A stretch of 64,000 bases of DNA, taken from the NCBI RefSeq assembly GCF_025629245.1, contig NZ_JANZXN010000006.1, positions 124,001 to 188,000 of the forward strand, given 5' to 3'. The translations under genes and the position numbers were made by a program. The notes under the pieces are model-generated. The model ran no database searches, had not been told where the DNA came from, and saw nothing but the letters and a program-made list of their open reading frames with translations. This DNA comes from Natronobiforma cellulositropha (GTDB lineage: Archaea; Halobacteriota; Halobacteria; Halobacteriales; Natrialbaceae). Positions within the stretch are counted from its first letter, which is position 1; each line of letters begins with the position of its first letter. Shown here piece after piece: positions 1 through 64,000 of the stretch.

Positions 1-85
1 GAACGTTCTCTACCACCCGGTTCCGGCGCTCGCTCACGTCGTCGAGACCGTCGATGTCCGCCTCGAGGTCGCGTCCGTCAGTCAT
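1..85 (-). CDS. Partial CDS, N-terminus of unknown protein
   Basis: The reading frame opens with ATG at 85-83 and runs off the left edge after 28 residues, beginning MTDGRDLEADIDGL. The peptide is very acidic and soluble-looking, as expected for a haloarchaeal cytosolic protein. There is too little to assign a family. It diverges from the phosphodiesterase-like gene that starts at 448. Confidence 0.5.
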   Translation of the reverse strand, partial: MTDGRDLEADIDGLDDVSERRNRVVENV

Positions 86-447
86 ACCGGAGTGAAGTGG
101 CCGACGCGGTTAACGGTGCTGACTCGGGTCACGCCGGTTCTCGGTGACGACAGTACGGAGCAGGTACACGGCCAGGTGTGCGCAGAAAGAGGGTCCAAAC
201 GGTGCTGGTGGGGTCACCCCAACGATGTCGGTGGAGTTACAGGAAGCCGCCGAATCCGTTTCGAGCGGCGAGTGGCCAGCCAGGTGACTGGTGGGAATAC
301 GCGAACGTTGCCCCCTCGAGCGACCCCTGAATCCCGTCGATAACAAAGACAGCCCCGGTCTACCACCGTGACGATGACGTACTCGAGTCAGCGATGGCGG
401 AGGCTACTTCGCCGTTCACCGGCGGCGACCAGCGCGTGGGGTGGGCA
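86..447. other. Intergenic region, no gene recognised
   Basis: This stretch separates the partial gene at the left edge from the gene at 448. Open frames exist on both strands, but their predicted proteins are basic and Arg/Ser-rich, unlike the acidic proteins of the real genes, so I do not call them. It should hold two divergent promoters. I see no strong TATA element that fixes either start. Confidence 0.5.
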
Positions 448-2085
448 ATGAGCGACGCGAAGACGGTCGTCTTCGGGTTCGACGCGCTCGACGGGCGCTA
501 CCTCGAGCGCTTCGCCGACTCGCTGCCGACGCTGACCGCGCTGCGCCAGGAGGGCGTCGACGCACCGCTCGAGTCGACCCACCCGCCGTGGACCGGGAGT
601 GCCTGGCCGTCGATGTACACCGGCTGTGACCCCAGCCACCACGGCGTCTACGGCTTCTTCGACTACGACGGCTACCCCGACGATGGCCGCGTCGTCTCAC
701 GGACCGACGTCGACCGGCCAGCGATCTGGAACTACCTCTCGAGCGTCGGCGTCCCCTCGCTCGTGACGAACGTCCCCGTCACCCACCCGGCGGAGCCACT
801 CGAGGGCGTGCTCGTTCCAGGGTACCTCGCCGTCGAGGACGAACCCGGCCACCCGCCGGGCGTCCGCGAGGAGATCGGCGACGCCATCGGTGAGACCTAC
901 CGCATCTACTCGCGGCACGAACTCAGCGACGATCCCGACGAGAAGTTCGCGGGTTACCTCGAGTTGCTCGACCTCCGCCGCCGGGTTGCCCTCGCGCTGC
1001 TCGAGCGCGAGGAGTGGTCGTTCGCGCTCTTTCAGGTCCAGAAGACCGACGCCGTCTTCCACAACTTCGACGACGAGGCGCGCTTTCGCGCGGTCTACGA
1101 GGCGGCCGACCGCATGGTCGGCGACGTCCTCGACACGCTCGAGGAGGACGTGAACGTGATCGTCTGCTCTGACCACGGCATCGGTCCTGTCACCGGCTAC
1201 TCGATCTACGTCAACGAGGTGCTCCGGCGTCACGGCTACGTCGAAGCCGCGACCGACGGCGACGGCCGGCCGACGCTCTCGAGTCAGAAGCGCTCGCTGA
1301 CCGGCGCGTCGGCGTCGGGAGCGAGTGCGAGTCCGCTCGAGCGCGTCCTCCTCGCCGCAGCGAGCGCCGCGAGCGACGCCGGGATTCGCCCCGCGAGCGT
1401 CTACGACGCGGCCGAACGGCTGGGTCTCGAGTCCGCACTGCTCCGGTTCGCCCCCGACGCGCTCGTGAGTGCTGCAGGCGAGCGCGTCGACTGGCGGCGT
1501 TCGCGCGCCTACTGCACCGAGGGAACGCGGATGGGGATCCGCATCAACCTCGCCGGCCGCGAACCCGCAGGAGTCGTCCCGCCGGACGCGTACGAGGACG
1601 TGCGCGCGGACCTGATCGACCTCCTCGACGGTCTCGAGACGCCTGACGGCGAGGCGGCGTTCGAACTCGTCTGTCGGCGCGAAGACGTCTACGACGGCCC
1701 ACACCTCGAGCGCGCACCCGACGTGCTCGTCCGGCCGACGGCGATGAACCACAACGTCAAGACCGACCTCTACGGCCGCGAGTTCGTCCCCATCGAGGTC
1801 TACGACCACAAGGTCTGTGGTCGGTTCGTCGCCGCCGGTCCGGACGTGAACGCGTCGGCGTCGCTCGAGCGCCTCTCGCTGACCGACGTCGCCCCCACCG
1901 CGATGGCGCTGCTCGGCCAGCCGGTTCCGACGGCCATGACCGGACGCGTCCCCGAGGGACTGCTCGAGCGCCCCGTCGAGCGGGCGGCCTACGAGGGCGT
2001 CTCCGTCGGTGAGGGGGCGGGCGAGTCGAGCGCCGTTGACGACGACGCGGTGACCGACCGACTCGAGGACCTCGGGTATCTGTAA
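448..2085 (+). CDS. Alkaline-phosphatase-superfamily phosphodiesterase/nucleotide pyrophosphatase-like enzyme
   Basis: This 545-residue protein has the type I phosphodiesterase fold signature. An N-terminal metal-binding GFDALD lies at residues 10-15. The nucleophile region THPPWTGSAWPSMYTG has the likely catalytic Thr at residue 49. Further metal ligands are in KTDAVFHNFD and SDHGIG, and a late His is in DHKVCGRF. No signal peptide is seen, so it is probably cytosolic. The ATG at 448 is chosen because residues upstream of MSDAK are not acidic. The stop overlaps the flippase start (TAATG), so the two are cotranscribed. A clear paralogue lies at 41086-42693, also among glycan genes. I infer a role in nucleotide- or phosphate-linked glycan metabolism; the substrate is unknown. 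Confidence 0.85.
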   Translation: MSDAKTVVFGFDALDGRYLERFADSLPTLTALRQEGVDAPLESTHPPWTGSAWPSMYTGCDPSHHGVYGFFDYDGYPDDGRVVSRTDVDRPAIWNYLSSVGVPSLVTNVPVTHPAEPLEGVLVPGYLAVEDEPGHPPGVREEIGDAIGETYRIYSRHELSDDPDEKFAGYLELLDLRRRVALALLEREEWSFALFQVQKTDAVFHNFDDEARFRAVYEAADRMVGDVLDTLEEDVNVIVCSDHGIGPVTGYSIYVNEVLRRHGYVEAATDGDGRPTLSSQKRSLTGASASGASASPLERVLLAAASAASDAGIRPASVYDAAERLGLESALLRFAPDALVSAAGERVDWRRSRAYCTEGTRMGIRINLAGREPAGVVPPDAYEDVRADLIDLLDGLETPDGEAAFELVCRREDVYDGPHLERAPDVLVRPTAMNHNVKTDLYGREFVPIEVYDHKVCGRFVAAGPDVNASASLERLSLTDVAPTAMALLGQPVPTAMTGRVPEGLLERPVERAAYEGVSVGEGAGESSAVDDDAVTDRLEDLGYL

Positions 2086-3641
2086 TGGCCGACCGCGAGC
2101 GAGAACTCTCCGCGCTGCTCTCGAGCGCCGCGTTAGTGATGGCTGGCGGGATGGTCGGTGCGGTGGCGAAACTCGGCGAGCGGGTGGTGATCGGCCGGCT
2201 GCTCTCGCCCGAGGCTTACGGCGAGGTGAGCATCGGTCTCGCGATCTTGATCTTCACCACGACGCTCGCGGCGGCCGGCTGTACCCAGGGCGTCTCCCGG
2301 TTCGTCCCCCGCTACGAGTCGCTCGAGGACCGCCGCGGCGTCTGGGTGAGCGGAATGGCGGTCACGATGGCGCTCTCGCTCGCGTTCGCGCTCGCGATGC
2401 TCGTCGGTGCGGAGTGGCTGGCGTCGACCTTCTTCGAGAGCGAGCAGGCCGCGCCGTTCGTCCGCTGGCTGGCGCTGGCACTCCCGTTCGTGGTGGGCTT
2501 TCGCGTCGCCATCGCCGGGATCCGCGGCTACGAGAACACCGTCTACCGGACCGCCGCCGAGGACCTGCTCGATCCGTTCTTGCGCATCGGCCTGATCGCG
2601 CTGTTGCTCGCGCTCGGCATGGGCATCGTCGCCGCGGGCATCGCCTACCTGGTCGCGGCGGTCGCGACGTTCGTCGTCGCCCACCTGCTGCTCGCGCGGC
2701 TGATGCCCCTCTACGGCGAGTACCGGACGCACACGCGCGAACTCCTGGTCTTCTCCGCGCCGCTCGTCGTCTCGACGGTCGTCGGCGTCTTGCTCACCCA
2801 GACGGACACCCTGATGCTCGGCTACTTCCGCAGTTCCCTCGAGGTCGGTCTCTACAGCGCTGCCTACCCCATCGCGAGCGGCTTACTCGTCGTCCTCACC
2901 GCCTTCGGCTTTCTCTACCTGCCGATCGCCTCGAGACTCGATTCGGATGGCGAGCGCGACGCCATCGACGACATCTACGCGACGACGACCAAGTGGGTCT
3001 ACGTCGTCACATTCCCCGCGTTCGTCCTGCTCGTCGTCTTCCCCGGCGACGTCCTCTCGGTGATCTTCGGGGCCGCCTACACCGAGGCGGCGACGATCCT
3101 GCCGATCCTCGCCGTCGGCTTCTTCCTCAGCGCCGCCGCGGGCCGCGACCGCGAGACGCTCTCGGCGCTCGGATCGACCTCCTGGATCGCCGTCGGCAAC
3201 GTCGCGGGACTCTGTCTGAACGTCGTCGTCAACCTCGCGCTGATCCCGCGCTACGGCATCCTCGGGGCGAGCGTCGCCTCGGTCACCTCGCTGGTGGCCG
3301 TCCACGCGGTCATCTGCGGCGTGCTCGCGCTGCGCTACGGCATTACCCCGCTGTCGACGCCAGCGACCCGCACCTACGTCTCGCTCCCCCTGATTATTCT
3401 CCCGTGGAGCTTCCTGCTCTCGCCGTGGCTCTCGGTCACCGTGGTGACGGCCCTCCCCGTCCTCGTCCTCACCGGTCTCTGCTCGCTCGCCGTCGTCGCG
3501 TTCGTCGGCGGCTTCCAGCCCGAAGACGCCGTCGTGGTCGACCTCGTCGAGGACCTCGCCGGCGTCACCATCCCGCTCGTCCGCCGGTGGATTCCCGACG
3601 ACCCTGCGGGCGGCTCGGTGCTCGCCGACGGCGGGGAGTAG
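2085..3641 (+). CDS. Polysaccharide/oligosaccharide flippase (MOP superfamily)
   Basis: This 518-residue protein is almost entirely hydrophobic, with about 12-14 transmembrane helices. It has the typical N-terminal helix-rich start LSSAALVMAGGMVGAVAKLGE and the internal RLLSPEAYGEVSIGLAI pattern of Wzx-type flippases. Members move lipid-linked glycans across the membrane. Its ATG overlaps the stop of the preceding phosphodiesterase-like gene by one base, indicating one transcript and a shared glycan pathway. A second flippase lies at 30993-32459. The substrate cannot be deduced. Confidence 0.88.
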   Translation: MADRERELSALLSSAALVMAGGMVGAVAKLGERVVIGRLLSPEAYGEVSIGLAILIFTTTLAAAGCTQGVSRFVPRYESLEDRRGVWVSGMAVTMALSLAFALAMLVGAEWLASTFFESEQAAPFVRWLALALPFVVGFRVAIAGIRGYENTVYRTAAEDLLDPFLRIGLIALLLALGMGIVAAGIAYLVAAVATFVVAHLLLARLMPLYGEYRTHTRELLVFSAPLVVSTVVGVLLTQTDTLMLGYFRSSLEVGLYSAAYPIASGLLVVLTAFGFLYLPIASRLDSDGERDAIDDIYATTTKWVYVVTFPAFVLLVVFPGDVLSVIFGAAYTEAATILPILAVGFFLSAAAGRDRETLSALGSTSWIAVGNVAGLCLNVVVNLALIPRYGILGASVASVTSLVAVHAVICGVLALRYGITPLSTPATRTYVSLPLIILPWSFLLSPWLSVTVVTALPVLVLTGLCSLAVVAFVGGFQPEDAVVVDLVEDLAGVTIPLVRRWIPDDPAGGSVLADGGE

Positions 3642-3679
3642 CCACTCGAGCGTCGCCCGCGAAAAAGCAACCTCAGTCC

Positions 3680-4270
3680 CTACCGCGAGGTGTCCGCGTC
3701 AGCGCCGACGGCCGAGCCGGAGCCGGCGGTGAGCGCCCCCAGCAGGCTTCCCGCCGTCGCGAAGACGACCGGAATCGTGATCCCCGCCAGCAGGAGCGCC
3801 GGGAGGAGCGCAGGACCGCCGCTGGCGTCGCCGACGGAGACCTCGACGAGGAAGACGCCGACGGCCGACGCGAGGAGGTACCCCGGCACGACCGCGAGAC
3901 CGGTGAGGATCCCCTCCGTCGCGTCGGTGACGCCGCGGTAGCGCGCGACAGCCAGACCCGTGACGAGCAACAGCCCCGGCGGGACGAGGTAGAGCGCCGC
4001 CGTGAAGCCGTCACCGCCGATGGCGTTCGCCGACCGGAGGAACGGCACGCCCTCGAACGCCGTGTCGACGAAGTGGGCGTTGTAGAACACCCAGCCGACG
4101 ATCTCGTAGGTCGCCGGCTCGTCCGTCACGAACTCGAGACCGCGGTTTACCCACCCCTCGCGGACGTCGGAGCCGACGGCCGCGTACGTGATCGCGTAGC
4201 CGACGATCCACGCGAGGAGACCGGCGATACTCCCTTCCAGGACTGACCGGACGCGGGCTGATTGTGACAT
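3680..4270 (-). CDS. Haloarchaeal four/five-helix membrane protein of unknown function
   Basis: The protein has 196 residues with hydrophobic helices near residues 15-35, 85-125 and 135-185, and an acidic C-terminus. It resembles haloarchaeal DUF7978-type membrane proteins, but I am not sure of the family number. The start at 4270 (MSQSARVR) is preferred over ATG codons at 4282 and 4315 because a TATA element on the minus strand at 4294-4303 is centred about 28 bases upstream, as in leaderless haloarchaeal transcripts. It is convergent with the flippase operon and appears monocistronic. Function is unknown. Confidence 0.75.
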   Translation of the reverse strand: MSQSARVRSVLEGSIAGLLAWIVGYAITYAAVGSDVREGWVNRGLEFVTDEPATYEIVGWVFYNAHFVDTAFEGVPFLRSANAIGGDGFTAALYLVPPGLLLVTGLAVARYRGVTDATEGILTGLAVVPGYLLASAVGVFLVEVSVGDASGGPALLPALLLAGITIPVVFATAGSLLGALTAGSGSAVGADADTSR

Positions 4271-4293
4271 CGCTTCCGGCATCGAACGGGGGC

Positions 4294-4303
4294 AATAAAA
4301 ATG
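4294..4303 (-). promoter_or_regulatory. TATA element of the 4270 membrane protein gene
   Basis: Read on the minus strand the sequence is CATTTTTATT. Its centre lies about 28 bases before the ATG at 4270, which fits a leaderless mRNA and decides between three in-frame ATG codons. Confidence 0.55.
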
Positions 4304-4381
4304 TGTGTCAGACACCCATTAGCGGACTGGAAGGTCGGTGGGCGACGGCTCGCGGGAAGCGGAGAAGCCGGTGTGACTCGC

Positions 4382-5653
4382 TCAGAGCACGTAGCTCTCC
4401 TCGAGTTCCGCTGGCGTGATCACCTCGAGGTCGCCGTCCGAGACGAGTTCGTCGAGGTGGGACATGGCGGCCTCGAAGTTCGAGCGCGACTCGTCGCGCA
4501 AGCCGTAGTAGACGAGCGTCGTGATGCCGCCGTACTCGGCGGTCCACTCGAGGACGGTCCGGGCGTCGTCCGGCGAGGGGTCGTCCATGCGCGAGCACAG
4601 CAGCGGGTTGACGACGTAGCCGGTGACCGGGTAGCGCCCCGCGAAGCCGAGTTCGTGGTGGTCTTCGACCAGCTCGAGCGTCGTCTCGTCGTAGCGCCCG
4701 GACGGGTACGAGAAGTAGCGCGCGCCGTCGCCGTAGCCGTGGTCCTCGAGCCACTCGACGGCGTCTTCGATCTCTTCGTCCTGTTCGCGCGACTCGAGGG
4801 CGGTCATGTCGAGCCCGTGGGCGGCGTAGCTGCCGACCGTCCAGCCCGAATCGTAGAGTTCCTCGAGCTGGTCCTCGGTGAGGCGGTCGCCCTCGTGTTC
4901 CGGGTCCTCGCGGATACGGCCGGTGGGGGCGAAGACGGTCGCGTCGATGTCGTACTCGGAGAGGACGGGGTAGGCGTGGGAGTGGACCGTCTCGTAGGCG
5001 CCGTCGAACTGGACCATCACCTTCCCCTCGCTGGGGCGCTCGACGAAGTAGAGGTCGTCGACCCAGAGGTTGCCGCCGGGTTCGTCGCCGGTCCAGTAGA
5101 TGATCTGGACCTCGACGATCTCGCTCAGGTCGGGGTCGCCGTGAACGCCGGAGATGCCGAAGTTGTAGCGCATGAGCGAGAGCCCACCCTGGACCTGCTG
5201 GCGGAAGTCGATCCGGTCGCCGTCGTCGTCGATCAACTGGATGATGGGCGCGACCGTCCCCTCGGCGGCGACGGCCATCCCCGGCACGGTGTCCGAGCAG
5301 TCGATCGGGTCCTCGAGTTCGCGGACGATCCGTGCCTGGTCGGCACCGCTCGGATCGAGACGCGCCGACTGCGAGCCCGTGTAGTAGTGGTCGGTGTCGG
5401 CCGAGACCGAGCCGACGGCGGCCTCCCAGTGCTCGAGGTCCTCGAAGTCGTCGAAGGAGTCGACCTCGATGTCGGGTTCCTCCTCTTCTTCCGCTTCGGG
5501 TTCGTCGTCGGTGATCGGATCGTCGTCGTGGTCGTCCGTTTCGTTCGTCGAGTCGTCGGGTTCGTCCGGTTCGTCGTCGCCGCCGAGACAGCCGGCGATG
5601 GCGAGCGTTGCGGTCGTCGCGGTCGCCGCGGTGAGGTACGTTCGTCGCTTCAT
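4382..5653 (-). CDS. Secreted polysaccharide-deacetylase-fold lipoprotein
   Basis: The 423-residue protein starts MKRRTYLTAA and has a lipobox LAIAGC with Cys22, so it is an exported lipoprotein; the KRR start suggests Tat. A very acidic linker (residues 25-62) follows, typical of haloarchaeal surface lipoproteins. Residues about 65-205 look like a beta-sandwich carbohydrate-binding module (SFDDFEDLEHWEAAVG through LWVDDLYF). Residues about 212-400 are a NodB-type deacetylase domain (VMVQFDGAY, SYAAHGLDM, RYFSYPSGRYDE). The usual motif TFDDG is changed to QFDGA, so the second, metal-binding Asp is missing and only one His remains in the HxxxH-like motif. Activity may be altered or lost. It lies beside surface-glycan genes. 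Confidence 0.85.
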   Translation of the reverse strand: MKRRTYLTAATATTATLAIAGCLGGDDEPDEPDDSTNETDDHDDDPITDDEPEAEEEEEPDIEVDSFDDFEDLEHWEAAVGSVSADTDHYYTGSQSARLDPSGADQARIVRELEDPIDCSDTVPGMAVAAEGTVAPIIQLIDDDGDRIDFRQQVQGGLSLMRYNFGISGVHGDPDLSEIVEVQIIYWTGDEPGGNLWVDDLYFVERPSEGKVMVQFDGAYETVHSHAYPVLSEYDIDATVFAPTGRIREDPEHEGDRLTEDQLEELYDSGWTVGSYAAHGLDMTALESREQDEEIEDAVEWLEDHGYGDGARYFSYPSGRYDETTLELVEDHHELGFAGRYPVTGYVVNPLLCSRMDDPSPDDARTVLEWTAEYGGITTLVYYGLRDESRSNFEAAMSHLDELVSDGDLEVITPAELEESYVL

Positions 5654-5910
5654 AGCATACAGCCGATGCGAGAGAACAGACGTTTGTTATGTTTCCCAGA
5701 CTGCGCAGTAGCGTTCCTGTTCGTTCTGCCACCGAACCTCCCACACCCGGCAATTGACACGTACACTGACAGGCTGCGTGGCACTGGCTGGCTACGCGTA
5801 TCACGCGAATCGTCGCTGCCGGCGTTCAATCGCCGCTGGAACGGCCTGCCCCACCCCGACCACCGCCTGCTGCCCCGTCGTCCGCCAACTCGAGTGACAG
5901 TCAGTTCGAC

Positions 5911-5940
5911 CATATAGTTTGCGTTGCAAAGTGACTTTGC
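5911..5940 (+). promoter_or_regulatory. Promoter with palindromic operator of the ABC transporter operon
   Basis: A TATA-like CATATAGTTT at 5911-5920 is followed at 5926-5940 by the perfect inverted repeat GCAAAGT-G-ACTTTGC (7-1-7). The palindrome lies between the TATA element and the expected transcription start near 5941-5946, the classical position for an archaeal repressor. The winged-helix protein encoded last in the operon (8419-8703) is the obvious candidate ligand, which would make the operon autoregulated. This is inference from position and symmetry. Confidence 0.55.
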
Positions 5941-5981
5941 TTGGGAAAGTACTATGTCCTAGTGCGGCCGAGAGGAGCACG

Positions 5982-6842
5982 ATGGAAACGGATACACCCC
6001 CCGAGACGGCCGACGCTCGAGCGCTCGCGCCACCTCGCTGGCGGACGCGAGTGAACCAGACGTACGCGTTCACGGCCCGGAGCCTCAGAGAGGTCGCCGG
6101 GAGCGTGACGCTGCTGTTCTGGGTGCTCGGCTTTCCGCCGGTAATGTACCTGCTGTACGCCACCCAGAACAGCGACGCGCCGGCGACGCTGGCGGCGACG
6201 ACTTCGGTCGGCATCGCCGTCTTCGGCGCGATATTCGTCTGTCTGTACCTCTTCGGCAACCAGCTCGTCATCGACGTCGAAGCGCGCCGGTACGCGGCCT
6301 ACCGGACGATGGGAATTTCGGCCGCCGCAGACCTCTCGGGACGGCTCCTCGCGGGGCTGGTCCTCGGTGCGGTCGCGTTCGCGGCGACAGTCGCCACCGG
6401 CGTCGCTACCGGCGCGTCCTACGGTCTCCGGGGACCGGAGTCGGTGCCGATCGTCGTCCTCGCGGGGGTGTTGACCTGCCTCTTCTGGATGATCGTCGCG
6501 ATTCCGCTCGTCCTCGCGACCTCGAACGAACGCGTCGCCGAGTGGACGACCACCCTCGTCGCGGTGGGCGCGTTCGCCCTCACCGGCTTCAACGGCGTCC
6601 TCCCCGAACTCTCGCCGCTCGAGGGAGAGGTGCTCAACCTCCTGCCGAACACGCTCCCGACGCGCCTGCTGGTCTACCACCTCGTTCCGGCCGAAAGCTG
6701 GGCCGACCTCGGAACCGCCCCACCGGTGATGCCTGCAGGGCCCGAGTACGTCGCGCTGCTCGTCAGCTACACCGTCGTCGCGCTCGCCGTCGGCGTCGTG
6801 CTCGTCAACCGCTCGCTCTACGGACGGGGGTGGTGGCCGTGA
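5982..6842 (+). CDS. ABC-2 type transporter permease
   Basis: The 286-residue protein has a soluble N-terminus of about 30 residues and six predicted transmembrane helices (for example VTLLFWVLGFPPVMYLLY, AVFGAIFVCLYLFGNQLVI, LLAGLVLGAVAFAATVATG). This is the layout of ABC-2 permeases that export drugs, lipids or polysaccharides. The ATG at 5982 has a GAGGAG ribosome-binding site at 5972-5977, and the promoter at 5911-5920 gives a leader of about 40 bases, unusual among its leaderless neighbours. The stop overlaps the ATPase start, so the two form one transporter. Substrate is unknown. Confidence 0.85.
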   Translation: METDTPPETADARALAPPRWRTRVNQTYAFTARSLREVAGSVTLLFWVLGFPPVMYLLYATQNSDAPATLAATTSVGIAVFGAIFVCLYLFGNQLVIDVEARRYAAYRTMGISAAADLSGRLLAGLVLGAVAFAATVATGVATGASYGLRGPESVPIVVLAGVLTCLFWMIVAIPLVLATSNERVAEWTTTLVAVGAFALTGFNGVLPELSPLEGEVLNLLPNTLPTRLLVYHLVPAESWADLGTAPPVMPAGPEYVALLVSYTVVALAVGVVLVNRSLYGRGWWP

Positions 6843-7738
6843 GTAGCCACGCCGTCGTCGCGACCGGCGTCGAGAAATCGTTCGACGGCGAGACCGTACT
6901 CGAGGGTGTCGACCTCACCGTCGAGGCGGGCGAGACGCTCGTGGTGATGGGACCGAATGGCGTCGGTAAGTCGGTCTTTCTCTCCTGTCTCGCCGGGAGC
7001 GAACGCCCCTCGAGCGGGAGCGTCGAGGTGCTCGGCCGGCCAGCCAACGGCCGACACGGTGACGTGAGCCTCCTCCTCCAGGACGCGCTGTGTCTCGAGC
7101 GACTCACCGGCCGGGAGAACATCGCGTTCTACCGCCGCCTGCGCCCAGGGTTCACCGACGAGTGGCGCGAGTACGCCTCGCGACTGGACATCGCAGCCGA
7201 CCTCGAGAAACGCGTCGAGGACTACTCGGGTGGAATGCGACGCAAACTCGAGCTCACGATCGCGTTGAGCGTCGACGCGCCGATCTACGTCCTCGACGAG
7301 CCGACGGCGGCGCTCGACCTGGCGGTGATCCAGGAGGTCCACGCCCTCCTCCGTGAGAAACGACGCGCCGGAAAGACGGTCGTCATCGCGAGCCACCTCC
7401 CGATGGACGCCGACGTCGCCGACCGTCTCGCCTTCCTCACCGCCGACGGCATCGTCGCTACCGGCACGCCCGAGGCGTTGCTCGAGTCGGTGCCACCCGT
7501 CCTCACCACGGCGGACACGAACGCGCGCACGCTGGCTACCGTCGTCGACGGCGGCCGGCTGTACGAGAGCGACGGCAGCGTCCGTGGACTGCTGACGCGA
7601 GGAACCAGCGAGGACGAGGCGGATGCCATCGCCGAAGAACACGGTCTCGAGCGAACACCGGCGACCTACACCGACCTGTTTAACTACCAGACGAACCGTT
7701 CTCCGCCAACGAACGAGACGGCCGACCGAGGGCAGTGA
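6839..7738 (+). CDS. ABC transporter ATP-binding protein
   Basis: The 299-residue nucleotide-binding subunit shows Walker A GPNGVGKS, signature YSGGMRRK, Walker B IYVLDEPTAALD and the switch His in VVIASH. After the ATPase core the C-terminal about 90 residues form an acidic regulatory tail. The start is taken as GTG at 6839, overlapping the permease stop by four bases (GTGA); another GTG at 6833 is possible. It energises the permease encoded by 5982-6842. The family is typically ABC-2 export such as antibiotic or lipid efflux. Confidence 0.93.
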   Translation: MSSHAVVATGVEKSFDGETVLEGVDLTVEAGETLVVMGPNGVGKSVFLSCLAGSERPSSGSVEVLGRPANGRHGDVSLLLQDALCLERLTGRENIAFYRRLRPGFTDEWREYASRLDIAADLEKRVEDYSGGMRRKLELTIALSVDAPIYVLDEPTAALDLAVIQEVHALLREKRRAGKTVVIASHLPMDADVADRLAFLTADGIVATGTPEALLESVPPVLTTADTNARTLATVVDGGRLYESDGSVRGLLTRGTSEDEADAIAEEHGLERTPATYTDLFNYQTNRSPPTNETADRGQ

Positions 7739-7799
7739 GTCCGCACGCGCCACCGGCCACCCTCGAGCGGCTACCACCACCGCAACCGCAACCACCGCC

Positions 7800-8417
7800 A
7801 TGACCGAACCAGACGTCGACAAAGAGCACTTACAGGAAGAACTCGGGCAGATCAAGCAGGCGATGGGGCTGGCCGAAGCCCACCCCTACTGGGTCCGGAC
7901 GTGGCTCATCGAGGGCGTGAGCGTCGGCGTGCTCTTCCCGCTCTTTCAGCTCGGCCTGCGCGACGGCTTCGAGCCCTGGCTGCTCGTCACCCTGGCTGGC
8001 GTCTTCGCGCTCTACGTGCTCGTCTCCCGGTGGGCGAAGCGCACCAGCGAGGATCCGACGACCGGCGTCCCGAGCTGGACGACCTGGCACGTCGTCGTCT
8101 TCGCGGGAATCGGCGCACTGGTCGTCGGCCTGGGACCGCTCTTCGCCCAGTTAGACGAGGCGAGTTCACAGACCCTCGCGATGGTCCTCGGCGGCACCGT
8201 CGTCGGCGTCGGCTACATGTACATGGGCCAGATACTCGAGGGCTACGCCGTGCGGCGGGCCGATCGCAACGCGTTCTACGTCGGCGGCGCGTGGATCCTC
8301 GTCCTCACGGGATTCATCCCGCGCATCGACGCCGTCACCGGGTGGGAGTTCGCCGTCCTCGGTATCGGCATCGCCATCTACGGCATCGTCGCCTACCTCG
8401 TCCTCTCACGCATCTAA
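7800..8417 (+). CDS. Multi-spanning membrane protein of the ABC operon
   Basis: The 205-residue protein begins MTEPDVDKEHLQEELGQIKQ, a charged amphipathic segment, followed by about six transmembrane helices from residue 38 to the C-terminus (for example WLIEGVSVGVLFPLFQLG and FAVLGIGIAIYGIVAYLVL). I do not recognise a functional domain. It lies 61 bases after the ATPase gene and one base before the regulator gene, so it is probably part of the same transcript. It could be an accessory subunit or a membrane sensor paired with the wHTH protein, as often seen for membrane protein plus wHTH pairs in haloarchaea. Confidence 0.75.
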   Translation: MTEPDVDKEHLQEELGQIKQAMGLAEAHPYWVRTWLIEGVSVGVLFPLFQLGLRDGFEPWLLVTLAGVFALYVLVSRWAKRTSEDPTTGVPSWTTWHVVVFAGIGALVVGLGPLFAQLDEASSQTLAMVLGGTVVGVGYMYMGQILEGYAVRRADRNAFYVGGAWILVLTGFIPRIDAVTGWEFAVLGIGIAIYGIVAYLVLSRI

Positions 8418-8418
8418 C

Positions 8419-8703
8419 ATGGAGTTCGACAAACTCGTCCACCAGCCGACGCGGCTCCAGATCTTCGCGCACCTCTACGCCAACGGTGAGACGAGCTTCA
8501 CCGACCTGAAAGACGCCCTCGAGATCACCGAAGGCAACCTCGCGAGCCACATCGAGAAGATGGAGACCGCAGACTGCGTCACCGTCGAGAAACAGTTCGT
8601 CGACCGGAAACCCCAGACGACCTACCAGCTCACCGAGACCGGCCGGGACCTCTTCGAAGCGCACGTTCAGACGCTCGAGTCACTCATCGACAGCCTCGAG
8701 TGA
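8419..8703 (+). CDS. Winged-helix transcriptional regulator (HTH_27/ArsR-like)
   Basis: The 94-residue protein is a compact winged helix. It has MEFDKLVHQPTRLQIFAHLY, a recognition region around FTDLKDALEITEGNLASHIEKME, a beta-wing with FVDRKPQTTYQLTETGRDLF, and a C-terminal dimerisation helix. It resembles PF13601-type regulators that repress small membrane-transport operons. The ATG follows the membrane-protein stop by one base (TAACATG), indicating translational coupling. It most likely binds the palindrome GCAAAGTGACTTTGC at 5926-5940 and controls its own operon. Confidence 0.88.
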   Translation: MEFDKLVHQPTRLQIFAHLYANGETSFTDLKDALEITEGNLASHIEKMETADCVTVEKQFVDRKPQTTYQLTETGRDLFEAHVQTLESLIDSLE

Positions 8704-8883
8704 GTGAGAGGCGGGCGTCAGGTGGTGGGTGTACAGGAGGCGACCCGAGAGGAGACCGGACGCGGGCGGGCCAGAGTGACTACTCACAGCCAGTCGAAAG
8801 CGAGGCTACGCTACGGGAACGTACGGTGTGTGCGCAGAAATGATACCGGTTCACGGTCGCCGAGGCGACGATGAAGTCGGAAC

Positions 8884-9078
8884 TTAGTTGCGGACGACGT
8901 TCGTCGCGCGGGGACCCTTGGGGGCCTGTTCGATGTCGAATTCGATCTCGGTGCCTTCTTCGAGGTCCGGGCCGCCGATGTCTTCCATGTGGAAGAAAAC
9001 GTCATCGTCTGCGTCGTCCGTCGAAATGAAACCGTAGCCGCCTGTGTCGTTGAAGAAATCAACCTTTCCGTTTGCCAT
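8884..9078 (-). CDS. cspA: Cold-shock domain protein CspA
   Basis: The 64-residue protein is a complete cold-shock domain with the RNA-binding motif GGYGFIST (RNP1-like) and VFFHMEDI (RNP2-like), and C-terminal GPRATNV. It is a nucleic-acid chaperone acting on mRNA in the cytosol. A near copy lies at 58484-58678, differing at five positions. It is monocistronic. Upstream sequence on the minus strand reads TCCGTATACTCG with a TATA-like centre about 25 bases before the ATG. Confidence 0.95.
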   Translation of the reverse strand: MANGKVDFFNDTGGYGFISTDDADDDVFFHMEDIGGPDLEEGTEIEFDIEQAPKGPRATNVVRN

Positions 9079-9342
9079 TGCAGTAGTTCAGAGTTCGAGT
9101 ATACGGATAAGGATTGTGAATTCGTCTTTAAATTCTGCGAATAAGTCACACAATGTTCAAACCGACCCAAATGTCGTGTCCATTCGTCTATTGCAGAGAC
9201 TGGCCGAGCGTATTGTGTCCGATGTGGGACAATAGAGGAGAGATTTCGAGAGATACACAAGTAGTACGATCGGGCACTACGGTATCGTGTCACAAACTGC
9301 TGGCACCAACGGTCGGTTCGCTCAGTCGTCGCTCGAGTCCCC

Positions 9343-10563
9343 TCACTCGAGTCGGAAGAGACCGAGCGGGCGGTCCCCACCGTCGACGGTGGTCTCGTCG
9401 TCGGCGGACGCGACGACCAGCCGCCCGGGGTCGCCGTCCCGACGGGCGAGCGCGGACGCCTCGCGAATCGCGACACGCGAGCCGACGCGCTGGTCCGTCC
9501 GCGTCCCGAAGAAGCGTGCGTCCGCGTCGGCGAGGTGGGCGATTTCGGTCTCGTGCCGTCCGTAAAAGAGGTAGGCCGCACCGGCGTTGGGTCCGCCGAG
9601 GTCGCTGCTCGGAACCCCGACCAGGACGTCCGCCTCGCCGTCGCCGGTGAGGTCGCCTCGAGCGACGACCCAGCCGGGACGCTCCTCGAGCGGGACCGTC
9701 TCCGCGCGGGCTGGCAGCGGGTAGGTGTGGTGGGAGTCGAACGGAGCGGTGGCGGACGGAGCGCCTCGGGTCTCCGCAGCGCTGGCGAAACGGGTCGTGC
9801 CCGGCGAGGGGGCGACCTCGCGAAAGGCCGTACCGTCGGGACCGGTGATGATCGCCCGCCGGCCGGTGACCGTCTCCTCGCCGGTTCGGGCGTCGAGCCA
9901 GGTCGACCCGGCCGGTTCGACGAGCAGGTGGCCGACCGCGTCGGCGCGGCGGTCCACGCCGGCCGTGTCGGAGAGGCGACGAGGGCCGGGCGGGCCGTCG
10001 ACGGCCCACCGGTAGGTGGCCGACGCACCGGGTTCGACCGTCTCAGCCGTGTCGAAGCCCCCGGGACCGTCGGGAGAGTCGGCTGATGGGGAGCCGGTGG
10101 AGTCAGCAGGTGGGGAGCCGAGACCATCGGCGTCGACGCGTACTCCTTCCGGGTGGAGCGAGACGCGGTTCGGAAGGTCGTTTCGCAGAGTGAGTTCGAC
10201 GCAGTCGCCGACGTTCGCGCGCAACACGAGCGGACCGTCGGGACGGTCACCGCGTCGAATCGCCCCGACGTGGTCGGCGAGCGCGTAGCCGACCGGCGGG
10301 TCGGCGTCGCCCGAATTTGCGCCCTCGAGCCGTCGCTGGAAGGCGACGACCTCGTAGACGAGCGTGCGTGGGGCGTCCGGAGACGGGTCCTCCGAGTCGG
10401 GCGCGGACTCCTCGAGCGGGCGTCCAGCGCTCGGCGTCGTCGCCAGAAGAGCGCTCGAGGAAGCGACGCCGGCGGTCAGTCCAGCGAGGAGGCGGCGACG
10501 GGTCGGTTCGAGCGCGCTCGAGCGGGTGTGGTCCGGTGGGTCGGGTGGCTTTGGCGGTGACAT
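9343..10563 (-). CDS. Tat-exported cupredoxin-like (multicopper-oxidase N-terminal) protein with FG-GAP repeat region
   Basis: The 406-residue protein has a twin-arginine signal, TRRRLLAGLTAGVASSSALL, near residues 21-40. Residues about 65-240 resemble a multicopper oxidase N-terminal cupredoxin: VGDCVELTLRNDLPNRVSLHPEGV, then VEPGASATYRW, then HLLVEPAGSTWLDARTGE. The His pairs that bind copper in true oxidases (HxH) are absent; where family members have a His-x-His, this protein has LSDTAGVDRR, so it probably binds no copper. The C-terminal part carries an FG-GAP/integrin-like repeat, GDLTGDGEADVLVGVPSSDLGGPNAGAAYLFYG, which forms beta-propeller blades. It is probably a surface protein of unknown role. 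Monocistronic. Confidence 0.72.
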   Translation of the reverse strand: MSPPKPPDPPDHTRSSALEPTRRRLLAGLTAGVASSSALLATTPSAGRPLEESAPDSEDPSPDAPRTLVYEVVAFQRRLEGANSGDADPPVGYALADHVGAIRRGDRPDGPLVLRANVGDCVELTLRNDLPNRVSLHPEGVRVDADGLGSPPADSTGSPSADSPDGPGGFDTAETVEPGASATYRWAVDGPPGPRRLSDTAGVDRRADAVGHLLVEPAGSTWLDARTGEETVTGRRAIITGPDGTAFREVAPSPGTTRFASAAETRGAPSATAPFDSHHTYPLPARAETVPLEERPGWVVARGDLTGDGEADVLVGVPSSDLGGPNAGAAYLFYGRHETEIAHLADADARFFGTRTDQRVGSRVAIREASALARRDGDPGRLVVASADDETTVDGGDRPLGLFRLE

Positions 10564-11034
10564 CGGTGTGAACGGGGGCTGTGGGTTCGGGAGTACGTCC
10601 GAGGCGGCCGAGCAGACTGTGTCGGCCAGGTGGAGACGGTTCGCACCTCGGTGCCAGGGTAGTTATCTACGCACCCGTTGTCGCGCTGGTAGGCGACGCC
10701 ACCGCTCGTGAAGCGGTGCGTACTCGAGCGGAGGACTGGTTCCAGGGGGTCGGTACTCGCAGTCGACGACGGCACCGACCCCACCTCGTGAACCGGCCGT
10801 CGCGCTGGAACCGAGCGGATCGTCGCTCGAGGACGCGTCCGGCTGCACGGCTCAACTGGTAGTGAGCACGTACGCGTACACGCGAGCACGATGTGAGCGA
10901 GGCACCGCCTCGGAACCGGGAGGTCGGTGTCGGCAGAGCAGGTCGCTCGAGACGAGGGCGATAACCAGTTTCGGTTACCCGTGTTCGGGAATACCTAACA
11001 GGAAGGCCGTAGTACATAACGATCGACTCTTACA
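10564..11034. other. Intergenic region with short inverted repeat upstream of AOR
   Basis: I see no gene in these 471 bases: candidate frames on either strand encode Arg/Ser-rich, non-acidic peptides. The right part contains the inverted repeat TAACC-n6-GGTTA at 10962-10977, followed by an AT-richer stretch up to the AOR start. The repeat may be an operator for the oxidoreductase gene; there is no independent support. Confidence 0.4.
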
Positions 11035-12954
11035 ATGACTACCATTGGTGGGTTTCAGGATCACGTCGCCAGGATCGACCTCGGATCGGGTGCCGTCGCG
11101 TACGAGGGCATCGACGACGAGTACGCGCGCAAGTACATCGGCGGGCGCGGTCTCGGCGTCCGCTACGTCTTCGAGCAGGGACCGGCGGTCGACCCGCTCG
11201 GGCCGGAGAACCTGCTCGCGTTCGTCAACGGACCGCTGTCGGGCACCCAGACGACGATGAGCGGGCGCATCGCCGTCTGCACGAAGTCGCCGCTGACCGG
11301 GACGGTGACCGACAGCCACCACGGCGGCTGGTCTGGCGCGCGCCTGAAGTGGGCCGGGTTCGACGCCCTCCTGTTCGAGGGCCAGGCCGACGACCCGGTC
11401 TACGCCTACGTCGAAGACGGCGAGGTCGAACTCAGAGACGCCTCCCACCTCTGGGGGCTGGGCGTCCACGAGACGCGTGAGACACTCGCCGCGGAGACCG
11501 GCGGCGAGTACGGCCAGGACCTCTCGATGATGGCGATCGGTCCCGGCGGGGAGAACGAGGTCCGCTACGCCTGCATCGTCAACGAGGACGACCGCGCCTC
11601 CGGCCGCGGTGGCACCGGCTGTGTGATGGGCAACAAGGGCCTGAAAGCCATCGTCGTCCGGTCGACGACGGAGATGCCGAAACCCGTCGACGAGGAGACC
11701 TTCGGCGAGGGCCACCGCCGGGCGATGGAACTCATCACGGAGTCGGACGTCACCGGCCCGAACGAGGGCGGTCTCTCGCTGTTCGGGACGAACGTCCTGA
11801 TGAACCTCACCGAGGAGATGGACGGTCTCCCGACGAAGAACGGCCACTACACGAGCACCGAGAGCGCGAGCGAGGCGCTCTCGGCCGACCTCGAGGCCGA
11901 ACGCGTCTCCGGGGAGAACGTCCGCGAGAACATTCTGGTGGACGAACCCACCTGTCACTCCTGTCCCGTGGCGTGTAAGAAGGAAGTCGAGGTCACCTAC
12001 CGCCACAAGGGCGAGGACCTCAACGTCCGCATGGAGAGCTTCGAGTACGAGTCGGCGTTCGCACTCGGCCCGAACTCGATGAACGACGACCGCGACGCCA
12101 TCGCCGTCATGATCGACCGCTGTAACGATCTGGGTGTCGACACCATCGAGACCGGCAACATGCTCGCGATGGCGATGGAGCTGACCGAAGCGGGGACGCT
12201 GACGGATCTCGAGGCGGACCTCGAGTGGGGAGACGCGGAGACGATGATCGACCTGATCGAGCGCATCGCCCGCCGCGAGGGCGACCTCGCGGACCTCCTC
12301 GCCGAGGGTGCCGACCGCGTCGCCGCGGCCCGGGACGCCGAGGCGAACTCGCTCGCGGTGAAAGGTCAGACCATCCCCGCCTACGACCCACGCTGTATGA
12401 AGGGGATGGGAATCGCCTACGCCACCTCGAACCGCGGGGCCTGTCACCTCCGGGCGTACACCCCCGCCGCCGAAATTCTCGGCATTCCCGAACCCGTCGA
12501 CCCCTACGAGTGGGAGGGCAAGGGCGAACTCACCGCCGCCTTCCAGGACCTCCACGCCGTCTCCGACAGCTTCGACATCTGCAAGTTCAACGCCTTCGCC
12601 GAAGGCATCGAGGAGTACGTCCTCCAGTACAACGGCATGACCGGTCTCGACGTGACCGAAGACGACCTGCTGGAGGCGGGCGAGCGCATCTACACCCTCG
12701 AGCGCTACTACAACAACCTCGCCGGCTTCGACGGCGCGGACGACTCCCTGCCTGCGCGCTTCCTCGAGGGCGGCACCCCCGGCCAGGGCGCGAGCGACGG
12801 CGAGTACTGCGAACTCGAGGAGATGAAAGCCGAGTACTACGACCACCGCGGCTGGGTCGACGGCGTCGTCCCCGACGAGAAACTCCGCGCGCTCGGAATC
12901 GAGGTCGGTCCCGGCACCGGCGTGGGCGACGGCGCGGCGACCGCCGACGACTGA
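11035..12954 (+). CDS. aor: Tungsten-dependent aldehyde ferredoxin oxidoreductase
   Basis: The 639-residue protein aligns in order with the AOR family. The N-terminal domain has YIGGRGLGVRY, FVNGPLSG and GRIAVCTKSPLTG, and the pterin-binding region has HHGGWSGARLKWAGFD and ASGRGGTGCVMGNKGLKAI. The [4Fe-4S] ligands are Cys307-x2-Cys310-x3-Cys314 with the distal Cys516 in SFDICKFN. Family enzymes oxidise aldehydes to acids with ferredoxin, using a bis-pterin tungsten cofactor. A MoaD-like protein encoded 630 bases downstream fits cofactor synthesis. The physiological aldehyde is unknown. Length is normal, and all cofactor ligands are present. Confidence 0.95.
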   Translation: MTTIGGFQDHVARIDLGSGAVAYEGIDDEYARKYIGGRGLGVRYVFEQGPAVDPLGPENLLAFVNGPLSGTQTTMSGRIAVCTKSPLTGTVTDSHHGGWSGARLKWAGFDALLFEGQADDPVYAYVEDGEVELRDASHLWGLGVHETRETLAAETGGEYGQDLSMMAIGPGGENEVRYACIVNEDDRASGRGGTGCVMGNKGLKAIVVRSTTEMPKPVDEETFGEGHRRAMELITESDVTGPNEGGLSLFGTNVLMNLTEEMDGLPTKNGHYTSTESASEALSADLEAERVSGENVRENILVDEPTCHSCPVACKKEVEVTYRHKGEDLNVRMESFEYESAFALGPNSMNDDRDAIAVMIDRCNDLGVDTIETGNMLAMAMELTEAGTLTDLEADLEWGDAETMIDLIERIARREGDLADLLAEGADRVAAARDAEANSLAVKGQTIPAYDPRCMKGMGIAYATSNRGACHLRAYTPAAEILGIPEPVDPYEWEGKGELTAAFQDLHAVSDSFDICKFNAFAEGIEEYVLQYNGMTGLDVTEDDLLEAGERIYTLERYYNNLAGFDGADDSLPARFLEGGTPGQGASDGEYCELEEMKAEYYDHRGWVDGVVPDEKLRALGIEVGPGTGVGDGAATADD

Positions 12955-13131
12955 ACGGGGCAGGTGACGACTGAGGCGGTGGAGGCAGCAGTGAGTGAAG
13001 GCCGTACGCCAGTGGGCTAGACAACGCCCGGCCATCCCGGTCAGTAGTAAAGAAATCGGCGCAAAACTTTGATAAGGATGTTCGCGCGCCCCGACCTGTA
13101 CGCTTTTCAGACCGCACGGTGACCACCTCGC

Positions 13132-13518
13132 ATGGACGAGATTACCCTCGGCGTTCCGGCACCGGTCCTCGAGTCGCTGCCCGACGACGGCGCGAACACC
13201 GCCGCCGACATGCAGCAGGCGGTCGCTGGCTGGGAGCGACGGCTGAACGGGGCGCTCGCCGACGCCGAGGACGAACGCGAGGAGACGCAGCTCGTCGCCC
13301 GCCTGGTCGACCGGTTCGAAGAGCGCCGCGAGCGCTTCGACGCGTTCGTCCCCGAACTCCGCGCCTGGGGACAGTCACCCGTCTACGCCATCGCCTGGCG
13401 AACCCTCTACGCCGACCTGATCGCCCAGCTCTACGCCCACGACGACCTCGGCGAGCGCCTCGAGCGCGAACGGAGCTACCGCCTCGTCGAGGACGGCATC
13501 CGCCTCCGCGACCGGTGA
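13132..13518 (+). CDS. Conserved-looking haloarchaeal protein of unknown function
   Basis: The 128-residue protein is acidic and predominantly helical, with long charged helices (RRLNGALADAEDEREETQL, LVARLVDRFEERRERFDAF) and a Trp/Tyr-rich middle (YAIAWRTLYADLIAQLYAHDD). No signal or membrane segment is seen. I do not recognise the family. It lies between the oxidoreductase and the MoaD-like gene on the same strand, so it may take part in cofactor or AOR maturation; this is only suggested by position. An AT-rich AACTTTGATAAGG about 65 bases upstream may be its promoter. Confidence 0.75.
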   Translation: MDEITLGVPAPVLESLPDDGANTAADMQQAVAGWERRLNGALADAEDEREETQLVARLVDRFEERRERFDAFVPELRAWGQSPVYAIAWRTLYADLIAQLYAHDDLGERLERERSYRLVEDGIRLRDR

Positions 13519-13585
13519 CACCCCCGCTCCCGTCCGCACCGCCCGAGTGCCGACGTTTATGCGACTGGCGCGAGAACCACCCGGT

Positions 13586-13900
13586 ATGGACGTGACGCTG
13601 CGCTTCTTCGCCACCTTTCGCGACGCCGTCGGCCAGAAAGAGGTGGGCCGCGAGGTCGACCCCGGGACGACCGTCGGTGAACTTCTCAGCGCGCTCGAGC
13701 GCGAGTACGACGGTCTCGAGGGCGAACTGCTCGCCGACGGCGAGATTCGCTCACAGCTGAACGTCCTCGCCAACGGCCGCGGCGTCCAGTACGGCGACGG
13801 CGTCGAGACCGAACTCGAGGATGGAGACACGGTGAGCGTCTTCCCACCGGTCGCCGGTGGCGCGAGTGACGCGGTGGTCCCGAACACCGACGGGCAGTGA
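13586..13900 (+). CDS. MoaD/ThiS-family ubiquitin-like protein (SAMP1-like) with extension after GG
   Basis: The 104-residue beta-grasp protein starts MDVTLRFFATFRDAVG and contains the hallmark VFPPVAGG with Gly91-Gly92. MoaD and SAMP proteins normally end at this diglycine, which is activated by an E1-like enzyme for thiocarboxylation (molybdopterin sulfur transfer) or protein conjugation. Here twelve residues (ASDAVVPNTDGQ) follow, so either proteolytic trimming is needed or the protein is not activated. The start at 13586 is chosen over upstream ATGs because the beta-grasp fold begins there. It sits near the tungstopterin enzyme at 11035-12954 and is followed after one base by the next gene. 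Confidence 0.88.
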   Translation: MDVTLRFFATFRDAVGQKEVGREVDPGTTVGELLSALEREYDGLEGELLADGEIRSQLNVLANGRGVQYGDGVETELEDGDTVSVFPPVAGGASDAVVPNTDGQ

Positions 13901-13901
13901 C

Positions 13902-14165
13902 GTGGAGACCATCCAGCGCGAGCGCGCCTACCGCGGCATCTCGCTCCGCCTCGCACGCGAGTACCTCGAGCGTCTCGGCGGCGATTCCACCGATGAGAGC
14001 CTCGTCACCGGCGATGGCTGGCGGGCGACCCTCTCGGCCGAGACCGTCTCGGTCGGTCCCTCGCTCGAGCTGACGGAGGTGACGGTCGTCTTCGAGGGCG
14101 AGGCGGCGGCCGTCGAGGCAGTCCTCGAGCGGTTCTCACAGAAGGCGATGCGTGCCGGTGGATGA
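13902..14165 (+). CDS. Small protein coupled to MoaD-like gene
   Basis: Reading from GTG at 13902 gives 87 acidic residues in an alpha-beta pattern (RAYRGISLRLAREYLERLGG, TLSAETVSVGPSLELTEVTVVFEG, AAAVEAVLERFSQKAMRAGG). The start lies one base after the MoaD-like stop, so translation is coupled; an ATG at 13857 inside the MoaD gene is less likely. It resembles the extra C-terminal domain found fused to some MoaD-related proteins (DUF1952-like), which I infer only from size and context. A role with the MoaD-like protein in tungsten or molybdenum cofactor metabolism is plausible. Confidence 0.65.
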   Translation: METIQRERAYRGISLRLAREYLERLGGDSTDESLVTGDGWRATLSAETVSVGPSLELTEVTVVFEGEAAAVEAVLERFSQKAMRAGG

Positions 14166-14233
14166 GAACTGGGGGCACTGCACGATCGCGAGCGCCCCGG
14201 CCGAGACGCCTGCACGACTGCGACTGCCGGGAA

Positions 14234-14590
14234 CTACCACGAGCCGCGCAGGCCGAGGCTATACTCGAGTGCGGTATCGACGTCGTCCAGCCGCTCGTCG
14301 GGAATGGACCCAACGACGGTTTCGATCCGGTGTTCGATCGATACCGTTCGGATCTGACTGCAGATCGCGACGGAGTCCTCTCGAAGGTGGCTCTCGTCGG
14401 CCGTCACGAGCACTTCGAACGGATACAACTCGTCGTCGAACGCCGTCGTGAACGGGACGACGATCGTCGTGGGTGCGTTCTCGTTCCCGACGTCGTTCTG
14501 GACGACGAGACACGGCCGCGTCCCCCGCTGTTCCGATCCCTCCGTCGGGTTGAGTGCGACGATCACGATGTCGCCCCGGCGGACCTCCAT
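14234..14590 (-). CDS. mazF: MazF/PemK-type endoribonuclease toxin
   Basis: The 118-residue protein has the PemK/MazF fold: VRRGDIVIVALNPTEGSEQRGTRPCLVVQND, then TTIVVPFTTAF, then VAICSQIRTVSIEHR. The conserved catalytic Arg region EQRGTRPCLV and the Ser/Thr-rich third strand are present. Toxins of this family cut single-stranded mRNA. The ATG follows the antitoxin stop directly (TAGATG), so the pair is co-translated. This is a chromosomal toxin-antitoxin pair; cleavage specificity is unknown. Confidence 0.93.
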   Translation of the reverse strand: MEVRRGDIVIVALNPTEGSEQRGTRPCLVVQNDVGNENAPTTIVVPFTTAFDDELYPFEVLVTADESHLREDSVAICSQIRTVSIEHRIETVVGSIPDERLDDVDTALEYSLGLRGSW

Positions 14591-14860
14591 CTACTCCCAC
14601 TCCGGCACGTCGCCGAGATACTCGTCGGTCTCCTGTGACACGCCAGCCAGCTCGTCGTGGAGCGCTCGGAGGTGGTCGGCGCGCGCGCGGTAGCCCGCGG
14701 CCAGGTCGTCTCGAGTGAGTGGCTTCTCGATGACGATCTTCCCCGACTCTTTGCGGATTTCGACCTCGTCGCCGCCACCGATGTCGAACTCCTCTCGCAG
14801 TTCCTTCGGCAGCGTGACCTGCCCGCGCTCGCCGACCCGTCGCCTCGTCACCTCGGACAT
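14591..14860 (-). CDS. mazE: AbrB/MazE-type antitoxin
   Basis: The 89-residue protein has an N-terminal swapped-hairpin AbrB domain (RRVGERGQVTLPKELREEFDIGGGDEVEIRKESGKIVI in segments), which binds DNA as a dimer. An acidic C-terminal helix (residues about 50-89, ending DVPEWE) should wrap the MazF toxin. It usually represses its own promoter. The start overlaps an AT-rich promoter (CATACGTATTCATATC on the plus strand at 14858-14873), so the transcript is leaderless or nearly so. It is immediately followed by the toxin gene. Confidence 0.92.
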   Translation of the reverse strand: MSEVTRRRVGERGQVTLPKELREEFDIGGGDEVEIRKESGKIVIEKPLTRDDLAAGYRARADHLRALHDELAGVSQETDEYLGDVPEWE

Positions 14861-15000
14861 ACGTATTCATATCATATCCATACTCAAGAGGCTACCGGTC
14901 GGGCCGCTGCAGGGGCCGGGCGTAACGCTCACACGGACGGATCCACCACCCGCGACCGGAACGCTGAACCCTCGAGCCACCCAACACTCGGCCATCGGAG

Positions 15001-15417
15001 ATGAGCGCAGAGATTCCCGAGGACCACCCCATCGTCCTCTTCGACGGCGTCTGCAACCTCTGTAGTGGCTTCGTCCAGTTCATCGCGCCACGCGACCCCG
15101 ACGGCGAGTTTCGCTTCGCCTCCCTCCAGTCGGAGACCGGCACCCGCCTCCTCGAGCGCCACGACCTCCCGACCGACGACCTCGAGTCGGTCGTCCTGAT
15201 CCAGGACGGAGACGCCTACGTGAAGTCGAGCGCCGTGATCCAGATCGCGGTGACGCTGGGCGGACTCTACCGCCTCGCCGGACCCACCCGGTTCGTCCCC
15301 CGCGCGATCCGTGACTGGCTCTACGACTTCGTCGCCGCCCGCCGCTACCGCTGGTTCGGCCAGAAAGACCGCTGTGAGATCCCGCCGGGGGATGTGGGTG
15401 CGCGGTTTCTCGAGTGA
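15001..15417 (+). CDS. DCC-family thiol-disulfide oxidoreductase-like protein (DUF393)
   Basis: The 138-residue protein carries the family motif DGVCNLC (Asp-Gly-Val-Cys-x2-Cys) at residues about 16-22. It is followed by a region rich in aromatics (FRFASLQSE, YVKSSAVIQIAVTLGGLYRL) and the C-terminal YDFVAARRYRWFGQKDRCEIP typical of DUF393. The family is thioredoxin-like with a proposed disulfide exchange role; substrates are not known. It appears to be a monocistronic gene just left of the low-G+C island. Confidence 0.88.
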   Translation: MSAEIPEDHPIVLFDGVCNLCSGFVQFIAPRDPDGEFRFASLQSETGTRLLERHDLPTDDLESVVLIQDGDAYVKSSAVIQIAVTLGGLYRLAGPTRFVPRAIRDWLYDFVAARRYRWFGQKDRCEIPPGDVGARFLE

Positions 15418-15621
15418 GTGGGGCGTGGGCTCGAGGTCGGTGTCGGTCAGTGTTCGCTGTACGCGTTCGTCGCGTTGTGCTCAAGCGCCGTTCAAAACAG
15501 CCACTCGAGAGCTTAACAGATAGCAAAATGGCCAGAAACTGCCAATCAGCATTAGTTACATATATATTGACCCCGTCAAAACGCGTAGTCAATAGATACA
15601 ACCGCGGAGAATTAAACTAAC

Positions 15622-16722
15622 ATGGGACAATCAGGGTTACTTGACTTTACAGATTTACAAACCCAAGAGCAACTGGACCTGTTTGTTCAACAGAATATAA
15701 AACAAGATGAGAGCGAATCAGTCCGTGGAATCACATTCTTAAGTGACGATTCTCCATCAGATATTGTACGAGAAAATGAACTGGGGAATATTTCTGTGGA
15801 AGTTACTGAAAAGGATGAGTTTACAAAACTGAAGGTTATACGGACAGTAGAGCACTCAAAGTACGACGGGGGGTCTAAGGAATTTGTTGGGGACGTCTAT
15901 ATAATATCCAATAAAATCGAAAAAAGCCACACTGCATTTTCGATTTGTAACAAAGACATATTTGAAAAATGTGTGAAAGGGTACCTACCGCGACTCCCAG
16001 GGTTATCAACGTCTTATTTGACTACACCAGAGCTTCGTGGGGTTCTAGATGTGTTGGATGATCAAATTGCGGGAGACATCATCGTTGAGGAAGCAGTGAT
16101 AAAATCCCCTAATTCGAAAACAGATATTCTCTATCTGAAAGAGCCATATTACAACTTATTTAACGCGAAAAAAGTCGACGAGGGTGATTTTTACGTTGAC
16201 AAGATTAAATTCACTATAACTGGCCGTAGCTCGTTCTCTGGCTTTTTGTCAAGGCAGGGTGATACAAGGTATAGCCGTGGGTCCAGTGACATATACTTTG
16301 ATTATTTGTTAGATATTGTTGGAGAAGCTCTGGTTGCAAAGGGGAGTATCTTCGAAGGGAAAGCTCGAGAATACGGTAGCAGAGATGCGAGCCGATTAGA
16401 AATTGAATATGAACCAGGAACGATCCGTGGGAAAGAAGCCAACTACGAGCTGATTGATGCTCTTGGCAATATGAGTTCGTCGTCTATTACCGTCTATCAC
16501 AAAAACCCGTATATGCATGCCTCTGTGCTTGATTTCAATGATGGAACAACTGCTGATGTGTTTATAACTTCTGATAAAAAGATATCAATTATACCAGGTT
16601 TTGAAGCTTCTAAGGGATCTCTTTCGAGAATATGTGAGAGGATTAATTCACATTTTAAGGAAGGGGAAGTGGCGGAGGCAGATTCAGGTAACCCTGATTT
16701 TGATGACTTCTTTAGTGGGTGA
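15622..16722 (+). CDS. Unknown protein, gene 1 of low-G+C island
   Basis: The 366-residue protein is soluble, with no signal or membrane segment. It has a mixed alpha-beta composition with many beta-rich stretches (FTKLKVIRTVEHSKYDGG, GDVYIISNKIEKSHTAFSI, DVFITSDKKISIIPGFE). I recognise no catalytic motif. Codons and base composition (about 40% G+C in counted lines) differ sharply from the about 65% of neighbours, and Lys and Asn are frequent, so the gene was probably acquired. An AT-rich promoter with CATATATATTG lies about 60 bases upstream. The next gene follows after six bases, indicating an operon of three. Confidence 0.8.
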   Translation: MGQSGLLDFTDLQTQEQLDLFVQQNIKQDESESVRGITFLSDDSPSDIVRENELGNISVEVTEKDEFTKLKVIRTVEHSKYDGGSKEFVGDVYIISNKIEKSHTAFSICNKDIFEKCVKGYLPRLPGLSTSYLTTPELRGVLDVLDDQIAGDIIVEEAVIKSPNSKTDILYLKEPYYNLFNAKKVDEGDFYVDKIKFTITGRSSFSGFLSRQGDTRYSRGSSDIYFDYLLDIVGEALVAKGSIFEGKAREYGSRDASRLEIEYEPGTIRGKEANYELIDALGNMSSSSITVYHKNPYMHASVLDFNDGTTADVFITSDKKISIIPGFEASKGSLSRICERINSHFKEGEVAEADSGNPDFDDFFSG

Positions 16723-16728
16723 TTTTGA

Positions 16729-17880
16729 ATGGCTGAACAACGCTTTTTAAAATGTACTCGCGATGCGGTGGAGGATTTTACAATCTATGATAAGAATTCA
16801 GATGTAGTTACTTGTTGGGAATACTTTTCATTGGCATATAGTAGTTATTTCCCAAGATTCGAATTTGATCGGTTTCCATCGTACAAATCAGGAGGTGAAG
16901 AATGGATGAACCCCGATTTTACAATATTCTTCGATGATCGATATGCAATTGCAGCGATCACACTCCACAGAGAGGGAGTCTGCAAAGCACCAAGCCTATT
17001 TGATGATTTGCTTAACCAATTATGTGAGATTGACGGTGATTTTAAATTCAAGGACGGTGATGGGAACTTTGCCAAACCCAAATCATATGATATTGCTCTA
17101 TTGTCTGACTCTGGGCACTCCCAGACCCTTGGCCATAAGATTAGACAAAGCATTGATACAGATGATCTGGACGTTTCCGCGAATATTATTGTTCTTGAAT
17201 TTGATTATTTGGAGGAAGCCCAGTCAAAGTATAGGTTTAAACGGTTGTCTGATCCATCGGATAACTTTAGAGACGACGTTCTACCAAATCGAGGAAAGAT
17301 CAGCCAAAAGCTTTCAATCCAAGGTGGAACTTACGAAAATATTCAAATACCATTAGATGAAGATTTTACTGAGTTGAAAGCGACAGGTATGTTCACTAAC
17401 AAACCAACATCAGACCTCTACTTAGCGTGTAGACTATGGGACACAGTCATAAAAGATGAGCTCACCGATGATGAGTGGGCAATTTGGAGAAAGGGAGACC
17501 CAAATCGGGCAATCCAAAAGGTTGTGTCGTGTGAAGAGCTGAGCAAGAAAATAAATCAAGAATATGTCCCTGAAGCAAATATATCGAAAGAAAATATAAA
17601 AGATGCGTTGAGGTTTATTGCTGTGGCAAAAAGGGCAGTTCAAGTCAGCGATGATGAATTTCAGGTTGATTACTCTAACTTGCGAGATAAGCGAAGAAAG
17701 CACAAGGATGCTGCAAGTGAGAGAAGTGATATTGAGGACCTTGCATACCTGCTTGCAAGTTGGCACTGTGAAGTAAAGGTAGGAAATAGTTTGAAGGAAA
17801 TTGCCGACATAATCACTACTGATGATTTTAATAAAGCTGATCTTAGTGGTCTTGCAGGGGCAAATGTTATGGATTACTGA
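16729..17880 (+). CDS. Unknown protein, gene 2 of low-G+C island
   Basis: The 383-residue soluble protein has an N-terminal half with EEWMNPDFTIFFDDRYAIAAITLHREG, which recalls the PD-x(n)-(D/E)xK nuclease core, but the expected (D/E)xK is not present, so a nuclease call is not supported. The C-terminal half (from about residue 250) is helical and Lys-rich (ISKENIKDALRFIAVAKRAVQ, RDKRRKHKDAASERSDIEDLAYLLASWHC), possibly a winged-helix or coiled module. It starts six bases after gene 1 and ends five bases before gene 3. Function is unknown; operon structure and composition suggest it acts with both neighbours. Confidence 0.8.
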   Translation: MAEQRFLKCTRDAVEDFTIYDKNSDVVTCWEYFSLAYSSYFPRFEFDRFPSYKSGGEEWMNPDFTIFFDDRYAIAAITLHREGVCKAPSLFDDLLNQLCEIDGDFKFKDGDGNFAKPKSYDIALLSDSGHSQTLGHKIRQSIDTDDLDVSANIIVLEFDYLEEAQSKYRFKRLSDPSDNFRDDVLPNRGKISQKLSIQGGTYENIQIPLDEDFTELKATGMFTNKPTSDLYLACRLWDTVIKDELTDDEWAIWRKGDPNRAIQKVVSCEELSKKINQEYVPEANISKENIKDALRFIAVAKRAVQVSDDEFQVDYSNLRDKRRKHKDAASERSDIEDLAYLLASWHCEVKVGNSLKEIADIITTDDFNKADLSGLAGANVMDY

Positions 17881-17885
17881 TCCAC

Positions 17886-18518
17886 ATGGATGACAGTAGT
17901 TCACATAGACCGCGTGAGGATTTGTGTAATAGATATCAAGATGTAGTTGAGATTCAAACAAAGTCAATCAGGAACTTTGATGATAAAACATGGAGAGTGA
18001 TGCGGGTAACAGGTCTCATTGTTGGGATAGGAATCGCTGCGCTGTCCTATGGCGGTAACATCGGGAATGGATTAGAAATATTGTCGCAAAGGCCAATTCA
18101 AATCACGCTTTCTATAAGTCTATTATTTTTTCTGGGGTCATTCGGTTTAGGTATCCGGAGTTATAAAAGCGCAGAATTCTCGACTGCACCAAACACGGAA
18201 TTGGGCAACGTTATCAAAGATGAAATGCCAGACCCAGAGGAATATCAATCCACTGTCGTTGAAAGTTATGTCACCGCTATAGAGGCAAATAATACGACAT
18301 TAAGCAATAAGAAGGACCGATTCCGACTTACTCTTGCGTCATTATTTATTGGGATCTGGTCTTTAGGAGTAGCAATTATGCTCGGGATATGGACTCCGAA
18401 CTGTCCGTACGCATATGTAGCCGCAGGTCTCCTAAGCGGCGGAATAGTTGGATACTGTTCGCTATATCCAAATCCACTCTATCGGAGTCAAAAAGTGGAT
18501 GGAGAACCAGAGAGATAG
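17886..18518 (+). CDS. Membrane protein, gene 3 of low-G+C island
   Basis: The 210-residue protein has a soluble N-terminus of about 40 residues, two transmembrane helices (VMRVTGLIVGIGIAALSYGG and IQITLSISLLFFLGSFGLGI), a cytosolic linker of about 60 residues, then two more helices (LTLASLFIGIWSLGVAIMLG and YAYVAAGLLSGGIVGYC). The arrangement recalls small two-plus-two helix membrane effectors of defence operons, such as SLATT-type proteins, but I cannot assign that family. It is the last gene of the low-G+C operon. A membrane effector activated by the two cytosolic partners is a reasonable hypothesis. Confidence 0.78.
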   Translation: MDDSSSHRPREDLCNRYQDVVEIQTKSIRNFDDKTWRVMRVTGLIVGIGIAALSYGGNIGNGLEILSQRPIQITLSISLLFFLGSFGLGIRSYKSAEFSTAPNTELGNVIKDEMPDPEEYQSTVVESYVTAIEANNTTLSNKKDRFRLTLASLFIGIWSLGVAIMLGIWTPNCPYAYVAAGLLSGGIVGYCSLYPNPLYRSQKVDGEPER

Positions 18519-18698
18519 TCAAATTACAGAAGTCGGAGTACGGCATCCGCAAGAGGCTGGAGGTTGTCTGCTTGAGCCCGACGCTCATTGATCGCGCGCC
18601 ACCCCCGTTACGCCGTGTGGTCCGTTCTTGTAGATCTGGTAGGAGTACCGTCAAGACTCGTATCGAGCTGTCACAGTGTGGCAGTGTGGCCAGGAGGA

Positions 18699-18803
18699 TT
18701 ACTGACGACACACCCGCTCTCGAGCGCCGGACAGCGTTAATTCGTAGATGAGGCCGCCGCAACACTCGCAGACGACGCGTCCGTTGAACGGTTCGATGCT
18801 CAC
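18699..18803 (-). pseudogene. Possible zinc-finger gene remnant
   Basis: Read on the minus strand from GTG at 18803, this frame gives 34 residues containing FNGRVVCECCGGLIYELTL. The spacing is like the second half of haloarchaeal small zinc-finger proteins (VVCxxCG followed by a hydrophobic strand). An upstream Cys codon in RQFCVSI is cut off by a stop a few codons earlier, so the first half of a C-x2-C pair is missing. It is either a decayed gene or a very small expressed peptide. Confidence 0.3.
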
Positions 18804-18849
18804 GCAGAACTGCCGCTACTTACCAAAGAATTCGGGGGAATATTGCCAG

Positions 18850-18867
18850 TGGGCCGGCGCAGATTGC
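18850..18867 (-). repeat. Partial duplicate of tRNA-Pro 3' end (att-like)
   Basis: The 18 bases AGTGGGCCGGCGCAGATT at 18850-18867 are identical to 18993-19010, which covers the 3' acceptor arm and part of the T arm of the tRNA-Pro gene plus two flanking bases. Similarity continues loosely (GCGAAC against CGAAC). Partial tRNA 3' copies mark the far end of elements integrated in tRNA genes. Here the copies are only 143 bases apart, so the element was small, or an internal deletion left the scar. Confidence 0.6.
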
Positions 18868-18994
18868 GAACACGGGAAGACGGTCGCTCTCGCTTCGCTC
18901 GAGCGCTGCGACTTCCCTGCTCGAATCTGCTTGGGTGCATTTTCCCACACCGCAGACTCGTCACTCCGTTCCTCGTGTTGCGGTGCGGGAAAAG

Positions 18995-19067
18995 TGGGCC
19001 GGCGCAGATTCGAACTGCGGTTACGGCCACCCGAAGGCCGAAGGATACCAGGCTACCCCACCGGCCC
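18995..19067 (-). tRNA. tRNA-Pro (CGG anticodon)
   Basis: The 73-base minus-strand sequence folds as a cloverleaf. The acceptor is GGGCCGG with CCGGCCC and discriminator A, and the D stem is GGGT/ATCC. The anticodon stem CGGCC/GGCCG encloses the loop TTCGGGT, giving anticodon CGG (proline codon CCG). The T arm contains GTTCGAATC. CCA is not encoded. No intron is present. A partial copy of its 3' end lies at 18850-18867. Confidence 0.93.
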
Positions 19068-19207
19068 GCAGGTGGCCAGAAGGTGGGCGCAGGTATAATT
19101 CTTGCTTTGTGGCCCCAGGAGCGGGGTATGACAGCCAGCGACACACTCGAGCGAGCCACACCGATCCTCACCCCTACAGAACCGAACACGCCGACCTCGA
19201 GCGCGCC

Positions 19208-19804
19208 TCAGAACTGCGTATACCCCTGGGTATCGAGGTAGTGGTGGGTGATCGTGATCGCGTGGTCGGCGTGGAGGCGTTCGGGACCGAGGCGGACCCG
19301 GCGGTCGGCGGCGGCGTCGATGAGCGTCGCCTCCTCGTCGGTGAAGTCGCGGTGGTCGGAGAGGACGAACACCGGGTTCTCGGGGAGTCCGGCGTCGACG
19401 ACGGCGTCGCCGTCTTCGTGTAGCTGGACGAGCGCGCCGTCGGTGGTGACCGCCTCGAGCGTCGCCTCGAGTCCGCGGCGGTAGAGTTCGACGCCGGGGC
19501 TGGGTTCGGCGGGGAGTGCGCCGATGGCTTCCGCGCGGTGCTCGAGGGCGGTGCGGACGAGTGCGGCGGTCGAGCGCTCGTCGGGGTGGAGGTGTCTGAG
19601 GGTCGCGCCGTCGAAGGTGATGGTGAGTTCGTCCTGGCAGACGAGGTGGACGCGGACGTCGGTGCGGATGCCGTGGGAGAGGACGAACGCGGCGGTGATC
19701 GAGCGACAGAGGGCGTCGAGGCGGCCAGCGCCGCCAGCGAGGTCGTCGAGCGAGAAGTCGGGGTCGGTGGGGACGTCGTGGCCGAGACAGACGAACTGGC
19801 GCAT
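19208..19804 (-). CDS. trmY: tRNA (pseudouridine-54 N1)-methyltransferase
   Basis: The 198-residue protein matches the archaeal TrmY family (SPOUT fold). It has the N-terminal MRQFVCLGHDVPTDPDFSLDDLAG, the middle LTITFDGATLRHLHPDERS, and the C-terminal knot region ENPVFVLSDHRDFTDEEATLI and RVRLGPERLHADHAITITHHYLD, which binds S-adenosylmethionine. It makes m1-pseudouridine at position 54 in the T loop of archaeal tRNAs. The start at 19804 is preferred because the family begins with MR-F-L-G. It lies near a tRNA gene but is a separate transcript. Confidence 0.95.
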   Translation of the reverse strand: MRQFVCLGHDVPTDPDFSLDDLAGGAGRLDALCRSITAAFVLSHGIRTDVRVHLVCQDELTITFDGATLRHLHPDERSTAALVRTALEHRAEAIGALPAEPSPGVELYRRGLEATLEAVTTDGALVQLHEDGDAVVDAGLPENPVFVLSDHRDFTDEEATLIDAAADRRVRLGPERLHADHAITITHHYLDTQGYTQF

Positions 19805-19896
19805 ACGGAGGCGACGGCGAGCGCCCGGATAGGCGACTCGGTTTCGCGCGAGGGCGAGGCAGTGGGTGGCGAGCGCTCGAGCGGGCGAGCGGTGAG

Positions 19897-20451
19897 CTAC
19901 CGGCCGAGCGAGGTGTAGCGCTCGAGTGTGAGCCGGGCGGAGGCGAGACCGGGTGTGCCGTCGCGGTACCAGACGGCGAGTGCAACGACGAAGAGACCGA
20001 GCTGGATCCACTCGTAGGTGCCCATCGAGTAGCCGAGGAAGCCGCCGGTGACGCTGTCGACGGACTCGTAAGTCTCGGGCTGGGTGAGCGGCCAGAGGAG
20101 GAACTCGGTGTCCGAAAAGTCGCCGACGAGGACGCCCGGCGGGAGGTCAGCCAGCAGGTGTGAGAGGTGGCCGATGGCGAACGCGGTGGCGACGTCGACG
20201 CGCCGGAGGCGGATCGCGAGCGCGTAGACGGCCGGGAGCAAGAGCGCGGCGAACAGCAGCGAGTGGCCGAGCGTCCGGCCGCCGGGGAGGACGCCGAGCG
20301 ACCAGGCGAGCGGTTTGTCGATCAGGTCCGGTACCTGTGAGCCGAGCAACAGCGCGGCGAGGGCGAGCGCTTCGGGTGGGCGGCCGTACCGGCGGCGGGT
20401 GTAGAGCGTGTAGAGCAGGTAGGCGACGGCGAGGTGTCCCCAGGGCCACAT
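19897..20451 (-). CDS. Membrane-bound metal-dependent hydrolase (DUF457/YdjM-like)
   Basis: The 184-residue protein starts MWPWGHLAVAYLLYTLY and has about five transmembrane helices with the family pattern of His and Asp residues at helix ends: GHLAVAYL, LLGSQVPDLIDKPL, GRTLGHSLLFAAL, IGHLSHLLADLP. These are the presumed metal ligands of DUF457 membrane hydrolases. The C-terminus has a further helix before RYTSLGR. A paralogue lies at 26202-26723, and the two bracket the MoxR/DUF58 module. Substrate unknown. Confidence 0.85.
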   Translation of the reverse strand: MWPWGHLAVAYLLYTLYTRRRYGRPPEALALAALLLGSQVPDLIDKPLAWSLGVLPGGRTLGHSLLFAALLLPAVYALAIRLRRVDVATAFAIGHLSHLLADLPPGVLVGDFSDTEFLLWPLTQPETYESVDSVTGGFLGYSMGTYEWIQLGLFVVALAVWYRDGTPGLASARLTLERYTSLGR

Positions 20452-20578
20452 AGTTGTGACGCGGGTAGTCACGACGGGGCGAAAGGTGTGTCGACTCGAG
20501 CGTGGCTCCGTGGCCGCCGAGTTCGATTCGAGAACGAGGGCGCTAGATTTAGGTTCCGGGACGACGGGTCTCTGGATA

Positions 20579-20860
20579 ATGGCGACTCAGCGACGACTGC
20601 GCTACGTGTCCGGACAACTCGCGTGGATGGTCGGGACGGTGCTAGTGCTCTCGGCGCTTGGGTCGTACTCACACGAACTGTTCTTCGTGCTCTCGCTGGT
20701 CGGCCTGCTGATCGTGACCGAGCTGACCGCGCCGTTCAACGTGAGACCGGCGTGGCGGGCGCGCTTGCCCTGGCTGATCGCGCTGGGGCTGCTCGGATTC
20801 GCCTACGTCGTCACCCGGCGCATCGTCGCGCTGTTGCCGCCGGAGGTGGTGCCGTGGTGA
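20579..20860 (+). CDS. Small membrane protein at head of MoxR operon
   Basis: The 93-residue protein contains three predicted transmembrane helices (LAWMVGTVLVLSALGSY, LFFVLSLVGLLIVTELTA, LPWLIALGLLGFAYVVTRR). ATG at 20579 is chosen because an AT-rich TAGATTTAGG at 20544-20553 lies about 30 bases upstream, giving a leaderless start. It precedes the DUF4350 gene by 58 bases. I do not recognise the family. Confidence 0.7.
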   Translation: MATQRRLRYVSGQLAWMVGTVLVLSALGSYSHELFFVLSLVGLLIVTELTAPFNVRPAWRARLPWLIALGLLGFAYVVTRRIVALLPPEVVPW

Positions 20861-20918
20861 GTGCCTGTGCGGTGGTGGGCCAGCCCACCGGCTCGAGACG
20901 GCGCGCGGGGGTGGGGGC

Positions 20919-22124
20919 GTGAGCCGACGTCTCCGGGAGTGGGTCGTCGAGGACGGCCGCGTCGACTGGCCGCGTGCGTTGCTGGCGGGGCTGGTGGTCG
21001 CCATCGTACTCTCGCTGGCGGTGGTCGCGAGCACGTCGACGACGGCGTTCGACCCCTACAACGCTGGCTGGGAGGGGATGACCGACTTCCGCGAGGAGGT
21101 CGAGAGCGACCCGGCCGTCGAGAGCCGCGTCGTCCAGGACGCCACGCAGTACGACCGCCTCGACGCCGCGGAGACGGTCGTGTTCGTGATCGCACCCGAA
21201 GCGCGCTACGACGAGGCGGACGCGACGCGGGTTCGCGAGTTCGTCGAGCGCGGCGGGACGCTCGTCGTCCTCGAGAACTTCGGTGAGCCAGGGAACGCCC
21301 TGCTGGCCGACGTGGGTGCCGAGGCGCGCGTCGACGGACGGGTGGTCCGTGACGAACGCCACTACCACCGGGGACCGGTGATGCCGGTCGCGACCGAGGT
21401 CGAGAACCACACCTACACGGCCGGCGTCGAGCGACTCACCCTCAACTACGCGAGCGCAGTCGAACCCGGCGAGGCGACCCCCCTCGTCCGGACGAGCGCG
21501 TTCGCGACGCTGACCGACGAGGACGGGCGCACCGAGTTCGACAGCTACCCGGTCGCGACCGTCGAGCCGCTCGGCGAGGGCGAGGTGGTCACGGTGGGCG
21601 ACCCGTCGATCGCGATCAACGTCATGTACGGCGAACCGGACAACGCGGCGCTGCTCACCGCACTCTCGAGCAGCCGGTCGACGGTCGCACTCGACATCTC
21701 CCACGTCGCCGACGTGCCACCGCTGACGCGCGCGCTGTTGACCGTCCGGGCGACGCCGACGCTCCAGGTCGCGTTCGCTGCCGCCGGTGTCCTCGTCGTC
21801 GGTGGTCTCTCGAGCGGCCACCTCCGCCGGGTGCCGGCGCTGGTACGAGCCACAGCGAGGCGTAGACGGGAGGGCGTCGAGAGCGACGGCGCGTCGGCAG
21901 CCACACTCACCGACGACGAGCGGGTCGCGTTCCTCAGGCGTCGCCACCCCGAGTGGAGCGAGGCACGGATCCAGCGAGTCATAGGTGGAATTAATGAGGA
22001 GGGGGTTGAAGGGCGGCTGAGTGACGGCGCTCGCGTCCGCTCGCAGACGCGCGAGTCGGACGGCGAGCGCGTATCCGGGGGCAGTGCGGGAGCGACACCG
22101 AAGCGAGGGAGATACAACGAATGA
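20919..22124 (+). CDS. DUF4350 domain membrane protein
   Basis: The 401-residue protein starts at GTG 20919 (first in-frame start after the upstream gene). It has a signal-anchor helix (LLAGLVVAIVLSLAVVAS, about residues 21-38), an extracellular domain with a Rossmann-like GTLVVLENFGEPGNALLADVG region characteristic of DUF4350, a second helix (LQVAFAAAGVLVVGGLSS, about 287-305), and a cytosolic tail. DUF4350 proteins co-occur with MoxR ATPases and DUF58 proteins. Its stop overlaps the MoxR start by four bases (ATGA), so the two are cotranscribed. Confidence 0.85.
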   Translation: MSRRLREWVVEDGRVDWPRALLAGLVVAIVLSLAVVASTSTTAFDPYNAGWEGMTDFREEVESDPAVESRVVQDATQYDRLDAAETVVFVIAPEARYDEADATRVREFVERGGTLVVLENFGEPGNALLADVGAEARVDGRVVRDERHYHRGPVMPVATEVENHTYTAGVERLTLNYASAVEPGEATPLVRTSAFATLTDEDGRTEFDSYPVATVEPLGEGEVVTVGDPSIAINVMYGEPDNAALLTALSSSRSTVALDISHVADVPPLTRALLTVRATPTLQVAFAAAGVLVVGGLSSGHLRRVPALVRATARRRREGVESDGASAATLTDDERVAFLRRRHPEWSEARIQRVIGGINEEGVEGRLSDGARVRSQTRESDGERVSGGSAGATPKRGRYNE

Positions 22125-23170
22125 CAGACGACGATTCGACACACGACGACGGCCGCACTCGGACGGGAGCCGACGGCCCGCGAGCGATCTACGACGCCAT
22201 CGAGGCGGAGGTCTCACAGGTCCTGATCGGGAACACGGACGCGCTCGAGCACCTCACGATTTCGCTGTTGACCCGGGGCCACCTCCTGCTCGAGGGCGTA
22301 CCGGGCGTGGCGAAGACGACGCTCGCGACGCTGTTCGCCAGAGCCAGCGGTCTCGAACACGGCCGTATTCAGATGACGCCGGACATCTTGCCGGCGGACA
22401 TCACGGGGACGCACGTCTACCACGCCGAGACGGGATCGTTCACCCTCCAGCGCGGGCCGATCTTCGCCGACGTCGTCGTCGCAGACGAGATCAACCGTGC
22501 GACGCCGAAGACCCAGAGTGCGCTGCTCGAGGCGATGCAGGAGCGCCACGTGACGATCGAAGGCGAGACGCTCGCGCTGCCGACGCCGTTCATGGTGGTC
22601 GCGACGCAGAACCCGATCGAGATGGAGGGGGTGTTCGAGTTGCCGGAGGCACAGCGCGACCGCTTCCAGTTCAAACTCACCATCGACGTGCCCGCGCGCG
22701 AGGACGAGCGCGAACTCATCGAGCGCTTCGACGAGAACCCGGAACTGGCACCCGACGACGTCGAGCAGGTGGTCGGCCGCGACGCGATTCTCGCGGCGCG
22801 CGAGACGGTGAAGGGCGTCCACGTCGCGCCGCCGCTGAAGGAGTACATCCTCGACGTGGTCGCGGCGACGCGCGAGCATCCGGACCTCGTCCACGGGGCC
22901 TCCCCCCGCGCGACGCTCGCGTTCCTCGACGGGGCGAAAGCGCGGGCGGCGATCCGCGGCCGGAAGTACGTCATCCCCGACGACGTCAAGGCGCTGGCGG
23001 AGCCGATACTGGCCCACCGGCTGGTGTTGAGTACCGAAGCCGACCTGAGCAGCGTCGGAGCCGACGACATCGTCGCCGAGGTCCTCGAGAACATCGAGCC
23101 ACCGGGTGCCGAGACGAGCGCGGGCGACGCGACCGCGGTGAGCGACGGCGGCGGCGAGACGCGTCGGTGA
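22121..23170 (+). CDS. MoxR-family AAA+ ATPase
   Basis: The 349-residue protein has Walker A GVPGVAKT, the MoxR signature RIQMTPDILPADITGTHVY, Walker B VVVADEINRATPKTQSALLEAMQE, sensor I in VVATQNP and the sensor 2 region GASPRATLAF. MoxR ATPases act as chaperones that insert metals or assemble complexes, usually together with DUF58 and von Willebrand-type proteins. It overlaps the DUF4350 gene upstream. The DUF58 partner is on the opposite strand at 24687-26144. Confidence 0.95.
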   Translation: MTDDDSTHDDGRTRTGADGPRAIYDAIEAEVSQVLIGNTDALEHLTISLLTRGHLLLEGVPGVAKTTLATLFARASGLEHGRIQMTPDILPADITGTHVYHAETGSFTLQRGPIFADVVVADEINRATPKTQSALLEAMQERHVTIEGETLALPTPFMVVATQNPIEMEGVFELPEAQRDRFQFKLTIDVPAREDERELIERFDENPELAPDDVEQVVGRDAILAARETVKGVHVAPPLKEYILDVVAATREHPDLVHGASPRATLAFLDGAKARAAIRGRKYVIPDDVKALAEPILAHRLVLSTEADLSSVGADDIVAEVLENIEPPGAETSAGDATAVSDGGGETRR

Positions 23171-23185
23171 GCCGACGGCGGGGTG

Positions 23186-24067
23186 TCACTCCTCGAGCGA
23201 CCACCGACAGGTGACGAGCCAGTCGGCACGCCCGTCGCCGCGTGCGACCTCGAGTTCGACCGGGCGGCCGAGACCGACCGCGAAGCCGACGGCGAGGAAG
23301 GAGGCGACCGGGTGGTCGAAGCGGTCGACGTCGCCGAAGGCGCTCTCGCTGACGGCGACGGTCGCCCGGCCCTCGGTGCCGTCGACGTCCGTCTCGGCGC
23401 TGGTGACGAGTTCGAACTGTTCGACGAGCGCGTCGCTCAGTTGGCCGGCCAGCGGGGCGGGGGCGTGAGACAGGTCGCCGGTGAGCGCCCGCTGGAACTC
23501 CCCGAAGAGACCGGTGCCGGTCGTCTCGAGGACGAGGCCACGCGTCGTCGGGCCGGTGACGATGGGGGCGGTCGGGTCGACGGGAATCTCGTAGCCTGCG
23601 CGCTGGGGGACGAACAGGCGGGCGAGCGTCGTCTCCTCGTCGCCGCCGGGGACGTAGATGCGGTCGTCTCGGAGGCCGAGTTCGTCGGCGATCGCGGCCT
23701 CGTTGACCGCCATCGCGGCGTAGACACGCTCGCCGACGTCGGCGGCGACGACGCCCGCCGGTGAGAGGTAGTAGGTGAGCGCCGCGGCGAACAGTCCCGT
23801 CGCCGCCAGCGCGAAGAGGACATCCCGGCCGTCGACGAAGAGCACGCCGCCGACGGCCGCGAGTACGCCGACGGCCGCGAGCGCGTAGGCCGTCCGCCGG
23901 TAGCGTGACTGGCGGGCGCGGGCGTACTCGCGTCTGAGTCGGCGGTTCTCCTCGGTGAGGAGTTCGACCTGAGCGGCGAGTTCGGCCCGGGCGTCGTCTC
24001 GAGCGCCGTCGGTGGAGTCGTCTGCGAACGGTGTCTCGGCGGTCTGGTCGGGGTCTGTCGTACTCAT
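23186..24067 (-). CDS. Haloarchaeal coiled-coil plus two-helix membrane protein (DUF7982-like)
   Basis: The 293-residue protein has an acidic N-terminus, a short coiled coil (AELAAQVELLTEENRRLRREYARARQ in segments, about residues 28-55), two transmembrane helices (AYALAAVGVLAAVGGVLFV and VLFALAATGLFAAALTYYL), and a cytosolic alpha-beta domain with GDEETTLARLFVPQ and the conserved GLVLETTGTGLFGEF. I recall this architecture as DUF7982, found in haloarchaeal MoxR/DUF58 clusters, but I am not certain of the number. It overlaps the upstream gene by four bases. Function unknown. Confidence 0.8.
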   Translation of the reverse strand: MSTTDPDQTAETPFADDSTDGARDDARAELAAQVELLTEENRRLRREYARARQSRYRRTAYALAAVGVLAAVGGVLFVDGRDVLFALAATGLFAAALTYYLSPAGVVAADVGERVYAAMAVNEAAIADELGLRDDRIYVPGGDEETTLARLFVPQRAGYEIPVDPTAPIVTGPTTRGLVLETTGTGLFGEFQRALTGDLSHAPAPLAGQLSDALVEQFELVTSAETDVDGTEGRATVAVSESAFGDVDRFDHPVASFLAVGFAVGLGRPVELEVARGDGRADWLVTCRWSLEE

Positions 24068-24690
24068 TGTCGGGTCTCCGTGTCTGTGTCGCCGTCCCCG
24101 TCGGTGGGTGTGTTCTCCGTGTCTGTGTCACCGTCCCCGTCGGTGGGTGTATCGTCGCCTGTGTCGTCGTCCGCCTCGGAGACGAGTCCGAGCGCGACGA
24201 GTTCGGAGCGGTGGACGCCGTAGGCGGCGAGGGCGAACACCGAGAGCGAGGACGCCGCGGCGAGCCACAGCGGCCAGGTGGTGGCCGCGTACCACGTGCC
24301 GCCGACGAGGGCGGCGCTCGCGACGAGGGCGGCCACGACGAACCGTACCGGACTCGCGGTGACGCCCGCGGAGGCGAGAATGCAGACGACGAACGCACCC
24401 GTCACCAGCGCGAGCGAGAGGGTGTCGGTGCCGGTGGGGAAGACGACCAGCAGCGAGGCGTAGCCGACGGCGACCGCGTACGGCGTGCCGGCGACGTACC
24501 AGACGACGCCCGCGAGGAGTCCGGCGAGCGCGCCGACGGGACCCGCGACGAACGCGAAGGTGGCGGGGAGGACGACCACCGTCAGCAGGAGCTGCCAGAG
24601 CCACGGCGGGTCGGAGCTGAGCCGGCCGGGGTAGCGACGGCCCTCCGGGCGGGCGTCCTCGAGCGGGGTGGCGGGTTCTCGAGCGCTCAC
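24064..24690 (-). CDS. Haloarchaeal membrane protein with acidic tandem-repeat tail (DUF7519-like)
   Basis: The 208-residue protein has about five transmembrane helices between residues 28 and 155 and a cytosolic acidic tail. The tail holds two tandem copies of TPTDGDGDTDTE, encoded by a 39-base direct repeat. It is probably the DUF7519 component of haloarchaeal DUF58 operons. It overlaps both neighbours by four bases (ATGA at each junction), so DUF58, this protein and the DUF7982-like protein are translated from one mRNA. No enzymatic motif is visible. Confidence 0.8.
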   Translation of the reverse strand: MSAREPATPLEDARPEGRRYPGRLSSDPPWLWQLLLTVVVLPATFAFVAGPVGALAGLLAGVVWYVAGTPYAVAVGYASLLVVFPTGTDTLSLALVTGAFVVCILASAGVTASPVRFVVAALVASAALVGGTWYAATTWPLWLAAASSLSVFALAAYGVHRSELVALGLVSEADDDTGDDTPTDGDGDTDTENTPTDGDGDTDTETRQ

Positions 24691-26144
24691 GGGGAGACAC
24701 CTCCACGGCTCGAGAGGACGGCCGAGAGCCGGTCGGTCGGGGCGACCTCGTACGCCCGGACGCGATCGAGCCCTGCGAGGTCGCGTCGAAGCTCCTCGGC
24801 GACGACGTAACGCTCGTAGGCGCGGTCGGCGTCGGCGAGACCGCCGGGTTCGTAGAGGACGGTCGGGGCGATGAAGACGGCGACCTGGTCGCCGCGTTTG
24901 CGGGCGACTTTGACCGTCTCGCGCAGTTCGCGCGGCCGGGTGTCGTCGGTGAAGACGAGCGTCCAGGCCGACCCTTTCGAGGTTGGAAACGCCGTCGAGA
25001 CGGCGCTGTAGAGCGGGTCGGACTCGATGCGCTCGCGGTAGGCCCGGCGGTCGGCGTAGAACGGCCGCAAGGTCGCGGCGAAGGGGCTGTGCTCGCCGCG
25101 GAGGGTCGTGAACGCGCGGTGGACGTCGGCGGGCGTCGAGCGCCGCCGGGCGCGTGACCAGGAGAAGCGGTCGTCGGCGTCTTCGAGCGGGGCGGCGGGG
25201 TCGAGCGACGGCGCTGGCTCGAGGTCGAGGAGCCGTCGGCGGACGGCCGCGTAGGTGGCTGGGGCCGCCGAGGGGTCGGTACGGGCCGTGATCCCGCCGT
25301 CGGCGACGGTGAGCAGGGCGACGGGGTCGCCGTGGGCGCGCGTGCTGGCGAGCGCCGCGAGGGCAGCCTCACGCAGGTACTCGAGTTTGCTCTCTCCCGG
25401 CGGGCCGACCGCCGTCGAGTGTCGGTGGTCGACGACGAGTATCGCCCGGCGTTCGGTCTCGGCTTCGAACTCGCGGACGTGTGGCGTGCCGAGTCGGGCG
25501 GTCGCCTTCCAGTCGATCCGGTTGGCGACGTCGCCGGGGACGTACTCTCTGATCTCTGCGGGTTCGATGCCGGAGCCGCGACGGCCGCCCTCGTGGTCGC
25601 CGTAGGCGCTCAACAGCTGTGAGCCGCCCTCGCCGACGTGGACGAGGCGAGGGCCGCGCGAGTCGACGGTGACCGACCCGCCGGAACCGAGGGGCAGTCG
25701 CTCTCGGAACAGGCCGTCCGTCGCCGTCACCGACGCGCCCGCAAAGCGGTGCTGGCCGGTGACCGGCCAGTCGACGTCGACCGTTCGCTCTGCGCCTCGC
25801 ATCCCCGGGCGCAGTGAGACCGAGAGGTCGTCGATGGCTCTGGCGGCCGTCGGCAGGCCAGCCTCGACCGTCAGCGAGAGCGACGACGGCCGCTCGAGCG
25901 AGATCGAGAGCGCGACGGGGACCGTCTCGTCGGTGAGGAGGTCGGTGCGGGCGGGGACCTGCTCGACCGAGAGGTCGGCGGCGACCCGCTGGAGGTCGCG
26001 AGCGAACGCGTACTGGCGGGTGAGCAGCCAGGCGCCGACGAGCGAGGCGGCGACGAGGAGTTCGACGCGCGCGAAGACGACCGAGAGCGCGGCGAACACC
26101 CCGACGAGCGCGAGCATCGCCCACAGTCGGCGCGTCGGAAACAT
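24687..26144 (-). CDS. DUF58 domain membrane protein
   Basis: The 485-residue protein begins MFPTRRLWAMLALVGVFAAL, followed by a second helix (LLVAASLVGAWLLTRQYAF). It then has a beta-sandwich region and the DUF58 signature RRGSGIEPAEIREYVPGDVANRIDWKATARLGTPHVREF (residues about 190-228), leading into a von Willebrand A-like domain (AILVVDHRHSTAVG, WTLVFTDD). The start at 26144 is set by a TATA element at 26168-26176 on the minus strand; an ATG at 26159 would be too close. It is the natural partner of the MoxR ATPase at 22121-23170. The exact role of such pairs is not known. Confidence 0.9.
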   Translation of the reverse strand: MFPTRRLWAMLALVGVFAALSVVFARVELLVAASLVGAWLLTRQYAFARDLQRVAADLSVEQVPARTDLLTDETVPVALSISLERPSSLSLTVEAGLPTAARAIDDLSVSLRPGMRGAERTVDVDWPVTGQHRFAGASVTATDGLFRERLPLGSGGSVTVDSRGPRLVHVGEGGSQLLSAYGDHEGGRRGSGIEPAEIREYVPGDVANRIDWKATARLGTPHVREFEAETERRAILVVDHRHSTAVGPPGESKLEYLREAALAALASTRAHGDPVALLTVADGGITARTDPSAAPATYAAVRRRLLDLEPAPSLDPAAPLEDADDRFSWSRARRRSTPADVHRAFTTLRGEHSPFAATLRPFYADRRAYRERIESDPLYSAVSTAFPTSKGSAWTLVFTDDTRPRELRETVKVARKRGDQVAVFIAPTVLYEPGGLADADRAYERYVVAEELRRDLAGLDRVRAYEVAPTDRLSAVLSSRGGVSP

Positions 26145-26167
26145 AGTCTCGCCAACCACCGGCCTGA

Positions 26168-26176
26168 AGTTTAATG
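26168..26176 (-). promoter_or_regulatory. TATA element of the DUF58 operon
   Basis: On the minus strand the sequence CATTAAACT is centred about 28 bases before the ATG at 26144. This supports a leaderless start there and rejects the in-frame ATG at 26159. Confidence 0.5.
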
Positions 26177-26201
26177 TACTGGTTCGGCCGGCCGCGGGCG
26201 G

Positions 26202-26723
26202 TCAGCGGGGCGGCGACGACGGACCCGGCCGGGAGGCGGCCGCCCGGCGGCGCGTCTCGCGCCAGACGGCCGTCGCGACGAGGGCGGTGAGCAACAGCGG
26301 CCAGCGGTCGTAGCTCCGGTAGAAGCCGTCGACGGCGAAACGGTGACTCGAGAACGGCCAGAGGTACGAGCCGGAGAGACCGGTGGGGTTGTACATGAAG
26401 ACGTCCGTGAAGAGGTGTGAGAGGGCACCGAGGAAGAACAGACCCAGCACGGGGAGGCGGTACTCCGGCGTGACGAGCGCTGCGACGAGCAGGGAGACGA
26501 CGACCGCCGCGCCGAGGGTGTGAAACGCAGACCAGGAGAACGGGAGCGAGAGCGTCGACTCGACCGCCGTGGCGGGGAGCACGAACTCGAGGCGGTTGAG
26601 GTCGGGGAGGATCGCCCCGGCCATCGCGACGGTGACCAGCGCGGGGGTGATCGAGTCGACGTACCACGAGAGGGCGGTCGCGAAGATGTAGGCGACGAGG
26701 ACGTGCGTGAGCAGGTCAGCCAT
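26202..26723 (-). CDS. Membrane-bound metal-dependent hydrolase (DUF457/YdjM-like), second copy
   Basis: The 173-residue protein starts MADLLTHVLVAYIFATAL and shows the family pattern of polar ligands at helix ends: THVLVAY, ILPDLNRLEF, SAFHTLGAAVV, GALSHLFTDVFMYNPTG. Four or five helices are predicted. It shares the arrangement of the protein at 19897-20451 at the other side of the MoxR/DUF58 module. Its ATG abuts the stop (TAG) of the upstream small membrane protein, so they form an operon. Substrate unknown. Confidence 0.87.
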   Translation of the reverse strand: MADLLTHVLVAYIFATALSWYVDSITPALVTVAMAGAILPDLNRLEFVLPATAVESTLSLPFSWSAFHTLGAAVVVSLLVAALVTPEYRLPVLGLFFLGALSHLFTDVFMYNPTGLSGSYLWPFSSHRFAVDGFYRSYDRWPLLLTALVATAVWRETRRRAAASRPGPSSPPR

Positions 26724-27146
26724 CTAGTCACGCCTCCACGTCGCGCGGGGGTGCGAGCGGGTCGACCTCGAGAGGAGCGTCCGAATCCAGGCGAGCGGCC
26801 GGACGCGTGGGTGTTCGCGCGGTTCGAAGGCGAGCGCCTGGCGGTCGAACCGCCAGCGGTTGACCCCGCGTGCGAGCGTCCAGCAGAGCGCGACGACCGA
26901 CACCGCGTACATGAACACCAGGTCCCAGTAGCCGGGATCGATTGGAGGGCCACGCAGCAGGGTGTGGTCGGGTGGCGTCACCTCGAGTGGGCCGGCCGAG
27001 ACGATCGGCGAGTCCGGACTCGAGTCGGCGGGGAACGTCGGCGAGGAGTGGATCGACGAGTGGTTCGCACCGTCGAGGACGAACAGTCCGAACAGCCCCG
27101 CGAGGAGGGCGAGGACGACGAGAACGCGGGCGGCCGTCGCGAGCAT
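26724..27146 (-). CDS. Two-helix membrane protein
   Basis: The 140-residue protein has an N-terminal helix (ARVLVVLALLAGLFGLFVLD), an extracellular loop of about 50 residues with a Ser/Pro-rich middle, a second helix (LVFMYAVSVVALCWTLARG) and a basic cytosolic tail. This N-out topology recalls a predicted signal-relay or assembly subunit, but I do not recognise a family. ATG at 27146 is chosen because the TATA element AATATTTAAC (27171-27180, minus strand) is centred 30 bases upstream. The stop abuts the next gene's ATG. Confidence 0.7.
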   Translation of the reverse strand: MLATAARVLVVLALLAGLFGLFVLDGANHSSIHSSPTFPADSSPDSPIVSAGPLEVTPPDHTLLRGPPIDPGYWDLVFMYAVSVVALCWTLARGVNRWRFDRQALAFEPREHPRVRPLAWIRTLLSRSTRSHPRATWRRD

Positions 27147-27170
27147 ACACACGCGTTCGAGTGGGGTGAC

Positions 27171-27180
27171 GTTAAATATT
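27171..27180 (-). promoter_or_regulatory. TATA element of the 27146 operon
   Basis: AATATTTAAC on the minus strand lies 25-35 bases before the ATG at 27146 and fits a leaderless transcript. It sets the start of the gene, which otherwise could be read from 27233. Confidence 0.5.
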
Positions 27181-27271
27181 AGCCACGGTGACGGGAGGAC
27201 ACGAGGCGCGCCGTCGAAAGATTCGACCTGCACGAGAATACTTTTTCACTACCGGCCGCGAACGAACGGGC

Positions 27272-29404
27272 GTGAACGACGCAGGGTCCGACCGTTCGGC
27301 GGCCGTCGCGACAGCCTGGCTCCTCTGTGTGCTGGCGGTCGCCGGTCTGGCCGTCGCCGGCGGCGCGGTCGGCGACGCGAGCGCGCAGGCCGACGAGGCG
27401 GTGAACGCGACCGGCGTGAACGAGACGGCAGAGGGCGAAGACGAGCCGATCGTCCGCCACCAGAACCCCGACGAGTACGCCGAGTCGGGCGACCTCGAGG
27501 GACTCGAGTCGGCGCTCGCCGAGAGACTCGCCGAGAGACTCGCCGCCGGTGCGCTCGACGCCGACGACGGCGAGTACGAGCTGGCACTCGAGCGCCTCGA
27601 CGAGGAGTTCCTCGCGGACCTCGATCGCTACGCGGAGATCGCCGCCGAGACGGGCAACGACGAGTACGTGGCGGCCTTCGAGGAGGCGCGAGCGGATCAG
27701 GTACACCTGGTCGAGACGCTCCAGGCGTACGAGGAGACGTCGGACGCCTACGAGGACGCGCGCGAGCGCGGCGACGACGAACGGATGGACGAACTGGCGC
27801 GCGAACTCGACGAGCTGGCGGTCGAACTCGAGGAGACACGTGAGGGACTCGACGAGCGCTACGAGGGGCTCGAGTCGGGAGTCGGCGTCGACCTCTCCGG
27901 GGCGAGCGAGAGCGTCTCGTCGGTGAACGAACGGATCAGCGACGACCACGAGGAGATCCGGGCCGAACACTTCGTCGCGACCGCCCTCAGCGTCACCGTC
28001 GAGAACGACGCGCCGGCCGACGGCGTGGCGACGGTTTCGTTTCTCGAGCCGCTCGAAGCCAGCGGCGTCCTCCAGACGGCGGACGGGACGCCGGTCGCGA
28101 ACGAGGAGATCGAACTCGCGGTCGGAAACGGGACGGTGGAGACGGAGACGGACGCCGGCGGCGCGTTCGAGTTCGTCTACCGGCCGACGACGGAGAACGT
28201 CTCGGCGACGAGCCTCGAGGTCGTCTTCGTCCCCGAGCGAACCTCGGAGTACCTCGAGAGTCGGACGAGCGTCGAGGTCGGACTCGAGCAGGCCGACGCC
28301 GAGGTGCGCTCGCTCGAGGTCCCCGACGTGGTGGCCTACGACGAGACGGTAGCGGTGCGCGGCGACCTCGTCGTCGAGGGGATTCCCGTCGACGGCGTCC
28401 CGCTGGCCGTCTCCCTCGACGGGCAGGAGATCGGTGCGGGCGAGAGCGAGGCGGGGACGATCAACGCGACGGGTCTCGTGCCGGCGTCGGTGCCCCACGG
28501 CGAGCGCGACCTGCGCGTCGGGTTCGACGAGTCCGACCGGGCGCTCTCGCCGGTGAGCGAGAGCGCGAGCGTGACGGTGCTCGAGACGGCGACCGACCTC
28601 ACGGTCGACGCGAGGGAGACCGACGAGGGCCTGCGCCTCTCCGGACGGCTCACCGAGGCCGACGGCGGGGCGGGGATCGCGAACCAGACCGTCGGTCTCG
28701 TCGTCGACGGGGCGGCCGTCTCGAGCGTGACGACCGACGCGAGCGGGCGGTTCGACGAGACGGTCGCCGGGCCGGCCGACGCCTCGACGGCGTCGGTGGA
28801 GGCCGTCTTCGAGGAGTCGCGCTCGAACCTCGCACCGGCGAGCGCGGAAGCGACGGTCACGCTCGCGGGAGGCGAGGGGGCGACGCTCGCCGACGACCGT
28901 GGGACGCTCGTCGGGGCGGGGGTCGCCCTCGCCGCGTTGACCGGCGTCACGGTCGTCCTCTACCGTCGGCGCAGCCAGCGGGCGGCGGACTCGTCGAACC
29001 CGTTCGAGGCGGTTCGGACGGCGACGACGGCCGACGAGGAGGACGGACGCCCCTCGCTGACGCCCGCCTACCTCGCACGCGCCAGCGACCACCTCGCGGA
29101 CGGCCACCCGAACGCCGCCGCCGAGAGCTGTTACGCGGCCGTCCGCTTCGAACTGTCCGAGCGACTCGAGGACGCGAAGGCGCTGACACACTGGGAGTTC
29201 TACGAGCACTACCGTCGGGAGCGGGCCAGCGACGGGCCGGACGACGTCGACCGACTGCGGGACGTCACCCAGCGCTACGAACGCGCCGTCTTCGCCATCG
29301 AGGATCTCACACAGGCCGAAGCGACGACGGTGCTCGAGCTCACGCGAGAGCTGTGTGGACTCGAGCGAGAGGAGCCGACGGCCCAGGCGAGCGCCGACGA
29401 CTGA
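27272..29404 (+). CDS. Large secreted/anchored protein with Ig-like domains and cytosolic DUF4129 domain
   Basis: The 710-residue protein starts at GTG 27272, about 31 bases after the TATA-like GAATACTTTTT at 27236-27246. It has a hydrophobic signal helix (TAWLLCVLAVAGLAVAGG), an acidic coiled-coil region (residues about 70-215), and three or four Ig-like beta-sandwich repeats (VANEEIELAVGNGTVETETDAGG and GIANQTVGLVVDGAAVSSV are typical strands). A transmembrane helix follows at about residues 546-566 (LVGAGVALAALTGVTVVLY), then a cytosolic DUF4129 domain (HLADGHPNAAAESCYAAVRF, LTHWEFYEHYRRE). DUF4129 proteins accompany MoxR/DUF58 clusters, so this completes the module. Confidence 0.85.
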   Translation: MNDAGSDRSAAVATAWLLCVLAVAGLAVAGGAVGDASAQADEAVNATGVNETAEGEDEPIVRHQNPDEYAESGDLEGLESALAERLAERLAAGALDADDGEYELALERLDEEFLADLDRYAEIAAETGNDEYVAAFEEARADQVHLVETLQAYEETSDAYEDARERGDDERMDELARELDELAVELEETREGLDERYEGLESGVGVDLSGASESVSSVNERISDDHEEIRAEHFVATALSVTVENDAPADGVATVSFLEPLEASGVLQTADGTPVANEEIELAVGNGTVETETDAGGAFEFVYRPTTENVSATSLEVVFVPERTSEYLESRTSVEVGLEQADAEVRSLEVPDVVAYDETVAVRGDLVVEGIPVDGVPLAVSLDGQEIGAGESEAGTINATGLVPASVPHGERDLRVGFDESDRALSPVSESASVTVLETATDLTVDARETDEGLRLSGRLTEADGGAGIANQTVGLVVDGAAVSSVTTDASGRFDETVAGPADASTASVEAVFEESRSNLAPASAEATVTLAGGEGATLADDRGTLVGAGVALAALTGVTVVLYRRRSQRAADSSNPFEAVRTATTADEEDGRPSLTPAYLARASDHLADGHPNAAAESCYAAVRFELSERLEDAKALTHWEFYEHYRRERASDGPDDVDRLRDVTQRYERAVFAIEDLTQAEATTVLELTRELCGLEREEPTAQASADD

Positions 29405-29622
29405 CGAGTCGAACCGCCCGACAGTCGCGTGCAATTATCCATCCACATCGGATATCGTGCAAATAATAATCATCAATAGTATAGTTCCTCACGTACCAAT
29501 ATATTATTTATAGCCCACTAGCAATAGTCCAGACGATAGCAGACGGATATGAAGGACTTTGGGACCGTCAGGCGCCGATCGACATTTCCAATGTCCACAA
29601 CATATCCACGAACCTACCTACC

Positions 29623-30885
29623 ATGACCGCCCAAAGCCACGGTACGACCGCGCCGGAGATCGACTCGTCGCTCGCCGAGAGTGACGGTGAATCGCCAGCG
29701 TCTCAGCCCTCGACTCGAGCGGCGAAGATACGAGACGCAGACAGCCTCCTGAAAGGACGAGACAGCGAGACCGACCCGACGATCAGCGTCGTCATGCCGA
29801 CGCTCAACGAAGAGGAGGGCGTCGGCGAGTGTATCGAACGCGCCAAACACGCCATCGCCGAACTCGGGACCGAAGCCGAGATTATCCTGAGCGACAGCTC
29901 GACCGACCGCACGCCCGAGATCGGCCGCGAGATGGGCGCGATCGTCGTCGAACCCGACGCCCCCGGCTACGGCTACGCCTACCGCTACGCCTTCGAGCGC
30001 TCTCGCGGTGAGTACATCGTCATCGGCGACGCCGACACCACCTACGACTTCGAGGCCATCCCCCAGCTGCTCGAGCGGCTGGAAGCCACCGACGCCGACA
30101 TGGTGATGGGCTCTCGCCTCGAAGGCGAGATCCTCCCCGGTGCGATGCCCCCGCTCCACCAGTACGTCGGCAACCCCTTCCTGACGCGGTTTCTCAACGT
30201 CTTCTACGGCGCCGGCGTCAGCGACGCCCACAGCGGCTTCCGCATCATCCAGCGCGACTCACTCGAACAGCTCGACTTAAAGACCACCGGCATGGAGTTC
30301 GCCTCCGAGATGATCATGGAAGCCGGTGCCCAGGACATGCAGATCGAAGAGGTCCCCATCACCTACCACGAACGCGAGGGCGAGGCCACCCTCGAGAGCT
30401 TCAAAGACGGCTGGCGACACGTCCGCTTCATGCTCGTCAACGCCCCCGGCTACCTGTTCTCGGTCCCCGGCGTCCTGCTCGCCACCTTCGGCGCACTCGT
30501 CATGGCGCTGGCGGCGACCGGCACCTCCATCGGCGGCGCCACCTTCGGCATCCACTCGATGATCGCCGGCAGCCTCTTCGTCATCGCCGGCTACCAGGTC
30601 ACGAGCCTCGGCGTCTTCGCCAGTGCCGCGAGCAACCCCATCCGCAAACCCGGCGACCCACTCACCCGCAGACTCGAGTCGCTCTCGCTCGAGTCCGGCG
30701 CGACCCTCGGCGTCGCGATCCTCGCCGCCGGCGGTCTCTACGCCGGGCTGTTGGTCTACCAGTGGATCTCGAGTGGCTTCGGCTCGGTCGCGTTCACGAT
30801 GGGGTCGCTGGTGGCGTTCACCGCGATCGTCATCGGGTTACAGACGATCTTCTCGTCGTTCTTCCTGGGTGCGGTGAAGGCCTGA
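29623..30885 (+). CDS. Family 2 glycosyltransferase with C-terminal membrane domain
   Basis: The 420-residue protein has a charged N-terminal extension of about 50 residues, then a GT2 domain. Motifs are ISVVMPTLNEEEGV, IILSDSSTDRTPEI, the DxD motif in VIGDADTTYDFE, and GFRIIQRDSLEQL. Four transmembrane helices occupy residues about 275-418. Such enzymes transfer a sugar from a nucleotide donor to dolichol phosphate at the cytosolic membrane face and act early in archaeal N-glycosylation (AglD/AglJ-like; exact orthology not claimed). It is the first gene of the glycan cluster and is preceded by a 200-base AT-rich promoter region. Confidence 0.92.
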   Translation: MTAQSHGTTAPEIDSSLAESDGESPASQPSTRAAKIRDADSLLKGRDSETDPTISVVMPTLNEEEGVGECIERAKHAIAELGTEAEIILSDSSTDRTPEIGREMGAIVVEPDAPGYGYAYRYAFERSRGEYIVIGDADTTYDFEAIPQLLERLEATDADMVMGSRLEGEILPGAMPPLHQYVGNPFLTRFLNVFYGAGVSDAHSGFRIIQRDSLEQLDLKTTGMEFASEMIMEAGAQDMQIEEVPITYHEREGEATLESFKDGWRHVRFMLVNAPGYLFSVPGVLLATFGALVMALAATGTSIGGATFGIHSMIAGSLFVIAGYQVTSLGVFASAASNPIRKPGDPLTRRLESLSLESGATLGVAILAAGGLYAGLLVYQWISSGFGSVAFTMGSLVAFTAIVIGLQTIFSSFFLGAVKA

Positions 30886-30992
30886 GGCGGCGGCGAGCTC
30901 GAGTGTATGGATCGTTATCAGATTCGAGTGACTAATTCCGAAGTAATTATACTTGCCAAACCACACACGATGAATACAGTTGTAGCTAATCG

Positions 30993-32459
30993 ATGGGGCT
31001 AATAAATAAATTTGGAGCCAAGCTGAAAATCGAGTTTCTCTCTAAGCTCGTAGACACTGTTTCCGGTGCTTTGATGATCGTGTTTCTGGCCCGGTTCTTA
31101 GACACGGGCCAGTACGGACTTCTATTTCTCGCGATCTCAGTGTTCACTATCGCAGGTCTGTTCGGAGAGTTTGGCCTCGCAAAATCGGCGGCACGATATT
31201 TGACAGAATATAATGAGAAGGACAGAACACAGATACGATACATTCTCTCATCGTCGCTAAAAATAACCATAGGTGCACTGACACTGGTCTCAGTAGTGAT
31301 CGTCGTTGGGCATGAACTGCTTGCGGACGCATTAGGAGAATCCGATCTGATTCTGTTACTGCTACTGGCACCGGGATACATCATATTTCACGGGTTGATC
31401 ACATACCTACGACGGGTCTTTCAAGGGTTCCAACAGATTAGGGTGGGTGCTCAGATTCAAGCGGTTCGTGGCCTACTGAAACTACTCTTCGTAGGTATCT
31501 TCGTAGTGCTTGGCTATGGTGCGGTCGGTGCACTCATCGGACACATTTTGGCCTTCGCAGTAACGGTCGCTCTTGGGTTCGTTGCACTCTACTACCTCGT
31601 CTATCCCGAGTACGAAAAGACGGAGAGTCCTGAACCTGGACTTCTAAGAAGGATGTTAGAGTACAGCGTTCCGATATCGTTTACAAAGAGTGCTGATAAA
31701 ATCGTCAAAGAGGTCGACGTCGTACTCATAGGACTGTTTCTGAATCCTGTAGCAGTAGGGTATTACGTGATAAGCAAACAAGTTGTGACGTTCACACAGC
31801 TGCCATCTGCAACGTTGAGTTACACACTATCACCAGTATACGGTGAGAAGAAGTCTGCGGAGTCGATAAAGCGCGCTTCAGAACTGTACGAAGAAACGCT
31901 AATATACACGCTAATGATGTACGTTCCGGCCGCGCTGGGGATCATCATCGTTGCTGATCCGATGGTAACACTTGTCTTCGGTACCGAGTACGCTGGCGCA
32001 GTCACGGTATTGCAGATCCTCTCATTATTCGTCATCTTCCAAGCACTCACGAGAATTACCAGCGGTGGGCTGGACTACCTTGGTCGAGCGACCGACCGCG
32101 CAAAAGTCAAATCCGTATCTGCTATCGGAAACATCATTTTGAACATAATCTTCATCCCACAGTACGGAGTGGAAGGTGCCGCAATCGCGACAATAGTGAC
32201 GTACGGATTCTATTCCTTCGCAAATGTCTACATTATGCATACAGAGCTCACGTTCAGATTCGGTTTCCTCGCTCGACAAATCGCGTTAGTACTGCTCATC
32301 TCTGGTACAATGGCAGGGGTTGTCCTCTTCGCAATGTCATCTGTTGCTGGGCTCGTGTCGTTGATTTCGGTCGTCTTACTAGGAGTGGCAGTCTGGGCCG
32401 TTCTTTGTACTGTCACAGGGTTACTAGATGTTTCAGAAGTCCGTGCAGCCTTCGGATAA
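30993..32459 (+). CDS. Oligosaccharide flippase (MOP superfamily)
   Basis: The 488-residue protein has about 14 transmembrane helices and the typical N-terminus FLSKLVDTVSGALMIVFLARFLDTGQYGLLFLAIS. Wzx/AglR-like proteins flip lipid-linked oligosaccharides to the outer face. G+C is lower (about 50%) than in the first flippase at 2085-3641, which suggests a different origin. It is convergent with the methyltransferase-kinase fusion; the stops are 13 bases apart. Confidence 0.92.
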   Translation: MGLINKFGAKLKIEFLSKLVDTVSGALMIVFLARFLDTGQYGLLFLAISVFTIAGLFGEFGLAKSAARYLTEYNEKDRTQIRYILSSSLKITIGALTLVSVVIVVGHELLADALGESDLILLLLLAPGYIIFHGLITYLRRVFQGFQQIRVGAQIQAVRGLLKLLFVGIFVVLGYGAVGALIGHILAFAVTVALGFVALYYLVYPEYEKTESPEPGLLRRMLEYSVPISFTKSADKIVKEVDVVLIGLFLNPVAVGYYVISKQVVTFTQLPSATLSYTLSPVYGEKKSAESIKRASELYEETLIYTLMMYVPAALGIIIVADPMVTLVFGTEYAGAVTVLQILSLFVIFQALTRITSGGLDYLGRATDRAKVKSVSAIGNIILNIIFIPQYGVEGAAIATIVTYGFYSFANVYIMHTELTFRFGFLARQIALVLLISGTMAGVVLFAMSSVAGLVSLISVVLLGVAVWAVLCTVTGLLDVSEVRAAFG

Positions 32460-32471
32460 CAGACTGAGACG

Positions 32472-34184
32472 TCAGTCGTCGAGATTGATCTGGTCAATAT
32501 GATCCCACACGAACGTGACCCACTCCCGTTTCTCGTCAGGCCGTGCCGTGTACGTCATTGATGTCCCAATCTCGTACTCAATACCGAGTTGATGTATCCA
32601 ACCGCTTGGGAGGTGAAGAAGAAATGTTTCCACATCGACTCCAGAGTCTCTACAGAGGGATTCAACGTACTCTCGGGCGATCGATGCGTGTTCAGTATCG
32701 TCGAGGAAAATTCGTTCGAATCCCGTTTGAAGATCTCCAAATATGATACGGGAGACTTGCAAGAGGAAGAACGTCGGGTCGACGAGTGGGTTTCCACGAA
32801 GTACAGCGTGTTCCCAGTCGATTACTGTCGTGACAGTATCCTCATTAGCAAAAATATTTTGTGGATGAAAATCACCGTGGACGGGTGTATAATACAACTG
32901 TGAGTGAGAGTCAATGGACGGCGGTGACACCTCGAGTTCCTCGACAGTAAGCTGTTGAGCGAGGTCATCTACAGAGAGGGTACTCTCGTCACATCGGTAG
33001 TCCCGTTGAAATGCAGTGATCCACTCAGCACCGATTTCGAGCACCGTTCGAAACGTCTCGGGGCAAGAATCGAGCCGTGACGATAGTGGCGTCCCTGAGG
33101 CAGGTTGTTCGACCCGAGCCGACCCAAACCGAGTCTCGATCGTCTCCCCATCTGGGAGATTAGTGGTGGTCGAAGATTGAGTTTCTTTCAACGAAGTGAG
33201 AACTCGCCCCTCACGTTCTGATATTTCGCCATGCCGAGTTCGATTAGGGACTTTGACCACCTTTTCGAGAGAGCCACTCTCGAGATGTAACAACGCTGCA
33301 CGCGAACGACCGTGAGAGAGGATGACGTCTTCGCTTTCGACGAGGGAGCTGTCGCGAGTATCTATAGAAGTATCGTTCGAAGCAACGACAAGGTACGAGG
33401 GATAGCAGTGTTTGAGAAGCCCGGTTTGATCTCCGACAAGTGATAATCGACGCGCGATTCGGTAGCGAATATCTGCATGATTGCGATACCGAGAGGTCAA
33501 CCATCTAATTGGTTCGTGGCTACTGGCATTGAAGCTATATTGTACATTAGCCACAGTTGGAAGGTGTGTGTAACAATCAATCACTGTGAAACCTGCGGAC
33601 CGGAGCGTTTTTTCGTAGCCTCGGGGAGTAGCGGACAGCGATTTAGAAAGGCGACCAAAGCGAAGGGATGCGTTTGATGTGTCCCCGATACCAAATTGCC
33701 CTGCAATACCTGATGTCGTCGGCCATCCAGGCAGATTAATTATCAGAGATCCATCGTCTTTCAGCAATGTTTGTAACTCTGCAATCCGTTCTCGCATCGG
33801 TTCCCCAGTACACCACTGAAGCCACTCTTCACCGGTAGCAACGATGAGATCGAATGAATTCGGAGAGAAGGGAAGCACATCAACAGGAGCACAGACAGAA
33901 TGTATCCGATCGTGACAGTCAAAATCCGATCGGTCGGTGAGAAATTGCAGTCGATTGTCCCGAGGATCGACAGCGTACACAGCCTCACACAGTTCTGCCA
34001 AGAGAAACGAACGGGTGCCGAAGCCAGCGAACAGGTCGAGACACGTTCCACTGATGTGCTCAGAGAGGAGCATTCGCCAGTCGAATCGGCGAAGGTCATA
34101 GGGATCGTGAGAAAGATGATATGCATCTGGTGCTACGGTCTGTTCAGAGGTCATGGAAGAACTCACATGGTTGCTGGCAGTCAT
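32472..34184 (-). CDS. Fusion of class I methyltransferase and APH-type phosphotransferase
   Basis: The 570-residue protein joins two enzymes. Residues about 40-240 form a Rossmann methyltransferase (CLDLFAGFGTRSFLLAEL as SAM motif I, AVYAVDPRDNRL, then SFDLIVATGEEW). Residues about 280-565 form an aminoglycoside phosphotransferase/choline-kinase-like domain with the catalytic loop TPVHGDFHPQNIF near residue 434 and the metal Asp in TVIDWEHAVLRGN. No membrane segment is seen. I infer sugar or lipid-head-group modification in the glycan cluster: methylation and phosphorylation of the same substrate. The start could also be the ATG at 34154. G+C is about 48%, below the chromosomal average. Confidence 0.88.
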   Translation of the reverse strand: MTASNHVSSSMTSEQTVAPDAYHLSHDPYDLRRFDWRMLLSEHISGTCLDLFAGFGTRSFLLAELCEAVYAVDPRDNRLQFLTDRSDFDCHDRIHSVCAPVDVLPFSPNSFDLIVATGEEWLQWCTGEPMRERIAELQTLLKDDGSLIINLPGWPTTSGIAGQFGIGDTSNASLRFGRLSKSLSATPRGYEKTLRSAGFTVIDCYTHLPTVANVQYSFNASSHEPIRWLTSRYRNHADIRYRIARRLSLVGDQTGLLKHCYPSYLVVASNDTSIDTRDSSLVESEDVILSHGRSRAALLHLESGSLEKVVKVPNRTRHGEISEREGRVLTSLKETQSSTTTNLPDGETIETRFGSARVEQPASGTPLSSRLDSCPETFRTVLEIGAEWITAFQRDYRCDESTLSVDDLAQQLTVEELEVSPPSIDSHSQLYYTPVHGDFHPQNIFANEDTVTTVIDWEHAVLRGNPLVDPTFFLLQVSRIIFGDLQTGFERIFLDDTEHASIAREYVESLCRDSGVDVETFLLHLPSGWIHQLGIEYEIGTSMTYTARPDEKREWVTFVWDHIDQINLDD

Positions 34185-34669
34185 TGGTGAAAAACTAAGC
34201 CCCAGAAATTAGGATGGGGAACATACCATAATAAACCAGAGATGGCTGTTTTTCGAGATAAATCGTTTATCATCTCATAACGAACCGCTTGCTTCCGTAA
34301 GTATCCGACAAAATGATTTTGCGAGGTGGTTTCTGTCAGTCGTGTAGAGTTTAGAACACTATTCTCGTGACCAAAGAGGTGGGACATTGTGGCTATAATG
34401 GGGACAATACCATAACTAGTTTTTGTACTCAGCCGAAAGGTTGGGGACCCAAGATCGCTCTTCAGTGGGAGATCGTTGATACTGAGGACGATGACTGCCG
34501 AACTGAAGAGAACAAAGCCACCGTATCAGCGGTGTTCGATACGCACTAACGTGTTAGATGCGGTGATGGACGACATGATCAGAACAAAACACCGGTATTC
34601 ACAGTCGTCAATCGTACTACGGAAACTGGGAAGAAGTGCTCAGACGTGTCATCAAAGTACGCAGTGAAA
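34185..34669. other. AT-rich gap without recognisable gene
   Basis: These 485 bases have low G+C and several short frames on both strands, none longer than about 65 codons and none resembling a known protein. They precede an insertion element copy (34670-34811). The stretch may be debris of a deleted gene or transposase; I cannot identify it. Confidence 0.4.
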
Positions 34670-34811
34670 GGCTCTGGTGAATCGCCATACTGCGTCGAAT
34701 TGTAGTGTCTCGCAGTCATCCTGAAGGCGGCTAATAAGCTTGCCACCGCCCGATTCCTTGAGCGGCGCAATCCCACCGAAAATCGCCGCCGCCTAGTGAT
34801 TTACCAAAGCC
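34670..34811. mobile_element. MITE copy 1 (IS903-like ends)
   Basis: This 142-base element starts GGCTCTGGTGAATCGCCATA and ends with CTAGTGATTTACCAAAGCC, so its ends are imperfect inverted repeats. It shares the 5' end, CTTGCCACYGCCCGATTCC and GAGCGGCGCAAT with the 177-base copy at 40793-40969 (which lies in inverse orientation), with an internal deletion. The ends resemble those of the IS5-family IS903 group (GGCTTTGTTGAAT). No obvious target duplication is seen. Its right end lies 10 bases before the ATG at 34822. Confidence 0.75.
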
Positions 34812-34821
34812 AAATAAACAA

Positions 34822-36624
34822 ATGCGACACTGGAGGGTAGTCCAGAAGACTTTTAGAAATACAGATGTCTTTCCGGTAAGATTATTTCACCAACGGTTGA
34901 ACAACTTTGCTATGATCGTCCGACTTGGGTTCATAGCTATTTCACTCTTATTCACGGTTACTATTATGGGTGTTCATTTCACAGAACAACTGTATCCCTG
35001 GATGGGGATATTTATATTTTTTTCACTCTCAATTATTATTTTCCTTTCTCGCAGCCTTCAACCAGTGGTAGGAGTTAGCACAGTTATTATTGTTGCTCTG
35101 TCACATAGACTAGTATCGTTTTATCATCCGGCGACGCTATCTGGACAAGATCCAGACAAGATAGCTGCTGCAGTGAACAGAATAATACACACTGGTAAGC
35201 TGTCATCGATAGAGGGATTAAACTTCTACTCCGGGGCTCCACTTTATTTTCTCAATTCTGTAGGGATCTCTCATTTTATGGGTTTGGAAGCACAGTATTC
35301 GGCTGTCGCATACGTACTAATTGTAACTATTATAACACCATTAGCTGTCGCAGTTTTAGTCCAGTCTCTGTCGTGGTTGCCAGATTCTGCAGTAACAATT
35401 GCTGCATCCATCTCAGTGGTCTCGACAGCAAGCTCAATAGATTCACTGTGGCCGATACCTCAACAACATGCAGTGGTCCTATTTTTCATTACATGTGTAT
35501 TGTTGTTGATTTACCACAGATTTGACGCGAACGATAAAACCATACCAATCCTATTAATTCTCAGCCTTGCATCAATTGTGGCATCCCACAAGATTGGAGG
35601 ATTATACACACTGGCAGCGTTACTTGGAGTGCTGGTAATTGGGTTAGTAAACGAAAAAGAGTACATATCAAAATATCGGATGCGAAAACACCAATCACAG
35701 AATACAGCACCTTTACTGATATTAACCATCTTGTCGACAATATTTCTGTTAATAGTTTGGACATATACTACAACCCAGATTCGGCCTGTTGCGACATTAT
35801 TTTTACAAACAATAATCCATAATCCCGGACCAGTATCAGGCGCAGTACTTGATTCAACTGCAGCAGAACCGACGACAAGCGGGATAAGCGGAATTATTAT
35901 CCGACAGGGTCACTGGTTGATATACCTGCCCTTCGTTTCAATAGGGTGGGTCATATTATGGAGAATGGATAAGTCACCAGTTTTGGCAGGGATAGCAGCA
36001 GCAGTTGGTTCACTGTTCATTATCACATTCATAGGTGCTGTATCCACTCGACGAATGTTATTGTTTGCTGAGCCAATATTCTCAATTCTTTTGGTCGTAT
36101 TAGTATTTGCAGGAATTTTCTCGGCACGGAAAGGAACAACGACGGGGAGTATACTGCTTCTATTTGTCATCATATTTGCGCAGATCAGCGCCCCATTAGC
36201 TACTCTTGACCATCCACAGGAATCGCGTCAGTACTTAACGCATGGAGAGTGGGAAGGAAAGAAATTCGTAGCTGATCACACAAGTGGAGAGGTCTATGCA
36301 GATTATTATTATGCAAGGCAGAATGTAGAGTATTTTGGGGAAGGAGTATCGTACCGACCAGGGGGTGCTGACCCTACGCCAGATGGATTCTCCCAACTAG
36401 GACCGGACATTCTAGCTGGAGATACGCATGAACAAGGGTACCCGAATGTGTTGATTAGAACGAACGTAGACACTGTAATGTTCGGTGGACATTGGAATCT
36501 TGAATGGAATCCAAGTCAAGAATTCGATAATTCTACTGATTACAGTAAGGTGGTCGACAATGGAGAAGTTAGCTTATATCACAAATCCAATGATTCATCA
36601 GCTAGAATCAGGAATGGTTTATAA
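34822..36624 (+). CDS. GT-C-like integral membrane glycosyltransferase (putative)
   Basis: The 600-residue protein has about 11-13 transmembrane helices over residues 30-460 and a soluble C-terminal domain of about 130 residues. An early loop carries SGQDPDKIAAAVNRIIHTGKL, an acidic motif placed like the catalytic Asp of GT-C enzymes (dolichyl-phosphate-sugar transferases). I therefore infer a sugar transfer on the outer membrane face. It has markedly low G+C (about 38% in counted lines), indicating recent acquisition. The ATG at 34822 is 10 bases from the insertion element, so the promoter must lie within the element; an alternative start is ATG 34912. Confidence 0.75.
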   Translation: MRHWRVVQKTFRNTDVFPVRLFHQRLNNFAMIVRLGFIAISLLFTVTIMGVHFTEQLYPWMGIFIFFSLSIIIFLSRSLQPVVGVSTVIIVALSHRLVSFYHPATLSGQDPDKIAAAVNRIIHTGKLSSIEGLNFYSGAPLYFLNSVGISHFMGLEAQYSAVAYVLIVTIITPLAVAVLVQSLSWLPDSAVTIAASISVVSTASSIDSLWPIPQQHAVVLFFITCVLLLIYHRFDANDKTIPILLILSLASIVASHKIGGLYTLAALLGVLVIGLVNEKEYISKYRMRKHQSQNTAPLLILTILSTIFLLIVWTYTTTQIRPVATLFLQTIIHNPGPVSGAVLDSTAAEPTTSGISGIIIRQGHWLIYLPFVSIGWVILWRMDKSPVLAGIAAAVGSLFIITFIGAVSTRRMLLFAEPIFSILLVVLVFAGIFSARKGTTTGSILLLFVIIFAQISAPLATLDHPQESRQYLTHGEWEGKKFVADHTSGEVYADYYYARQNVEYFGEGVSYRPGGADPTPDGFSQLGPDILAGDTHEQGYPNVLIRTNVDTVMFGGHWNLEWNPSQEFDNSTDYSKVVDNGEVSLYHKSNDSSARIRNGL

Positions 36625-36743
36625 CTCTTCTACACCGACCGAACTAAGAACCCGCCATTTTATTGTGGCTCTTTGACTTGATAAAGCCAAATATCCACAT
36701 ACGGTACCGAGAGTCAGTGACCCAGAACCACTAATTAGAGGAT

Positions 36744-37769
36744 TCAATTAATCGCCACAGTGGTCCAGTGGTGGACCCAGTAGTCTGCGTTGTCAGGGCG
36801 GGGTTCATCCGGCACCGAACCCGTATACACCAGCCACTCAAGGCGGATATCGTCGCCAAGCGTTTCGGGTGAGATACTGTGTCCGTGATACACCGTCTCT
36901 CCATGTGGTACCCGAATAGGTAACCGTTTCATCTCTCGCCAGTCACCAAACGATGACTGATCAGCTGACCACTCGCGTTCGACAACCACGACAGTATACT
37001 CGACAGTCTCGTATTCGTTATTCTCAAGCACCAAGTGCAGTTCGTGGCTGTCCCCCGGAGTGAAATCGCGAGGAATATTACCGGCAACGTATTCATCGGA
37101 GGCGGTTTCCGTTACGATCCCAACAGTGGTGAGGTGCTCGCCGGACTGAGGCGTACTAACGACGTATCCGACACTTCCGGCAGCGAGTACGATAGAAACA
37201 ATGAGTGCAAACGTCAGCGCTGAGTCGATGGACGCGGTGGGCCTGGATAGTTCGTCCCGTGCCCGATTTACCCATGCTCGGTACGGTACAGAGAAGCGGT
37301 AGTCTGGGGCCAACAATCTCCGCCTGACAGTAGCGACGAGAGAAAAGATGACGACGACGAGGCTGAGAGAGATCACCACTGGTCTCGGTTCGAGACCCCA
37401 CGGGGAAAAGCTGACTAGCAGAACGACGAGTGGAACGAGGACGAGACTCAGGCCAAACGAGAGAACGATTCGCTCGAGGCCGGTGATACCAGATGTTCGG
37501 TGGGTGTGCTTGGTGGAAGATCCAGCAGCACTCGTTTTGCTGGACTGGGTAATGTCACGCGCTGGAAAAAGCGCTGCTGTGAGTACGTACCCTGGAACGA
37601 AAATGACAAACAATAGCCCAGCGAGAATCCGAAGTGGCGTCTCTCGAAGTAGCGGTGCAAAAATAAAGACGTTTACGAGAACCACTGACACGAGGGTGGC
37701 CACAATATCGGCCGGTGCGTCCCGTAGTTGACGGGGAAGGAATAGCCAAAGAGACCGACTGCTACTCAT
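36744..37769 (-). CDS. DUF1616 membrane protein
   Basis: The 341-residue protein has about five N-terminal transmembrane helices (IVATLVSVVLVNVFIFAPLL, ILAGLLFVIFVPGYVLTAALF with the family FVPGY motif, IVLSFGLSLVLVPLVVLLV) and an extracellular beta-rich domain (residues about 210-341, ending YWVHHWTTVAIN). DUF1616 proteins occur in archaeal S-layer/N-glycan clusters with unknown function. ATG 37769 is chosen because the TATA element ATATTTTTTA (37796-37805) lies about 31 bases upstream. It lies 42 bases from element copy 2 (37812-37990). Confidence 0.87.
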   Translation of the reverse strand: MSSSRSLWLFLPRQLRDAPADIVATLVSVVLVNVFIFAPLLRETPLRILAGLLFVIFVPGYVLTAALFPARDITQSSKTSAAGSSTKHTHRTSGITGLERIVLSFGLSLVLVPLVVLLVSFSPWGLEPRPVVISLSLVVVIFSLVATVRRRLLAPDYRFSVPYRAWVNRARDELSRPTASIDSALTFALIVSIVLAAGSVGYVVSTPQSGEHLTTVGIVTETASDEYVAGNIPRDFTPGDSHELHLVLENNEYETVEYTVVVVEREWSADQSSFGDWREMKRLPIRVPHGETVYHGHSISPETLGDDIRLEWLVYTGSVPDEPRPDNADYWVHHWTTVAIN

Positions 37770-37811
37770 CAGATGTCCAGTAGCACTCCCCACGGTAAAA
37801 AATATCTGAAA

Positions 37812-37990
37812 GGCTTTGGTGAATAGCCACGCAGTGTCGGGAGTGTTGTGTCAAACATTTTATCATATTTCAGTCAATTCTTTTGTCATTTATGAATTCT
37901 TTAAGTGTGATCATGACAGTTTCAGCGTGAAACCTTGAGCGACGTGATTCCCAGTGATAAGTCGATGCTATCTATTGATTCACCAGAGGC
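37812..37990. mobile_element. MITE-like element copy 2 (diverged)
   Basis: The 179-base segment starts GGCTTTGGTGAATAGCCACG and ends CTATTGATTCACCAGAGGC, inverted repeats matching the ends of the copies at 34670 and 40793. The left-end subterminal GCAGTGTCGGGAGTGTTGTG parallels the left end of copy 1. The middle is AT-rich and unlike the other copies, so it may be an older or different internal sequence. It sits between the DUF1616 gene start and the sulfatase-fold gene stop. Confidence 0.6.
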
Positions 37991-38030
37991 AAGTAAATCA
38001 ATTCAGTACGACGGTTCATTGCATTAGCAC

Positions 38031-39488
38031 CTACAAATAGCCAAGGCTTTCGAGATGTTTTCGACTATGTTCATCGATGTTCCCTTTTTCGTTTTCGACG
38101 TACGAAAGCGGTGTGTTTTCGTCGTCCATCTGAGTAATGTGATCAGCGACGATATCCGGGTGCTCAGCTGAGAGATCGTGTTCTTCAGTGGGATCGGCGA
38201 CGACATCGTACAATTGCGCAGAGCCATCCGACCCCTCGATCGTTTTCCACCGGCCATCTCGAATGCTTCGGAGTGTGCGATCGTACCGACGGATCGTCTC
38301 AGGGAGTTCACCGAGATGTGCGTCCATTGACTCCATCGACGGTTGGGGTGCTCTGTACTCGCCGATGACGTACTCGCGGTATTCTTCGCGGAGGAAGCTC
38401 TGGGTCGAGATTGTTTCTGTAGATGGTAGCTCTATGCCAGCTAAGTCTAATAGCGTCGGATAGAGGTCTCGGACTTCTACTAGTTCATCAACAGTCGTTC
38501 CCGACTGGAACACCTCTGGATAGCGCACGAACAGTGGAACGTTGAGCAGCGTATCGTACAGACAGTACTGGTGGTCCATCAGATTGTGGTCACCAATGTT
38601 TTCACCGTGGTCGCCAACGACGATCAGGCACGTATCCTCCAGTAAGTCACACTCGCGTAACGTTCGATAGATACCGCCGACCAGTTCGTCGACGTAGGCG
38701 AGTTCGCCCTTGTACAGCTGCAAGAGGATGTTCAGCTCTCTGTCCGTCAGTTCCGAGTGTCCAGCGATGTACTCCCACGGATCTTGGTTGATACGGTCTA
38801 CTTCTTCAGGAGTGACATCGTCGGGCAAGAACTGTTCCAGATAGCGATCCGGTGGCCAGTACTCGAGGTGGGGCTCGAGATAGTTTACGAAGAAGAAAAA
38901 CGGGTCGTCAGTGGGCTCACGGTTTCGGAGCCACTTCGTGACTCGTCTGGTGGTGTTCGCACCACCCATCTGGCGACTTTTCGAGAGATATTTCCCGTAC
39001 GCGGCGTTCACGATCGTCTTCGGCAGTTCTCGGGGAGAGACCTCAGAGGTGAACGCACGAATCATCTCCCGTTTCGAGTTGGCTTCCGAGACCGACGAGA
39101 GATCGGCATCCGTCCAGTAGTAGTCCCACTTCATCGAGAGGTTATCGAAGCCGCGGTGGAAGCCGAACTTCTTGCTCACCCAGACGTTCCCAGAGATGCC
39201 GACGGTGTCATAGCCACCGTTGGATAGCTGTTCAGCAAGTGTCGGGACGTGAGGGTCAAACCGTTTGGTTCCGGCGTGCGTATTGTGGTCGCTGGTTCGC
39301 TGGCCAGTGAACAGTGAGGCGTGTGATGGGAGTGTCCACGGTGCTGTCGTGAACGCAGAAGTGAAAGAGACACCCTCTTCAGTGATTGACTCGAGGGTTG
39401 GCAGGTGTCCATCGTCGATAAGAGAGAAGACAGTCTCTGCCCTCGCTGTATCGAGAACGATTAGAATGATATTTGGCTGCATCTTCAC
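38031..39488 (-). CDS. Sulfatase-fold hydrolase/transferase (Thr nucleophile)
   Basis: The 485-residue protein has the sulfatase fold: NIILIVLDTARAE metal-binding start, nucleophile loop TAPWTLPSHASLFTG, then VVGDHGENIGDH metal ligands and C-terminal RDGRWKTIEG. Where sulfatases have Cys/Ser-x-Pro-Ser-Arg the loop reads T52-L-P-S-H, so the formylglycine Cys is replaced by Thr, as in phosphoethanolamine or lipoteichoic-acid-type phosphotransferases. No signal peptide or transmembrane helix is seen. It may cleave or transfer a phosphate or sulfate group on the glycan. It is flanked by glycan genes and by insertion element copies. Confidence 0.88.
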   Translation of the reverse strand: MKMQPNIILIVLDTARAETVFSLIDDGHLPTLESITEEGVSFTSAFTTAPWTLPSHASLFTGQRTSDHNTHAGTKRFDPHVPTLAEQLSNGGYDTVGISGNVWVSKKFGFHRGFDNLSMKWDYYWTDADLSSVSEANSKREMIRAFTSEVSPRELPKTIVNAAYGKYLSKSRQMGGANTTRRVTKWLRNREPTDDPFFFFVNYLEPHLEYWPPDRYLEQFLPDDVTPEEVDRINQDPWEYIAGHSELTDRELNILLQLYKGELAYVDELVGGIYRTLRECDLLEDTCLIVVGDHGENIGDHNLMDHQYCLYDTLLNVPLFVRYPEVFQSGTTVDELVEVRDLYPTLLDLAGIELPSTETISTQSFLREEYREYVIGEYRAPQPSMESMDAHLGELPETIRRYDRTLRSIRDGRWKTIEGSDGSAQLYDVVADPTEEHDLSAEHPDIVADHITQMDDENTPLSYVENEKGNIDEHSRKHLESLGYL

Positions 39489-39634
39489 AGAGATACGATC
39501 GATATCATATTGAATGAATCTTTCCCTTCACAAACATAGTTTCGAAGTTGATTAGAGATATGATTTACACGCGAAAATTCGGAACAGTATGGTCGGTGGC
39601 TCGGGCTAACTGGTAGGCAGTGGTGAATCGCACA

Positions 39635-40720
39635 TCACGTAATTACCGAGCGGAATGTGCGAGCGTAAGCTTGTGCAGCATTCTTACCTGAAAATCGTTC
39701 GATCCGCTCGTTGATAATTGACGTCATGTTCTCGCTGTAGGACTGATCGGACAGGGCTTGGGATAATTCCCTCCCTAATGCACGCGGTGACTCAACGGGA
39801 ACGAACGCTGGGTAGTCTTCACCGAGAGCATCGACAAAAGCAGGGATATTCGATGCTACAATCGGTACCTGATGGGCCATCGCCTCGAGCATGCTGATGC
39901 TGAATCCCTCTGCCTTGGATGGGAGAGCGATGACGTCGGCGTGATAGTACACACTTTGCGGATTATCTACGAACCCTACGAAGTGGACGTTATCGGCAAT
40001 TCCGAGTTCGATCGCTCGATTTTCGAGTCGCTGTTGGCGTTTCCCAGTTCGCCCAGTTAGCACTAACTGTGCGTCGGGGATGTTGTTGAGAGTGTGTTCA
40101 AAACCTTCGACGAGATCGATCCGTCGTTTTTTGGGATCGAACCGTGCCACGTTTGCGACGACCGGCGCGTCCGGGTCGAGGTCGGCAGTCCACTCGAGGT
40201 CGTCCCAGGGAATGGCGCCCGCTTCACGGACGGCCTCGACATCAATACAGTTGTAGATGACCTCCGTATCGGCGAAATAGTACCAGGGAAGTGATCGGGC
40301 GACGGAATCGGACACGCACACCGCGCGATTTGCGAATGGGGCCGTCAGTACGTCAGGGAGTTTCGCGGTCAGCGGCCGCATTTTGTAATTCGTGTGGACG
40401 GTGTGAACGACCGGGATGCGATGCAGCCTCGCAATCGGCCGACCGATCAACGCAGCGCTGATCATGTGCGTGTGGACGACATCATAGTCGTTCTCGCGAA
40501 GGTGCTTATCAAATGCCCGTGCAGCACTAACGGACAGCATGTCCTCGGCTAGGCGTTCGACGGGAATGCTCTCGGCTTCGAACTTTTCGACGAGTCCGTC
40601 GCGTCCGCCGAGATACGCGACCTGGAGGTCGACGTCGTCGGGGAGGTGGCGCGCGACCTGATAACAGACCCGAGGTGCCCCACCGGAGCCGAGTTGTCCG
40701 CTGAGCAGTAACACGTTCAT
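39635..40720 (-). CDS. Family 4 glycosyltransferase
   Basis: The 361-residue GT-B enzyme has the N-terminal GQLGSGGAPRVCYQVARHLP and the family E-x7-E motif EGFSISMLE with flanking LPSKAEGFSISMLEAM. A catalytic basic patch is in VARFDPKKRRIDLVEGFE. It transfers a sugar from a nucleotide donor with retention, to an acceptor in the cytosol. It is followed by an isolated insertion-element-like end (GGCAGTGGTGAATCGC at 39616-39631) just beyond its stop. G+C is about 53%. Confidence 0.93.
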   Translation of the reverse strand: MNVLLLSGQLGSGGAPRVCYQVARHLPDDVDLQVAYLGGRDGLVEKFEAESIPVERLAEDMLSVSAARAFDKHLRENDYDVVHTHMISAALIGRPIARLHRIPVVHTVHTNYKMRPLTAKLPDVLTAPFANRAVCVSDSVARSLPWYYFADTEVIYNCIDVEAVREAGAIPWDDLEWTADLDPDAPVVANVARFDPKKRRIDLVEGFEHTLNNIPDAQLVLTGRTGKRQQRLENRAIELGIADNVHFVGFVDNPQSVYYHADVIALPSKAEGFSISMLEAMAHQVPIVASNIPAFVDALGEDYPAFVPVESPRALGRELSQALSDQSYSENMTSIINERIERFSGKNAAQAYARTFRSVIT

Positions 40721-40792
40721 TGAATAGGTAATGTCGAGAGAAAATAAAAAGCATGTCGACTTCTCCTACTGCCGTGTCAGTTTTGGTGCGAG

Positions 40793-40969
40793 GGCTTTGG
40801 TGAATCACTAGACGGCGACTTTCGATGAGAAATTGCGCCGCTCGAGGCGCCACACTGGGACGATCGCGACGAGAACCTCGAGGAATCGGGCAGTGGCAAG
40901 CTGATTAGCCAATCTCTGGACGACCACAAGACAACACAACTCGACGCAGTATGGCGATTCACCAGAGCC
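40793..40969. mobile_element. MITE copy 3 with 8-bp target duplication
   Basis: The 177-base element has inverted ends: GGCTTTGGTGAATCACTAG on the left and CGATTCACCAGAGCC on the right. It is flanked by the perfect 8-base direct repeat GGTGCGAG (40785-40792 and 40970-40977), proof of insertion by a transposase. No transposase is encoded, so it is a miniature element moved in trans; the ends resemble the IS5-family IS903 group. It lies in the intergenic region between the divergent genes at 40720 and 41086, near the promoter of each. It is the least damaged copy. Confidence 0.85.
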
Positions 40970-41085
40970 GGTGCGAGTAAATTTTCTTTCCGATGAAAAC
41001 GGTTCTCCGATCCCACAGCTTGACGTGATGCCAACCTATCGATCTTTCGCAACACTCATGGTATTAGTAGTAAATTACATTTCCA

Positions 41086-42693
41086 ATGGCTAAAAAAACC
41101 GTCCTCGTTGGCCTCGATGGACTTGGATGGGACATCTTATCTCCGATGGTTGGCGCGGACCGGCTACCGACGGTGTGTTCACTTCGTGAGGAAGGGACCG
41201 GCGGTGACCTTGAGAGCACCCATCCCCCGTGGACGCCGTGTGCCTGGCCCTCGCTGCAGAGTGGTCGAAATCCTGGGTCACATGGCGTGTTCGACTTCTT
41301 CACGAGGGATGGTTACGAGAAGCGTCTCATCGATCGCCGGGACGTCGACGCTCCGTATCTACCCGACGTCGCCGAAGCCGAGGGGAAGTCCGTCATAAGC
41401 ATCAACTTCCCGGTCACCCACCCAGTCCCGGAGTACGAAAACGGTGCTGTCGTACCCGGGTATCTCGCGACGGAAGACGCCGAGTGGCATCCGGAAGGCC
41501 TCCGAGCCGAGTACGAGAGCGAGTACGGTAAATACAGGATCTATCCAGAATATGGTACCGGAGAAGACGTCGTTGAGGAGTTCGTGGACGTCGCCCGATG
41601 CCGACGAGACGTCGCCACGTTTCTGGACAGCAAATTCGACTGGGACTTACTGGCCGTCCAGTTTCAGGTCACTGATTCCGTGTTTCACGACGTCAACGAC
41701 CCCGAGAAGTGGTACGACGTCCTCGAGGAAGTGGACGGCTTCGTCGGCGACATCGTCGGTCTCGCCGACGATCCCAACGTCTTCGTCGTCTCCGATCACG
41801 GTATGGGGAAGTATGACTGGACGTTCTACGTGAATACGTGGCTCGCAGAGGAGGGCTACTGCGAGACGACCGAAGGGGAACCGGAGTATCTCCAGATGAA
41901 AAAGGAGGAGCTGAAAGCAGAAGACGGTGCCGAATCAGCGAACAGCTCGGCGTTGACGAGCGTCCTCCGCACCGGGGTGTCCCTCTCCTCGAAAGTCGGC
42001 CTGGGTCCACAGCGAATCCACTCGATTCTGAGTACGGTTGGCCTCGCCCCGCACGTCACCCGGCTGCTTCCGGACAACGCGCTCCTTGCCGCGCAGAATG
42101 AAACCGTCGACTGGGAACGATCAGATGCGTTCCAGATCTTTTTCAATAGTTGTGGGATTCACCTCAACAAAGCTGGTCGAGAACCGGCTGGTACCCTCGA
42201 TGACGATGCTTACGAAGCGCTTCGGGAGGAACTCATCGAGAAACTCGAGGCGTTAGAAGATCCGGATGGCCAGTGCGTGTTTTCCGCCGTCGAGCGCAAA
42301 GAAGCGGTCTACGACGGGGCTCACTTCGAGGACGCTCCCGACATCGTCCTTTTTCCGCGCGAGTACCAGTACGACGTCAGTGGATCGATACTCGGTCCCT
42401 TCCGTCGAAACGATCATATGAACCACCGGCCCCAGGGAATCGTCGTAGCTGCGGGACCCGACATTGAACCAGTGGAACTGGTCGACGCATCGATCGTCGA
42501 CATCGCACCGACTGTGGCCGCGACGATGGGGTTGCCGGTCGACACCGACCGTGACGGAACGGTCCTCTCCACGACCGACCGAGAGTACGAAGAAGACACC
42601 TGGGACGAGTTAGTCGACGCGAGTTGGGGCGAGACGTCCTACGACGAATCGGCAGTCGAAGAACGGCTCGCCGACCTCGGATACATGGAGTAG
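41086..42693 (+). CDS. Alkaline-phosphatase-superfamily phosphodiesterase-like enzyme, second copy
   Basis: The 535-residue protein is a paralogue of 448-2085, with the same order of motifs: VGLDGLGWD, nucleophile loop STHPPWTPCAWPSLQSG (likely Thr in PPWT), QVTDSVFHDVND, SDHGMGKYD, and FRRNDHMNHRP near the C-terminus. A 22-residue C-terminal segment SAVEERLADLGYME resembles the other copy's DRLEDLGYL end. Both are next to glycan genes and have no signal peptide. Function in a nucleotide-sugar or phospho-glycan step is inferred. Confidence 0.87.
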   Translation: MAKKTVLVGLDGLGWDILSPMVGADRLPTVCSLREEGTGGDLESTHPPWTPCAWPSLQSGRNPGSHGVFDFFTRDGYEKRLIDRRDVDAPYLPDVAEAEGKSVISINFPVTHPVPEYENGAVVPGYLATEDAEWHPEGLRAEYESEYGKYRIYPEYGTGEDVVEEFVDVARCRRDVATFLDSKFDWDLLAVQFQVTDSVFHDVNDPEKWYDVLEEVDGFVGDIVGLADDPNVFVVSDHGMGKYDWTFYVNTWLAEEGYCETTEGEPEYLQMKKEELKAEDGAESANSSALTSVLRTGVSLSSKVGLGPQRIHSILSTVGLAPHVTRLLPDNALLAAQNETVDWERSDAFQIFFNSCGIHLNKAGREPAGTLDDDAYEALREELIEKLEALEDPDGQCVFSAVERKEAVYDGAHFEDAPDIVLFPREYQYDVSGSILGPFRRNDHMNHRPQGIVVAAGPDIEPVELVDASIVDIAPTVAATMGLPVDTDRDGTVLSTTDREYEEDTWDELVDASWGETSYDESAVEERLADLGYME

Positions 42694-42697
42694 TCTA

Positions 42698-43834
42698 TCA
42701 GCGTCTCGCTTCGATCTCTTCGTAGATCCGGTTCGTCCGTTCGGCAACTCCGTCCCACGAGTACTCTGTCTTGGCCAGTTCGTACGCGTTCGCCGCCCAC
42801 CGATTCCGTTCGCCGGGATCAGACAGCGCCCGGCGAAGCCCCTCCGCGATCGAATCGGGTGACTTCAGCGGTACTAGGTACCCGGTTTCCTCGTGGTTGA
42901 CGAACTCTTCGATCCCCTCAGCTTCGGTCGTGATCACGGGCGTCTCGGACGCCCAGGCCTCGAGCAAAGTCAACGGGTGCCCTTCCCAGATCGAGGGGAG
43001 GACGAACACCGATGCGCGGCGGTAGTACTCAGGAATCGCCTCGTCGGGGACTCGGCCCTCGAACGAGACGCGGTCGGCGATGCCACGTTTTCTGGCCAGG
43101 CTGCGCAAGGTCTCCTCCTCGGGGCCGGAACCGACGATCACGAGGTCCGTGTCGGGGAGTTCCTCGGCAACCTGTGCAAACCCATCGACAAGGTCGTTCA
43201 CCCGTTTCCGGGGAACGAGACGACCGAGGAAGAGGATTTCGTCGCGCCGTTCGACATCGGTGTTGAAGCGTTCTAGGTCAACGCCGTTGGGGACACACGA
43301 GAAGTGGTCGTGGTGGTTCCCAAGTAGGTCTAAGTGTTCCTGATTGACCGAAATGACGTGGTCGTAGTTGAAAGTAAGCACAAGTTGGCGTTCGATCCAG
43401 AGCTTTAGCGAGGCGAGCGGTGAGTCGTCATCACGGCCAATACCGGTCGTCAACGTGGTCCCGTGGACGGTTAGCAACGTCGACGCGTCGGTCAGCGCAC
43501 CGGCGACTCGAGTTGGGACCGCTGGTAAGAACGTGTGTCCGTGGACGATGTCGAACTCCTCAGTGAGCAGTTGGGGAATCGGCGTCGCCATTGAGGTGGC
43601 GCGACCGATAGGGTTCCAGTACTCCGTCGTCGGTTTCAGTCGGTGGAGTCGGACATTCCCATCGGCGTACGTCTCGAGTTCGGTGTAGGACTCGCCGTCT
43701 TTCCGCAGTGCGCGGGTATAGATGTCGATTTCGTGATTAAATTCTTTCGCGAGTGCGATCGAGAGCTCCTCAACGTGGATCGGCCCACCACCAGTTTCTG
43801 GCCACCAGTCATCCTGTATCATTGCAATTCTCAT
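42698..43834 (-). CDS. Family 4 glycosyltransferase
   Basis: The 378-residue GT-B enzyme has the N-terminal DDWWPETGGGPIHVEELSIALAKEF, and the E-x7-E motif in EGHPLTLLEAWASETPVITT. LFLGRLVPRKRVNDLVDGF provides the basic catalytic patch. It acts in the cytosol on a lipid-linked or nucleotide-linked acceptor. Its stop lies 4 bases after the convergent phosphodiesterase-like gene. G+C is near the genome average. Confidence 0.93.
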   Translation of the reverse strand: MRIAMIQDDWWPETGGGPIHVEELSIALAKEFNHEIDIYTRALRKDGESYTELETYADGNVRLHRLKPTTEYWNPIGRATSMATPIPQLLTEEFDIVHGHTFLPAVPTRVAGALTDASTLLTVHGTTLTTGIGRDDDSPLASLKLWIERQLVLTFNYDHVISVNQEHLDLLGNHHDHFSCVPNGVDLERFNTDVERRDEILFLGRLVPRKRVNDLVDGFAQVAEELPDTDLVIVGSGPEEETLRSLARKRGIADRVSFEGRVPDEAIPEYYRRASVFVLPSIWEGHPLTLLEAWASETPVITTEAEGIEEFVNHEETGYLVPLKSPDSIAEGLRRALSDPGERNRWAANAYELAKTEYSWDGVAERTNRIYEEIEARR

Positions 43835-44149
43835 TGACAGTCGACGCCTCCCTTTCTGAGTGACTGGTCCAATTGTGAAATGTGATGTGTGATTTTGGGA
43901 AATGCATGTGAGTCGGTCGGTTGTTTTCCTGTGTAATCGGATACAGTCACACAGAAACCAAGTATTCCAAGAAACCTTACAACTCGATTAGAGGTTTGCC
44001 CGAATAGTTGTGGTAGGGAGAAGAATAACGCCGGTGGTATCTTTCTCATGGTGCTATCAATCTCAATACACTCATATGAGCATTTGCATACATACAAGAC
44101 AGATGTAGAATCTATATGTTTTATACACGATTGAAGTGAGTACCCTGCT
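43835..44149. other. AT-rich divergent promoter region
   Basis: This stretch of 315 bases is AT-rich and contains no credible frame. It separates the divergent GT4 genes at 43834 and 44150 and must hold both promoters; TATA-like AT runs are visible near 44100-44130 (ATATGTTTTATACACG), about 28 bases before the 44150 ATG. Confidence 0.5.
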
Positions 44150-45274
44150 ATGAAGATTGCGTTCGTCTCCAACGTCGTCTACCCGTTCGTAACTGGTGGT
44201 GCAGAGAAACGAATCTACGAGATTGGGACACGACTCGCAGCAAGCGGTCACGACGTGACGATCTACGGGCGTCACTTCTGGGACGGTCCCCAAGAGATGG
44301 ATTACGAGGGACTAACGCTTCGTGCAGGTGCACCAGAACGAGACCTCTACACGGAGGACCGGCGCTCGATTACCGAGGCACTCGACTTCTCGGCTCGGAT
44401 GCTTCCAACGCTACGAAAGCACATCGACGAACACGACATCGTCGTCGCCTCCGTTTTCCCGTACTTTCCCGTGATCGCCTCGAAGTTTGCCACACTGAGG
44501 AGAGACGTCCCACTGGTTACGACCTGGCACGAAGTGTGGCTCGATTACTGGGACGAGTACCTCGGTACCCTCGCACCGTTCGGAAAGGTCACCGAGCGAG
44601 TCACCGCACGGGTCCCCCATCATCCGGTCGCCGTCTCGAGCGTGACTGCCGACCGGCTCACACAGATCTGGCCGACGTCAGAGCCGATCGACGTCGTACC
44701 GAACGGGATCGATGTCGAAGGAATCAGAGCCACACCAGCCGCAGAAGACGGCTTCGACGTACTGTTTGCTGGGCGCTTGATCGCGGATAAGAACGTCGAC
44801 ATTCTGCTCGAGGCGTTCGATCGAGTGGCGAGCGAGCACGATGTAACACTCGGTATCGTAGGTGATGGGCCGGAACGCCAGCGACTAGAAGAGCAGGCCA
44901 GCCGTCTCGAGAACACCGACCAGATCACGTTCTGTGGCTTTCTCGAGGAATACGACGACGTGATCGGACAGATGCACGCTGCATCGGTCTTCGCCTCACC
45001 CTCGACCCGAGAAGGGTTCGGTATCGCCTACGCAGAGGCGATGGCAGCGGACTGCACGGTGATCGCAGCAGAGCATCCGGAGTCTGCAGCGGGAGAAGTG
45101 ATCGGGGACGGGGGATTCGTCGCGAAACCGACGGTCGAACAGGTGGCACAGACGCTCGTTCGAGCGATTAGCGGTGAACGGCCACCCGTGGAGCCGGTCG
45201 ACCGGGCAGCCCAGTACGACTGGGACCGTGTAGCAGCGCACGCACTGGAAACGTATCGAGCGTCACTGGCGTGA
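44150..45274 (+). CDS. Family 4 glycosyltransferase
   Basis: The 374-residue GT-B enzyme starts MKIAFVSNVVYPFVTGGAEKRIYEIGTRL. It contains VPNGIDVEGI, LFAGRLIADKNVDILLEAF and the E-x7-E motif EGFGIAYAEAM. These define a retaining GT4 that uses a nucleotide sugar donor. The TATA-like TTTTATACACG lies about 28 bases before the ATG, so it is probably leaderless. It ends the glycan cluster; the lasso peptide cluster begins 160 bases downstream. Confidence 0.93.
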   Translation: MKIAFVSNVVYPFVTGGAEKRIYEIGTRLAASGHDVTIYGRHFWDGPQEMDYEGLTLRAGAPERDLYTEDRRSITEALDFSARMLPTLRKHIDEHDIVVASVFPYFPVIASKFATLRRDVPLVTTWHEVWLDYWDEYLGTLAPFGKVTERVTARVPHHPVAVSSVTADRLTQIWPTSEPIDVVPNGIDVEGIRATPAAEDGFDVLFAGRLIADKNVDILLEAFDRVASEHDVTLGIVGDGPERQRLEEQASRLENTDQITFCGFLEEYDDVIGQMHAASVFASPSTREGFGIAYAEAMAADCTVIAAEHPESAAGEVIGDGGFVAKPTVEQVAQTLVRAISGERPPVEPVDRAAQYDWDRVAAHALETYRASLA

Positions 45275-45430
45275 GTTAACACCCGCGAGACGCCGAACTC
45301 GATTAACAACGGATCCGAAAAGACCACAGCAGCCGCTCTTCAGGGCATCATCGGCCACGACTATTCGCGGATGGAGATTTTTCCCATGGAGTTAGATTTA
45401 TGTTCGCACGAATATATATTTCTGCTATTG

Positions 45431-46636
45431 ATGGGGAAAACTTTCCGTCCAGAACAGCGACTCGTCGTGTCGTGTAGCCGGACGGACGAGGGGGACGAAA
45501 CGGAGCGCGTGGCGCTCCTCGAGGGGGATCTCGACTGGGAGCGCGTTACGGAACTCACACGTGTACACGGCGTGAGCGCGCTCGTCTACGGGAAGGTGAA
45601 CGAACACGAAGCGCGGGTGCCGGACGACGTACTCGAGCGCTTGCGAACGCAGGCGCGCCACGTCGCCCAGCGAAACCTGCGGATGCTGGGCGAGGTCGCA
45701 ACGCTCTCAGCTGCGTTCGCGGAGGCGGGCATCCGGGCGATTCCGTACCGAGGACCGGTCGTCGCCCAGCTCGCCTACGACAACGTCGGCCTGCGGACGT
45801 TCGGCGACCTCGACTTTCTGGTGCCCCACGAGGAGTTACCGGCGGCGAGGGCGTGTCTGCTCGAGCGTGGCTACGAGCCGCGGTACATCCTGCCGTCGAC
45901 GATGGAGCTCACGCCGACACAGGAGTGGGCGTACATCCGGTTCGCGCGCGACTATCCGTTCACACACGGGAGCGAGCCGTTCGAGGTCGAACTCCACTGG
46001 CGGGTGATCTCCCAGCACTTTCCGACGGCGATCGACCTCGAGATGGTGTGGGACCGGCGAGAGACGCTCACCGTTGCAGGGACCGAGGTGCCGGTACTCT
46101 CGGCCGAAGACCGGCTGTTGATGCTGTGCGTCCACGGGACGCGCCACGAGTGGGAGCGCCTGCAGTGGATCTGTGACGTCACCGAGTTCCTCGCGCGCTA
46201 CGAGGTCGACTGGGACGCGCTCGAGCGGCGCGCGGGCGAGCACCACTGTCGCCGGATGGTCTATCTCGGCCTGGCCGTCTCGAGAGAACTCCACGGAACG
46301 ACACTCCCGGCTGCGGTCGAGGAAGCGATCGACGCCGATCCGGTCATCGCAGACCTCACCGAACACGTCTGTCGAAACCTGTTCGATCACACCGGCGGGT
46401 GGAGTACGGACCTGCGTCGCTACCAGTCGCGGACGCTCGAGCGCAAGCGGGATAAGGCGAAACTCTGGCTCAGCTGGGCGTGTAAGCCCGACCGCGGAGA
46501 CATCGAGACGGTGGCGTTTCCGAAGCCGCTCGTGCCGTTGTACGTCGTGGTCAGATGGCTGCGCTTCGCGAGCGCGGCGGTTCGCCGCGTCCGACGCGAC
46601 CGGCGTTCGACCGACGAGCGGGTGGAGGTGACGTGA
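45431..46636 (+). CDS. PF14907-type nucleotidyltransferase of lasso cluster
   Basis: The 401-residue protein resembles nucleotidyltransferase family 5 (PF14907): PEQRLVVSCSRT start, GDLDWERVTELTRVHGVSALVYGKV, then R-x-FGDLDFLVPHEEL with the acidic pair near residues 124-131, and LHWRVISQHFP. Family members occur in bacterial lasso peptide clusters beside kinase and exporter genes (paeninodin type); their reaction on the peptide is unknown. ATG 45431 is chosen because upstream codons are AT-rich promoter-like sequence; ATG 45386 is possible. It overlaps the exporter gene (GTGATG), so the two are one operon. Confidence 0.85.
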   Translation: MGKTFRPEQRLVVSCSRTDEGDETERVALLEGDLDWERVTELTRVHGVSALVYGKVNEHEARVPDDVLERLRTQARHVAQRNLRMLGEVATLSAAFAEAGIRAIPYRGPVVAQLAYDNVGLRTFGDLDFLVPHEELPAARACLLERGYEPRYILPSTMELTPTQEWAYIRFARDYPFTHGSEPFEVELHWRVISQHFPTAIDLEMVWDRRETLTVAGTEVPVLSAEDRLLMLCVHGTRHEWERLQWICDVTEFLARYEVDWDALERRAGEHHCRRMVYLGLAVSRELHGTTLPAAVEEAIDADPVIADLTEHVCRNLFDHTGGWSTDLRRYQSRTLERKRDKAKLWLSWACKPDRGDIETVAFPKPLVPLYVVVRWLRFASAAVRRVRRDRRSTDERVEVT

Positions 46637-48459
46637 TGAGCGGCGACGGGGCGGCGTCTACGGGCGAACCCACCCTGAACGAGAAGTTTCACGCGCTCGT
46701 GCGCGTCGCGAAGTACCGGCCGAAGCAGGCCGCGCTGATCCTCGCGTTGAGCATGGTGGCGGCGCTGTTCGAGGGCATCGGCGTCAGCTTCATCGTCCCG
46801 ATCATCGAGATCGCCCAGGCCGACGGTGAGGTCGCCGAGGAAGCGACGGGCGTGGTGGCGTACTTCGTCTCCCTCTATCAGTTCGTCGGCGTCGAGCTGA
46901 CCCTCGAGACGCTGGTCGGCGGTCTCGCGCTGGTGATGGTGATCAGGTATCTGACGAACTTCCTCGTGGCGTGGCTGCAGGCGTCGCTGAGTACGAACTA
47001 CCTCGGCGAGCTTCGCCAGCAGGCCTACGACCGGCTGCTGGCGGCCGAGATCGCCTACGTCGACGCGGAGGATACGGACCAGGTGACGAACACGGTGATC
47101 ACCGAGACGGTCCAGTCGGCCCACGTGATCACACAGCTGTTGAAGCTGCTCGAGGTCGTCTTCTTCGCGGCCATCTACATCACGGTCGCACTCCTGCTCT
47201 CGCCGACGCTGACGGTGGCGACGGTCGTCGTCCTCGGCGTGATCGCCGTCCTGAGCCGCGTCGCGCTGCGGGCGGGCTACGAGATCGGTGAGGAGGTCGC
47301 GCAGGCGAACGAGCGGATTCAGGGGCTGGTCAACGCCGGGACGCGCGGGATCAGGGAGGTGAAGCTGTTCAACATGACCGACGACGTCAGCGGCGAGTAC
47401 CGGCGGACGATCGACCGCTTCGTCCGCACGCGCATCGGCCTCCAGCGCAACCAGGCGGCGCTGAAGAACGTCAACCAGCTGCTCAACGCGCTGGTCGTCT
47501 TCGCGCTGATCTACGTCGCGCTCGCGCACCTCTCGCTCTCGTTCGCCTACCTCGGGGGCTTTCTCTTCGCGATGTTTCGTCTGGCCCCGCTGGTCAGTAC
47601 GCTCAACAACCTGCTGTACGGCATCGACGGCGCGCTCCCCCACCTCGTGCGGACCCAGCACCTCATCGACGAGATGGAGCGCCACGAGGAGTCGAGCGGC
47701 GAGCGGGCGGCACCGAACCCGATCACCGAACTTGCCGTCGACGACGCCAGCTTCCACTACGCCAGCGGCAACGGCGTCAGAAACGTCTCACTGCGCGTCG
47801 AGCGCGGCGAGACGGTCGCGCTGGTCGGCCCGTCGGGGGCCGGAAAGTCGACGATCATCTCGTTGCTGACTCGGCTCTACGATCCCGACGAGGGATCGGT
47901 GCGCGCAAACGGCGTCTCGCTCTCGGAACTCGGTCTCGAGTCCTGGCACGACCGGGTGGCGATCGTCCGCCAGCACCCGTTCCTGTTCAACGAGACCCTG
48001 CGCTACAACGTGACGATCGGCAACCGGGAGGCGAGCGAGACGGACATCCGCCGCGCCTGTGAGGTGAGCCAGGTGTCGGCGTTTCTCGAGGAGTTGCCCG
48101 ACGGTCTCGAGACACGCGTCGGCGACGACGGGGTGCGCCTCTCGGGGGGCCAGCGCCAGCGCGTCGCCATCGCGCGGGCGCTGTTGACCGACGCGGACGT
48201 GCTGATTCTCGACGAGGCGACGAGCGAACTCGACTCGCCGACCGAGGAGGCGATCGTCCGCGGCATCGAGGGACTCGAGCGCGAGTACGCGACGGTCGTC
48301 ATCGGCCACTGGCTCTCGACGGTCCAGGGGGCCGATCGGCTCTACGTGGTCGCCGAAGGCGCGGTCGTCGAGTCGGGCAGCCACGAGGAGTTGCTCGCCG
48401 CCGGCGGCGAGTACGCCAGGCTGTACGACGCCCAGATGGAGTCGGTGACGGTGCCGTGA
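46636..48459 (+). CDS. ABC exporter (fused permease and ATPase) of lasso cluster
   Basis: The 607-residue half-transporter has about six transmembrane helices over residues 30-320 (ALILALSMVAALFEGIGVSFI, FVVRYLTNFLVAWLQ region). The nucleotide-binding domain carries Walker A GPSGAGKST (residues about 398-406), signature LSGGQRQR (about 502) and Walker B VLILDEATSELD (about 522); the switch His is in VVIGHWLST. It matches lasso peptide exporters (D genes), which secrete the peptide and give immunity. It overlaps the upstream nucleotidyltransferase stop. Confidence 0.92.
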   Translation: MSGDGAASTGEPTLNEKFHALVRVAKYRPKQAALILALSMVAALFEGIGVSFIVPIIEIAQADGEVAEEATGVVAYFVSLYQFVGVELTLETLVGGLALVMVIRYLTNFLVAWLQASLSTNYLGELRQQAYDRLLAAEIAYVDAEDTDQVTNTVITETVQSAHVITQLLKLLEVVFFAAIYITVALLLSPTLTVATVVVLGVIAVLSRVALRAGYEIGEEVAQANERIQGLVNAGTRGIREVKLFNMTDDVSGEYRRTIDRFVRTRIGLQRNQAALKNVNQLLNALVVFALIYVALAHLSLSFAYLGGFLFAMFRLAPLVSTLNNLLYGIDGALPHLVRTQHLIDEMERHEESSGERAAPNPITELAVDDASFHYASGNGVRNVSLRVERGETVALVGPSGAGKSTIISLLTRLYDPDEGSVRANGVSLSELGLESWHDRVAIVRQHPFLFNETLRYNVTIGNREASETDIRRACEVSQVSAFLEELPDGLETRVGDDGVRLSGGQRQRVAIARALLTDADVLILDEATSELDSPTEEAIVRGIEGLEREYATVVIGHWLSTVQGADRLYVVAEGAVVESGSHEELLAAGGEYARLYDAQMESVTVP

Positions 48460-48589
48460 CCGCGAGGGTGTGCGCCGTCGCACCGGCGACTCGAGGGGAG
48501 CCACCTCGAGTGCGGCGACGGGTGGCCGGAGCAGAAACAGACAAGTGTTCTGACGGGAATAGTGTGAAACAACCGCAGCGCGGGGGGCT

Positions 48590-49516
48590 ATGAACTACTA
48601 CGAAGCATACGGGATGACACTCGAGTCGGCGTTCGAGATGCCGGAGTTGCCGAGGGCCGAGCGGGTGGAGACGCCGGACGTCGAGATTCGTCGCGGCGAG
48701 GTCGAACCGGTCTCGGAGTGGGTCGAGGGGGAAGGCGGCCGCCGGATCCAGGCCGACGGCGACGTCTGTCGGCTCAGCTACGAGACCATCGGCTCGTTTC
48801 GCGTCGCGAAGGGGCGCGAAGTGGTGTTCGACCCGGTCTCCGAGGAGATTCCGACGATGAAGCTGTTCCGTCGGCTCATCCAGAACGAGATGATGGGCGT
48901 CCTGGCCCACCAGCGCGGCCTGCTCGTACTCCACGCGAGCGCCGTCGCCGTCGACGGCCGGGCGGCGGTGTTTCTGGGACCACGCCGGGCCGGAAAGTCG
49001 ACGACAGCGGCGGCCTTCCACACCCACGGCCACACCCTCATCGAGGACGACGTGGTGGGGATTCGCTTCGACGAGGACGGTCCCGTCGTCGTCCCGGGCG
49101 TCCCCCAGTTACGGCTGCTCCCCGACGCGGCCGACGCACTCGCGGTCGCGAGCGCGCCAGCGCCGACGACCGACGACGGCTCCGGAAAGCGCTACGAGCG
49201 CGTCGACCCCGTCCCCGAGCCGGTTCCCCTCGCGGGCTGTTACGTGCTCGAGGAGGGTGAGACGCTGGAACTCGCGCCGGTTCCCGCGCGCGAGCAACTG
49301 TTCGGGCTGATCGCGAAGACGTACGTCGCCGGACTGCTCGACGAGACGGGGACGACGGCGGCGAACTTCGAGCAGTGTTCGACGGTCGTCGAGACGACGC
49401 CGGTACAGCGACTCTGCCGCCCCAAGCGCCACGAAGTGTTACCGGCGCTGGTCGACCTGGTCGCTACGGATCTGGAGGCGGCGGCGTCCGACGGAATCGG
49501 GCACCGGCCAGCGTGA
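48590..49516 (+). CDS. HPr-kinase-like protein (K1) of lasso cluster
   Basis: The 308-residue protein has the C-terminal HPr kinase/phosphorylase fold: LVLHASAVAVDGRAAVFLG leads into Walker A GPRRAGKSTT (about residues 130-139). LIEDDVVGIRFDEDGPVVVPGVPQLRL supplies the acidic metal ligands. The N-terminal 100 residues carry YEAYGMTLESAFEMPEL typical of such kinases in lasso clusters. PadeK-type homologues phosphorylate a Ser in the lasso tail or precursor. A second copy lies at 52558-53478. The start ATG is supported by MNYYEAYGMTLESAF and a GTGTTCTGACGGGAATAGTGT stretch upstream without TATA. Confidence 0.88.
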   Translation: MNYYEAYGMTLESAFEMPELPRAERVETPDVEIRRGEVEPVSEWVEGEGGRRIQADGDVCRLSYETIGSFRVAKGREVVFDPVSEEIPTMKLFRRLIQNEMMGVLAHQRGLLVLHASAVAVDGRAAVFLGPRRAGKSTTAAAFHTHGHTLIEDDVVGIRFDEDGPVVVPGVPQLRLLPDAADALAVASAPAPTTDDGSGKRYERVDPVPEPVPLAGCYVLEEGETLELAPVPAREQLFGLIAKTYVAGLLDETGTTAANFEQCSTVVETTPVQRLCRPKRHEVLPALVDLVATDLEAAASDGIGHRPA

Positions 49517-49644
49517 GGACGGCGCCACAGGTACGTGACCCAGGCACAAGATAAATGGGTGTTCGCTGTGTTCGTCAGGTGGCGACGAGCGCACGGTGGT
49601 GGAGTCGGTCGTAAAGTGGCGACGAGTCCACCAGCGGGCCCCTC

Positions 49645-49794
49645 TCAGAGGGAGACGACCGAGCCCACCAGCGGGGTGATCTCGGAGTACTCGTCGTCGC
49701 CGTTTCCGACTTTGTTCTGCTGCGTGATCGATTCGACCGAACCGTACTCGGTGACTTCGGGAGCGACGTAGCTACCGGATGGCTTGTGAGACAT
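49645..49794 (-). CDS. Lasso precursor peptide A1
   Basis: This 49-residue frame on the minus strand is too short for automatic calling. The leader has YVAPEVTEYGSVESIT (residues 9-24), matching the lasso leader pattern Y-x2-P-x-(L/V)-x3-G-x5-T. After Thr24 comes Gln25. If cleavage follows the usual Thr(-2) rule, the core begins at Gln26, with Asp33 at position 8 and Asp34 at position 9. Alternatively the core begins at Gly30 (GNGDDEYSE), with Glu38 at position 9. The tail reads ITPLVGSVVSL. A TATA element at 49819-49828 lies 29 bases before the ATG. The paralogue A2 is at 53526-53675. Confidence 0.85.
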   Translation of the reverse strand: MSHKPSGSYVAPEVTEYGSVESITQQNKVGNGDDEYSEITPLVGSVVSL

Positions 49795-50204
49795 CGGACT
49801 AACTTACAACGTATTTGGCTATAAAACTTTTCCCTTTGATTACAATTTCCAATGGATATATCCCTCAGATCCTATTTTCGACCGTATGTATTAATACACG
49901 AGACGGAGCCATCCGGCGGCAGACGCCACCGTACGGCGCTAATTCACTCGCCTCGCCCTCGAGAGTATGTGTCGGAGAGATAGTACAGACGAGGTGACTT
50001 GTTCCGGAGTGGAAGGGGCGAGCCGGTCGGTGGAACCCACAGTACTGGTTCCTGCATCGACACAGATCACCAGCGTCACGGCCGCATCCCGCTGCCTATA
50101 AAAATTGTCCCTGGATATGTTGGGAGAGGATCGCCGAACACGATCGATTCCTCGAGTACATGTGTGAAATATTAATACAGCGGGCGAAGTACACCTGCCA
50201 AGAC
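49795..50204. other. Divergent promoter region of A1 and B1
   Basis: No gene is seen in these 410 bases. It contains the A1 promoter (AGTTTTATAG, minus strand, 49819-49828) and, near the right end, AT-rich GAAATATTAAT at 50166-50175 about 34 bases before the B1 start. The middle is moderately AT-rich and free of convincing frames. Confidence 0.55.
49819..49828 (-). promoter_or_regulatory. TATA element of lasso precursor A1
   Basis: AGTTTTATAG on the minus strand is centred 29 bases before the ATG at 49794, so the precursor mRNA is leaderless. It supports A1 as an expressed independent gene. Confidence 0.6.
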
Positions 50205-50489
50205 ATGACAGACACATCCGTCAGCGAGTCGACGGTCGTCGCCGCGGGGGACCACCTGACGACGGAACTCGAGGGTGAACTCGTGATCCTCGACGCCGAC
50301 TCGGGGACCTACTACGGCCTGAACGAGGTCGGCCGCCGGATCTGGGAACTGATCGACGAACCCCGGTCGGTCGCCGACATCGAGCGACGACTGCTCGAGG
50401 AGTACGACGTCGAGCGCGAGCAGGTCGCAGCCGACGTGCGCTCGCTCGTCGACGACCTCGCCACGAGGGGACTGGTCAGCCTCGAGTGA
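50205..50489 (+). CDS. PqqD-like leader-binding protein (lasso B1, RRE)
   Basis: The 94-residue protein is a PqqD-type RiPP recognition element: VVAAGDHLTTELEGELVILDADSGTYYGLNEVGRRIWELIDEPRSVADIERRLLEEYDVE in segments. It contains the beta-strands plus three helices of the winged-helix fold. Family proteins bind the precursor leader (Y-x2-P-x-L-x3-G region) and hand it to the leader peptidase. ATG 50205 is chosen over 50160 because MCEILIQRAKYTC upstream is not RRE-like. The stop overlaps the cyclase start (GTGA), so both are cotranscribed. Confidence 0.93.
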   Translation: MTDTSVSESTVVAAGDHLTTELEGELVILDADSGTYYGLNEVGRRIWELIDEPRSVADIERRLLEEYDVEREQVAADVRSLVDDLATRGLVSLE

Positions 50490-52366
50490 GCGGGTTCGTC
50501 GCCCTCTACCGCCCGGGCGAGACGGTCGAAGAGAGCGAACTCGAGCGGCTCACGGCGACGCTCGCCCACCGGGGACCGGGGAGACCGACGCGCTGGCGTG
50601 AACGGAGCGTCGGTCTCGGCCACCAGCACCTCGAGACCACACCGGAGGCGCGTTACGAACGTCTCCCTTACGTGGACGAGCGCCTCGCGCTCACGGCCGA
50701 CGTCCGCCTCGACAACCGTGGGGCGCTCCTCGAGCGCCTCTCGCTGTCGGGCGATCCGGCACGGATTCCGGACGGGGAGGTGCTCGCGGCGGCCTACCGG
50801 CGGTGGGGGCGACGCTGTCCCGAACACCTCGTCGGCGCGTTCGCCTTCGCCATCTGGGACCGCGAGCGCGAGTGGCTCTTCTGTGCGCGCGACCAGCTGG
50901 GGATCAAGCCGTGTTACCTCCACCGCTCGCCCGGCGTGGTCGCCGCCGCCACGACGCTCCCGACGCTGCTCGAGGTGGCCGGTCTCGAGGCGACCCTCGA
51001 CGAGCGTGCGGTCGGCGACTACCTCGCGGGCCGCTTCGCCGACCGCGAGCGAACCGTCTTCGCCGAGGGAGGTCGCCTCCCGCCGGGGCACTCGCTGACG
51101 GTGACGGCCGACACCTGCGAGCGCCACCGCTACTGGTCGCTCGCGGACGTCGATCCGCTGCCGCGGCGCTCCCGGGGCTACTACGAGCGTCGCTTTCGCG
51201 ACCTGTTCGAGGCGGCCGTCACCGCGCGCGTGCGCACCGCCGGACCGGTGGGGTCGTTCCTGAGCGGCGGCATCGACTCGAGTTCGATCACCGCGCTCGC
51301 GGGCCGACTCCACGAGCGGCCGATACACGCCGTCTCGGCCGTCTTCGAGGAGGTGACCGCCTGTGACGAGCGCGCGTTCGTCGACGCCGTCCTCGAGACC
51401 GGCGCGTTCCGCCACCACACCGTCGCGGGCGACCGAGTTCCGCCGCTGTCGGCGCTCGAAGACCTGCTCGAGCACCACGGGCGTCCCTACTACCCGTCGC
51501 TGTGTATGCTCGTCCCGCGACTCTACGAGACGGCCGCCGGCGCGGGCGCGAGCGTCGTCCTCCACGGCTACGGCGGCGACCAGACGATGGGGTCCGATCC
51601 GCGCGGCTACTTTCGCGACCTCGCCCGTCGGGGCCGACTGCTCGCGCTCCGGCGGGAACTGCGCGGCTACTGTCGGCGCAACCCCTGGCTCGAGCCGCGA
51701 GCGGTCCTGTACCACGACGTCTGTCGCCCGCTGGCGCCGACGCCGGTCAGGCGGGCCTACCACGCCCGCTTCGAACCGGGCCACTACACGGACGCGACGC
51801 TCGCCCCCATCGAGCCGGCGTTCGCCCTCGAGAGCGGACTCGAGGGGCGACTGCGCCGCGACGCGCTCACGCCCGAGCCTCGCACACAGGCGGCGCTCAG
51901 ACGGCGCGCACTCTCGCGCGACGAACCGGCGTTCAACCTCGAACTCAACGACGCGATGGCGGCCGCGGTGGGCGTCGAACCCCGCTACCCCTACTTCGAC
52001 GTGCGCCTCGTCGAGTTCGCGGCGGCGCTGCCGGCCGGCACCACCGTCTCGGCGGGACGCGACCGGACGGTCGTCCGCGACGCGCTCGCCGACGTCCTCC
52101 CGCGCGCCGTCCGCGAGCGCGACGACAAGACGGAGTTCTCCCCGAACGTCCTCCGGACGACCCGCCGCTACGAACGCGAGCGAATCGAGACGACCCTGTT
52201 CGAGTCGACGCCACGCACCGATCCCTACCTCGACTTCGCGGCCCTCGAGCGCGCGTTCGCCCGCCTCGAGCGCGGGGACGCCTCGGTGAGCGACGCCCGG
52301 GGGCTCCTGATGGCGACGACGCTCGAGCGCTGGTGTGAGCGCTACGGCCCGGAAACGACCGTATAG
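50486..52366 (+). CDS. Lasso cyclase C1 (asparagine synthetase-like)
   Basis: The 626-residue protein has both halves of an asparagine synthetase B. The N-terminal Ntn domain begins MSGFVALYRPGE, with Ser where the glutaminase Cys should be, so it cannot use Gln. The ATP-binding domain carries SGGIDSSS at residues 260-267. Lasso cyclases use this domain to adenylate the side chain of Asp/Glu in the core and close the macrolactam with the N-terminus. Start is GTG 50486, overlapping the B1 stop by four bases. It is followed after 36 bases by the A3 precursor gene. Confidence 0.92.
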   Translation: MSGFVALYRPGETVEESELERLTATLAHRGPGRPTRWRERSVGLGHQHLETTPEARYERLPYVDERLALTADVRLDNRGALLERLSLSGDPARIPDGEVLAAAYRRWGRRCPEHLVGAFAFAIWDREREWLFCARDQLGIKPCYLHRSPGVVAAATTLPTLLEVAGLEATLDERAVGDYLAGRFADRERTVFAEGGRLPPGHSLTVTADTCERHRYWSLADVDPLPRRSRGYYERRFRDLFEAAVTARVRTAGPVGSFLSGGIDSSSITALAGRLHERPIHAVSAVFEEVTACDERAFVDAVLETGAFRHHTVAGDRVPPLSALEDLLEHHGRPYYPSLCMLVPRLYETAAGAGASVVLHGYGGDQTMGSDPRGYFRDLARRGRLLALRRELRGYCRRNPWLEPRAVLYHDVCRPLAPTPVRRAYHARFEPGHYTDATLAPIEPAFALESGLEGRLRRDALTPEPRTQAALRRRALSRDEPAFNLELNDAMAAAVGVEPRYPYFDVRLVEFAAALPAGTTVSAGRDRTVVRDALADVLPRAVRERDDKTEFSPNVLRTTRRYERERIETTLFESTPRTDPYLDFAALERAFARLERGDASVSDARGLLMATTLERWCERYGPETTV

Positions 52367-52374
52367 ATTTATAT
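52365..52374 (+). promoter_or_regulatory. TATA element between C1 and precursor A3
   Basis: The sequence AGATTTATAT immediately after the C1 stop is centred about 32 bases before the A3 ATG at 52402. It can provide a strong independent promoter for the precursor, as is useful for producing peptide in excess of enzyme. Confidence 0.5.
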
Positions 52375-52401
52375 CCAGAGAAGATAGTACAGGAACGAGG
52401 G

Positions 52402-52545
52402 ATGACTACGATGGGGAACTACGAGTCACCAGTACTCGAGGTACTCGGTGACGTGGAGGCGGTAACGCACGGCAATCACTTCTCGGCCGTCGACGGCAAC
52501 TCCGGGACGACCGGCAACCGTGGACGGGGCAACCGCGGGCGGTAG
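52402..52545 (+). CDS. Lasso precursor peptide A3 (canonical)
   Basis: This 47-residue frame has the leader MTTMGNYESPVLEVLGDVEA, with Y7, P10, L12 and G16, and Thr22 followed by His23. Cleavage after His23 leaves a core starting Gly24-N-H-F-S-A-V-Asp31: Gly1 and Asp8, the classical spacing for an eight-residue macrolactam with Thr at -2. The tail (residues 32-47) is Gly/Asn/Arg/Thr rich and highly basic (GNRGRGNRGR at the end), rare among lasso peptides. It lies 36 bases after C1 and 12 bases before K2. The internal ATG (residue 4) at 52411 is an alternative start. Confidence 0.9.
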   Translation: MTTMGNYESPVLEVLGDVEAVTHGNHFSAVDGNSGTTGNRGRGNRGR

Positions 52546-52557
52546 TCGCCCCCGGCT

Positions 52558-53478
52558 GTGATCGTGACCACGGACGCGAGCGACCGCTGGGTCTACGAGG
52601 TCTACGGCCGGCGCGTCGAGTCGACGGTCGAACTGCCGCGACTGGCCGGACGGCGAGCGCCGGCGACGGACACCACACCGGACCTGACGGTTCGACGCGG
52701 CCACCTCGCGAGGACGCCCGAGACGCTCGAGCGCCGACTCGAGTGCGTCTACACGGACTCGGCCGGCGAGGTCGCCGCCTACCGGGACGGGCGGACGCTG
52801 TACTGGCTCGCCCCGGGAGTCGCCACCCTCCGGGTCGAGGCGGAGCGGGTCACGGTGGATCCGGCTCCGGAGGCGACGGCCGAGGCGCTCGGGCGACTCG
52901 TCACCAGCCCCGGGCTTCGCAGCGCGCTGTCGCTCGCCGGCGCGTTCGTCGTCCACGCGAGCGCCGTCGCCACGGACGGCCGGGCGGTCGCCTTCACCGG
53001 TCCGAGCGGACGGGGGAAGTCGACGGCGGCCGCGGCGTGTCACGCCGCCGGCTACGAGGTGCTCGGCGACGACGCGGCCGTCCTCGAGAGCCACGCGGGG
53101 ACGCCCGTCGTCGTCCCGGGCGTCCCCGTCCTCGAGACCGGCTCGACCACCGTCGACGCGAGCGGGCGGACGAGACCGGACGTGCGCCCACTCGCGGCGG
53201 TGTTCGTACTCGAGGAGGGCGACCGGTGGCAGGTCACCGAACGCGAGCGCCGGTGCGCGGCCGTCGACCTGCTCGCCGCCTCGGACGCGCTGTACGCGGC
53301 CACCGACGCGGCCCGCGCCGGGGCGGCGCTCGAGACCGCCGGTGCGCTCGCGAGCGCCGTGCCGGTCTACCGGCTGGTTCGCCCGCGCTCACACGCACGG
53401 CTGGCGGCGCTCCCGGACGTCGTCGAGGCGACGCTCGAGGACGTCGCTGGATCGGCGGTGTCTCCCAGAAAGGGGTGA
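52558..53478 (+). CDS. HPr-kinase-like protein (K2) of lasso cluster
   Basis: The 306-residue paralogue of K1 has FVVHASAVATDGRAVAFTG leading into Walker A GPSGRGKST (residues 148-156), then LGDDAAVLESH with the acidic pair, and TPVVVPGVPVLETGS. It starts at GTG 52558, 12 bases after the A3 stop, so it belongs to the B1-C1-A3-K2 operon. The N-terminal domain (WVYEVYGRRVESTVELPRL) matches that of K1. By analogy with PadeK/ThcoK it may phosphorylate a lasso Ser or Thr; A3 offers Ser28, Ser34, Thr36 and Thr37. Confidence 0.88.
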   Translation: MIVTTDASDRWVYEVYGRRVESTVELPRLAGRRAPATDTTPDLTVRRGHLARTPETLERRLECVYTDSAGEVAAYRDGRTLYWLAPGVATLRVEAERVTVDPAPEATAEALGRLVTSPGLRSALSLAGAFVVHASAVATDGRAVAFTGPSGRGKSTAAAACHAAGYEVLGDDAAVLESHAGTPVVVPGVPVLETGSTTVDASGRTRPDVRPLAAVFVLEEGDRWQVTERERRCAAVDLLAASDALYAATDAARAGAALETAGALASAVPVYRLVRPRSHARLAALPDVVEATLEDVAGSAVSPRKG

Positions 53479-53525
53479 TCGGATGACCCGCCCCGCGCGG
53501 GTCGGATGGGGCGTCGGGAAGCGGT

Positions 53526-53675
53526 TCAGACGGTGGTGATCGAACCGACGAGCGAGGTCAGTTCGGTGTACTCGTCCTCACCGCTGCCGATTTTGTTCTG
53601 TTGGGTGATCGACTCGACGGATCCGTACTCGGTCACGTCCGGCGCGACGTAGGGTTTCTTTGAATCAGTAGCCAT
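53526..53675 (-). CDS. Lasso precursor peptide A2
   Basis: The 49-residue frame on the minus strand is a paralogue of A1. Residues 9-28 are nearly identical (YVAPDVTEYGSVESITQQNK). Downstream comes G30-S-G-E33-D34-E-Y-T-E38. If cleavage follows Thr24-Gln25, the core begins with Gln26 and Glu33 is at position 8; if it begins at Gly30, Glu38 is at position 9. The tail reads LTSLVGSITTV. A TATA element at 53701-53710 lies 30 bases before the ATG. It is followed upstream in transcription by C2 and B2. Confidence 0.85.
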   Translation of the reverse strand: MATDSKKPYVAPDVTEYGSVESITQQNKIGSGEDEYTELTSLVGSITTV

Positions 53676-53700
53676 CGAGTTGGCATTCAATACAGTAGTC

Positions 53701-53710
53701 TATAAGTATA
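53701..53710 (-). promoter_or_regulatory. TATA element of lasso precursor A2
   Basis: TATACTTATA on the minus strand is centred 30 bases before the ATG at 53675. It gives A2 its own promoter, independent of the upstream B2-C2 operon. Confidence 0.6.
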
Positions 53711-53718
53711 TCTCTTGG

Positions 53719-55629
53719 TTAGTGGAATGTATCCGGTGGATCGGCGGCGGGTGGCTCTCGAGCGTCGGCGACGGTCTCGTCGTACCAGGCCGACAGCGAG
53801 AGCGCACGCCAGAGCGAGCGGGCGTCACGGCTCGTCGGCTCGTCCGTGAACCGCTCGTAGGCGGCTCGAAGCTCCGCCTCGTCGAGGTAGGCGGTGAGCG
53901 GGCCGGGGTCGTCGGCGAGCGTGCGGAGTCGGTCGTCCTCCTTCGCGAGGGCGTTCCAGAAGCCTTCGTTCATCGCCGTCTTCCAGGGCCGCCACTGGAC
54001 GGTCTCGGGGAGGAGTCCGTCGAGCGAGCGTCGGATGATCGAGCGCGTCCAGCCGTCGTTGAGCTGCTGTGAGCGCGGGATCGCGAGCGAGAACTCGAGG
54101 AGGCGGACGTCGGTGAAGGGGTAGCGCTGTTCGACGCCGAAGGCGGCGTTGGCGACGTCGCTGGTCTCGAGACTGGCGCAGACGCGGCCGCCGGTGAGCG
54201 AGTCGTACTGCCAGGTGCGAGCGCGCTGGCGAAGCGCCGAGGGGGAGTCTCGCGCCTGTGCGACGCGCTCGTCGAGACCGAGGCGGGAGACGAAGGCGTC
54301 GTCGAGCGTGGGGTTCTCGGCATCGGTGAGCACCGGCTGGCCGCGGGCGCGCGTGCGCCGACGCAAGAGGGCGTCCGGGACCATCGGTTTGAGCGCGTGA
54401 CGGACGAAGAGGTGACGCGCCGGTGCGTCGAGGATGTCGGCCATCGCGGTGAGTTCGCGGTGGAGGTGGCGCCACCGGCCGGTGCGAAGGAGGTGGGGGA
54501 GCAACTCGAGACCGTAGTTGACGGCGCTGTCGCCGAGGGCCCCACAGAGGACGACGTTGACGCCCGCCTCCCGGACGTGTTTGGCCTTCTCCCAGCGCGC
54601 GAAGTGGAGCGTGTTGTGCGGCGGCTGGTCGTAGTGGTCGAACACCCGCTCGCGGTCGACCAGGACGGAGACGTCGTCCGCGAACAGATACTGCGAGACG
54701 ATTCCCTCGCGGTCGACGACGGACTCGATGAACTCGCGTTCGTCGCTCGAGGGGGCGTCGTCGAAGACGTTCGAGAAGGTGTACAGCGGCTGGTCGGCGG
54801 GGAGGAGGTCGCGGGCGACGACGGTGATCGACGAGGAGTCGAGACCGCCGCTGAGCGCCGCGCCGACGGGACCCGGCGAGCGGAACCGACAGCGGACGGC
54901 TTCCTCGAACAGCTCGCGAAAGCGTCGCTCGTAGGCCGCGTCGGAGGCGAGCGTGATCGTCCGCGTTGGATCGAGGTCCCAGTAGCGCCAGCGCTCGAGA
55001 CCGTCGGCGTCGACCGAGAGTGCGTGTGCGGGCGGGAGCCGGCGAACCGCGTCGTAGAAGGTGCGCTCGGTGTCCTCGTGGAGTCCACAGAGGAAGTCCG
55101 CGACCCGCAGGTCGTCGACCGCAGGCGACACCGATGGGTGTGCGAGCAGGGCCTTCTGCTCGGAGGCGCAGGCGAACGCCTCCTCGCTGGCGGTGTAGTA
55201 GAACGGTTTGACGCCGACGTGGTCGCGCGCACAGAAGAGCCGGTCTCGCGCCCCGTCCCAGATGGCGAACGCGAACGCGCCGAGGAGGTGTTCGGGACAG
55301 CGCTCGCCCCACTCGCGGTAGGCCGCCGCGAGCAGCTCGCTCTCGGTGAGCGGCTCCGAGGGAGAGAGCGAGAGCGACTCACGCAGTTCCCGGCGGTTGT
55401 CGAGGCGGGCGTCGGCGGTGACGACGAGGTCACCCGAGACGTGCGGCCAGCGCTCCCTGTGGGCTTCGGGCGTCGCGATCAGGTGCTGGTGGCCGAGACC
55501 GACCCGTCCCTCGAGCCAGGTGTCGCTTCCATCGGGACCGCGGTGGGCGAGGCGCGCACACAGGTCGTGGACGTCCTCGGGGGAGACGACGCCCCCACCG
55601 CGGTCGAAGACGCCGACGATGCCGCTCAC
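53719..55629 (-). CDS. Lasso cyclase C2 (asparagine synthetase-like)
   Basis: The 636-residue protein resembles C1. It begins MSGIVGVFDRGGGVV with Ser in place of the glutaminase Cys, and has SGGLDSSS at residues 260-267 in the ATP-pyrophosphatase domain. It forms the macrolactam between the core N-terminus and an Asp/Glu side chain. The ATG overlaps the B2 stop by four bases, so B2 and C2 are co-translated. The A2 precursor lies 43 bases downstream of its stop. C2 shares high similarity with C1 in the N-terminal 150 residues but diverges after the ATP site. Confidence 0.92.
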   Translation of the reverse strand: MSGIVGVFDRGGGVVSPEDVHDLCARLAHRGPDGSDTWLEGRVGLGHQHLIATPEAHRERWPHVSGDLVVTADARLDNRRELRESLSLSPSEPLTESELLAAAYREWGERCPEHLLGAFAFAIWDGARDRLFCARDHVGVKPFYYTASEEAFACASEQKALLAHPSVSPAVDDLRVADFLCGLHEDTERTFYDAVRRLPPAHALSVDADGLERWRYWDLDPTRTITLASDAAYERRFRELFEEAVRCRFRSPGPVGAALSGGLDSSSITVVARDLLPADQPLYTFSNVFDDAPSSDEREFIESVVDREGIVSQYLFADDVSVLVDRERVFDHYDQPPHNTLHFARWEKAKHVREAGVNVVLCGALGDSAVNYGLELLPHLLRTGRWRHLHRELTAMADILDAPARHLFVRHALKPMVPDALLRRRTRARGQPVLTDAENPTLDDAFVSRLGLDERVAQARDSPSALRQRARTWQYDSLTGGRVCASLETSDVANAAFGVEQRYPFTDVRLLEFSLAIPRSQQLNDGWTRSIIRRSLDGLLPETVQWRPWKTAMNEGFWNALAKEDDRLRTLADDPGPLTAYLDEAELRAAYERFTDEPTSRDARSLWRALSLSAWYDETVADAREPPAADPPDTFH

Positions 55630-56132
55630 GACTCGTCACCCTCGTTGAGCGGTGGCAGCGGCTGGTAGCGCGAGAGGTCCTCGAGGTCGCCGATGATGAT
55701 CGCGTCGCCGTACTCGATCCAGCTGTGGGCTTCGAACGTGCCGTCCCCGTTCTTGTCGACGCCGATGCGGTGGACGACGTCGCCGTCGAGGTCGTAGAGA
55801 CGGAGCAGCGTCTCCGTGCTCAGCGAGCGCATCAGACAGGTCCGGTGGCCGGGGAGCCGTGCGTCGGCGGCTTCGACGGCCCAGGCGACACGGTCGGGCG
55901 TCGGCGAGCCAGGGACGAGCCGCGAGAGGACGCCGGCGGGAGCTAAGAGCAGCCGCCTGAACGTCGCGAACGGCAGGAGAAAGACCCCGACTCGCGTGAG
56001 CAAGAGGAGCCAGACGGCACTCACCACTCTGGCTGCGTCGCCCGGCGGAAGCCGGAGGAAGGCGACGACACGCCGGCTCACGGCACCACCCCGGTCCGGT
56101 TCCGACGGTCCCGCCTCTCCACGACAGTACAT
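55626..56132 (-). CDS. Lasso leader peptidase B2 (transglutaminase fold)
   Basis: The 168-residue protein belongs to the lasso B2/McjB protease family (PF13471-like). It has a hydrophobic helix (AVWLLLLTRVGVFLLPFATF, residues 39-58) followed by the catalytic region with Cys99 in RTCLMRSLSTETLLRLYDL and His136 in FEAHSWIEYGD; an Asp after it (143 or 149) completes a Cys-His-Asp triad. It cuts the precursor after the leader. ATG 56132 is chosen because a TATA element (56156-56168) lies 30 bases upstream. Start of the B2-C2 operon. Confidence 0.9.
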   Translation of the reverse strand: MYCRGEAGPSEPDRGGAVSRRVVAFLRLPPGDAARVVSAVWLLLLTRVGVFLLPFATFRRLLLAPAGVLSRLVPGSPTPDRVAWAVEAADARLPGHRTCLMRSLSTETLLRLYDLDGDVVHRIGVDKNGDGTFEAHSWIEYGDAIIIGDLEDLSRYQPLPPLNEGDES

Positions 56133-56435
56133 GTCTTCGTCACGGCGTTCACTCACTAATATTATAGTATCTGCTGGGCTATAAACGTCACCGTCGGGCG
56201 TAGACGAGTGGTACCACCCCTCACGAGCGTGCGTATGGGACGAGGAGACGGGAAATACCCCCTTCAGGCCCATCGGACGACGCGATACGCCGCTACAACT
56301 AATTACTGTTGGCCCGTACACCGACTGTGACCTTCACGACAAATAATCATAATAATACGCATTTACTATCCTGAAATATATTATAGGAAGAACATCCAAA
56401 GCATTATAAATCTAAGAATAGAGAGGGCTGTTGGA
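56133..56435. other. Divergent promoter region between B2 and zinc-finger gene
   Basis: No credible frame lies in these 303 bases. They hold the B2 TATA element (ACTATAATATTAG on the minus strand, 56156-56168) and, near the right end, GCATTATAAATC at 56401-56412, about 29 bases before the ATG at 56436. The middle includes an AT-rich run (ATAATCATAATAATACG). Confidence 0.55.
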
Positions 56436-56603
56436 ATGATCGATGCAGTAGAGAAGCAGACCGGAAGCGAAGCCGTGCTCGCGACGCTCGAGCACTCGAG
56501 TTGTACGTTCTGTGACGACGGTGTGCTCGTCCGTGACGTCTACAAAGGAAACGACGCGGTCGTCTGTGCGAACTGCGGTGTGCCCGGCGCACAGGTGTGG
56601 TAA
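56436..56603 (+). CDS. Small zinc-finger protein (HVO_A0556-like)
   Basis: The 55-residue protein contains two C-x2-C pairs, SSCTFCDDGVLVRDVYKGND and VVCANCGVPGAQVW, forming a zinc ribbon. It resembles the HVO_A0556 family of haloarchaeal small zinc fingers, whose functions include regulation of biofilm or stress responses in some members. The start is set by GCATTATAAATC 29 bases upstream. It lies next to the lasso B2 promoter and might be a regulator, but position is the only hint. Confidence 0.8.
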   Translation: MIDAVEKQTGSEAVLATLEHSSCTFCDDGVLVRDVYKGNDAVVCANCGVPGAQVW

Positions 56604-56675
56604 GCGACTGTTTTGGAGGCGGGGGTTTCGACGACCAGTGAGCGTCCAGGTTAGGCGGGAGACGGGACTGGCCGC

Positions 56676-57602
56676 TCACTCGAGGTAGCCAGCACAGACT
56701 TCGCGGATGCCGCGTTCGAACTCGATTTCGGGTTCCCAGCCGGTCTCCTCGTGGAGTTTCGTGTTGTCCGCGCAGGTGTCGTGGACGTAGACGGAGTCGG
56801 GGATGGGGTTCTCGACGTAGGTCGGCTCGACCGCAGCGTCGAGCTCCTCGTTCAGCAGGTCGACGACCTGGTTGAACGAGTAGCGCTGTTCGGTACCGAC
56901 GTTGTAGACGCCGTCGAGACGGTGTTCGGCGGCCAGAATCAGCGCGCGAACGACGTCGTCGACGTGGGTGAAATCACGTGTCTGCGTGCCGTCGCCGTAG
57001 AGGACGGGTGACTCGCCGCGAGCGATGTCGTCGGCGAACTGGGCGATGACGTTGGCGTACTCGCCTTTGTGTTCTTCGGCACCGTCGTAGCCCTGGTAGA
57101 CGGAGAAAAAGCGCATGCCAGCCATCGTGAGTCCGTAGTGGTTCGAGAAGTACTCCGCGTAGCGCTCGCGGGCGAGTTTCGACGCCTCGTAGCCGGTGTT
57201 GACCGCGACGGGCATCTCCTCTGGCGAAGGCGTCGTCTGGCTGCCGTAGATCGAGGAGGTCGAGGCGTAGACGACCGTCTCACAGCCGTCCTGGCGGGCC
57301 TGATCGACCGTGTTGACGAACCCCTCGACGTTGACGCGGACGCCGCGTCTCGGGTCCTCTTCGTGCATCGCGTACGACGAGAGCGCCGCGAGGTGGAAGA
57401 CGACGTCGACGTCCGTCGGCAGGTCGTCCTCGAGTACGCTCGCGTCGACGAACTCGACGCGGTCGTCGAGGTTCTCCGGCGTTCCCAGATAACAGTCGTC
57501 GACGACGACCACGTCGTTGTCCGCAGCGAGCGCGTTCGCGAGGTTCGAGCCGATAAAGCCCGCGCCACCGGTGACGAGGAGGCGACAGTCGGAGAGAGTC
57601 AT
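56676..57602 (-). CDS. NAD-dependent sugar epimerase/dehydratase
   Basis: The 308-residue short-chain dehydrogenase carries VTGGAGFIGSN (NAD-binding GxxGxxG at residues 12-18), VVVDDCYLG, HLAALSSY, TSSIYGS and the catalytic Y-x3-K in YEASKLARE. These mark an extended SDR such as UDP-glucose 4-epimerase or a related UDP-sugar enzyme; the exact sugar is undetermined. It would supply donors to the glycosyltransferases. It is separated from the glycan cluster by the lasso cluster. Transcribed alone. Confidence 0.92.
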   Translation of the reverse strand: MTLSDCRLLVTGGAGFIGSNLANALAADNDVVVVDDCYLGTPENLDDRVEFVDASVLEDDLPTDVDVVFHLAALSSYAMHEEDPRRGVRVNVEGFVNTVDQARQDGCETVVYASTSSIYGSQTTPSPEEMPVAVNTGYEASKLARERYAEYFSNHYGLTMAGMRFFSVYQGYDGAEEHKGEYANVIAQFADDIARGESPVLYGDGTQTRDFTHVDDVVRALILAAEHRLDGVYNVGTEQRYSFNQVVDLLNEELDAAVEPTYVENPIPDSVYVHDTCADNTKLHEETGWEPEIEFERGIREVCAGYLE

Positions 57603-57755
57603 ACACCCACCTGCGCTGACGAGAGTGGTATGTGTTTCGGTTATTCAACATCACGTCGAAAGATACCCGTTCTCCGGCCACAATCCCGGGGCAACGGTGG
57701 ACACACTGGTCGCCGACGCGGCCGGCGAACGGGAGTACGACACTCGCGGTGGCGA

Positions 57756-58304
57756 CTATCGCTCGCGCACCGACTCGAGTTCCGCCCGAATCTCCTCGAG
57801 CGTCCGTTCGACCGCGGCGGGCGAGGGGGTCTCCTCCGGGGCAGGGTCGTCGGTGACGCGGGCGAGTCGGGTCGCGACCTCCTCGGGCGTGTCCGCGTCG
57901 ACGAGCACCTCGAGACGGCGTTCGAACTCGAGTTCGTCGATCTCGCCGCTGGCGTAGCGCCCCTTGAGGACCTCGAGTGCATCGACCGGGTCGGCGTGCA
58001 TTCCGGTGTGGGCGCTCGAGCCGGCGGCGGTGTGTTGCCGCCGCTGCCCGTCGGTTGCGGTGTGGTCGGTGCTGGCGCCGGAGTACAGGAAGAAGGCGAC
58101 GAAACCGACGATCAGCAACGGGACCACCAGCGGGAGGACGAACGGGAGAAACGAGAGGAGGACGAACGGCGACGAGCCAGCCGCGAACAGAAACGGCACG
58201 AGCGAGGTGAGGACGACGAGGAAGACGACGAAGACGACGGCGAGAACGAACACGAGCGGGAGCCACGAACGGTGCGTTTCGGACGAACGATTCGGCGAGT
58301 TCAT
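57756..58304 (-). CDS. SHOCT-domain membrane protein
   Basis: The 182-residue protein starts MNSPNRSSETHRSWLPLV. It has two long transmembrane helices (residues about 14-40 and 48-75), a linker, and a SHOCT domain (DPVDALEVLKGRYASGEIDELEFERRLEVLV). The SHOCT helical pair typically mediates oligomer formation. A short coiled tail follows (TLEEIRAELESVRER). ATG 58304 is preferred because the TATA element AGTATTTTT (58329-58337) is about 29 bases upstream. Confidence 0.88.
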   Translation of the reverse strand: MNSPNRSSETHRSWLPLVFVLAVVFVVFLVVLTSLVPFLFAAGSSPFVLLSFLPFVLPLVVPLLIVGFVAFFLYSGASTDHTATDGQRRQHTAAGSSAHTGMHADPVDALEVLKGRYASGEIDELEFERRLEVLVDADTPEEVATRLARVTDDPAPEETPSPAAVERTLEEIRAELESVRER

Positions 58305-58483
58305 ACGAGAGGTACTGAGGGAGGGGTGAAAAATACTCACGAAGGAGAGCGAGTCGGCGGTATCGAGGGTAACCAGCGCAGTGGCTCCGTCTGGATGAGT
58401 AGTGTGACGACGAGCGGCGTCGCTCGCCGGTCGTCGTCGATGAAAATCACGTGCGTCCCGTCACGGAGACGGGAGACGTCGCC

Positions 58484-58678
58484 TTACAGTCGGGTGACGT
58501 TGGTCGCGCGCGGACCTTTCGGTGCCTGTTCGATGTCGAATTCGATCTCCGTTCCCTCTTCGAGGTCCGGGCCGCCAACGTCTTCCATGTGGAAGAATAC
58601 GTCGTCGTCCGCGTCGTCCGTCGAGATGAAACCGTAGCCGCCAGTGTCGTTGAAGAAATCAACGTTGCCTTTCGCCAT
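58484..58678 (-). CDS. cspA: Cold-shock domain protein CspA, second copy
   Basis: The 64-residue cold-shock domain protein is nearly identical to the one at 8884-9078, differing at five positions (for example Lys3/Asn5 exchanged and Val34). It contains GGYGFIST and VFFHMEDV. It is a single-stranded nucleic-acid binding protein. The duplicate pair is about 50 kb apart and both copies are monocistronic with similar upstream sequences (ATCCTTATCCG against ACCCTTATCCG). Confidence 0.95.
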   Translation of the reverse strand: MAKGNVDFFNDTGGYGFISTDDADDDVFFHMEDVGGPDLEEGTEIEFDIEQAPKGPRATNVTRL

Positions 58679-59048
58679 TGCAAATTGACAGTGTCCCACC
58701 ACACGGATAAGGGTTTTGATACTCGTCCACTGCAGCCACTCCACACCCCAAAATTTTTCACAAATGGAGAGTGTAGCGGACAGGTGGCCACAGACAGTCG
58801 ACAATCCGTCGTGTGCCGTTTCTTTCCTCGGAAATTCACCGCTCGAGCGACAGTTCGGACAGTTCCGACCCGAGACGGTGCCCGGAGAGCGCCACCGCGC
58901 CGAGTAACAGCCCTCTAGCCATCGGCGGGAGAGACGACGGCCGCCGTTACCGTCGGTCGTCCGTCCATACTGGACTGACCAGTGAGGTACGCATACAATA
59001 CAGTACGTAGACATATTATCCCACCCGTGAAACCGCTGGCCGTCTACG
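58679..59048. other. Intergenic region upstream of Tat surface protein
   Basis: I see no gene here. It contains the cspA promoter (CCCTTATCCGTG at 58704-58715 on the minus strand), a small inverted repeat ACTGG-n5-CCAGT near 58968-58982, and the promoter of the gene at 59049 in the AT-rich ATACAATACAGTACGTAGACATATT. The remaining frames are basic and not credible. Confidence 0.45.
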
Positions 59049-60773
59049 ATGACGACGACAGACGATACCGACGGCGGCTACGGCAGACGGACGGTACTCG
59101 GTGGCCTGCTCGCCGCGGGCGGACTCGCCGGGCTATCGATGCTCGAGAGACCCCTGACCGAGAGTGCACAGGCACAACAGCCCACACAACGACAGCCGGT
59201 GACGATCACGGCGAGTCCCGCGACGACCGCGAGTGCAGCGACGTACACGATCACGGTCAGAGACGTGGCCGCTCGAGACGGCCAGTCGAACGTCGACCAG
59301 GTCGCCCTCGACTTCCGCGGCACGGGGATGGACTTCAACACGGTCGACCGGGCCGACGTCACCCTCGTGAAGAATCCGGCGACCGACCCGACGCCGCTGG
59401 TCGTGACGAAGACCCGGACGGCACTGGCTGGCGAGCAGCCCACTATCGGGATCAGTCGCGCGTCCGGACAGCCGCCGCTCACGGAAGGCGACACACTCAG
59501 AATCGTTATCTCGGGCGTGGAGAACCCCGCGAGCGCCGCCCAGTACGTCGTCGGCGTCCGCCTCAACGAGCTGGCGACCGGCCAGCGTGCGGGTGCGCTC
59601 GACGCCCGAACCGGCGCGTTCACCATCACCGACGAGACCGGGACGATCACCGGGACGGTCACGAGCGACGGCGAACCGGTCACCGGAGAGGTCACCGTCA
59701 CCGACGAGGACGGGACCGTCCTGGGCGTGACGACGCCGGACGAGACCGGTGCGTACGAACTCGAGGGCATCCTCCCCGACACGTACGACGTCGTCGCCTC
59801 CGGTCCCGGCTTCGAGGAAACCACCGTCATCGGCGTCGACGTGAGCGAAGGCGAAGAGACCGCCGCCGAGATCGACCTCCTGCCCGAGGAGACGGCGATC
59901 GACGTCGAAGCGATCGACGTCCCGGAGACGGTGGCCGTCGGCGACACCATCGACGCTGACGTGACGCTCACCAACGACGGCATCGAGACCGGGACGGAGA
60001 CGGTGACGGTCGACCTCGTCGAAGCCGACGGCGACGTGGCCGACTCGGTCACGGTCGACGTCACGCTCGGACCCGGCGAGTCGACGACCGTCGAGACGAG
60101 TTTCGAGACCGACGACCTCGATCCGATGGAGTACGGGGTGCGACCCTCGACCGAGGAGACCGTCGACGCCGAGTACCTCACCGTCGTCGAAGAGCCGGAC
60201 GCCATCGCGGTCGAACTCACCAGCGTCGACAGCCCCCGCGCAGTCGGCCAGGTCGTCCGCGCGACGGCGGTCGTCTCGAACAACGGCCAGCGCATGGCGA
60301 CCCAGTACGCCGACCTCAGCATCGGCGGCCAGCCAGTCGACTCCCGGACGGTGACCCTCGGACCCGGCGCGTCGAGTACCGTCGTCTACACCGCGAGCAC
60401 CACCGGGCTGGCCGCTGGCGCACACGACGTGCAGGTCCAGGCCGGTGCGGCGAGCGACAGTGGCCGCCTCGAGTTACACGAGCCACCCGCCGTCGGCATC
60501 GCCTCGGTCGATGCCCCGCCAACCGTCCGGCGCGGCGACCAGGTCGCGATAGCGGTCGAACTCACCAACACCGGCGACGTCGTCACCACCCAGAGCGTAT
60601 CGGCGGTCGTCCAGGGACGCACCGTCGCGACCCGCAGCGTCACCCTCGGTCCCGGCACGAGTCGAACGGTCCGCCTCGCCTGGCGAACCGGCACCCTCCG
60701 CCTCGGGCCGTACGAACTCACCGTCGTCACCGAGAACGACGAACGCGAGGTGAGCCTGACGATCGTCAGATAG
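59049..60773 (+). CDS. Tat-exported surface protein with carboxypeptidase-regulatory and CARDB-type domains
   Basis: The 574-residue protein has a Tat signal (RRTVLGGLLAAGGLAGLSML, residues 13-32). An N-terminal cohesin-like or SipW-like region follows (residues about 50-180). Next comes a carboxypeptidase-regulatory-like domain (GTITGTVTSDGEPVTGEVTV), then three CARDB-like Ig domains (repeated ETVAVGDTIDADVTLTND, RAVGQVVRATAVVSNNG, TVRRGDQVAIAVELTNTGD, each followed by LGPGxS). It lacks a C-terminal anchor, so it is secreted or loosely bound. Probably structural or adhesive; no enzyme motif. Confidence 0.82.
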   Translation: MTTTDDTDGGYGRRTVLGGLLAAGGLAGLSMLERPLTESAQAQQPTQRQPVTITASPATTASAATYTITVRDVAARDGQSNVDQVALDFRGTGMDFNTVDRADVTLVKNPATDPTPLVVTKTRTALAGEQPTIGISRASGQPPLTEGDTLRIVISGVENPASAAQYVVGVRLNELATGQRAGALDARTGAFTITDETGTITGTVTSDGEPVTGEVTVTDEDGTVLGVTTPDETGAYELEGILPDTYDVVASGPGFEETTVIGVDVSEGEETAAEIDLLPEETAIDVEAIDVPETVAVGDTIDADVTLTNDGIETGTETVTVDLVEADGDVADSVTVDVTLGPGESTTVETSFETDDLDPMEYGVRPSTEETVDAEYLTVVEEPDAIAVELTSVDSPRAVGQVVRATAVVSNNGQRMATQYADLSIGGQPVDSRTVTLGPGASSTVVYTASTTGLAAGAHDVQVQAGAASDSGRLELHEPPAVGIASVDAPPTVRRGDQVAIAVELTNTGDVVTTQSVSAVVQGRTVATRSVTLGPGTSRTVRLAWRTGTLRLGPYELTVVTENDEREVSLTIVR

Positions 60774-60796
60774 CGCAGGACACACCGACGGACGAC

Positions 60797-61291
60797 TCAG
60801 ATCGCGCGTGCGTACCGCACCACTCGCTCGTCACCGTCGAACGACTCCACCCACTCCTCACCGGCGACCGCGAATCCCTTCGCCTCGTAGAACGACCGCC
60901 CGATCCGATTCTCCGGGGCGACCAGTACCTCGATACGAGCGGCTCCCGCCTCCCTCGCGAGTGCGAGCGCTCGCTCGAGCAACGCCGAACCATACCCCTC
61001 ACCCCAGTGAGCCGGGTCGACGTAGATACTCGAGAGGGAAGCAACGTCCCCATCCAGCTCGATCGAGCAGTAGCCCCGAACCTCGTCGACGTCGGCGACG
61101 AGGTACGTCGTGGCTGGCCGCTCGATCCCCGCCTCGATCCGCTCGGGCGCGTACCACTCCGCGAGCGCCCGCCGGATCGCGTCCGCCTCGAGAAAGTCAC
61201 TGTAGGCAGCGTGCCAGGCCGCCTCGGCGATCGACCGAATCGCCGGTACGTCCTCGGCTCCTGCACGACGAACCGTCAGCGTATCGTCCAT
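60797..61291 (-). CDS. GNAT N-acetyltransferase
   Basis: The 164-residue protein starts MDDTLTVRRAGAEDVPAIRSIAEAAW. It contains the GNAT motif A region LSSIYVDPAHWGEGYGSALLERALALAREAGAARIEVLVAPEN in segments, with the acetyl-CoA pyrophosphate-binding loop GEGYGS, and a C-terminal FYEAKGF. It transfers an acetyl group from acetyl-CoA to an amine or protein N-terminus. ATG 61291 is the natural start; an extension upstream would run into the simple-sequence array. Confidence 0.92.
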   Translation of the reverse strand: MDDTLTVRRAGAEDVPAIRSIAEAAWHAAYSDFLEADAIRRALAEWYAPERIEAGIERPATTYLVADVDEVRGYCSIELDGDVASLSSIYVDPAHWGEGYGSALLERALALAREAGAARIEVLVAPENRIGRSFYEAKGFAVAGEEWVESFDGDERVVRYARAI

Positions 61292-61442
61292 ACGCCGACC
61301 GATTGCGACCACAGTGAAGAACCTGGTGGCGGTGTGCACCTGAGTGACACTGGTGCAGACAGCACCGGCCAGTTGGGAGGTCGTATCGTCCCGTCGACCC
61401 GCAGCGGACGGCCATCCGCACGACCGCTCGAGTGTGCCGGTT

Positions 61443-61610
61443 GTCGGTAGTCGGTCGGTCGGTAGTCGGTAGTCGGTCGGTCGGTGGTCGGTAGTCGGTA
61501 GTCGGTCGGTCGGTGGTCGGTAGTCGATAGTCGGTCGGTCGGTCGGTGGTCGGTAGTCGATAGTCGGTCGGTCGGTCGGTGGTCGGTAGTCGGTAGTCGG
61601 TCGGTCGGTG
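61443..61610. repeat. GGTCGGTAGTCGG-type simple tandem array
   Basis: About 168 bases are composed almost entirely of CGGT and AGT units (GTCGGTCGGTAGTCGGTAGT and close variants), organised in irregular higher-order copies of roughly 40-55 bases. It is not a CRISPR: there are no unique spacers and no leader. It is likely a slippage-prone array between the GNAT gene and the FilR1-type gene. It could form structured single-strand DNA or vary in length between strains. Confidence 0.85.
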
Positions 61611-61691
61611 GCTGACCCGACGAAACCGCCTCTCACTCGAGTCCCCCTCGTTCGTTGTGACCCTTAATGTGAGCCAGCACGTACCACAGGC

Positions 61692-62510
61692 ATGGATGCG
61701 ACACTCGACGACATCGGATTCCTCGTCGGTTCGGACCACCGTATCGGGGTCCTCGACACGCTGCTGGAGGGGGCGTGCGACCGGGACGATCTGCGCGCCG
61801 CAACTGGGGCGTCGTCGCCGACGATGGGACGGATCCTCACCGATTTCCAGGACCGCCACTGGATCGAACGGGATGGACGGCAGTACCAGCTAACCGGACT
61901 CGGCACGTTCGTCGCGACCCGGTTCGAGGCGTTTCGGACCGCGATGGCACAGCAGCGTCGCCTCCGCGAGGTCTGGTCGTGGCTGCCCCACGAAATCGAG
62001 GGGTTCAGCGTCGAGTTGGTCACCGACGTAGCGGTCTCCCAGCCGGGACCGGGATATCCCTACGCGCCTGTCGAACGCCTCACGGAGTTCATCACGACGA
62101 CGGAAACGATGCGCGGCTTTGGCATGGCACTCCTCAAGTCGGGGAATCTGGAACCGTTTTTCGACCGCATCCTGGATGGCCTGGCGTGTGAATACATCTA
62201 TCCGCCAGCCGTGTTCGAAGGTCTCCTCGAGTGGGACGAGCAACTGGTCCTCGATGCGGTGAGACGCGACAACTACACCGTCTTGTTACACGACGGGCTG
62301 CCGCTCGACCAGCGGTGTGGAATCTGCTTGTTCGACGACAGCGTCAGTATCTGCTGTTACAACCCGGAGACAGGGGCGTTACAGTCGCTCGTCGACACCG
62401 AGAGCGATGCGATGCAGACGTGGGCAACGACCCACTACGAAGCGCTCCGAGCCGAGGCCCGACCGCTCGACGACGCAGCCGACCTCCGCTCGAGCGACTC
62501 GGTCCACTGA
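61692..62510 (+). CDS. Winged-helix transcriptional regulator with FilR1-like middle domain
   Basis: The 272-residue protein has an N-terminal HTH (LVGSDHRIGVLDTLLEGACDRDDLRAATGASSPTMGRIL in segments). The middle/C-terminal domain matches the PF08350 type found in archaeal FilR1 regulators: GFSVELVTDVAVSQPGPGYPYAPVERL, YIYPPAVFEGLLEWDE, NYTVLLHDGLPLDQRCGICLFDD. Haloarchaea encode many such regulators with unknown ligands. It lies next to the tandem array and upstream of a methyltransferase gene. Confidence 0.88.
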   Translation: MDATLDDIGFLVGSDHRIGVLDTLLEGACDRDDLRAATGASSPTMGRILTDFQDRHWIERDGRQYQLTGLGTFVATRFEAFRTAMAQQRRLREVWSWLPHEIEGFSVELVTDVAVSQPGPGYPYAPVERLTEFITTTETMRGFGMALLKSGNLEPFFDRILDGLACEYIYPPAVFEGLLEWDEQLVLDAVRRDNYTVLLHDGLPLDQRCGICLFDDSVSICCYNPETGALQSLVDTESDAMQTWATTHYEALRAEARPLDDAADLRSSDSVH

Positions 62511-62608
62511 TCGGCGCCACCCGGCTCAGTTGATCGCTCCCGCGCCTCCATCGCGTCTGCGTTCGCACTCTCGGGTCGTCTCAGCCCCGACAGCCGCGCT
62601 TTCACGGC

Positions 62609-62622
62609 GTGAAATATTTCAC
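62609..62622. promoter_or_regulatory. Palindrome GTGAAATATTTCAC upstream of methyltransferase gene
   Basis: A perfect 14-base palindrome lies about 50 bases upstream of the ATG at 62673 and overlaps an AT-rich promoter-like stretch. It may be an operator for the FilR1-type regulator encoded immediately upstream (61692-62510), or for another winged-helix protein. This is positional inference. Confidence 0.5.
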
Positions 62623-62672
62623 TAGACAGTTATACGTCTGTCTGCAGCGTACGACGCTCCTGGTGTACGCGT

Positions 62673-63524
62673 ATGAACGATCACGGCAACCACTCAGCCG
62701 GCTGGCAGCTCACACAGAGTGCTCCCGAGGCCTACGAACAGTATCTGATACCGCCGATGTTCGCACCGTGGGCTGACCGACTCGTCGAAACGAGTGCGGC
62801 CCACGAAGGGGACCGGGTCCTGGACGTCGCGTGCGGGACCGGGATCGTAGCCCGGCGTGTAGCGACCGAGGTCGGTACCAGCGGCTCCGTCGTCGGACTC
62901 GACATCAACGAGGGGATGCTCGCCGTCGCGGCGGAAGCCGCCGCCGACAGCCAGCCACCGATCGAGTGGCGACAGGCCGACGCGACGGACCTACCGTTCG
63001 CCGACGCGCGCTTCGACGTCGTCTGCTGTCAGCAGGCCCTCCAGTTCTTCGACGACCCTGGCGCGGCACTCGAGGAGATGCGACGAGTTCTCACACCGAG
63101 CGGGCGCCTCGCAGCGAGTGTCTGGCGACCGCTCGAGTACCACCCTGCGTACGTGGTGTTGGCCGACGCTCTGGAGCGTCACATCGGTGAGGACGCCGGG
63201 GCAATGATGCGCTCTCCGTTCCCCTCGTGGGAGCAGGCGGACCTCCGAACGCTCGCTCTGGACGGCGGGTTCGACGACGTATCGGTCACCATCGAGATCG
63301 GGTCCGTGCGCTATCCGTCGGTCGAAGAATTCGTCCGCCGAGAGGCCGCAAGCTCACCACTGGCCGACCGACTCGCGGCCAGTGACCGAGAGACGCGGGA
63401 CGAACTGGTTCAGGACGTCGCGACTGCGCTGGACACCTACACCGACGACGACGGTATCGTCTCGCCGATGGAATCGTACGTCTGCACCGCAGAGCGGAGT
63501 GTCGACGACGTACACGAGACGTAG
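62673..63524 (+). CDS. Class I SAM-dependent methyltransferase
   Basis: The 283-residue protein has motif I VLDVACGTGIVARRVA, the acidic post-I VVGLDINEGML, motif II region FDVVCCQQALQFFDD, and motif III RVLTPSGRLAAS, as in UbiE/COQ5-type enzymes. It probably methylates a small molecule or lipid quinone. It is preceded by AT-rich GTGAAATATTTCACTAGAC at 62609-62627, which contains the inverted repeat GTGAAATATTTCAC. No membrane segment. Confidence 0.9.
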   Translation: MNDHGNHSAGWQLTQSAPEAYEQYLIPPMFAPWADRLVETSAAHEGDRVLDVACGTGIVARRVATEVGTSGSVVGLDINEGMLAVAAEAAADSQPPIEWRQADATDLPFADARFDVVCCQQALQFFDDPGAALEEMRRVLTPSGRLAASVWRPLEYHPAYVVLADALERHIGEDAGAMMRSPFPSWEQADLRTLALDGGFDDVSVTIEIGSVRYPSVEEFVRREAASSPLADRLAASDRETRDELVQDVATALDTYTDDDGIVSPMESYVCTAERSVDDVHET

Positions 63525-63639
63525 CGTGCCATCCGTCCGGTCCCGAACGATCACCGGTACGACGGTGCCGGTCTCGAGTCGTTCCACTTCTTACGCTCAC
63601 GGCGACTCGCTTCGCTCGTCGTCTCGTTCGCGAGAGAAG

Positions 63640-63713
63640 TGCCGCCTCCCGGATTTGAACCGGGGACAGCTCGATCTTCAGTCGAGTGCTCTCCCAGTCT
63701 GAGCTAAGGCGGC
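63640..63713 (-). tRNA. tRNA-Phe (GAA anticodon)
   Basis: The 74-base minus-strand sequence folds as a cloverleaf. The acceptor stem GCCGCCT pairs with AGGCGGC, with discriminator A. The D arm has TTAGCTCAGACTGGGAGAGC. The anticodon stem CTCGA/TCGAG encloses CTGAAGA (anticodon GAA). The T arm has CCGGTTCAAATCCGG. CCA is not encoded and no intron is seen. Confidence 0.95.
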
Positions 63714-63938
63714 TCAACACTCACTCGGTCGATGGGACAAAAAAGGATTTCGAATGCCGTGCGCGGTCAGCGCTCGAGTACCCTCGTCGAAAAACGGCCA
63801 CGAACACCCACAGAAAGTTGAACATACACCAATGGTAATTCGATACTGTGTACGGGTAGCCACCGTCCACCCCCGTCGCGTGTTGGAAGTTCAGATATTC
63901 AAGACACCCTTTTCCGCTCCGGAGAGTAATTGTGGGTT

Positions 63939-64000
63939 ATGGAAGCGCTTGCCACGAACAGCCAGTCCGACGAACTCACGGCGGACACGATTCTCGAGCT
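63939..64000 (+). CDS. Partial CDS, N-terminus of probable DUF7344-type protein
   Basis: The frame from ATG 63939 encodes 20 residues (MEALATNSQSDELTADTILE) before the window ends. The phrase LTADTILEL is typical of haloarchaeal DUF7344 winged-helix-like proteins, where LSNxRRR usually follows. That continuation is not visible, so the family call is tentative. Confidence 0.5.
   Translation, partial: MEALATNSQSDELTADTILE

Follow-up and report, generated by a model that had tools for sequence, protein, structure and literature searches.

Could a 47-codon reading frame in a haloarchaeon encode a lasso peptide, and would its basic tail hold a thread? We examined the frame, A3, in the window (a 64,000-nucleotide stretch of Natronobiforma cellulositropha DNA). 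The sequence-only reading had described A3 as a canonical lasso precursor carrying Thr22, Gly24 and Asp31. The frame and the three residues lie exactly where it placed them. The features of the gene are as follows.

52402..52545, + strand: A3, lasso precursor gene, 47 aa, MTTMGNYESPVLEVLGDVEAVTHGNHFSAVDGNSGTTGNRGRGNRGR; assigned by NF033521, synteny and pN << pS in the core
52402..52470, + strand: leader peptide, residues 1-23, MTTMGNYESPVLEVLGDVEAVTH; pattern Y7..P10.L12...G16.....T22 read from the sequence
52471..52494, + strand: predicted 8-residue macrolactam ring GNHFSAVD, Gly24 (core 1) to Asp31 (core 8); from the three-genus alignment
52495..52524, + strand: conserved tail segment GNSGTTGNRG, core 9-18; all 10 positions unchanged across the three genera
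52525..52542, + strand: variable basic C-terminal extension RGNRGR, core 19-24; NGKGKKKGWW or HRRGT in the orthologues
52368..52374, + strand: TATA-like TTTATAT, ahead of Met1 by about 28-34 nt; read by eye rather than predicted statistically

Against the NCBIfam model NF033521 (lasso_leader_L3), A3 scores 24.7 bits; the curated cut-off is 19. Its orthologues, described below, score 24.3 bits (Salinadaptatus) and 18.9 bits (Natronoglomus, at the cut-off of 19). A strict motif, Y..P.[LVI]...G.....T.G.{5,7}[DE], was also sought in all six frames, using a first-order Markov background. The window holds one match, compared with 0.01 expected per 64 kb. The leader Y, P, G and T are invariant across the A3 orthologues, and A1 and A2, two further precursors at the locus, have the same four. 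Thr22 is at position -2, Gly24 is core 1 and Asp31 is core 8. The core itself is GNHFSAVDGNSGTTGNRGRGNRGR, with Gly1 and Asp8, and no Cys occurs in any of the three A3 orthologues. Leader model, motif and conservation all bear out the description of a canonical lasso precursor. Judged from sequence, A3 is almost certainly a translated RiPP precursor.

Translation may begin at Met4 (52411) instead of Met1: all three homologues have a Met exactly three residues ahead of the leader Tyr. In Salinadaptatus A3 this Met is the only one. The A3 core is identical with either start. A leaderless transcript from Met1 suits the spacing of TTTATAT, which suggests that A3 has a promoter of its own. Both orthologues are also preceded by AT-rich TATA-like stretches, again seen by eye.

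A3 is flanked by genes of lasso type. In order, these are a glycosyltransferase, N, the ABC exporter, K1, A1 (- strand), B1, C1, A3 and K2. After K2 come A2, C2 and B2 (all - strand), an HVO_A0556 zinc finger and an NAD-dependent epimerase.

45371..46636, + strand: N, NTP_transf_5 nucleotidyltransferase typical of phospho-lasso clusters; PF14907 5.9e-67
46555..48459, + strand: D, ABC exporter; PF00005 5.3e-35, PF00664 2.9e-12
48590..49516, + strand: K1, second HPr-kinase-like protein, A1/A2 system; clade separate from K2
49645..49794, - strand: A1, second lasso-leader precursor type, Gln at core 1; NF033521 21.6 bits, above 19
50160..50489, + strand: B1, PqqD/RRE leader-binding protein; PF05402 5.8e-23, NF033536 68.7 bits (cut-off 80)
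50486..52366, + strand: C1, asparagine-synthetase-like, predicted macrolactam synthetase of A3; PF00733 1.4e-51
52558..53478, + strand: K2, HPr-kinase-like, putative precursor kinase; 12 nt after A3, in its own clade
53526..53690, - strand: A2, A1 paralogue; NF033521 18.1 bits (just under 19), NF033528 8.1e-06
53719..55629, - strand: C2, cyclase of the A1/A2 system; NF033535 630.9 bits, above 525
55626..56321, - strand: B2, transglutaminase-like leader peptidase; NF033537 84.5 bits (cut-off 33)

C1 retains the SGGIDS motif and has Ser in place of the glutaminase Cys2. Hence, C1 fits a macrolactam synthetase. It scores 488 bits against the lasso cyclase model NF033535, under the cut-off of 525, and this counts against a lasso reading of A3. 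Both C1 orthologues exceed the cut-off. The motifs of K2 are intact (H, GxxGxGKS and DD; HAS...GPSGRGKS...GDD), as in lasso-precursor kinases including BsfK, and its matches to NCBIfam HprK-related models fall under cut-off. In K1 the P-loop is GPRRAGKS, with Arg at the usual second Gly; BsfK tolerated a Gly-to-Ala change at the equivalent position (PMC10368454).

B1 is the only PqqD-like gene seen at the window locus, and one B1 was seen at each of the three loci with A3. B2 is single-copy in each of these genomes. Hence, if the two systems are both active, they must share B2. We infer that B1 and B2 are common to the A3 module and the A1/A2/C2/K1 system. C2 is found with A1/A2-type precursors in genomes that lack C1, and genomes with C2-type cyclases alone hold mostly such precursors, with mostly Gln, Asn or Ser at core 1. 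A1/A2-type precursors also occur at L045-L053, L079 and L080, again mostly with Gln, Asn or Ser at this position. The type has an acidic core (DDEYS/EDAVTEA) ending near GS[IV] and is widespread in haloarchaea with C2-type cyclases. Its core-1 assignment is not fixed, as the Asp/Glu spacing shifts by one in some members. The HVO_A0556-family zinc finger adjoins B2 in the window (56436-56603, + strand) and in Natronoglomus (L046, 5167-5304); it is possibly a regulator, or a mere neighbour.

Whole-genome searches found an A3 orthologue in Natronoglomus mannanivorans AArc-m2/3/4 (E 2.3e-11). A second, in Salinadaptatus halalkaliphilus XQ-INN 246, was found by searching with C1. Both hosts belong to the Natrialbaceae. 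The order C1-A3-K2 is kept at all three loci, each time beside the C2/A1-A2 system. Three of the 125 genomes of the family contain C1, A3 and K2 together, and the C1 and K2 clades (each with 100/100 support in trees) are found in exactly these three. Identity within the C1 clade is 55-57%; that to other cyclases is at most 41%. The sequence-only reading would have been undermined by loss of the frame where C1 and K2 persist. The frame is present in 3/3 genomes with C1 and K2.

The three A3 peptides align as GNHFSAVDGNSGTTGNRG-RGNRGR, GRHFSRVDGNSGTTGNRG-NGKGKKKGWW and GQHFSRVDGNSGTTGNRG-HRRGT. In the segment G-x-H-F-S-x-V-D-GNSGTTGNRG, 16/18 residues are identical, with many synonymous changes. 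Ring residues G1, H3, F4, S5, V7 and D8 are invariant in the three genera. For core 1-18, pN is 0.03-0.11 and pS is 0.55-0.64; the leader is less constrained (pN 0.30-0.37). The low pN relative to pS argues that the A3 frame is translated and selected, with the core as the constrained part. A scan of GTDB species genomes with core patterns returned just the two Natrialbaceae orthologue loci. Order-wide A3 matches (E 0.002-0.1) were set aside, being mostly pieces of long reading frames. A3 had no match in viral contigs or plasmids, and C1 had none in viral contigs. Plasmid matches to C1 were confined to Halopiger xanaduensis and Antarctobacter (33-35% identity). An Rfam scan gave no match.

The class II features found here are the leader, the ring residues, a cyclase without the glutaminase Cys, the B1/B2 pair and a core free of Cys. 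A3 is likely a class II lasso precursor made by a nested C1-A3-K2 module within a haloarchaeal lasso cluster. In the pathway we propose, B1 would bind the YxxPxLxxxG leader. Ahead of folding, K2 would phosphorylate a Ser of the core; the invariant Ser5 of the ring, or Ser11, is the most likely site. B2 would cleave after residue 23, and C1 would activate Asp8 and, with the tail already folded, link it to Gly1 around that tail. The thread would be locked by the conserved Arg17, with the later Arg/Lys residues, and the ABC protein would export the product. We infer every enzymatic step, as well as threading, the phosphosite and export. The invariant internal phosphosite candidates are Ser5, Ser11, Thr13 and Thr14. 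The orthologues end in Arg, Trp and Thr and none in Ser, so an internal site of the BsfK kind is likelier than a C-terminal site of the paeninodin kind.

By analogy, the system appears to work most like BsfA/BsfK of Bradymonas sediminis. In the BsfA core, GTSGNEVDGSTPADRGNNPGD, the Gly1-Asp8 link is assigned, Ser3 is phosphorylated and the tail has no aromatics (PMC10368454). BsfK acts on Ser3 before leader removal, aided by B1 (PMC10368454). Both systems have a YxxPxL leader, split B1/B2 and a dedicated HPr-like kinase. Both cores have Gly1-Asp8, V7-D8-G9, no C-terminal Ser and a polar, aromatic-free tail with RGN. However, BsfA is bacterial, has Ile at -2 and an acidic core, and carries Ser3 instead of Ser5. 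Mature BsfA, the nearest analogue, was not detected (PMC10368454), which counts against the lasso reading. Clusters of the paeninodin/pseudomycoidin type share K and an NTP_transf_5-type N beside B1, B2, C and an ABC exporter. Paeninodin-type (PadeA) kinases modify a C-terminal Ser, whereas the A3 orthologues end otherwise; from its sequence, A3 falls outside the C-terminal-Ser phospho-lasso type.

The tail of A3, GNSGTTGNRGRGNRGR, is as the sequence-only reading claimed: 16 residues rich in Gly, Asn and Arg (six, three and four), with zero aromatics. Gly and Asn make up 0.56 of its residues. Of the GNRGRGNRGR end, GNRG alone is conserved. Homologues sharing the RGNRGR tail were proposed for a search, and none was found in the genomes searched; the orthologues end NGKGKKKGWW and HRRGT. 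The extension differs in length and sequence across the three orthologues, yet it is basic in all, and the net tail charges are +4, +5 and +3. Because the basic extension varies, it may be trimmed. The extension after GNSGTTGNRG would then be a follower or export signal and the mature peptide would have about 18 residues, which is compatible with a lasso. The three extensions differ from one another and follow 10 identical residues, and lariocidin, in which LrcF removes Gly18, sets a precedent. Conversely, basic character is kept in all three extensions and no dedicated protease is present among the cluster genes annotated. We regard trimming as a serious possibility, short of the expected outcome.

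The composition of the tail bears on whether the product is threaded at all. C1 could close Gly1-Asp8 and leave a Gly/Asn/Thr tail without an adequate plug, giving a branched-cyclic macrolactam. Most lasso peptides are locked by a bulky aromatic. The A3 tail has none, a point against the lasso reading, and is rich in Gly and Asn. Steric-lock substitutions tend to abolish maturation or to give products that unthread on heating (PMC13352647). However, Arg17 is invariant and is the sole large residue conserved in the tail. Hence, it is the best plug candidate if the product is threaded, and the earlier suggestion of Arg as plug is reasonable. In a published table, the tail has no aromatic in 8 of 47 parsable lasso peptides, including caulosegnin I and lassomycin, and BsfA is similar; thus, aromatic-free tails are uncommon but not unheard of. 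The tail had been called very unusual for a lasso peptide. It is uncommon, but these precedents temper the stronger wording. Caulonodin I, caulosegnin I and lassomycin resemble A3 in being class II, with Arg and no aromatic in the tail, but their tails are shorter, less Gly/Asn-rich and unrelated in sequence. On balance, an unthreaded product is unlikely. The Gly1-Asp8 macrolactam is probable, and we lean towards a threaded form.

If A3 does give a lasso peptide, a functional reading compatible with this is a ribosome binder of the lariocidin kind, its RG-rich tail lying on rRNA. Lariocidin, SKKSKPGDGKFGRGVKRG, binds the ribosome at the 16S rRNA backbone and has a tail of net charge +4 (PMC11451635, PMC12427821). 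Among the 47 parsable peptides, it is the only entry with a tail as cationic as that of A3. In both, Asp8 closes an 8-residue ring, Gly9 follows, and the tail is RG-rich and strongly cationic. Unlike A3, lariocidin is bacterial, with Ser1, a cationic ring and Phe11 in the tail, and its cluster includes genes for a clostripain and a GNAT. The window A3 ring (NHFSAV) has no Lys or Arg, and the RG part is not conserved among the orthologues. Pure charge attraction is weakened by molar salt, and such screening also argues against rRNA binding. Lariocidin likewise offers a precedent for the nucleic-acid or membrane binding that the sequence-only reading raised, with the same reservation about salt. 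Members of the lrc family have the ring-closing Asp flanked by Gly on either side, a trait absent from A3 (Val7-Asp8-Gly9). Neither a GNAT (LrcE) nor a clostripain (LrcF) is among the annotated cluster genes, 14 neighbouring genes having been scanned (44150-57602). With no Gly7 and neither gene among those 14, A3 is outside the lrc family. Ribosome binding by A3 is doubtful on this evidence, and an RNA target in general, suggested by analogy, is equally so. The product is likely secreted as an antagonist or a signal, with its polar and basic tail contacting RNA or some acidic target in the manner of lariocidin; this is the weakest step of our proposal.

A3 might instead be phosphorylated and cleaved without gaining a ring, like haloarchaeal leader peptides of cyclase-free clusters. 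One such cluster, from a genome close by in the tree (G410, locus L119, about 7745-9150), has B1, B2, a kinase, a nucleotidyltransferase, an ABC exporter and three Gly/Arg-rich lasso-leader peptides. Their cores are TKRGKGKGRGPPDELPIGYGRGPP, TKRG followed by poly-Gly to PIGYGQ, and TKQGKCNGKGSPSELSVGY. No lasso cyclase lies within 17 kb, and none was found genome-wide by NF033535 (E<=1e-20). However, a conserved cyclase specific to A3 lies immediately upstream of it in 3/3 genomes, and Gly1 and Asp8 are invariant. A ring-free fate for A3 is very unlikely. A chance frame without function, which its shortness (under the usual gene-caller length) might suggest, is ruled out by synteny and purifying selection and retains a negligible probability.

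In the literature searched, mostly outside subscription journals, no lasso peptide isolated from an archaeon is described, which is not proof of absence. A 2026 review treats lasso peptides as bacterial products; a 2025 review lists archaea among the producers in passing, and antiSMASH-type predictions exist. The A3 family is a clean candidate: its core is canonical, it spans three genera, and a cyclase and a kinase appear dedicated to it. Through it one could learn whether lasso biosynthesis works in molar salt, whether Arg by itself can lock a thread, and in what way two cyclases and two precursor types are served by a single B1/B2 pair. It is improbable that the full picture holds, namely a first archaeal lasso peptide of distinct architecture, with an 8-residue ring, a thread locked by Arg alone and a cationic Gly-rich tail, produced by a cyclase-kinase pair of its own and serving as an archaeocin that targets the ribosome or other RNA at molar salt.

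Other haloarchaeal peptides carry related leaders. Together with A3, their RG, poly-Gly and Trp/Asp cores, sometimes in clusters without a cyclase, suggest reuse of the lasso leader machinery among haloarchaea. In most loci of one genus (g43; L060-L068, L121 and L123), MKEYETPSVETYGTVEEKTNWWDHDDGYGKWS lies beside B1, B2, a kinase, a nucleotidyltransferase and an exporter. It has a lasso-like leader (15.4 bits, under the cut-off) and a very short Trp/Asp core; no cyclase was near it in the two loci examined. At L122 (G199, 9284-10333, + strand), a peptide with an A3-like leader and Trp/Asp/Gly repeats (WDWGWGDDD) adjoins a K2-like kinase (35%). No B1, B2 or C is nearby, and the only B2 and lasso cluster of that genome are about 30 kb off. 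At L081 (G137, 8865-9020, + strand), a lasso-leader precursor (24.1 bits) lies beside C, K, B1 and B2. Its core, GSKGKGRGRGRGRGRGASRGDGLGGGR, could form no normal ring because positions 7-9 hold no Asp or Glu. At L054 (G408, precursor at 6216, - strand), ...ITQKRGRGQDLFQNQAQASGRPPGQSRWGRK is an unrelated basic precursor, the second Arg-rich peptide with a lasso leader in this family. Finally, the precursor at L084 (G003, 6214, - strand) has a canonical core, GTGGGDFDAFATGSP, with Thr at -2, Gly1, Asp8 and Phe10, and a divergent cyclase adjoins it.

Follow-up and report, generated by a model that had tools for sequence, protein, structure and literature searches.

Lasso peptide clusters of the paeninodin/pseudomycoidin type (PadeA-K-B1-B2-C; PsmK, PsmN) are described as combining B1, B2 and C with an HprK-like kinase, a nucleotidyltransferase and an MsbA-like ABC protein (PMC9266682, PMC13381572). 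The kinases of paeninodins carry an H-K-D-D catalytic set and phosphorylate a C-terminal Ser of the peptide (PMC9266682), the leaders contain a WxxP element, and a related kinase, LppK, does not accept Thr (PMC13381572). The linear polyphosphorylated peptides (LPPs) of Bacilli have an RRE, an HprK-like kinase, an NTP transferase, an exporter and a YxxP leader, with no C and with a signal-peptidase-like enzyme (PMC13381572). Several precursors in one cluster can be handled by the same enzymes, as described for caulosegnins I–III of Caulobacter segnis, the rings of which have 8 and 9 residues (PMC13352647). Lasso rings span 7–9 residues, with ten reached in vitro (PMC8498205), and the published positions of B1/B2 recognition are Tyr(−17), Pro(−14), Leu(−12) and Thr(−2) (PMC10368454). 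The residues observed at core position 1 are Gly, Cys, Ser and Ala; metanodin, with Thr at −2, has a ring that starts at Asn1, which is reported as new and lies outside these four, and nine ring-opened forms of it were observed (PMC12670498). An antiSMASH analysis in a genome note on brine haloarchaea reports a cluster with genes for lasso B1 and B2 and for a kinase, to which Halopiger xanaduensis is nearest (PMC10093198). We saw no isolated archaeal lasso peptide in the open-access literature, subscription papers being mostly outside the scope of the search.

The window, which is the whole stretch of 64,000 nucleotides from Natronobiforma cellulositropha that we analyzed, holds the same kinds of genes. 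In order, these are an NTP_transf_5 nucleotidyltransferase (45371–46636, plus strand; PF14907, 226 bits, cut-off 31.2), an MsbA/HepA-like ABC exporter (46555–48459, plus; none of the families shown reaches its cut-off), an HprK-like kinase, K1, that adjoins the precursor gene A1 (48590–49516, plus), A1 itself (49645–49794, minus), the PqqD/RRE leader-binding protein B1 (50160–50489, plus; PF05402, 81.5 bits, above cut-off), a second lasso-type cyclase, C1, paired with the precursor A3 (50486–52366, plus; NF033535, 488 bits, below the cut-off of 525), A3 (52402–52545, plus), a second HprK-like kinase, K2, that adjoins A3 and A2 (52558–53478, plus), A2 (53526–53675, minus), the lasso macrolactam synthetase C2 (53719–55629, minus; NF033535, 630.9 bits, cut-off 525) and the transglutaminase-like leader peptidase B2 (55626–56321, minus; NF033537, 84.5 bits, cut-off 33). 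A2 thus lies near a B1, a B2 and an Asn-synthetase-like C that all score above their cut-offs. B1 has solved relatives, TbiB1 and TfuB1, and a PDB search with B2 returned no match. The listed reading frame of B2 starts at GTG 56321, the true start being perhaps ATG 56132, and its residues Cys162 and His199 are kept in 17/17 sequences. The kinase, the NTP transferase and the ABC protein make up a paeninodin-like gene set in which the HprK-family matches of both kinases fall under the family cut-offs; the H-K-D-D set is kept in all 20 kinases aligned. Searching the organism's own assembly, which is 96.5% complete, we found B1 as the only PqqD match, a single B2 and two lasso-type cyclases. Relative to the paeninodin type, A2 is haloarchaeal, its leader element is YVAP, which begins with Tyr, its end (...GSITTV) has an internal Gly-Ser and no C-terminal Ser, and it has a predicted Gln1 and Asp9. 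As in the caulosegnin cluster, several precursors occur together, A1 and A2 having the same predicted ring acid and ring size; the Natronobiforma cluster, however, also has a second cyclase and a dissimilar third precursor.

A2 reads from 53675 to 53526 on the minus strand as a complete 49-residue gene, from ATG to a TGA stop at 53528–53526. Its translation is MATDSKKPYVAPDVTEYGSVESITQQNKIGSGEDEYTELTSLVGSITTV*, with a leader at Tyr9–Gln25 and a predicted core at Gln26–Val49. The plus strand of the same stretch is interrupted by a stop in that register. Independent NCBIfam lasso models match both A2 and A1, which argues that A2 is not a chance frame: lasso_leader_L3 (NF033521) gives 18.5 bits with A2, just below its cut-off of 19, and 21.6 bits with A1, which passes, and lasso_cyano (NF033528) gives 26.1 and 24.2 bits, respectively, both below its cut-off of 33. 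The earlier note had dismissed a random frame on the strength of a GxG(D/E)DEY(S/T)E(I/L)T block, which is present as described, and had proposed that frameshifts or stop codons inside A2 in relatives would overturn this view. Homologues elsewhere are intact; a stop-tolerant genome search flagged two precursor matches, both of which, judged by their length, extend beyond the natural stop. A2 is confirmed as a real gene. An antisense gene on the plus strand (53506–53652, 48 aa) was considered and rejected, because the differences between A1 and A2 over Tyr9–Lys28 all fall in third positions of the minus-strand frame and because the TATA box is a minus-strand element. This TATA-like box (TTATAG, 53700–53705, minus) lies at −30 to −25 from the ATG, and that of A1 (TTTTATAG, 49819–49826, minus) at −32 to −25, so that both end 25 nt before the start codon. 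With a word list that was drawn up after inspection of four promoters, 20 of the 24 related genes have a TATA-like word between −36 and −24, whereas 1000 shuffles gave 1.6 on average and never more than 6. Since such a box stands ahead of both genes, A1 and A2 are probably each transcribed on their own, as leaderless messages.

A1, located ∼4 kb from A2 on the same strand, encodes a paralogue of 49 aa. BLASTP finds 33/48 residues identical (E 2e-23), and 31/49 are equal in an ungapped comparison. Between Tyr9 and Lys28 the two share 19 of 20 residues, and the 9 nucleotide differences in this stretch are distributed over codon positions as 0, 0 and 9. Differences confined to third positions indicate a protein under selection rather than a random frame. 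The changes from A1 to A2 are those the earlier note had listed: Asp33 becomes Glu33, Asp34 is kept and the tail ITPLVGSVVSL becomes LTSLVGSITTV beyond the near-identical 20-residue stretch. Its view of A2 as a paralogue of A1 is supported, both being RiPP precursors. The comparison of leader and core that it proposed, carried out on A1 and A2, gives NG86 dN/dS values (leader, 0.03/1.06; core, 0.27/0.51) that are rough, being based on 16 and 23 codons, and that indicate a difference in constraint. Because our search found a single B1 and a single B2, A1 and A2 would need to share this leader-processing pair, and the suggestion that leader processing is common to the two is well supported.

A search of 392 genomes of the order found 31 with a match to the lasso B2 model, 28 of them above cut-off, and 28 with a match to the precursor profile (E ≤ 0.001), several of which come from the leader alone; in the family, the profile matches 13 of 125 genomes. 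We assembled 24 A1/A2-type precursors, which come from 15 genomes and were first chosen by leader pattern and by tblastn near cyclases, including those of Natronoglomus mannanivorans, Natrarchaeobius chitinivorans, Halosimplex carlsbadense and plasmid pHALXA01 of Halopiger xanaduensis. All 24 genes are intact with an ATG start, and nine of the 15 genomes have two each. In every one the leader is followed by [N/D/E]-K-x-G-x3-D, a pattern composed after the 24 were in view, the Asp of which corresponds to Asp34 of A2. Frames that show the leader pattern and were set aside as non-genes occur at L033:2937, L035:3946 and L035:18287, with similar ones in L036, L050, L074 and L075 and at position 11210 of the window. 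Also left out were precursors that lack the motif and come from genomes with a C, namely A3 in three genomes, G408 (L074, L075), G137 (L090) and G003 (L089). The precursor on the Halopiger plasmid (L104:8001–8117) sits beside annotated PqqD, B2 and asnB genes at a place where the incomplete gene table lists none. A scan of viral contigs gave one weak locus (L084), in which we found no precursor-like frame.

The third precursor, A3, was unmentioned in the earlier note and has its own cyclase and kinase. Its match to lasso_leader_L3 (24.7 bits) is above the cut-off of 19, and it has relatives in the genomes G365 and G416. The leader YESPVLEVLGDVEAVT (Y..P...T) precedes the core GNHFSAVDGNSGTTGNRG... 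(GNHFSAVD-GNSGTTGNRG...), which has a classic Gly1/Asp8 ring. Cores of the form G-[NRQ]-HFS-[AR]-VD-GNSGTTGNRG are seen in three genomes (window 52402–52545, plus; L078:6929, minus; L073:8037, plus), and in all three the precursor lies beside a K2-type kinase and a cyclase of the C1 type. A tree built from 21 cyclases places the A3-linked enzymes (C1 of the window and those of G365 and G416) in one clade with 100/100 support and 16 others in a separate C2 clade, also with 100/100 support; all 16 come from genomes with A1/A2-type precursors. Because the cyclase clades track the precursor types, the most likely division of labor is that C2 acts on A1 and A2 and C1 acts on A3, both relying on the one B1/B2 pair. 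In another genome (G137, locus L090), a precursor with a leader of the A1/A2 type and an RG-repeat core without Asp or Glu at ring distance adjoins a divergent cyclase on a long branch.

The earlier note viewed A2 as a precursor with a shifted ring acid, Asp33 having been replaced by Glu33. The distribution of residues among the relatives does not support this. Asp is present at position 34 in 24/24 precursors, whereas residue 33 is acidic in 14 (E in 10, D in 4) and otherwise T (5), S (2), P, V or M (1 each). In a MAFFT alignment of 20 of the 24, Lys28, Gly30, Asp34 and Gly44 are the invariant positions after the leader. The closest precursors found outside the archaea, which are lasso_cyano (NF033528)-like and lie on plasmids of Nostoc, Paracoccus and Sulfitobacter (two in the last), align with A2 from Thr24 to Asp34 without a gap; all four have G5, D9 and Leu at position 33, and T24, G30 and D34 are invariant in the nine aligned sequences that include them. 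They differ from A2 in that Leu at core position 8, in their tails (...LTFS/VTLS/LTTP) and, in two of the four, in Gly1. In Paracoccus, a serine kinase is annotated beside B1-B2-C. Tyr9, Pro12, Val14 and Thr24 of A2 sit in exactly the published leader spacing, as expected of a lasso leader, and the stretch from Tyr to Thr is 16 residues in all 24. By this register the core of A1 and A2 would start at Gln26, and Asp34 would be position 9, within the range of 7–9 at which a lasso core has its Asp or Glu. It follows from the invariant Asp34, the variable residue 33 and the register that the ring acid would be unshifted between A1 and A2.

Closure of the ring at residue 33 (core position 8; Asp in A1, Glu in A2), with products differing in their ring acid, would draw on the acidic character of that residue in both precursors; counted from Gln26, the ring would then have 8 residues, a known size. 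We consider it improbable, as precursors with P, S, T, V or M at this place (10/24) go with the same cyclase clade and an invariant Asp34, and the bacterial relatives have Leu there throughout. Asp33 to Glu33 is, judged from the alignments, a mild change within the ring beside an unchanged ring acid; a D/E contrast at 33 occurs in two of the nine paralogue pairs, those of Natronobiforma and Natronoglomus. A core start at Gly30 with Glu38 as the ring acid, which arose from a gapped match to lasso_leader_L3 (protein 9–31 on model 1–19), was rejected, since the place of Glu38 is E or D in only 18/24 and the bacterial relatives align without that gap. The predicted Gln1 of A2 lies outside the residue types Gly, Ala, Ser, Cys and Asn (metanodin), and the passages of PMC12670498 offered no precedent for Gln at core position 1. 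An Asn start, as in metanodin, is predicted in 8 of the 13 precursors with canonical spacing; A1 and A2 would start with Gln.

The two cores of the cluster recur elsewhere. In Natronoglomus the entire double cluster is present, with its gene order kept and an additional K1-type kinase, and its copies are swapped relative to the window, with an A2-like core beside K1 and an A1-like core beside C2. By core type, the ring residues agree in 7/8 (A1 vs Ngl_a) and 8/8 (A2 vs Ngl_b), against 5/8 between A1 and A2. The leaders group by genome, with 15/16 residues shared within each genome and 12–14/16 between genomes. Informative residues number 2 by genome and 0 by type in the leader and 0 by genome and 3 by type in the core; the nucleotides give a weak signal (3 by genome and 1 by type in the leader, 3 and 4 in the core), and recent gene conversion among A1, A2 and the Natronoglomus copies is not shown by it. 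Comparisons of the flanks of these genes gave signals that were too weak or confounded by adjacent coding sequence. Natural core diversification, which the earlier note saw in two precursors with one leader, is too strong a description if it means free diversification, since the types are conserved between genomes. From the comparison of residues, the A1 and A2 cores are two stable types common to Natronobiforma and Natronoglomus, at swapped positions.

We estimate a probability of roughly two in three that A2 is a separately transcribed lasso-type precursor that matures as follows. B1 would bind the leader motif Y9-x2-P12-x-V14, and B2 would cleave after Thr24-Gln25, leaving QNKIGSGEDEYTELTSLVGSITTV. 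C2 would then activate Asp34 and join it to the new N-terminus, giving a 9-residue ring, Gln26–Asp34, through which the tail would be threaded. A1 would be processed likewise by the same B1, B2 and C2, and its ring acid would not differ. K1 (or K2) would probably phosphorylate Ser45 in the tail, the nucleotidyltransferase may decorate the resulting phosphate, and the ABC protein would export the product. Ser45, which is a guess at the kinase target, belongs to a G-S motif conserved in 22 of the 24 tails, the other two having G-D. The DNA shows directly that the gene and the enzymes are there, that one B1 and one B2 are found and that Asp34 is invariant; from these we infer the cut site, the ring partner, threading, phosphorylation and export.

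The cluster shares with the LPPs of Bacilli the RRE, the HprK-like kinase, the NTP transferase, the exporter and the YxxP leader. As with LPPs and with haloarchaeal clusters that have no C, A2 might stay linear and undergo only leader removal and phosphorylation. In 15 of the 32 genomes with a lasso B2 and/or an A1/A2-type leader there is no C2-like cyclase (no match at E ≤ 1e-60), so the leader, kinase and NTP transferase do occur without C elsewhere. LPPs, however, have no macrolactam cyclase, and A2 is adjoined by C2 and B2: an intact C2 lies directly upstream, A2 starting 43 nt past its end, and all 15 genomes combine this precursor type with a cyclase of the C2 clade, which makes a linear product very improbable. 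The cyclase-free haloarchaeal clusters (L036, L038, L041, L048, L050 and L076, viewed as 20-kb or whole-contig loci) have B1, B2, an HprK-like kinase, an NTP transferase and, in most cases, an ABC protein, and 11 of the 15 cyclase-free genomes belong to one genus with the short conserved core NWWDHDDGYGKWS or a close variant. These clusters look like archaeal counterparts of the LPPs of Bacilli, but with B2. At L076:10747 (plus), a lasso-type leader (YEPPRLTTFGNVEEIT) is followed by a run of ∼19 glycines, and this frame adjoins two sister precursors with Gly-rich cores.

The cut in A2 was placed by its distance from the leader Thr, a rule that may fail in the wider family, because the spacing between this Thr and the ring Asp varies among the relatives. 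The offset from Thr to the motif is 3 in 13 precursors, A1 and A2 included, 4 in six, 5 in three and 6 in two, for which the canonical cut would give rings of 9, 10, 11 and 12 residues, respectively. In 11 of the 24, then, the Thr-to-Asp spacing is 1–3 residues longer than in A2, and the invariant Asp would fall at 10–12, implying rings of 10–12 residues, a moved or non-canonical cut, or a ring partner other than the N-terminus. Spacing is fixed in the controls, comprising three precursors of the A3 type and four from bacteria. Four of the nine paralogue pairs (Natronoglomus, G280, Halosimplex and G199) have unequal spacing, and each of the three such genomes that the cyclase search covered has a single C2-type cyclase. 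One further genome (L034, G115) has two C2-type cyclases together with two precursors at the longest spacing, 6.

The start of the ring could be fixed by the motif rather than by the leader Thr, with cutting or trimming at a set distance before Lys28; the ring might, for example, begin at Asn27 and have 8 residues or begin at Lys28 and have 7, the Thr then lying at −3 to −6 from Asn27 or its equivalent. This is unlikely, though the motif is rigid in 24/24 across offsets of 3–6 and single C2-type cyclases go with unequal pairs, as just described. The register from Tyr to Thr is equally rigid, and Thr(−2) accompanies the cut in known systems (PMC10368454). A2 and the bacterial relatives, moreover, fit the canonical cut. 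A further proposal is that C2 links the side chain of Lys28 to Asp34, producing a side-chain macrolactam and no lasso, the exact leader cut being irrelevant. Of the motif residues, only Lys28, Gly30 and Asp34 are the same in all 24, and the Thr-to-Lys spacing varies. Still, two of the four bacterial relatives are without Lys at that place, and B2 is conserved, which fits a need for a new N-terminus. To our knowledge, no lasso cyclase of the asparagine-synthetase type uses a Lys side chain, and we regard this as the least probable of the alternatives.

We therefore keep the canonical reading for A2 itself and offer a broader one for the type tentatively, judging the odds to be somewhat against it. 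The ring would be set by the rigid [N/D/E]-K-x-G-x3-D motif, uncoupled from the leader Thr, so that relatives would form rings of 10, 11 or 12 residues next to the 9 of A1 and A2, with two sizes made by one enzyme in one Natronoglomus cell, or would have a motif-defined start, for which even the Lys side chain might serve; C1 (for A3) and C2 (for A1 and A2), which are distantly related, would both draw on one B1/B2 pair.

As predicted from its genes, the A1/A2 type is a haloarchaeal variant of the phosphorylated-type lasso peptides, the variant being new and the kind known. The variable spacing is the most unexpected result and the point most worth testing. Since 15 haloarchaeal genomes have 24 intact precursors between them, nine with a pair, the question can be tested in strains of Natronoglomus, Halopiger, Natrarchaeobius and Halosimplex, and it bears on what determines the size of a lasso ring.
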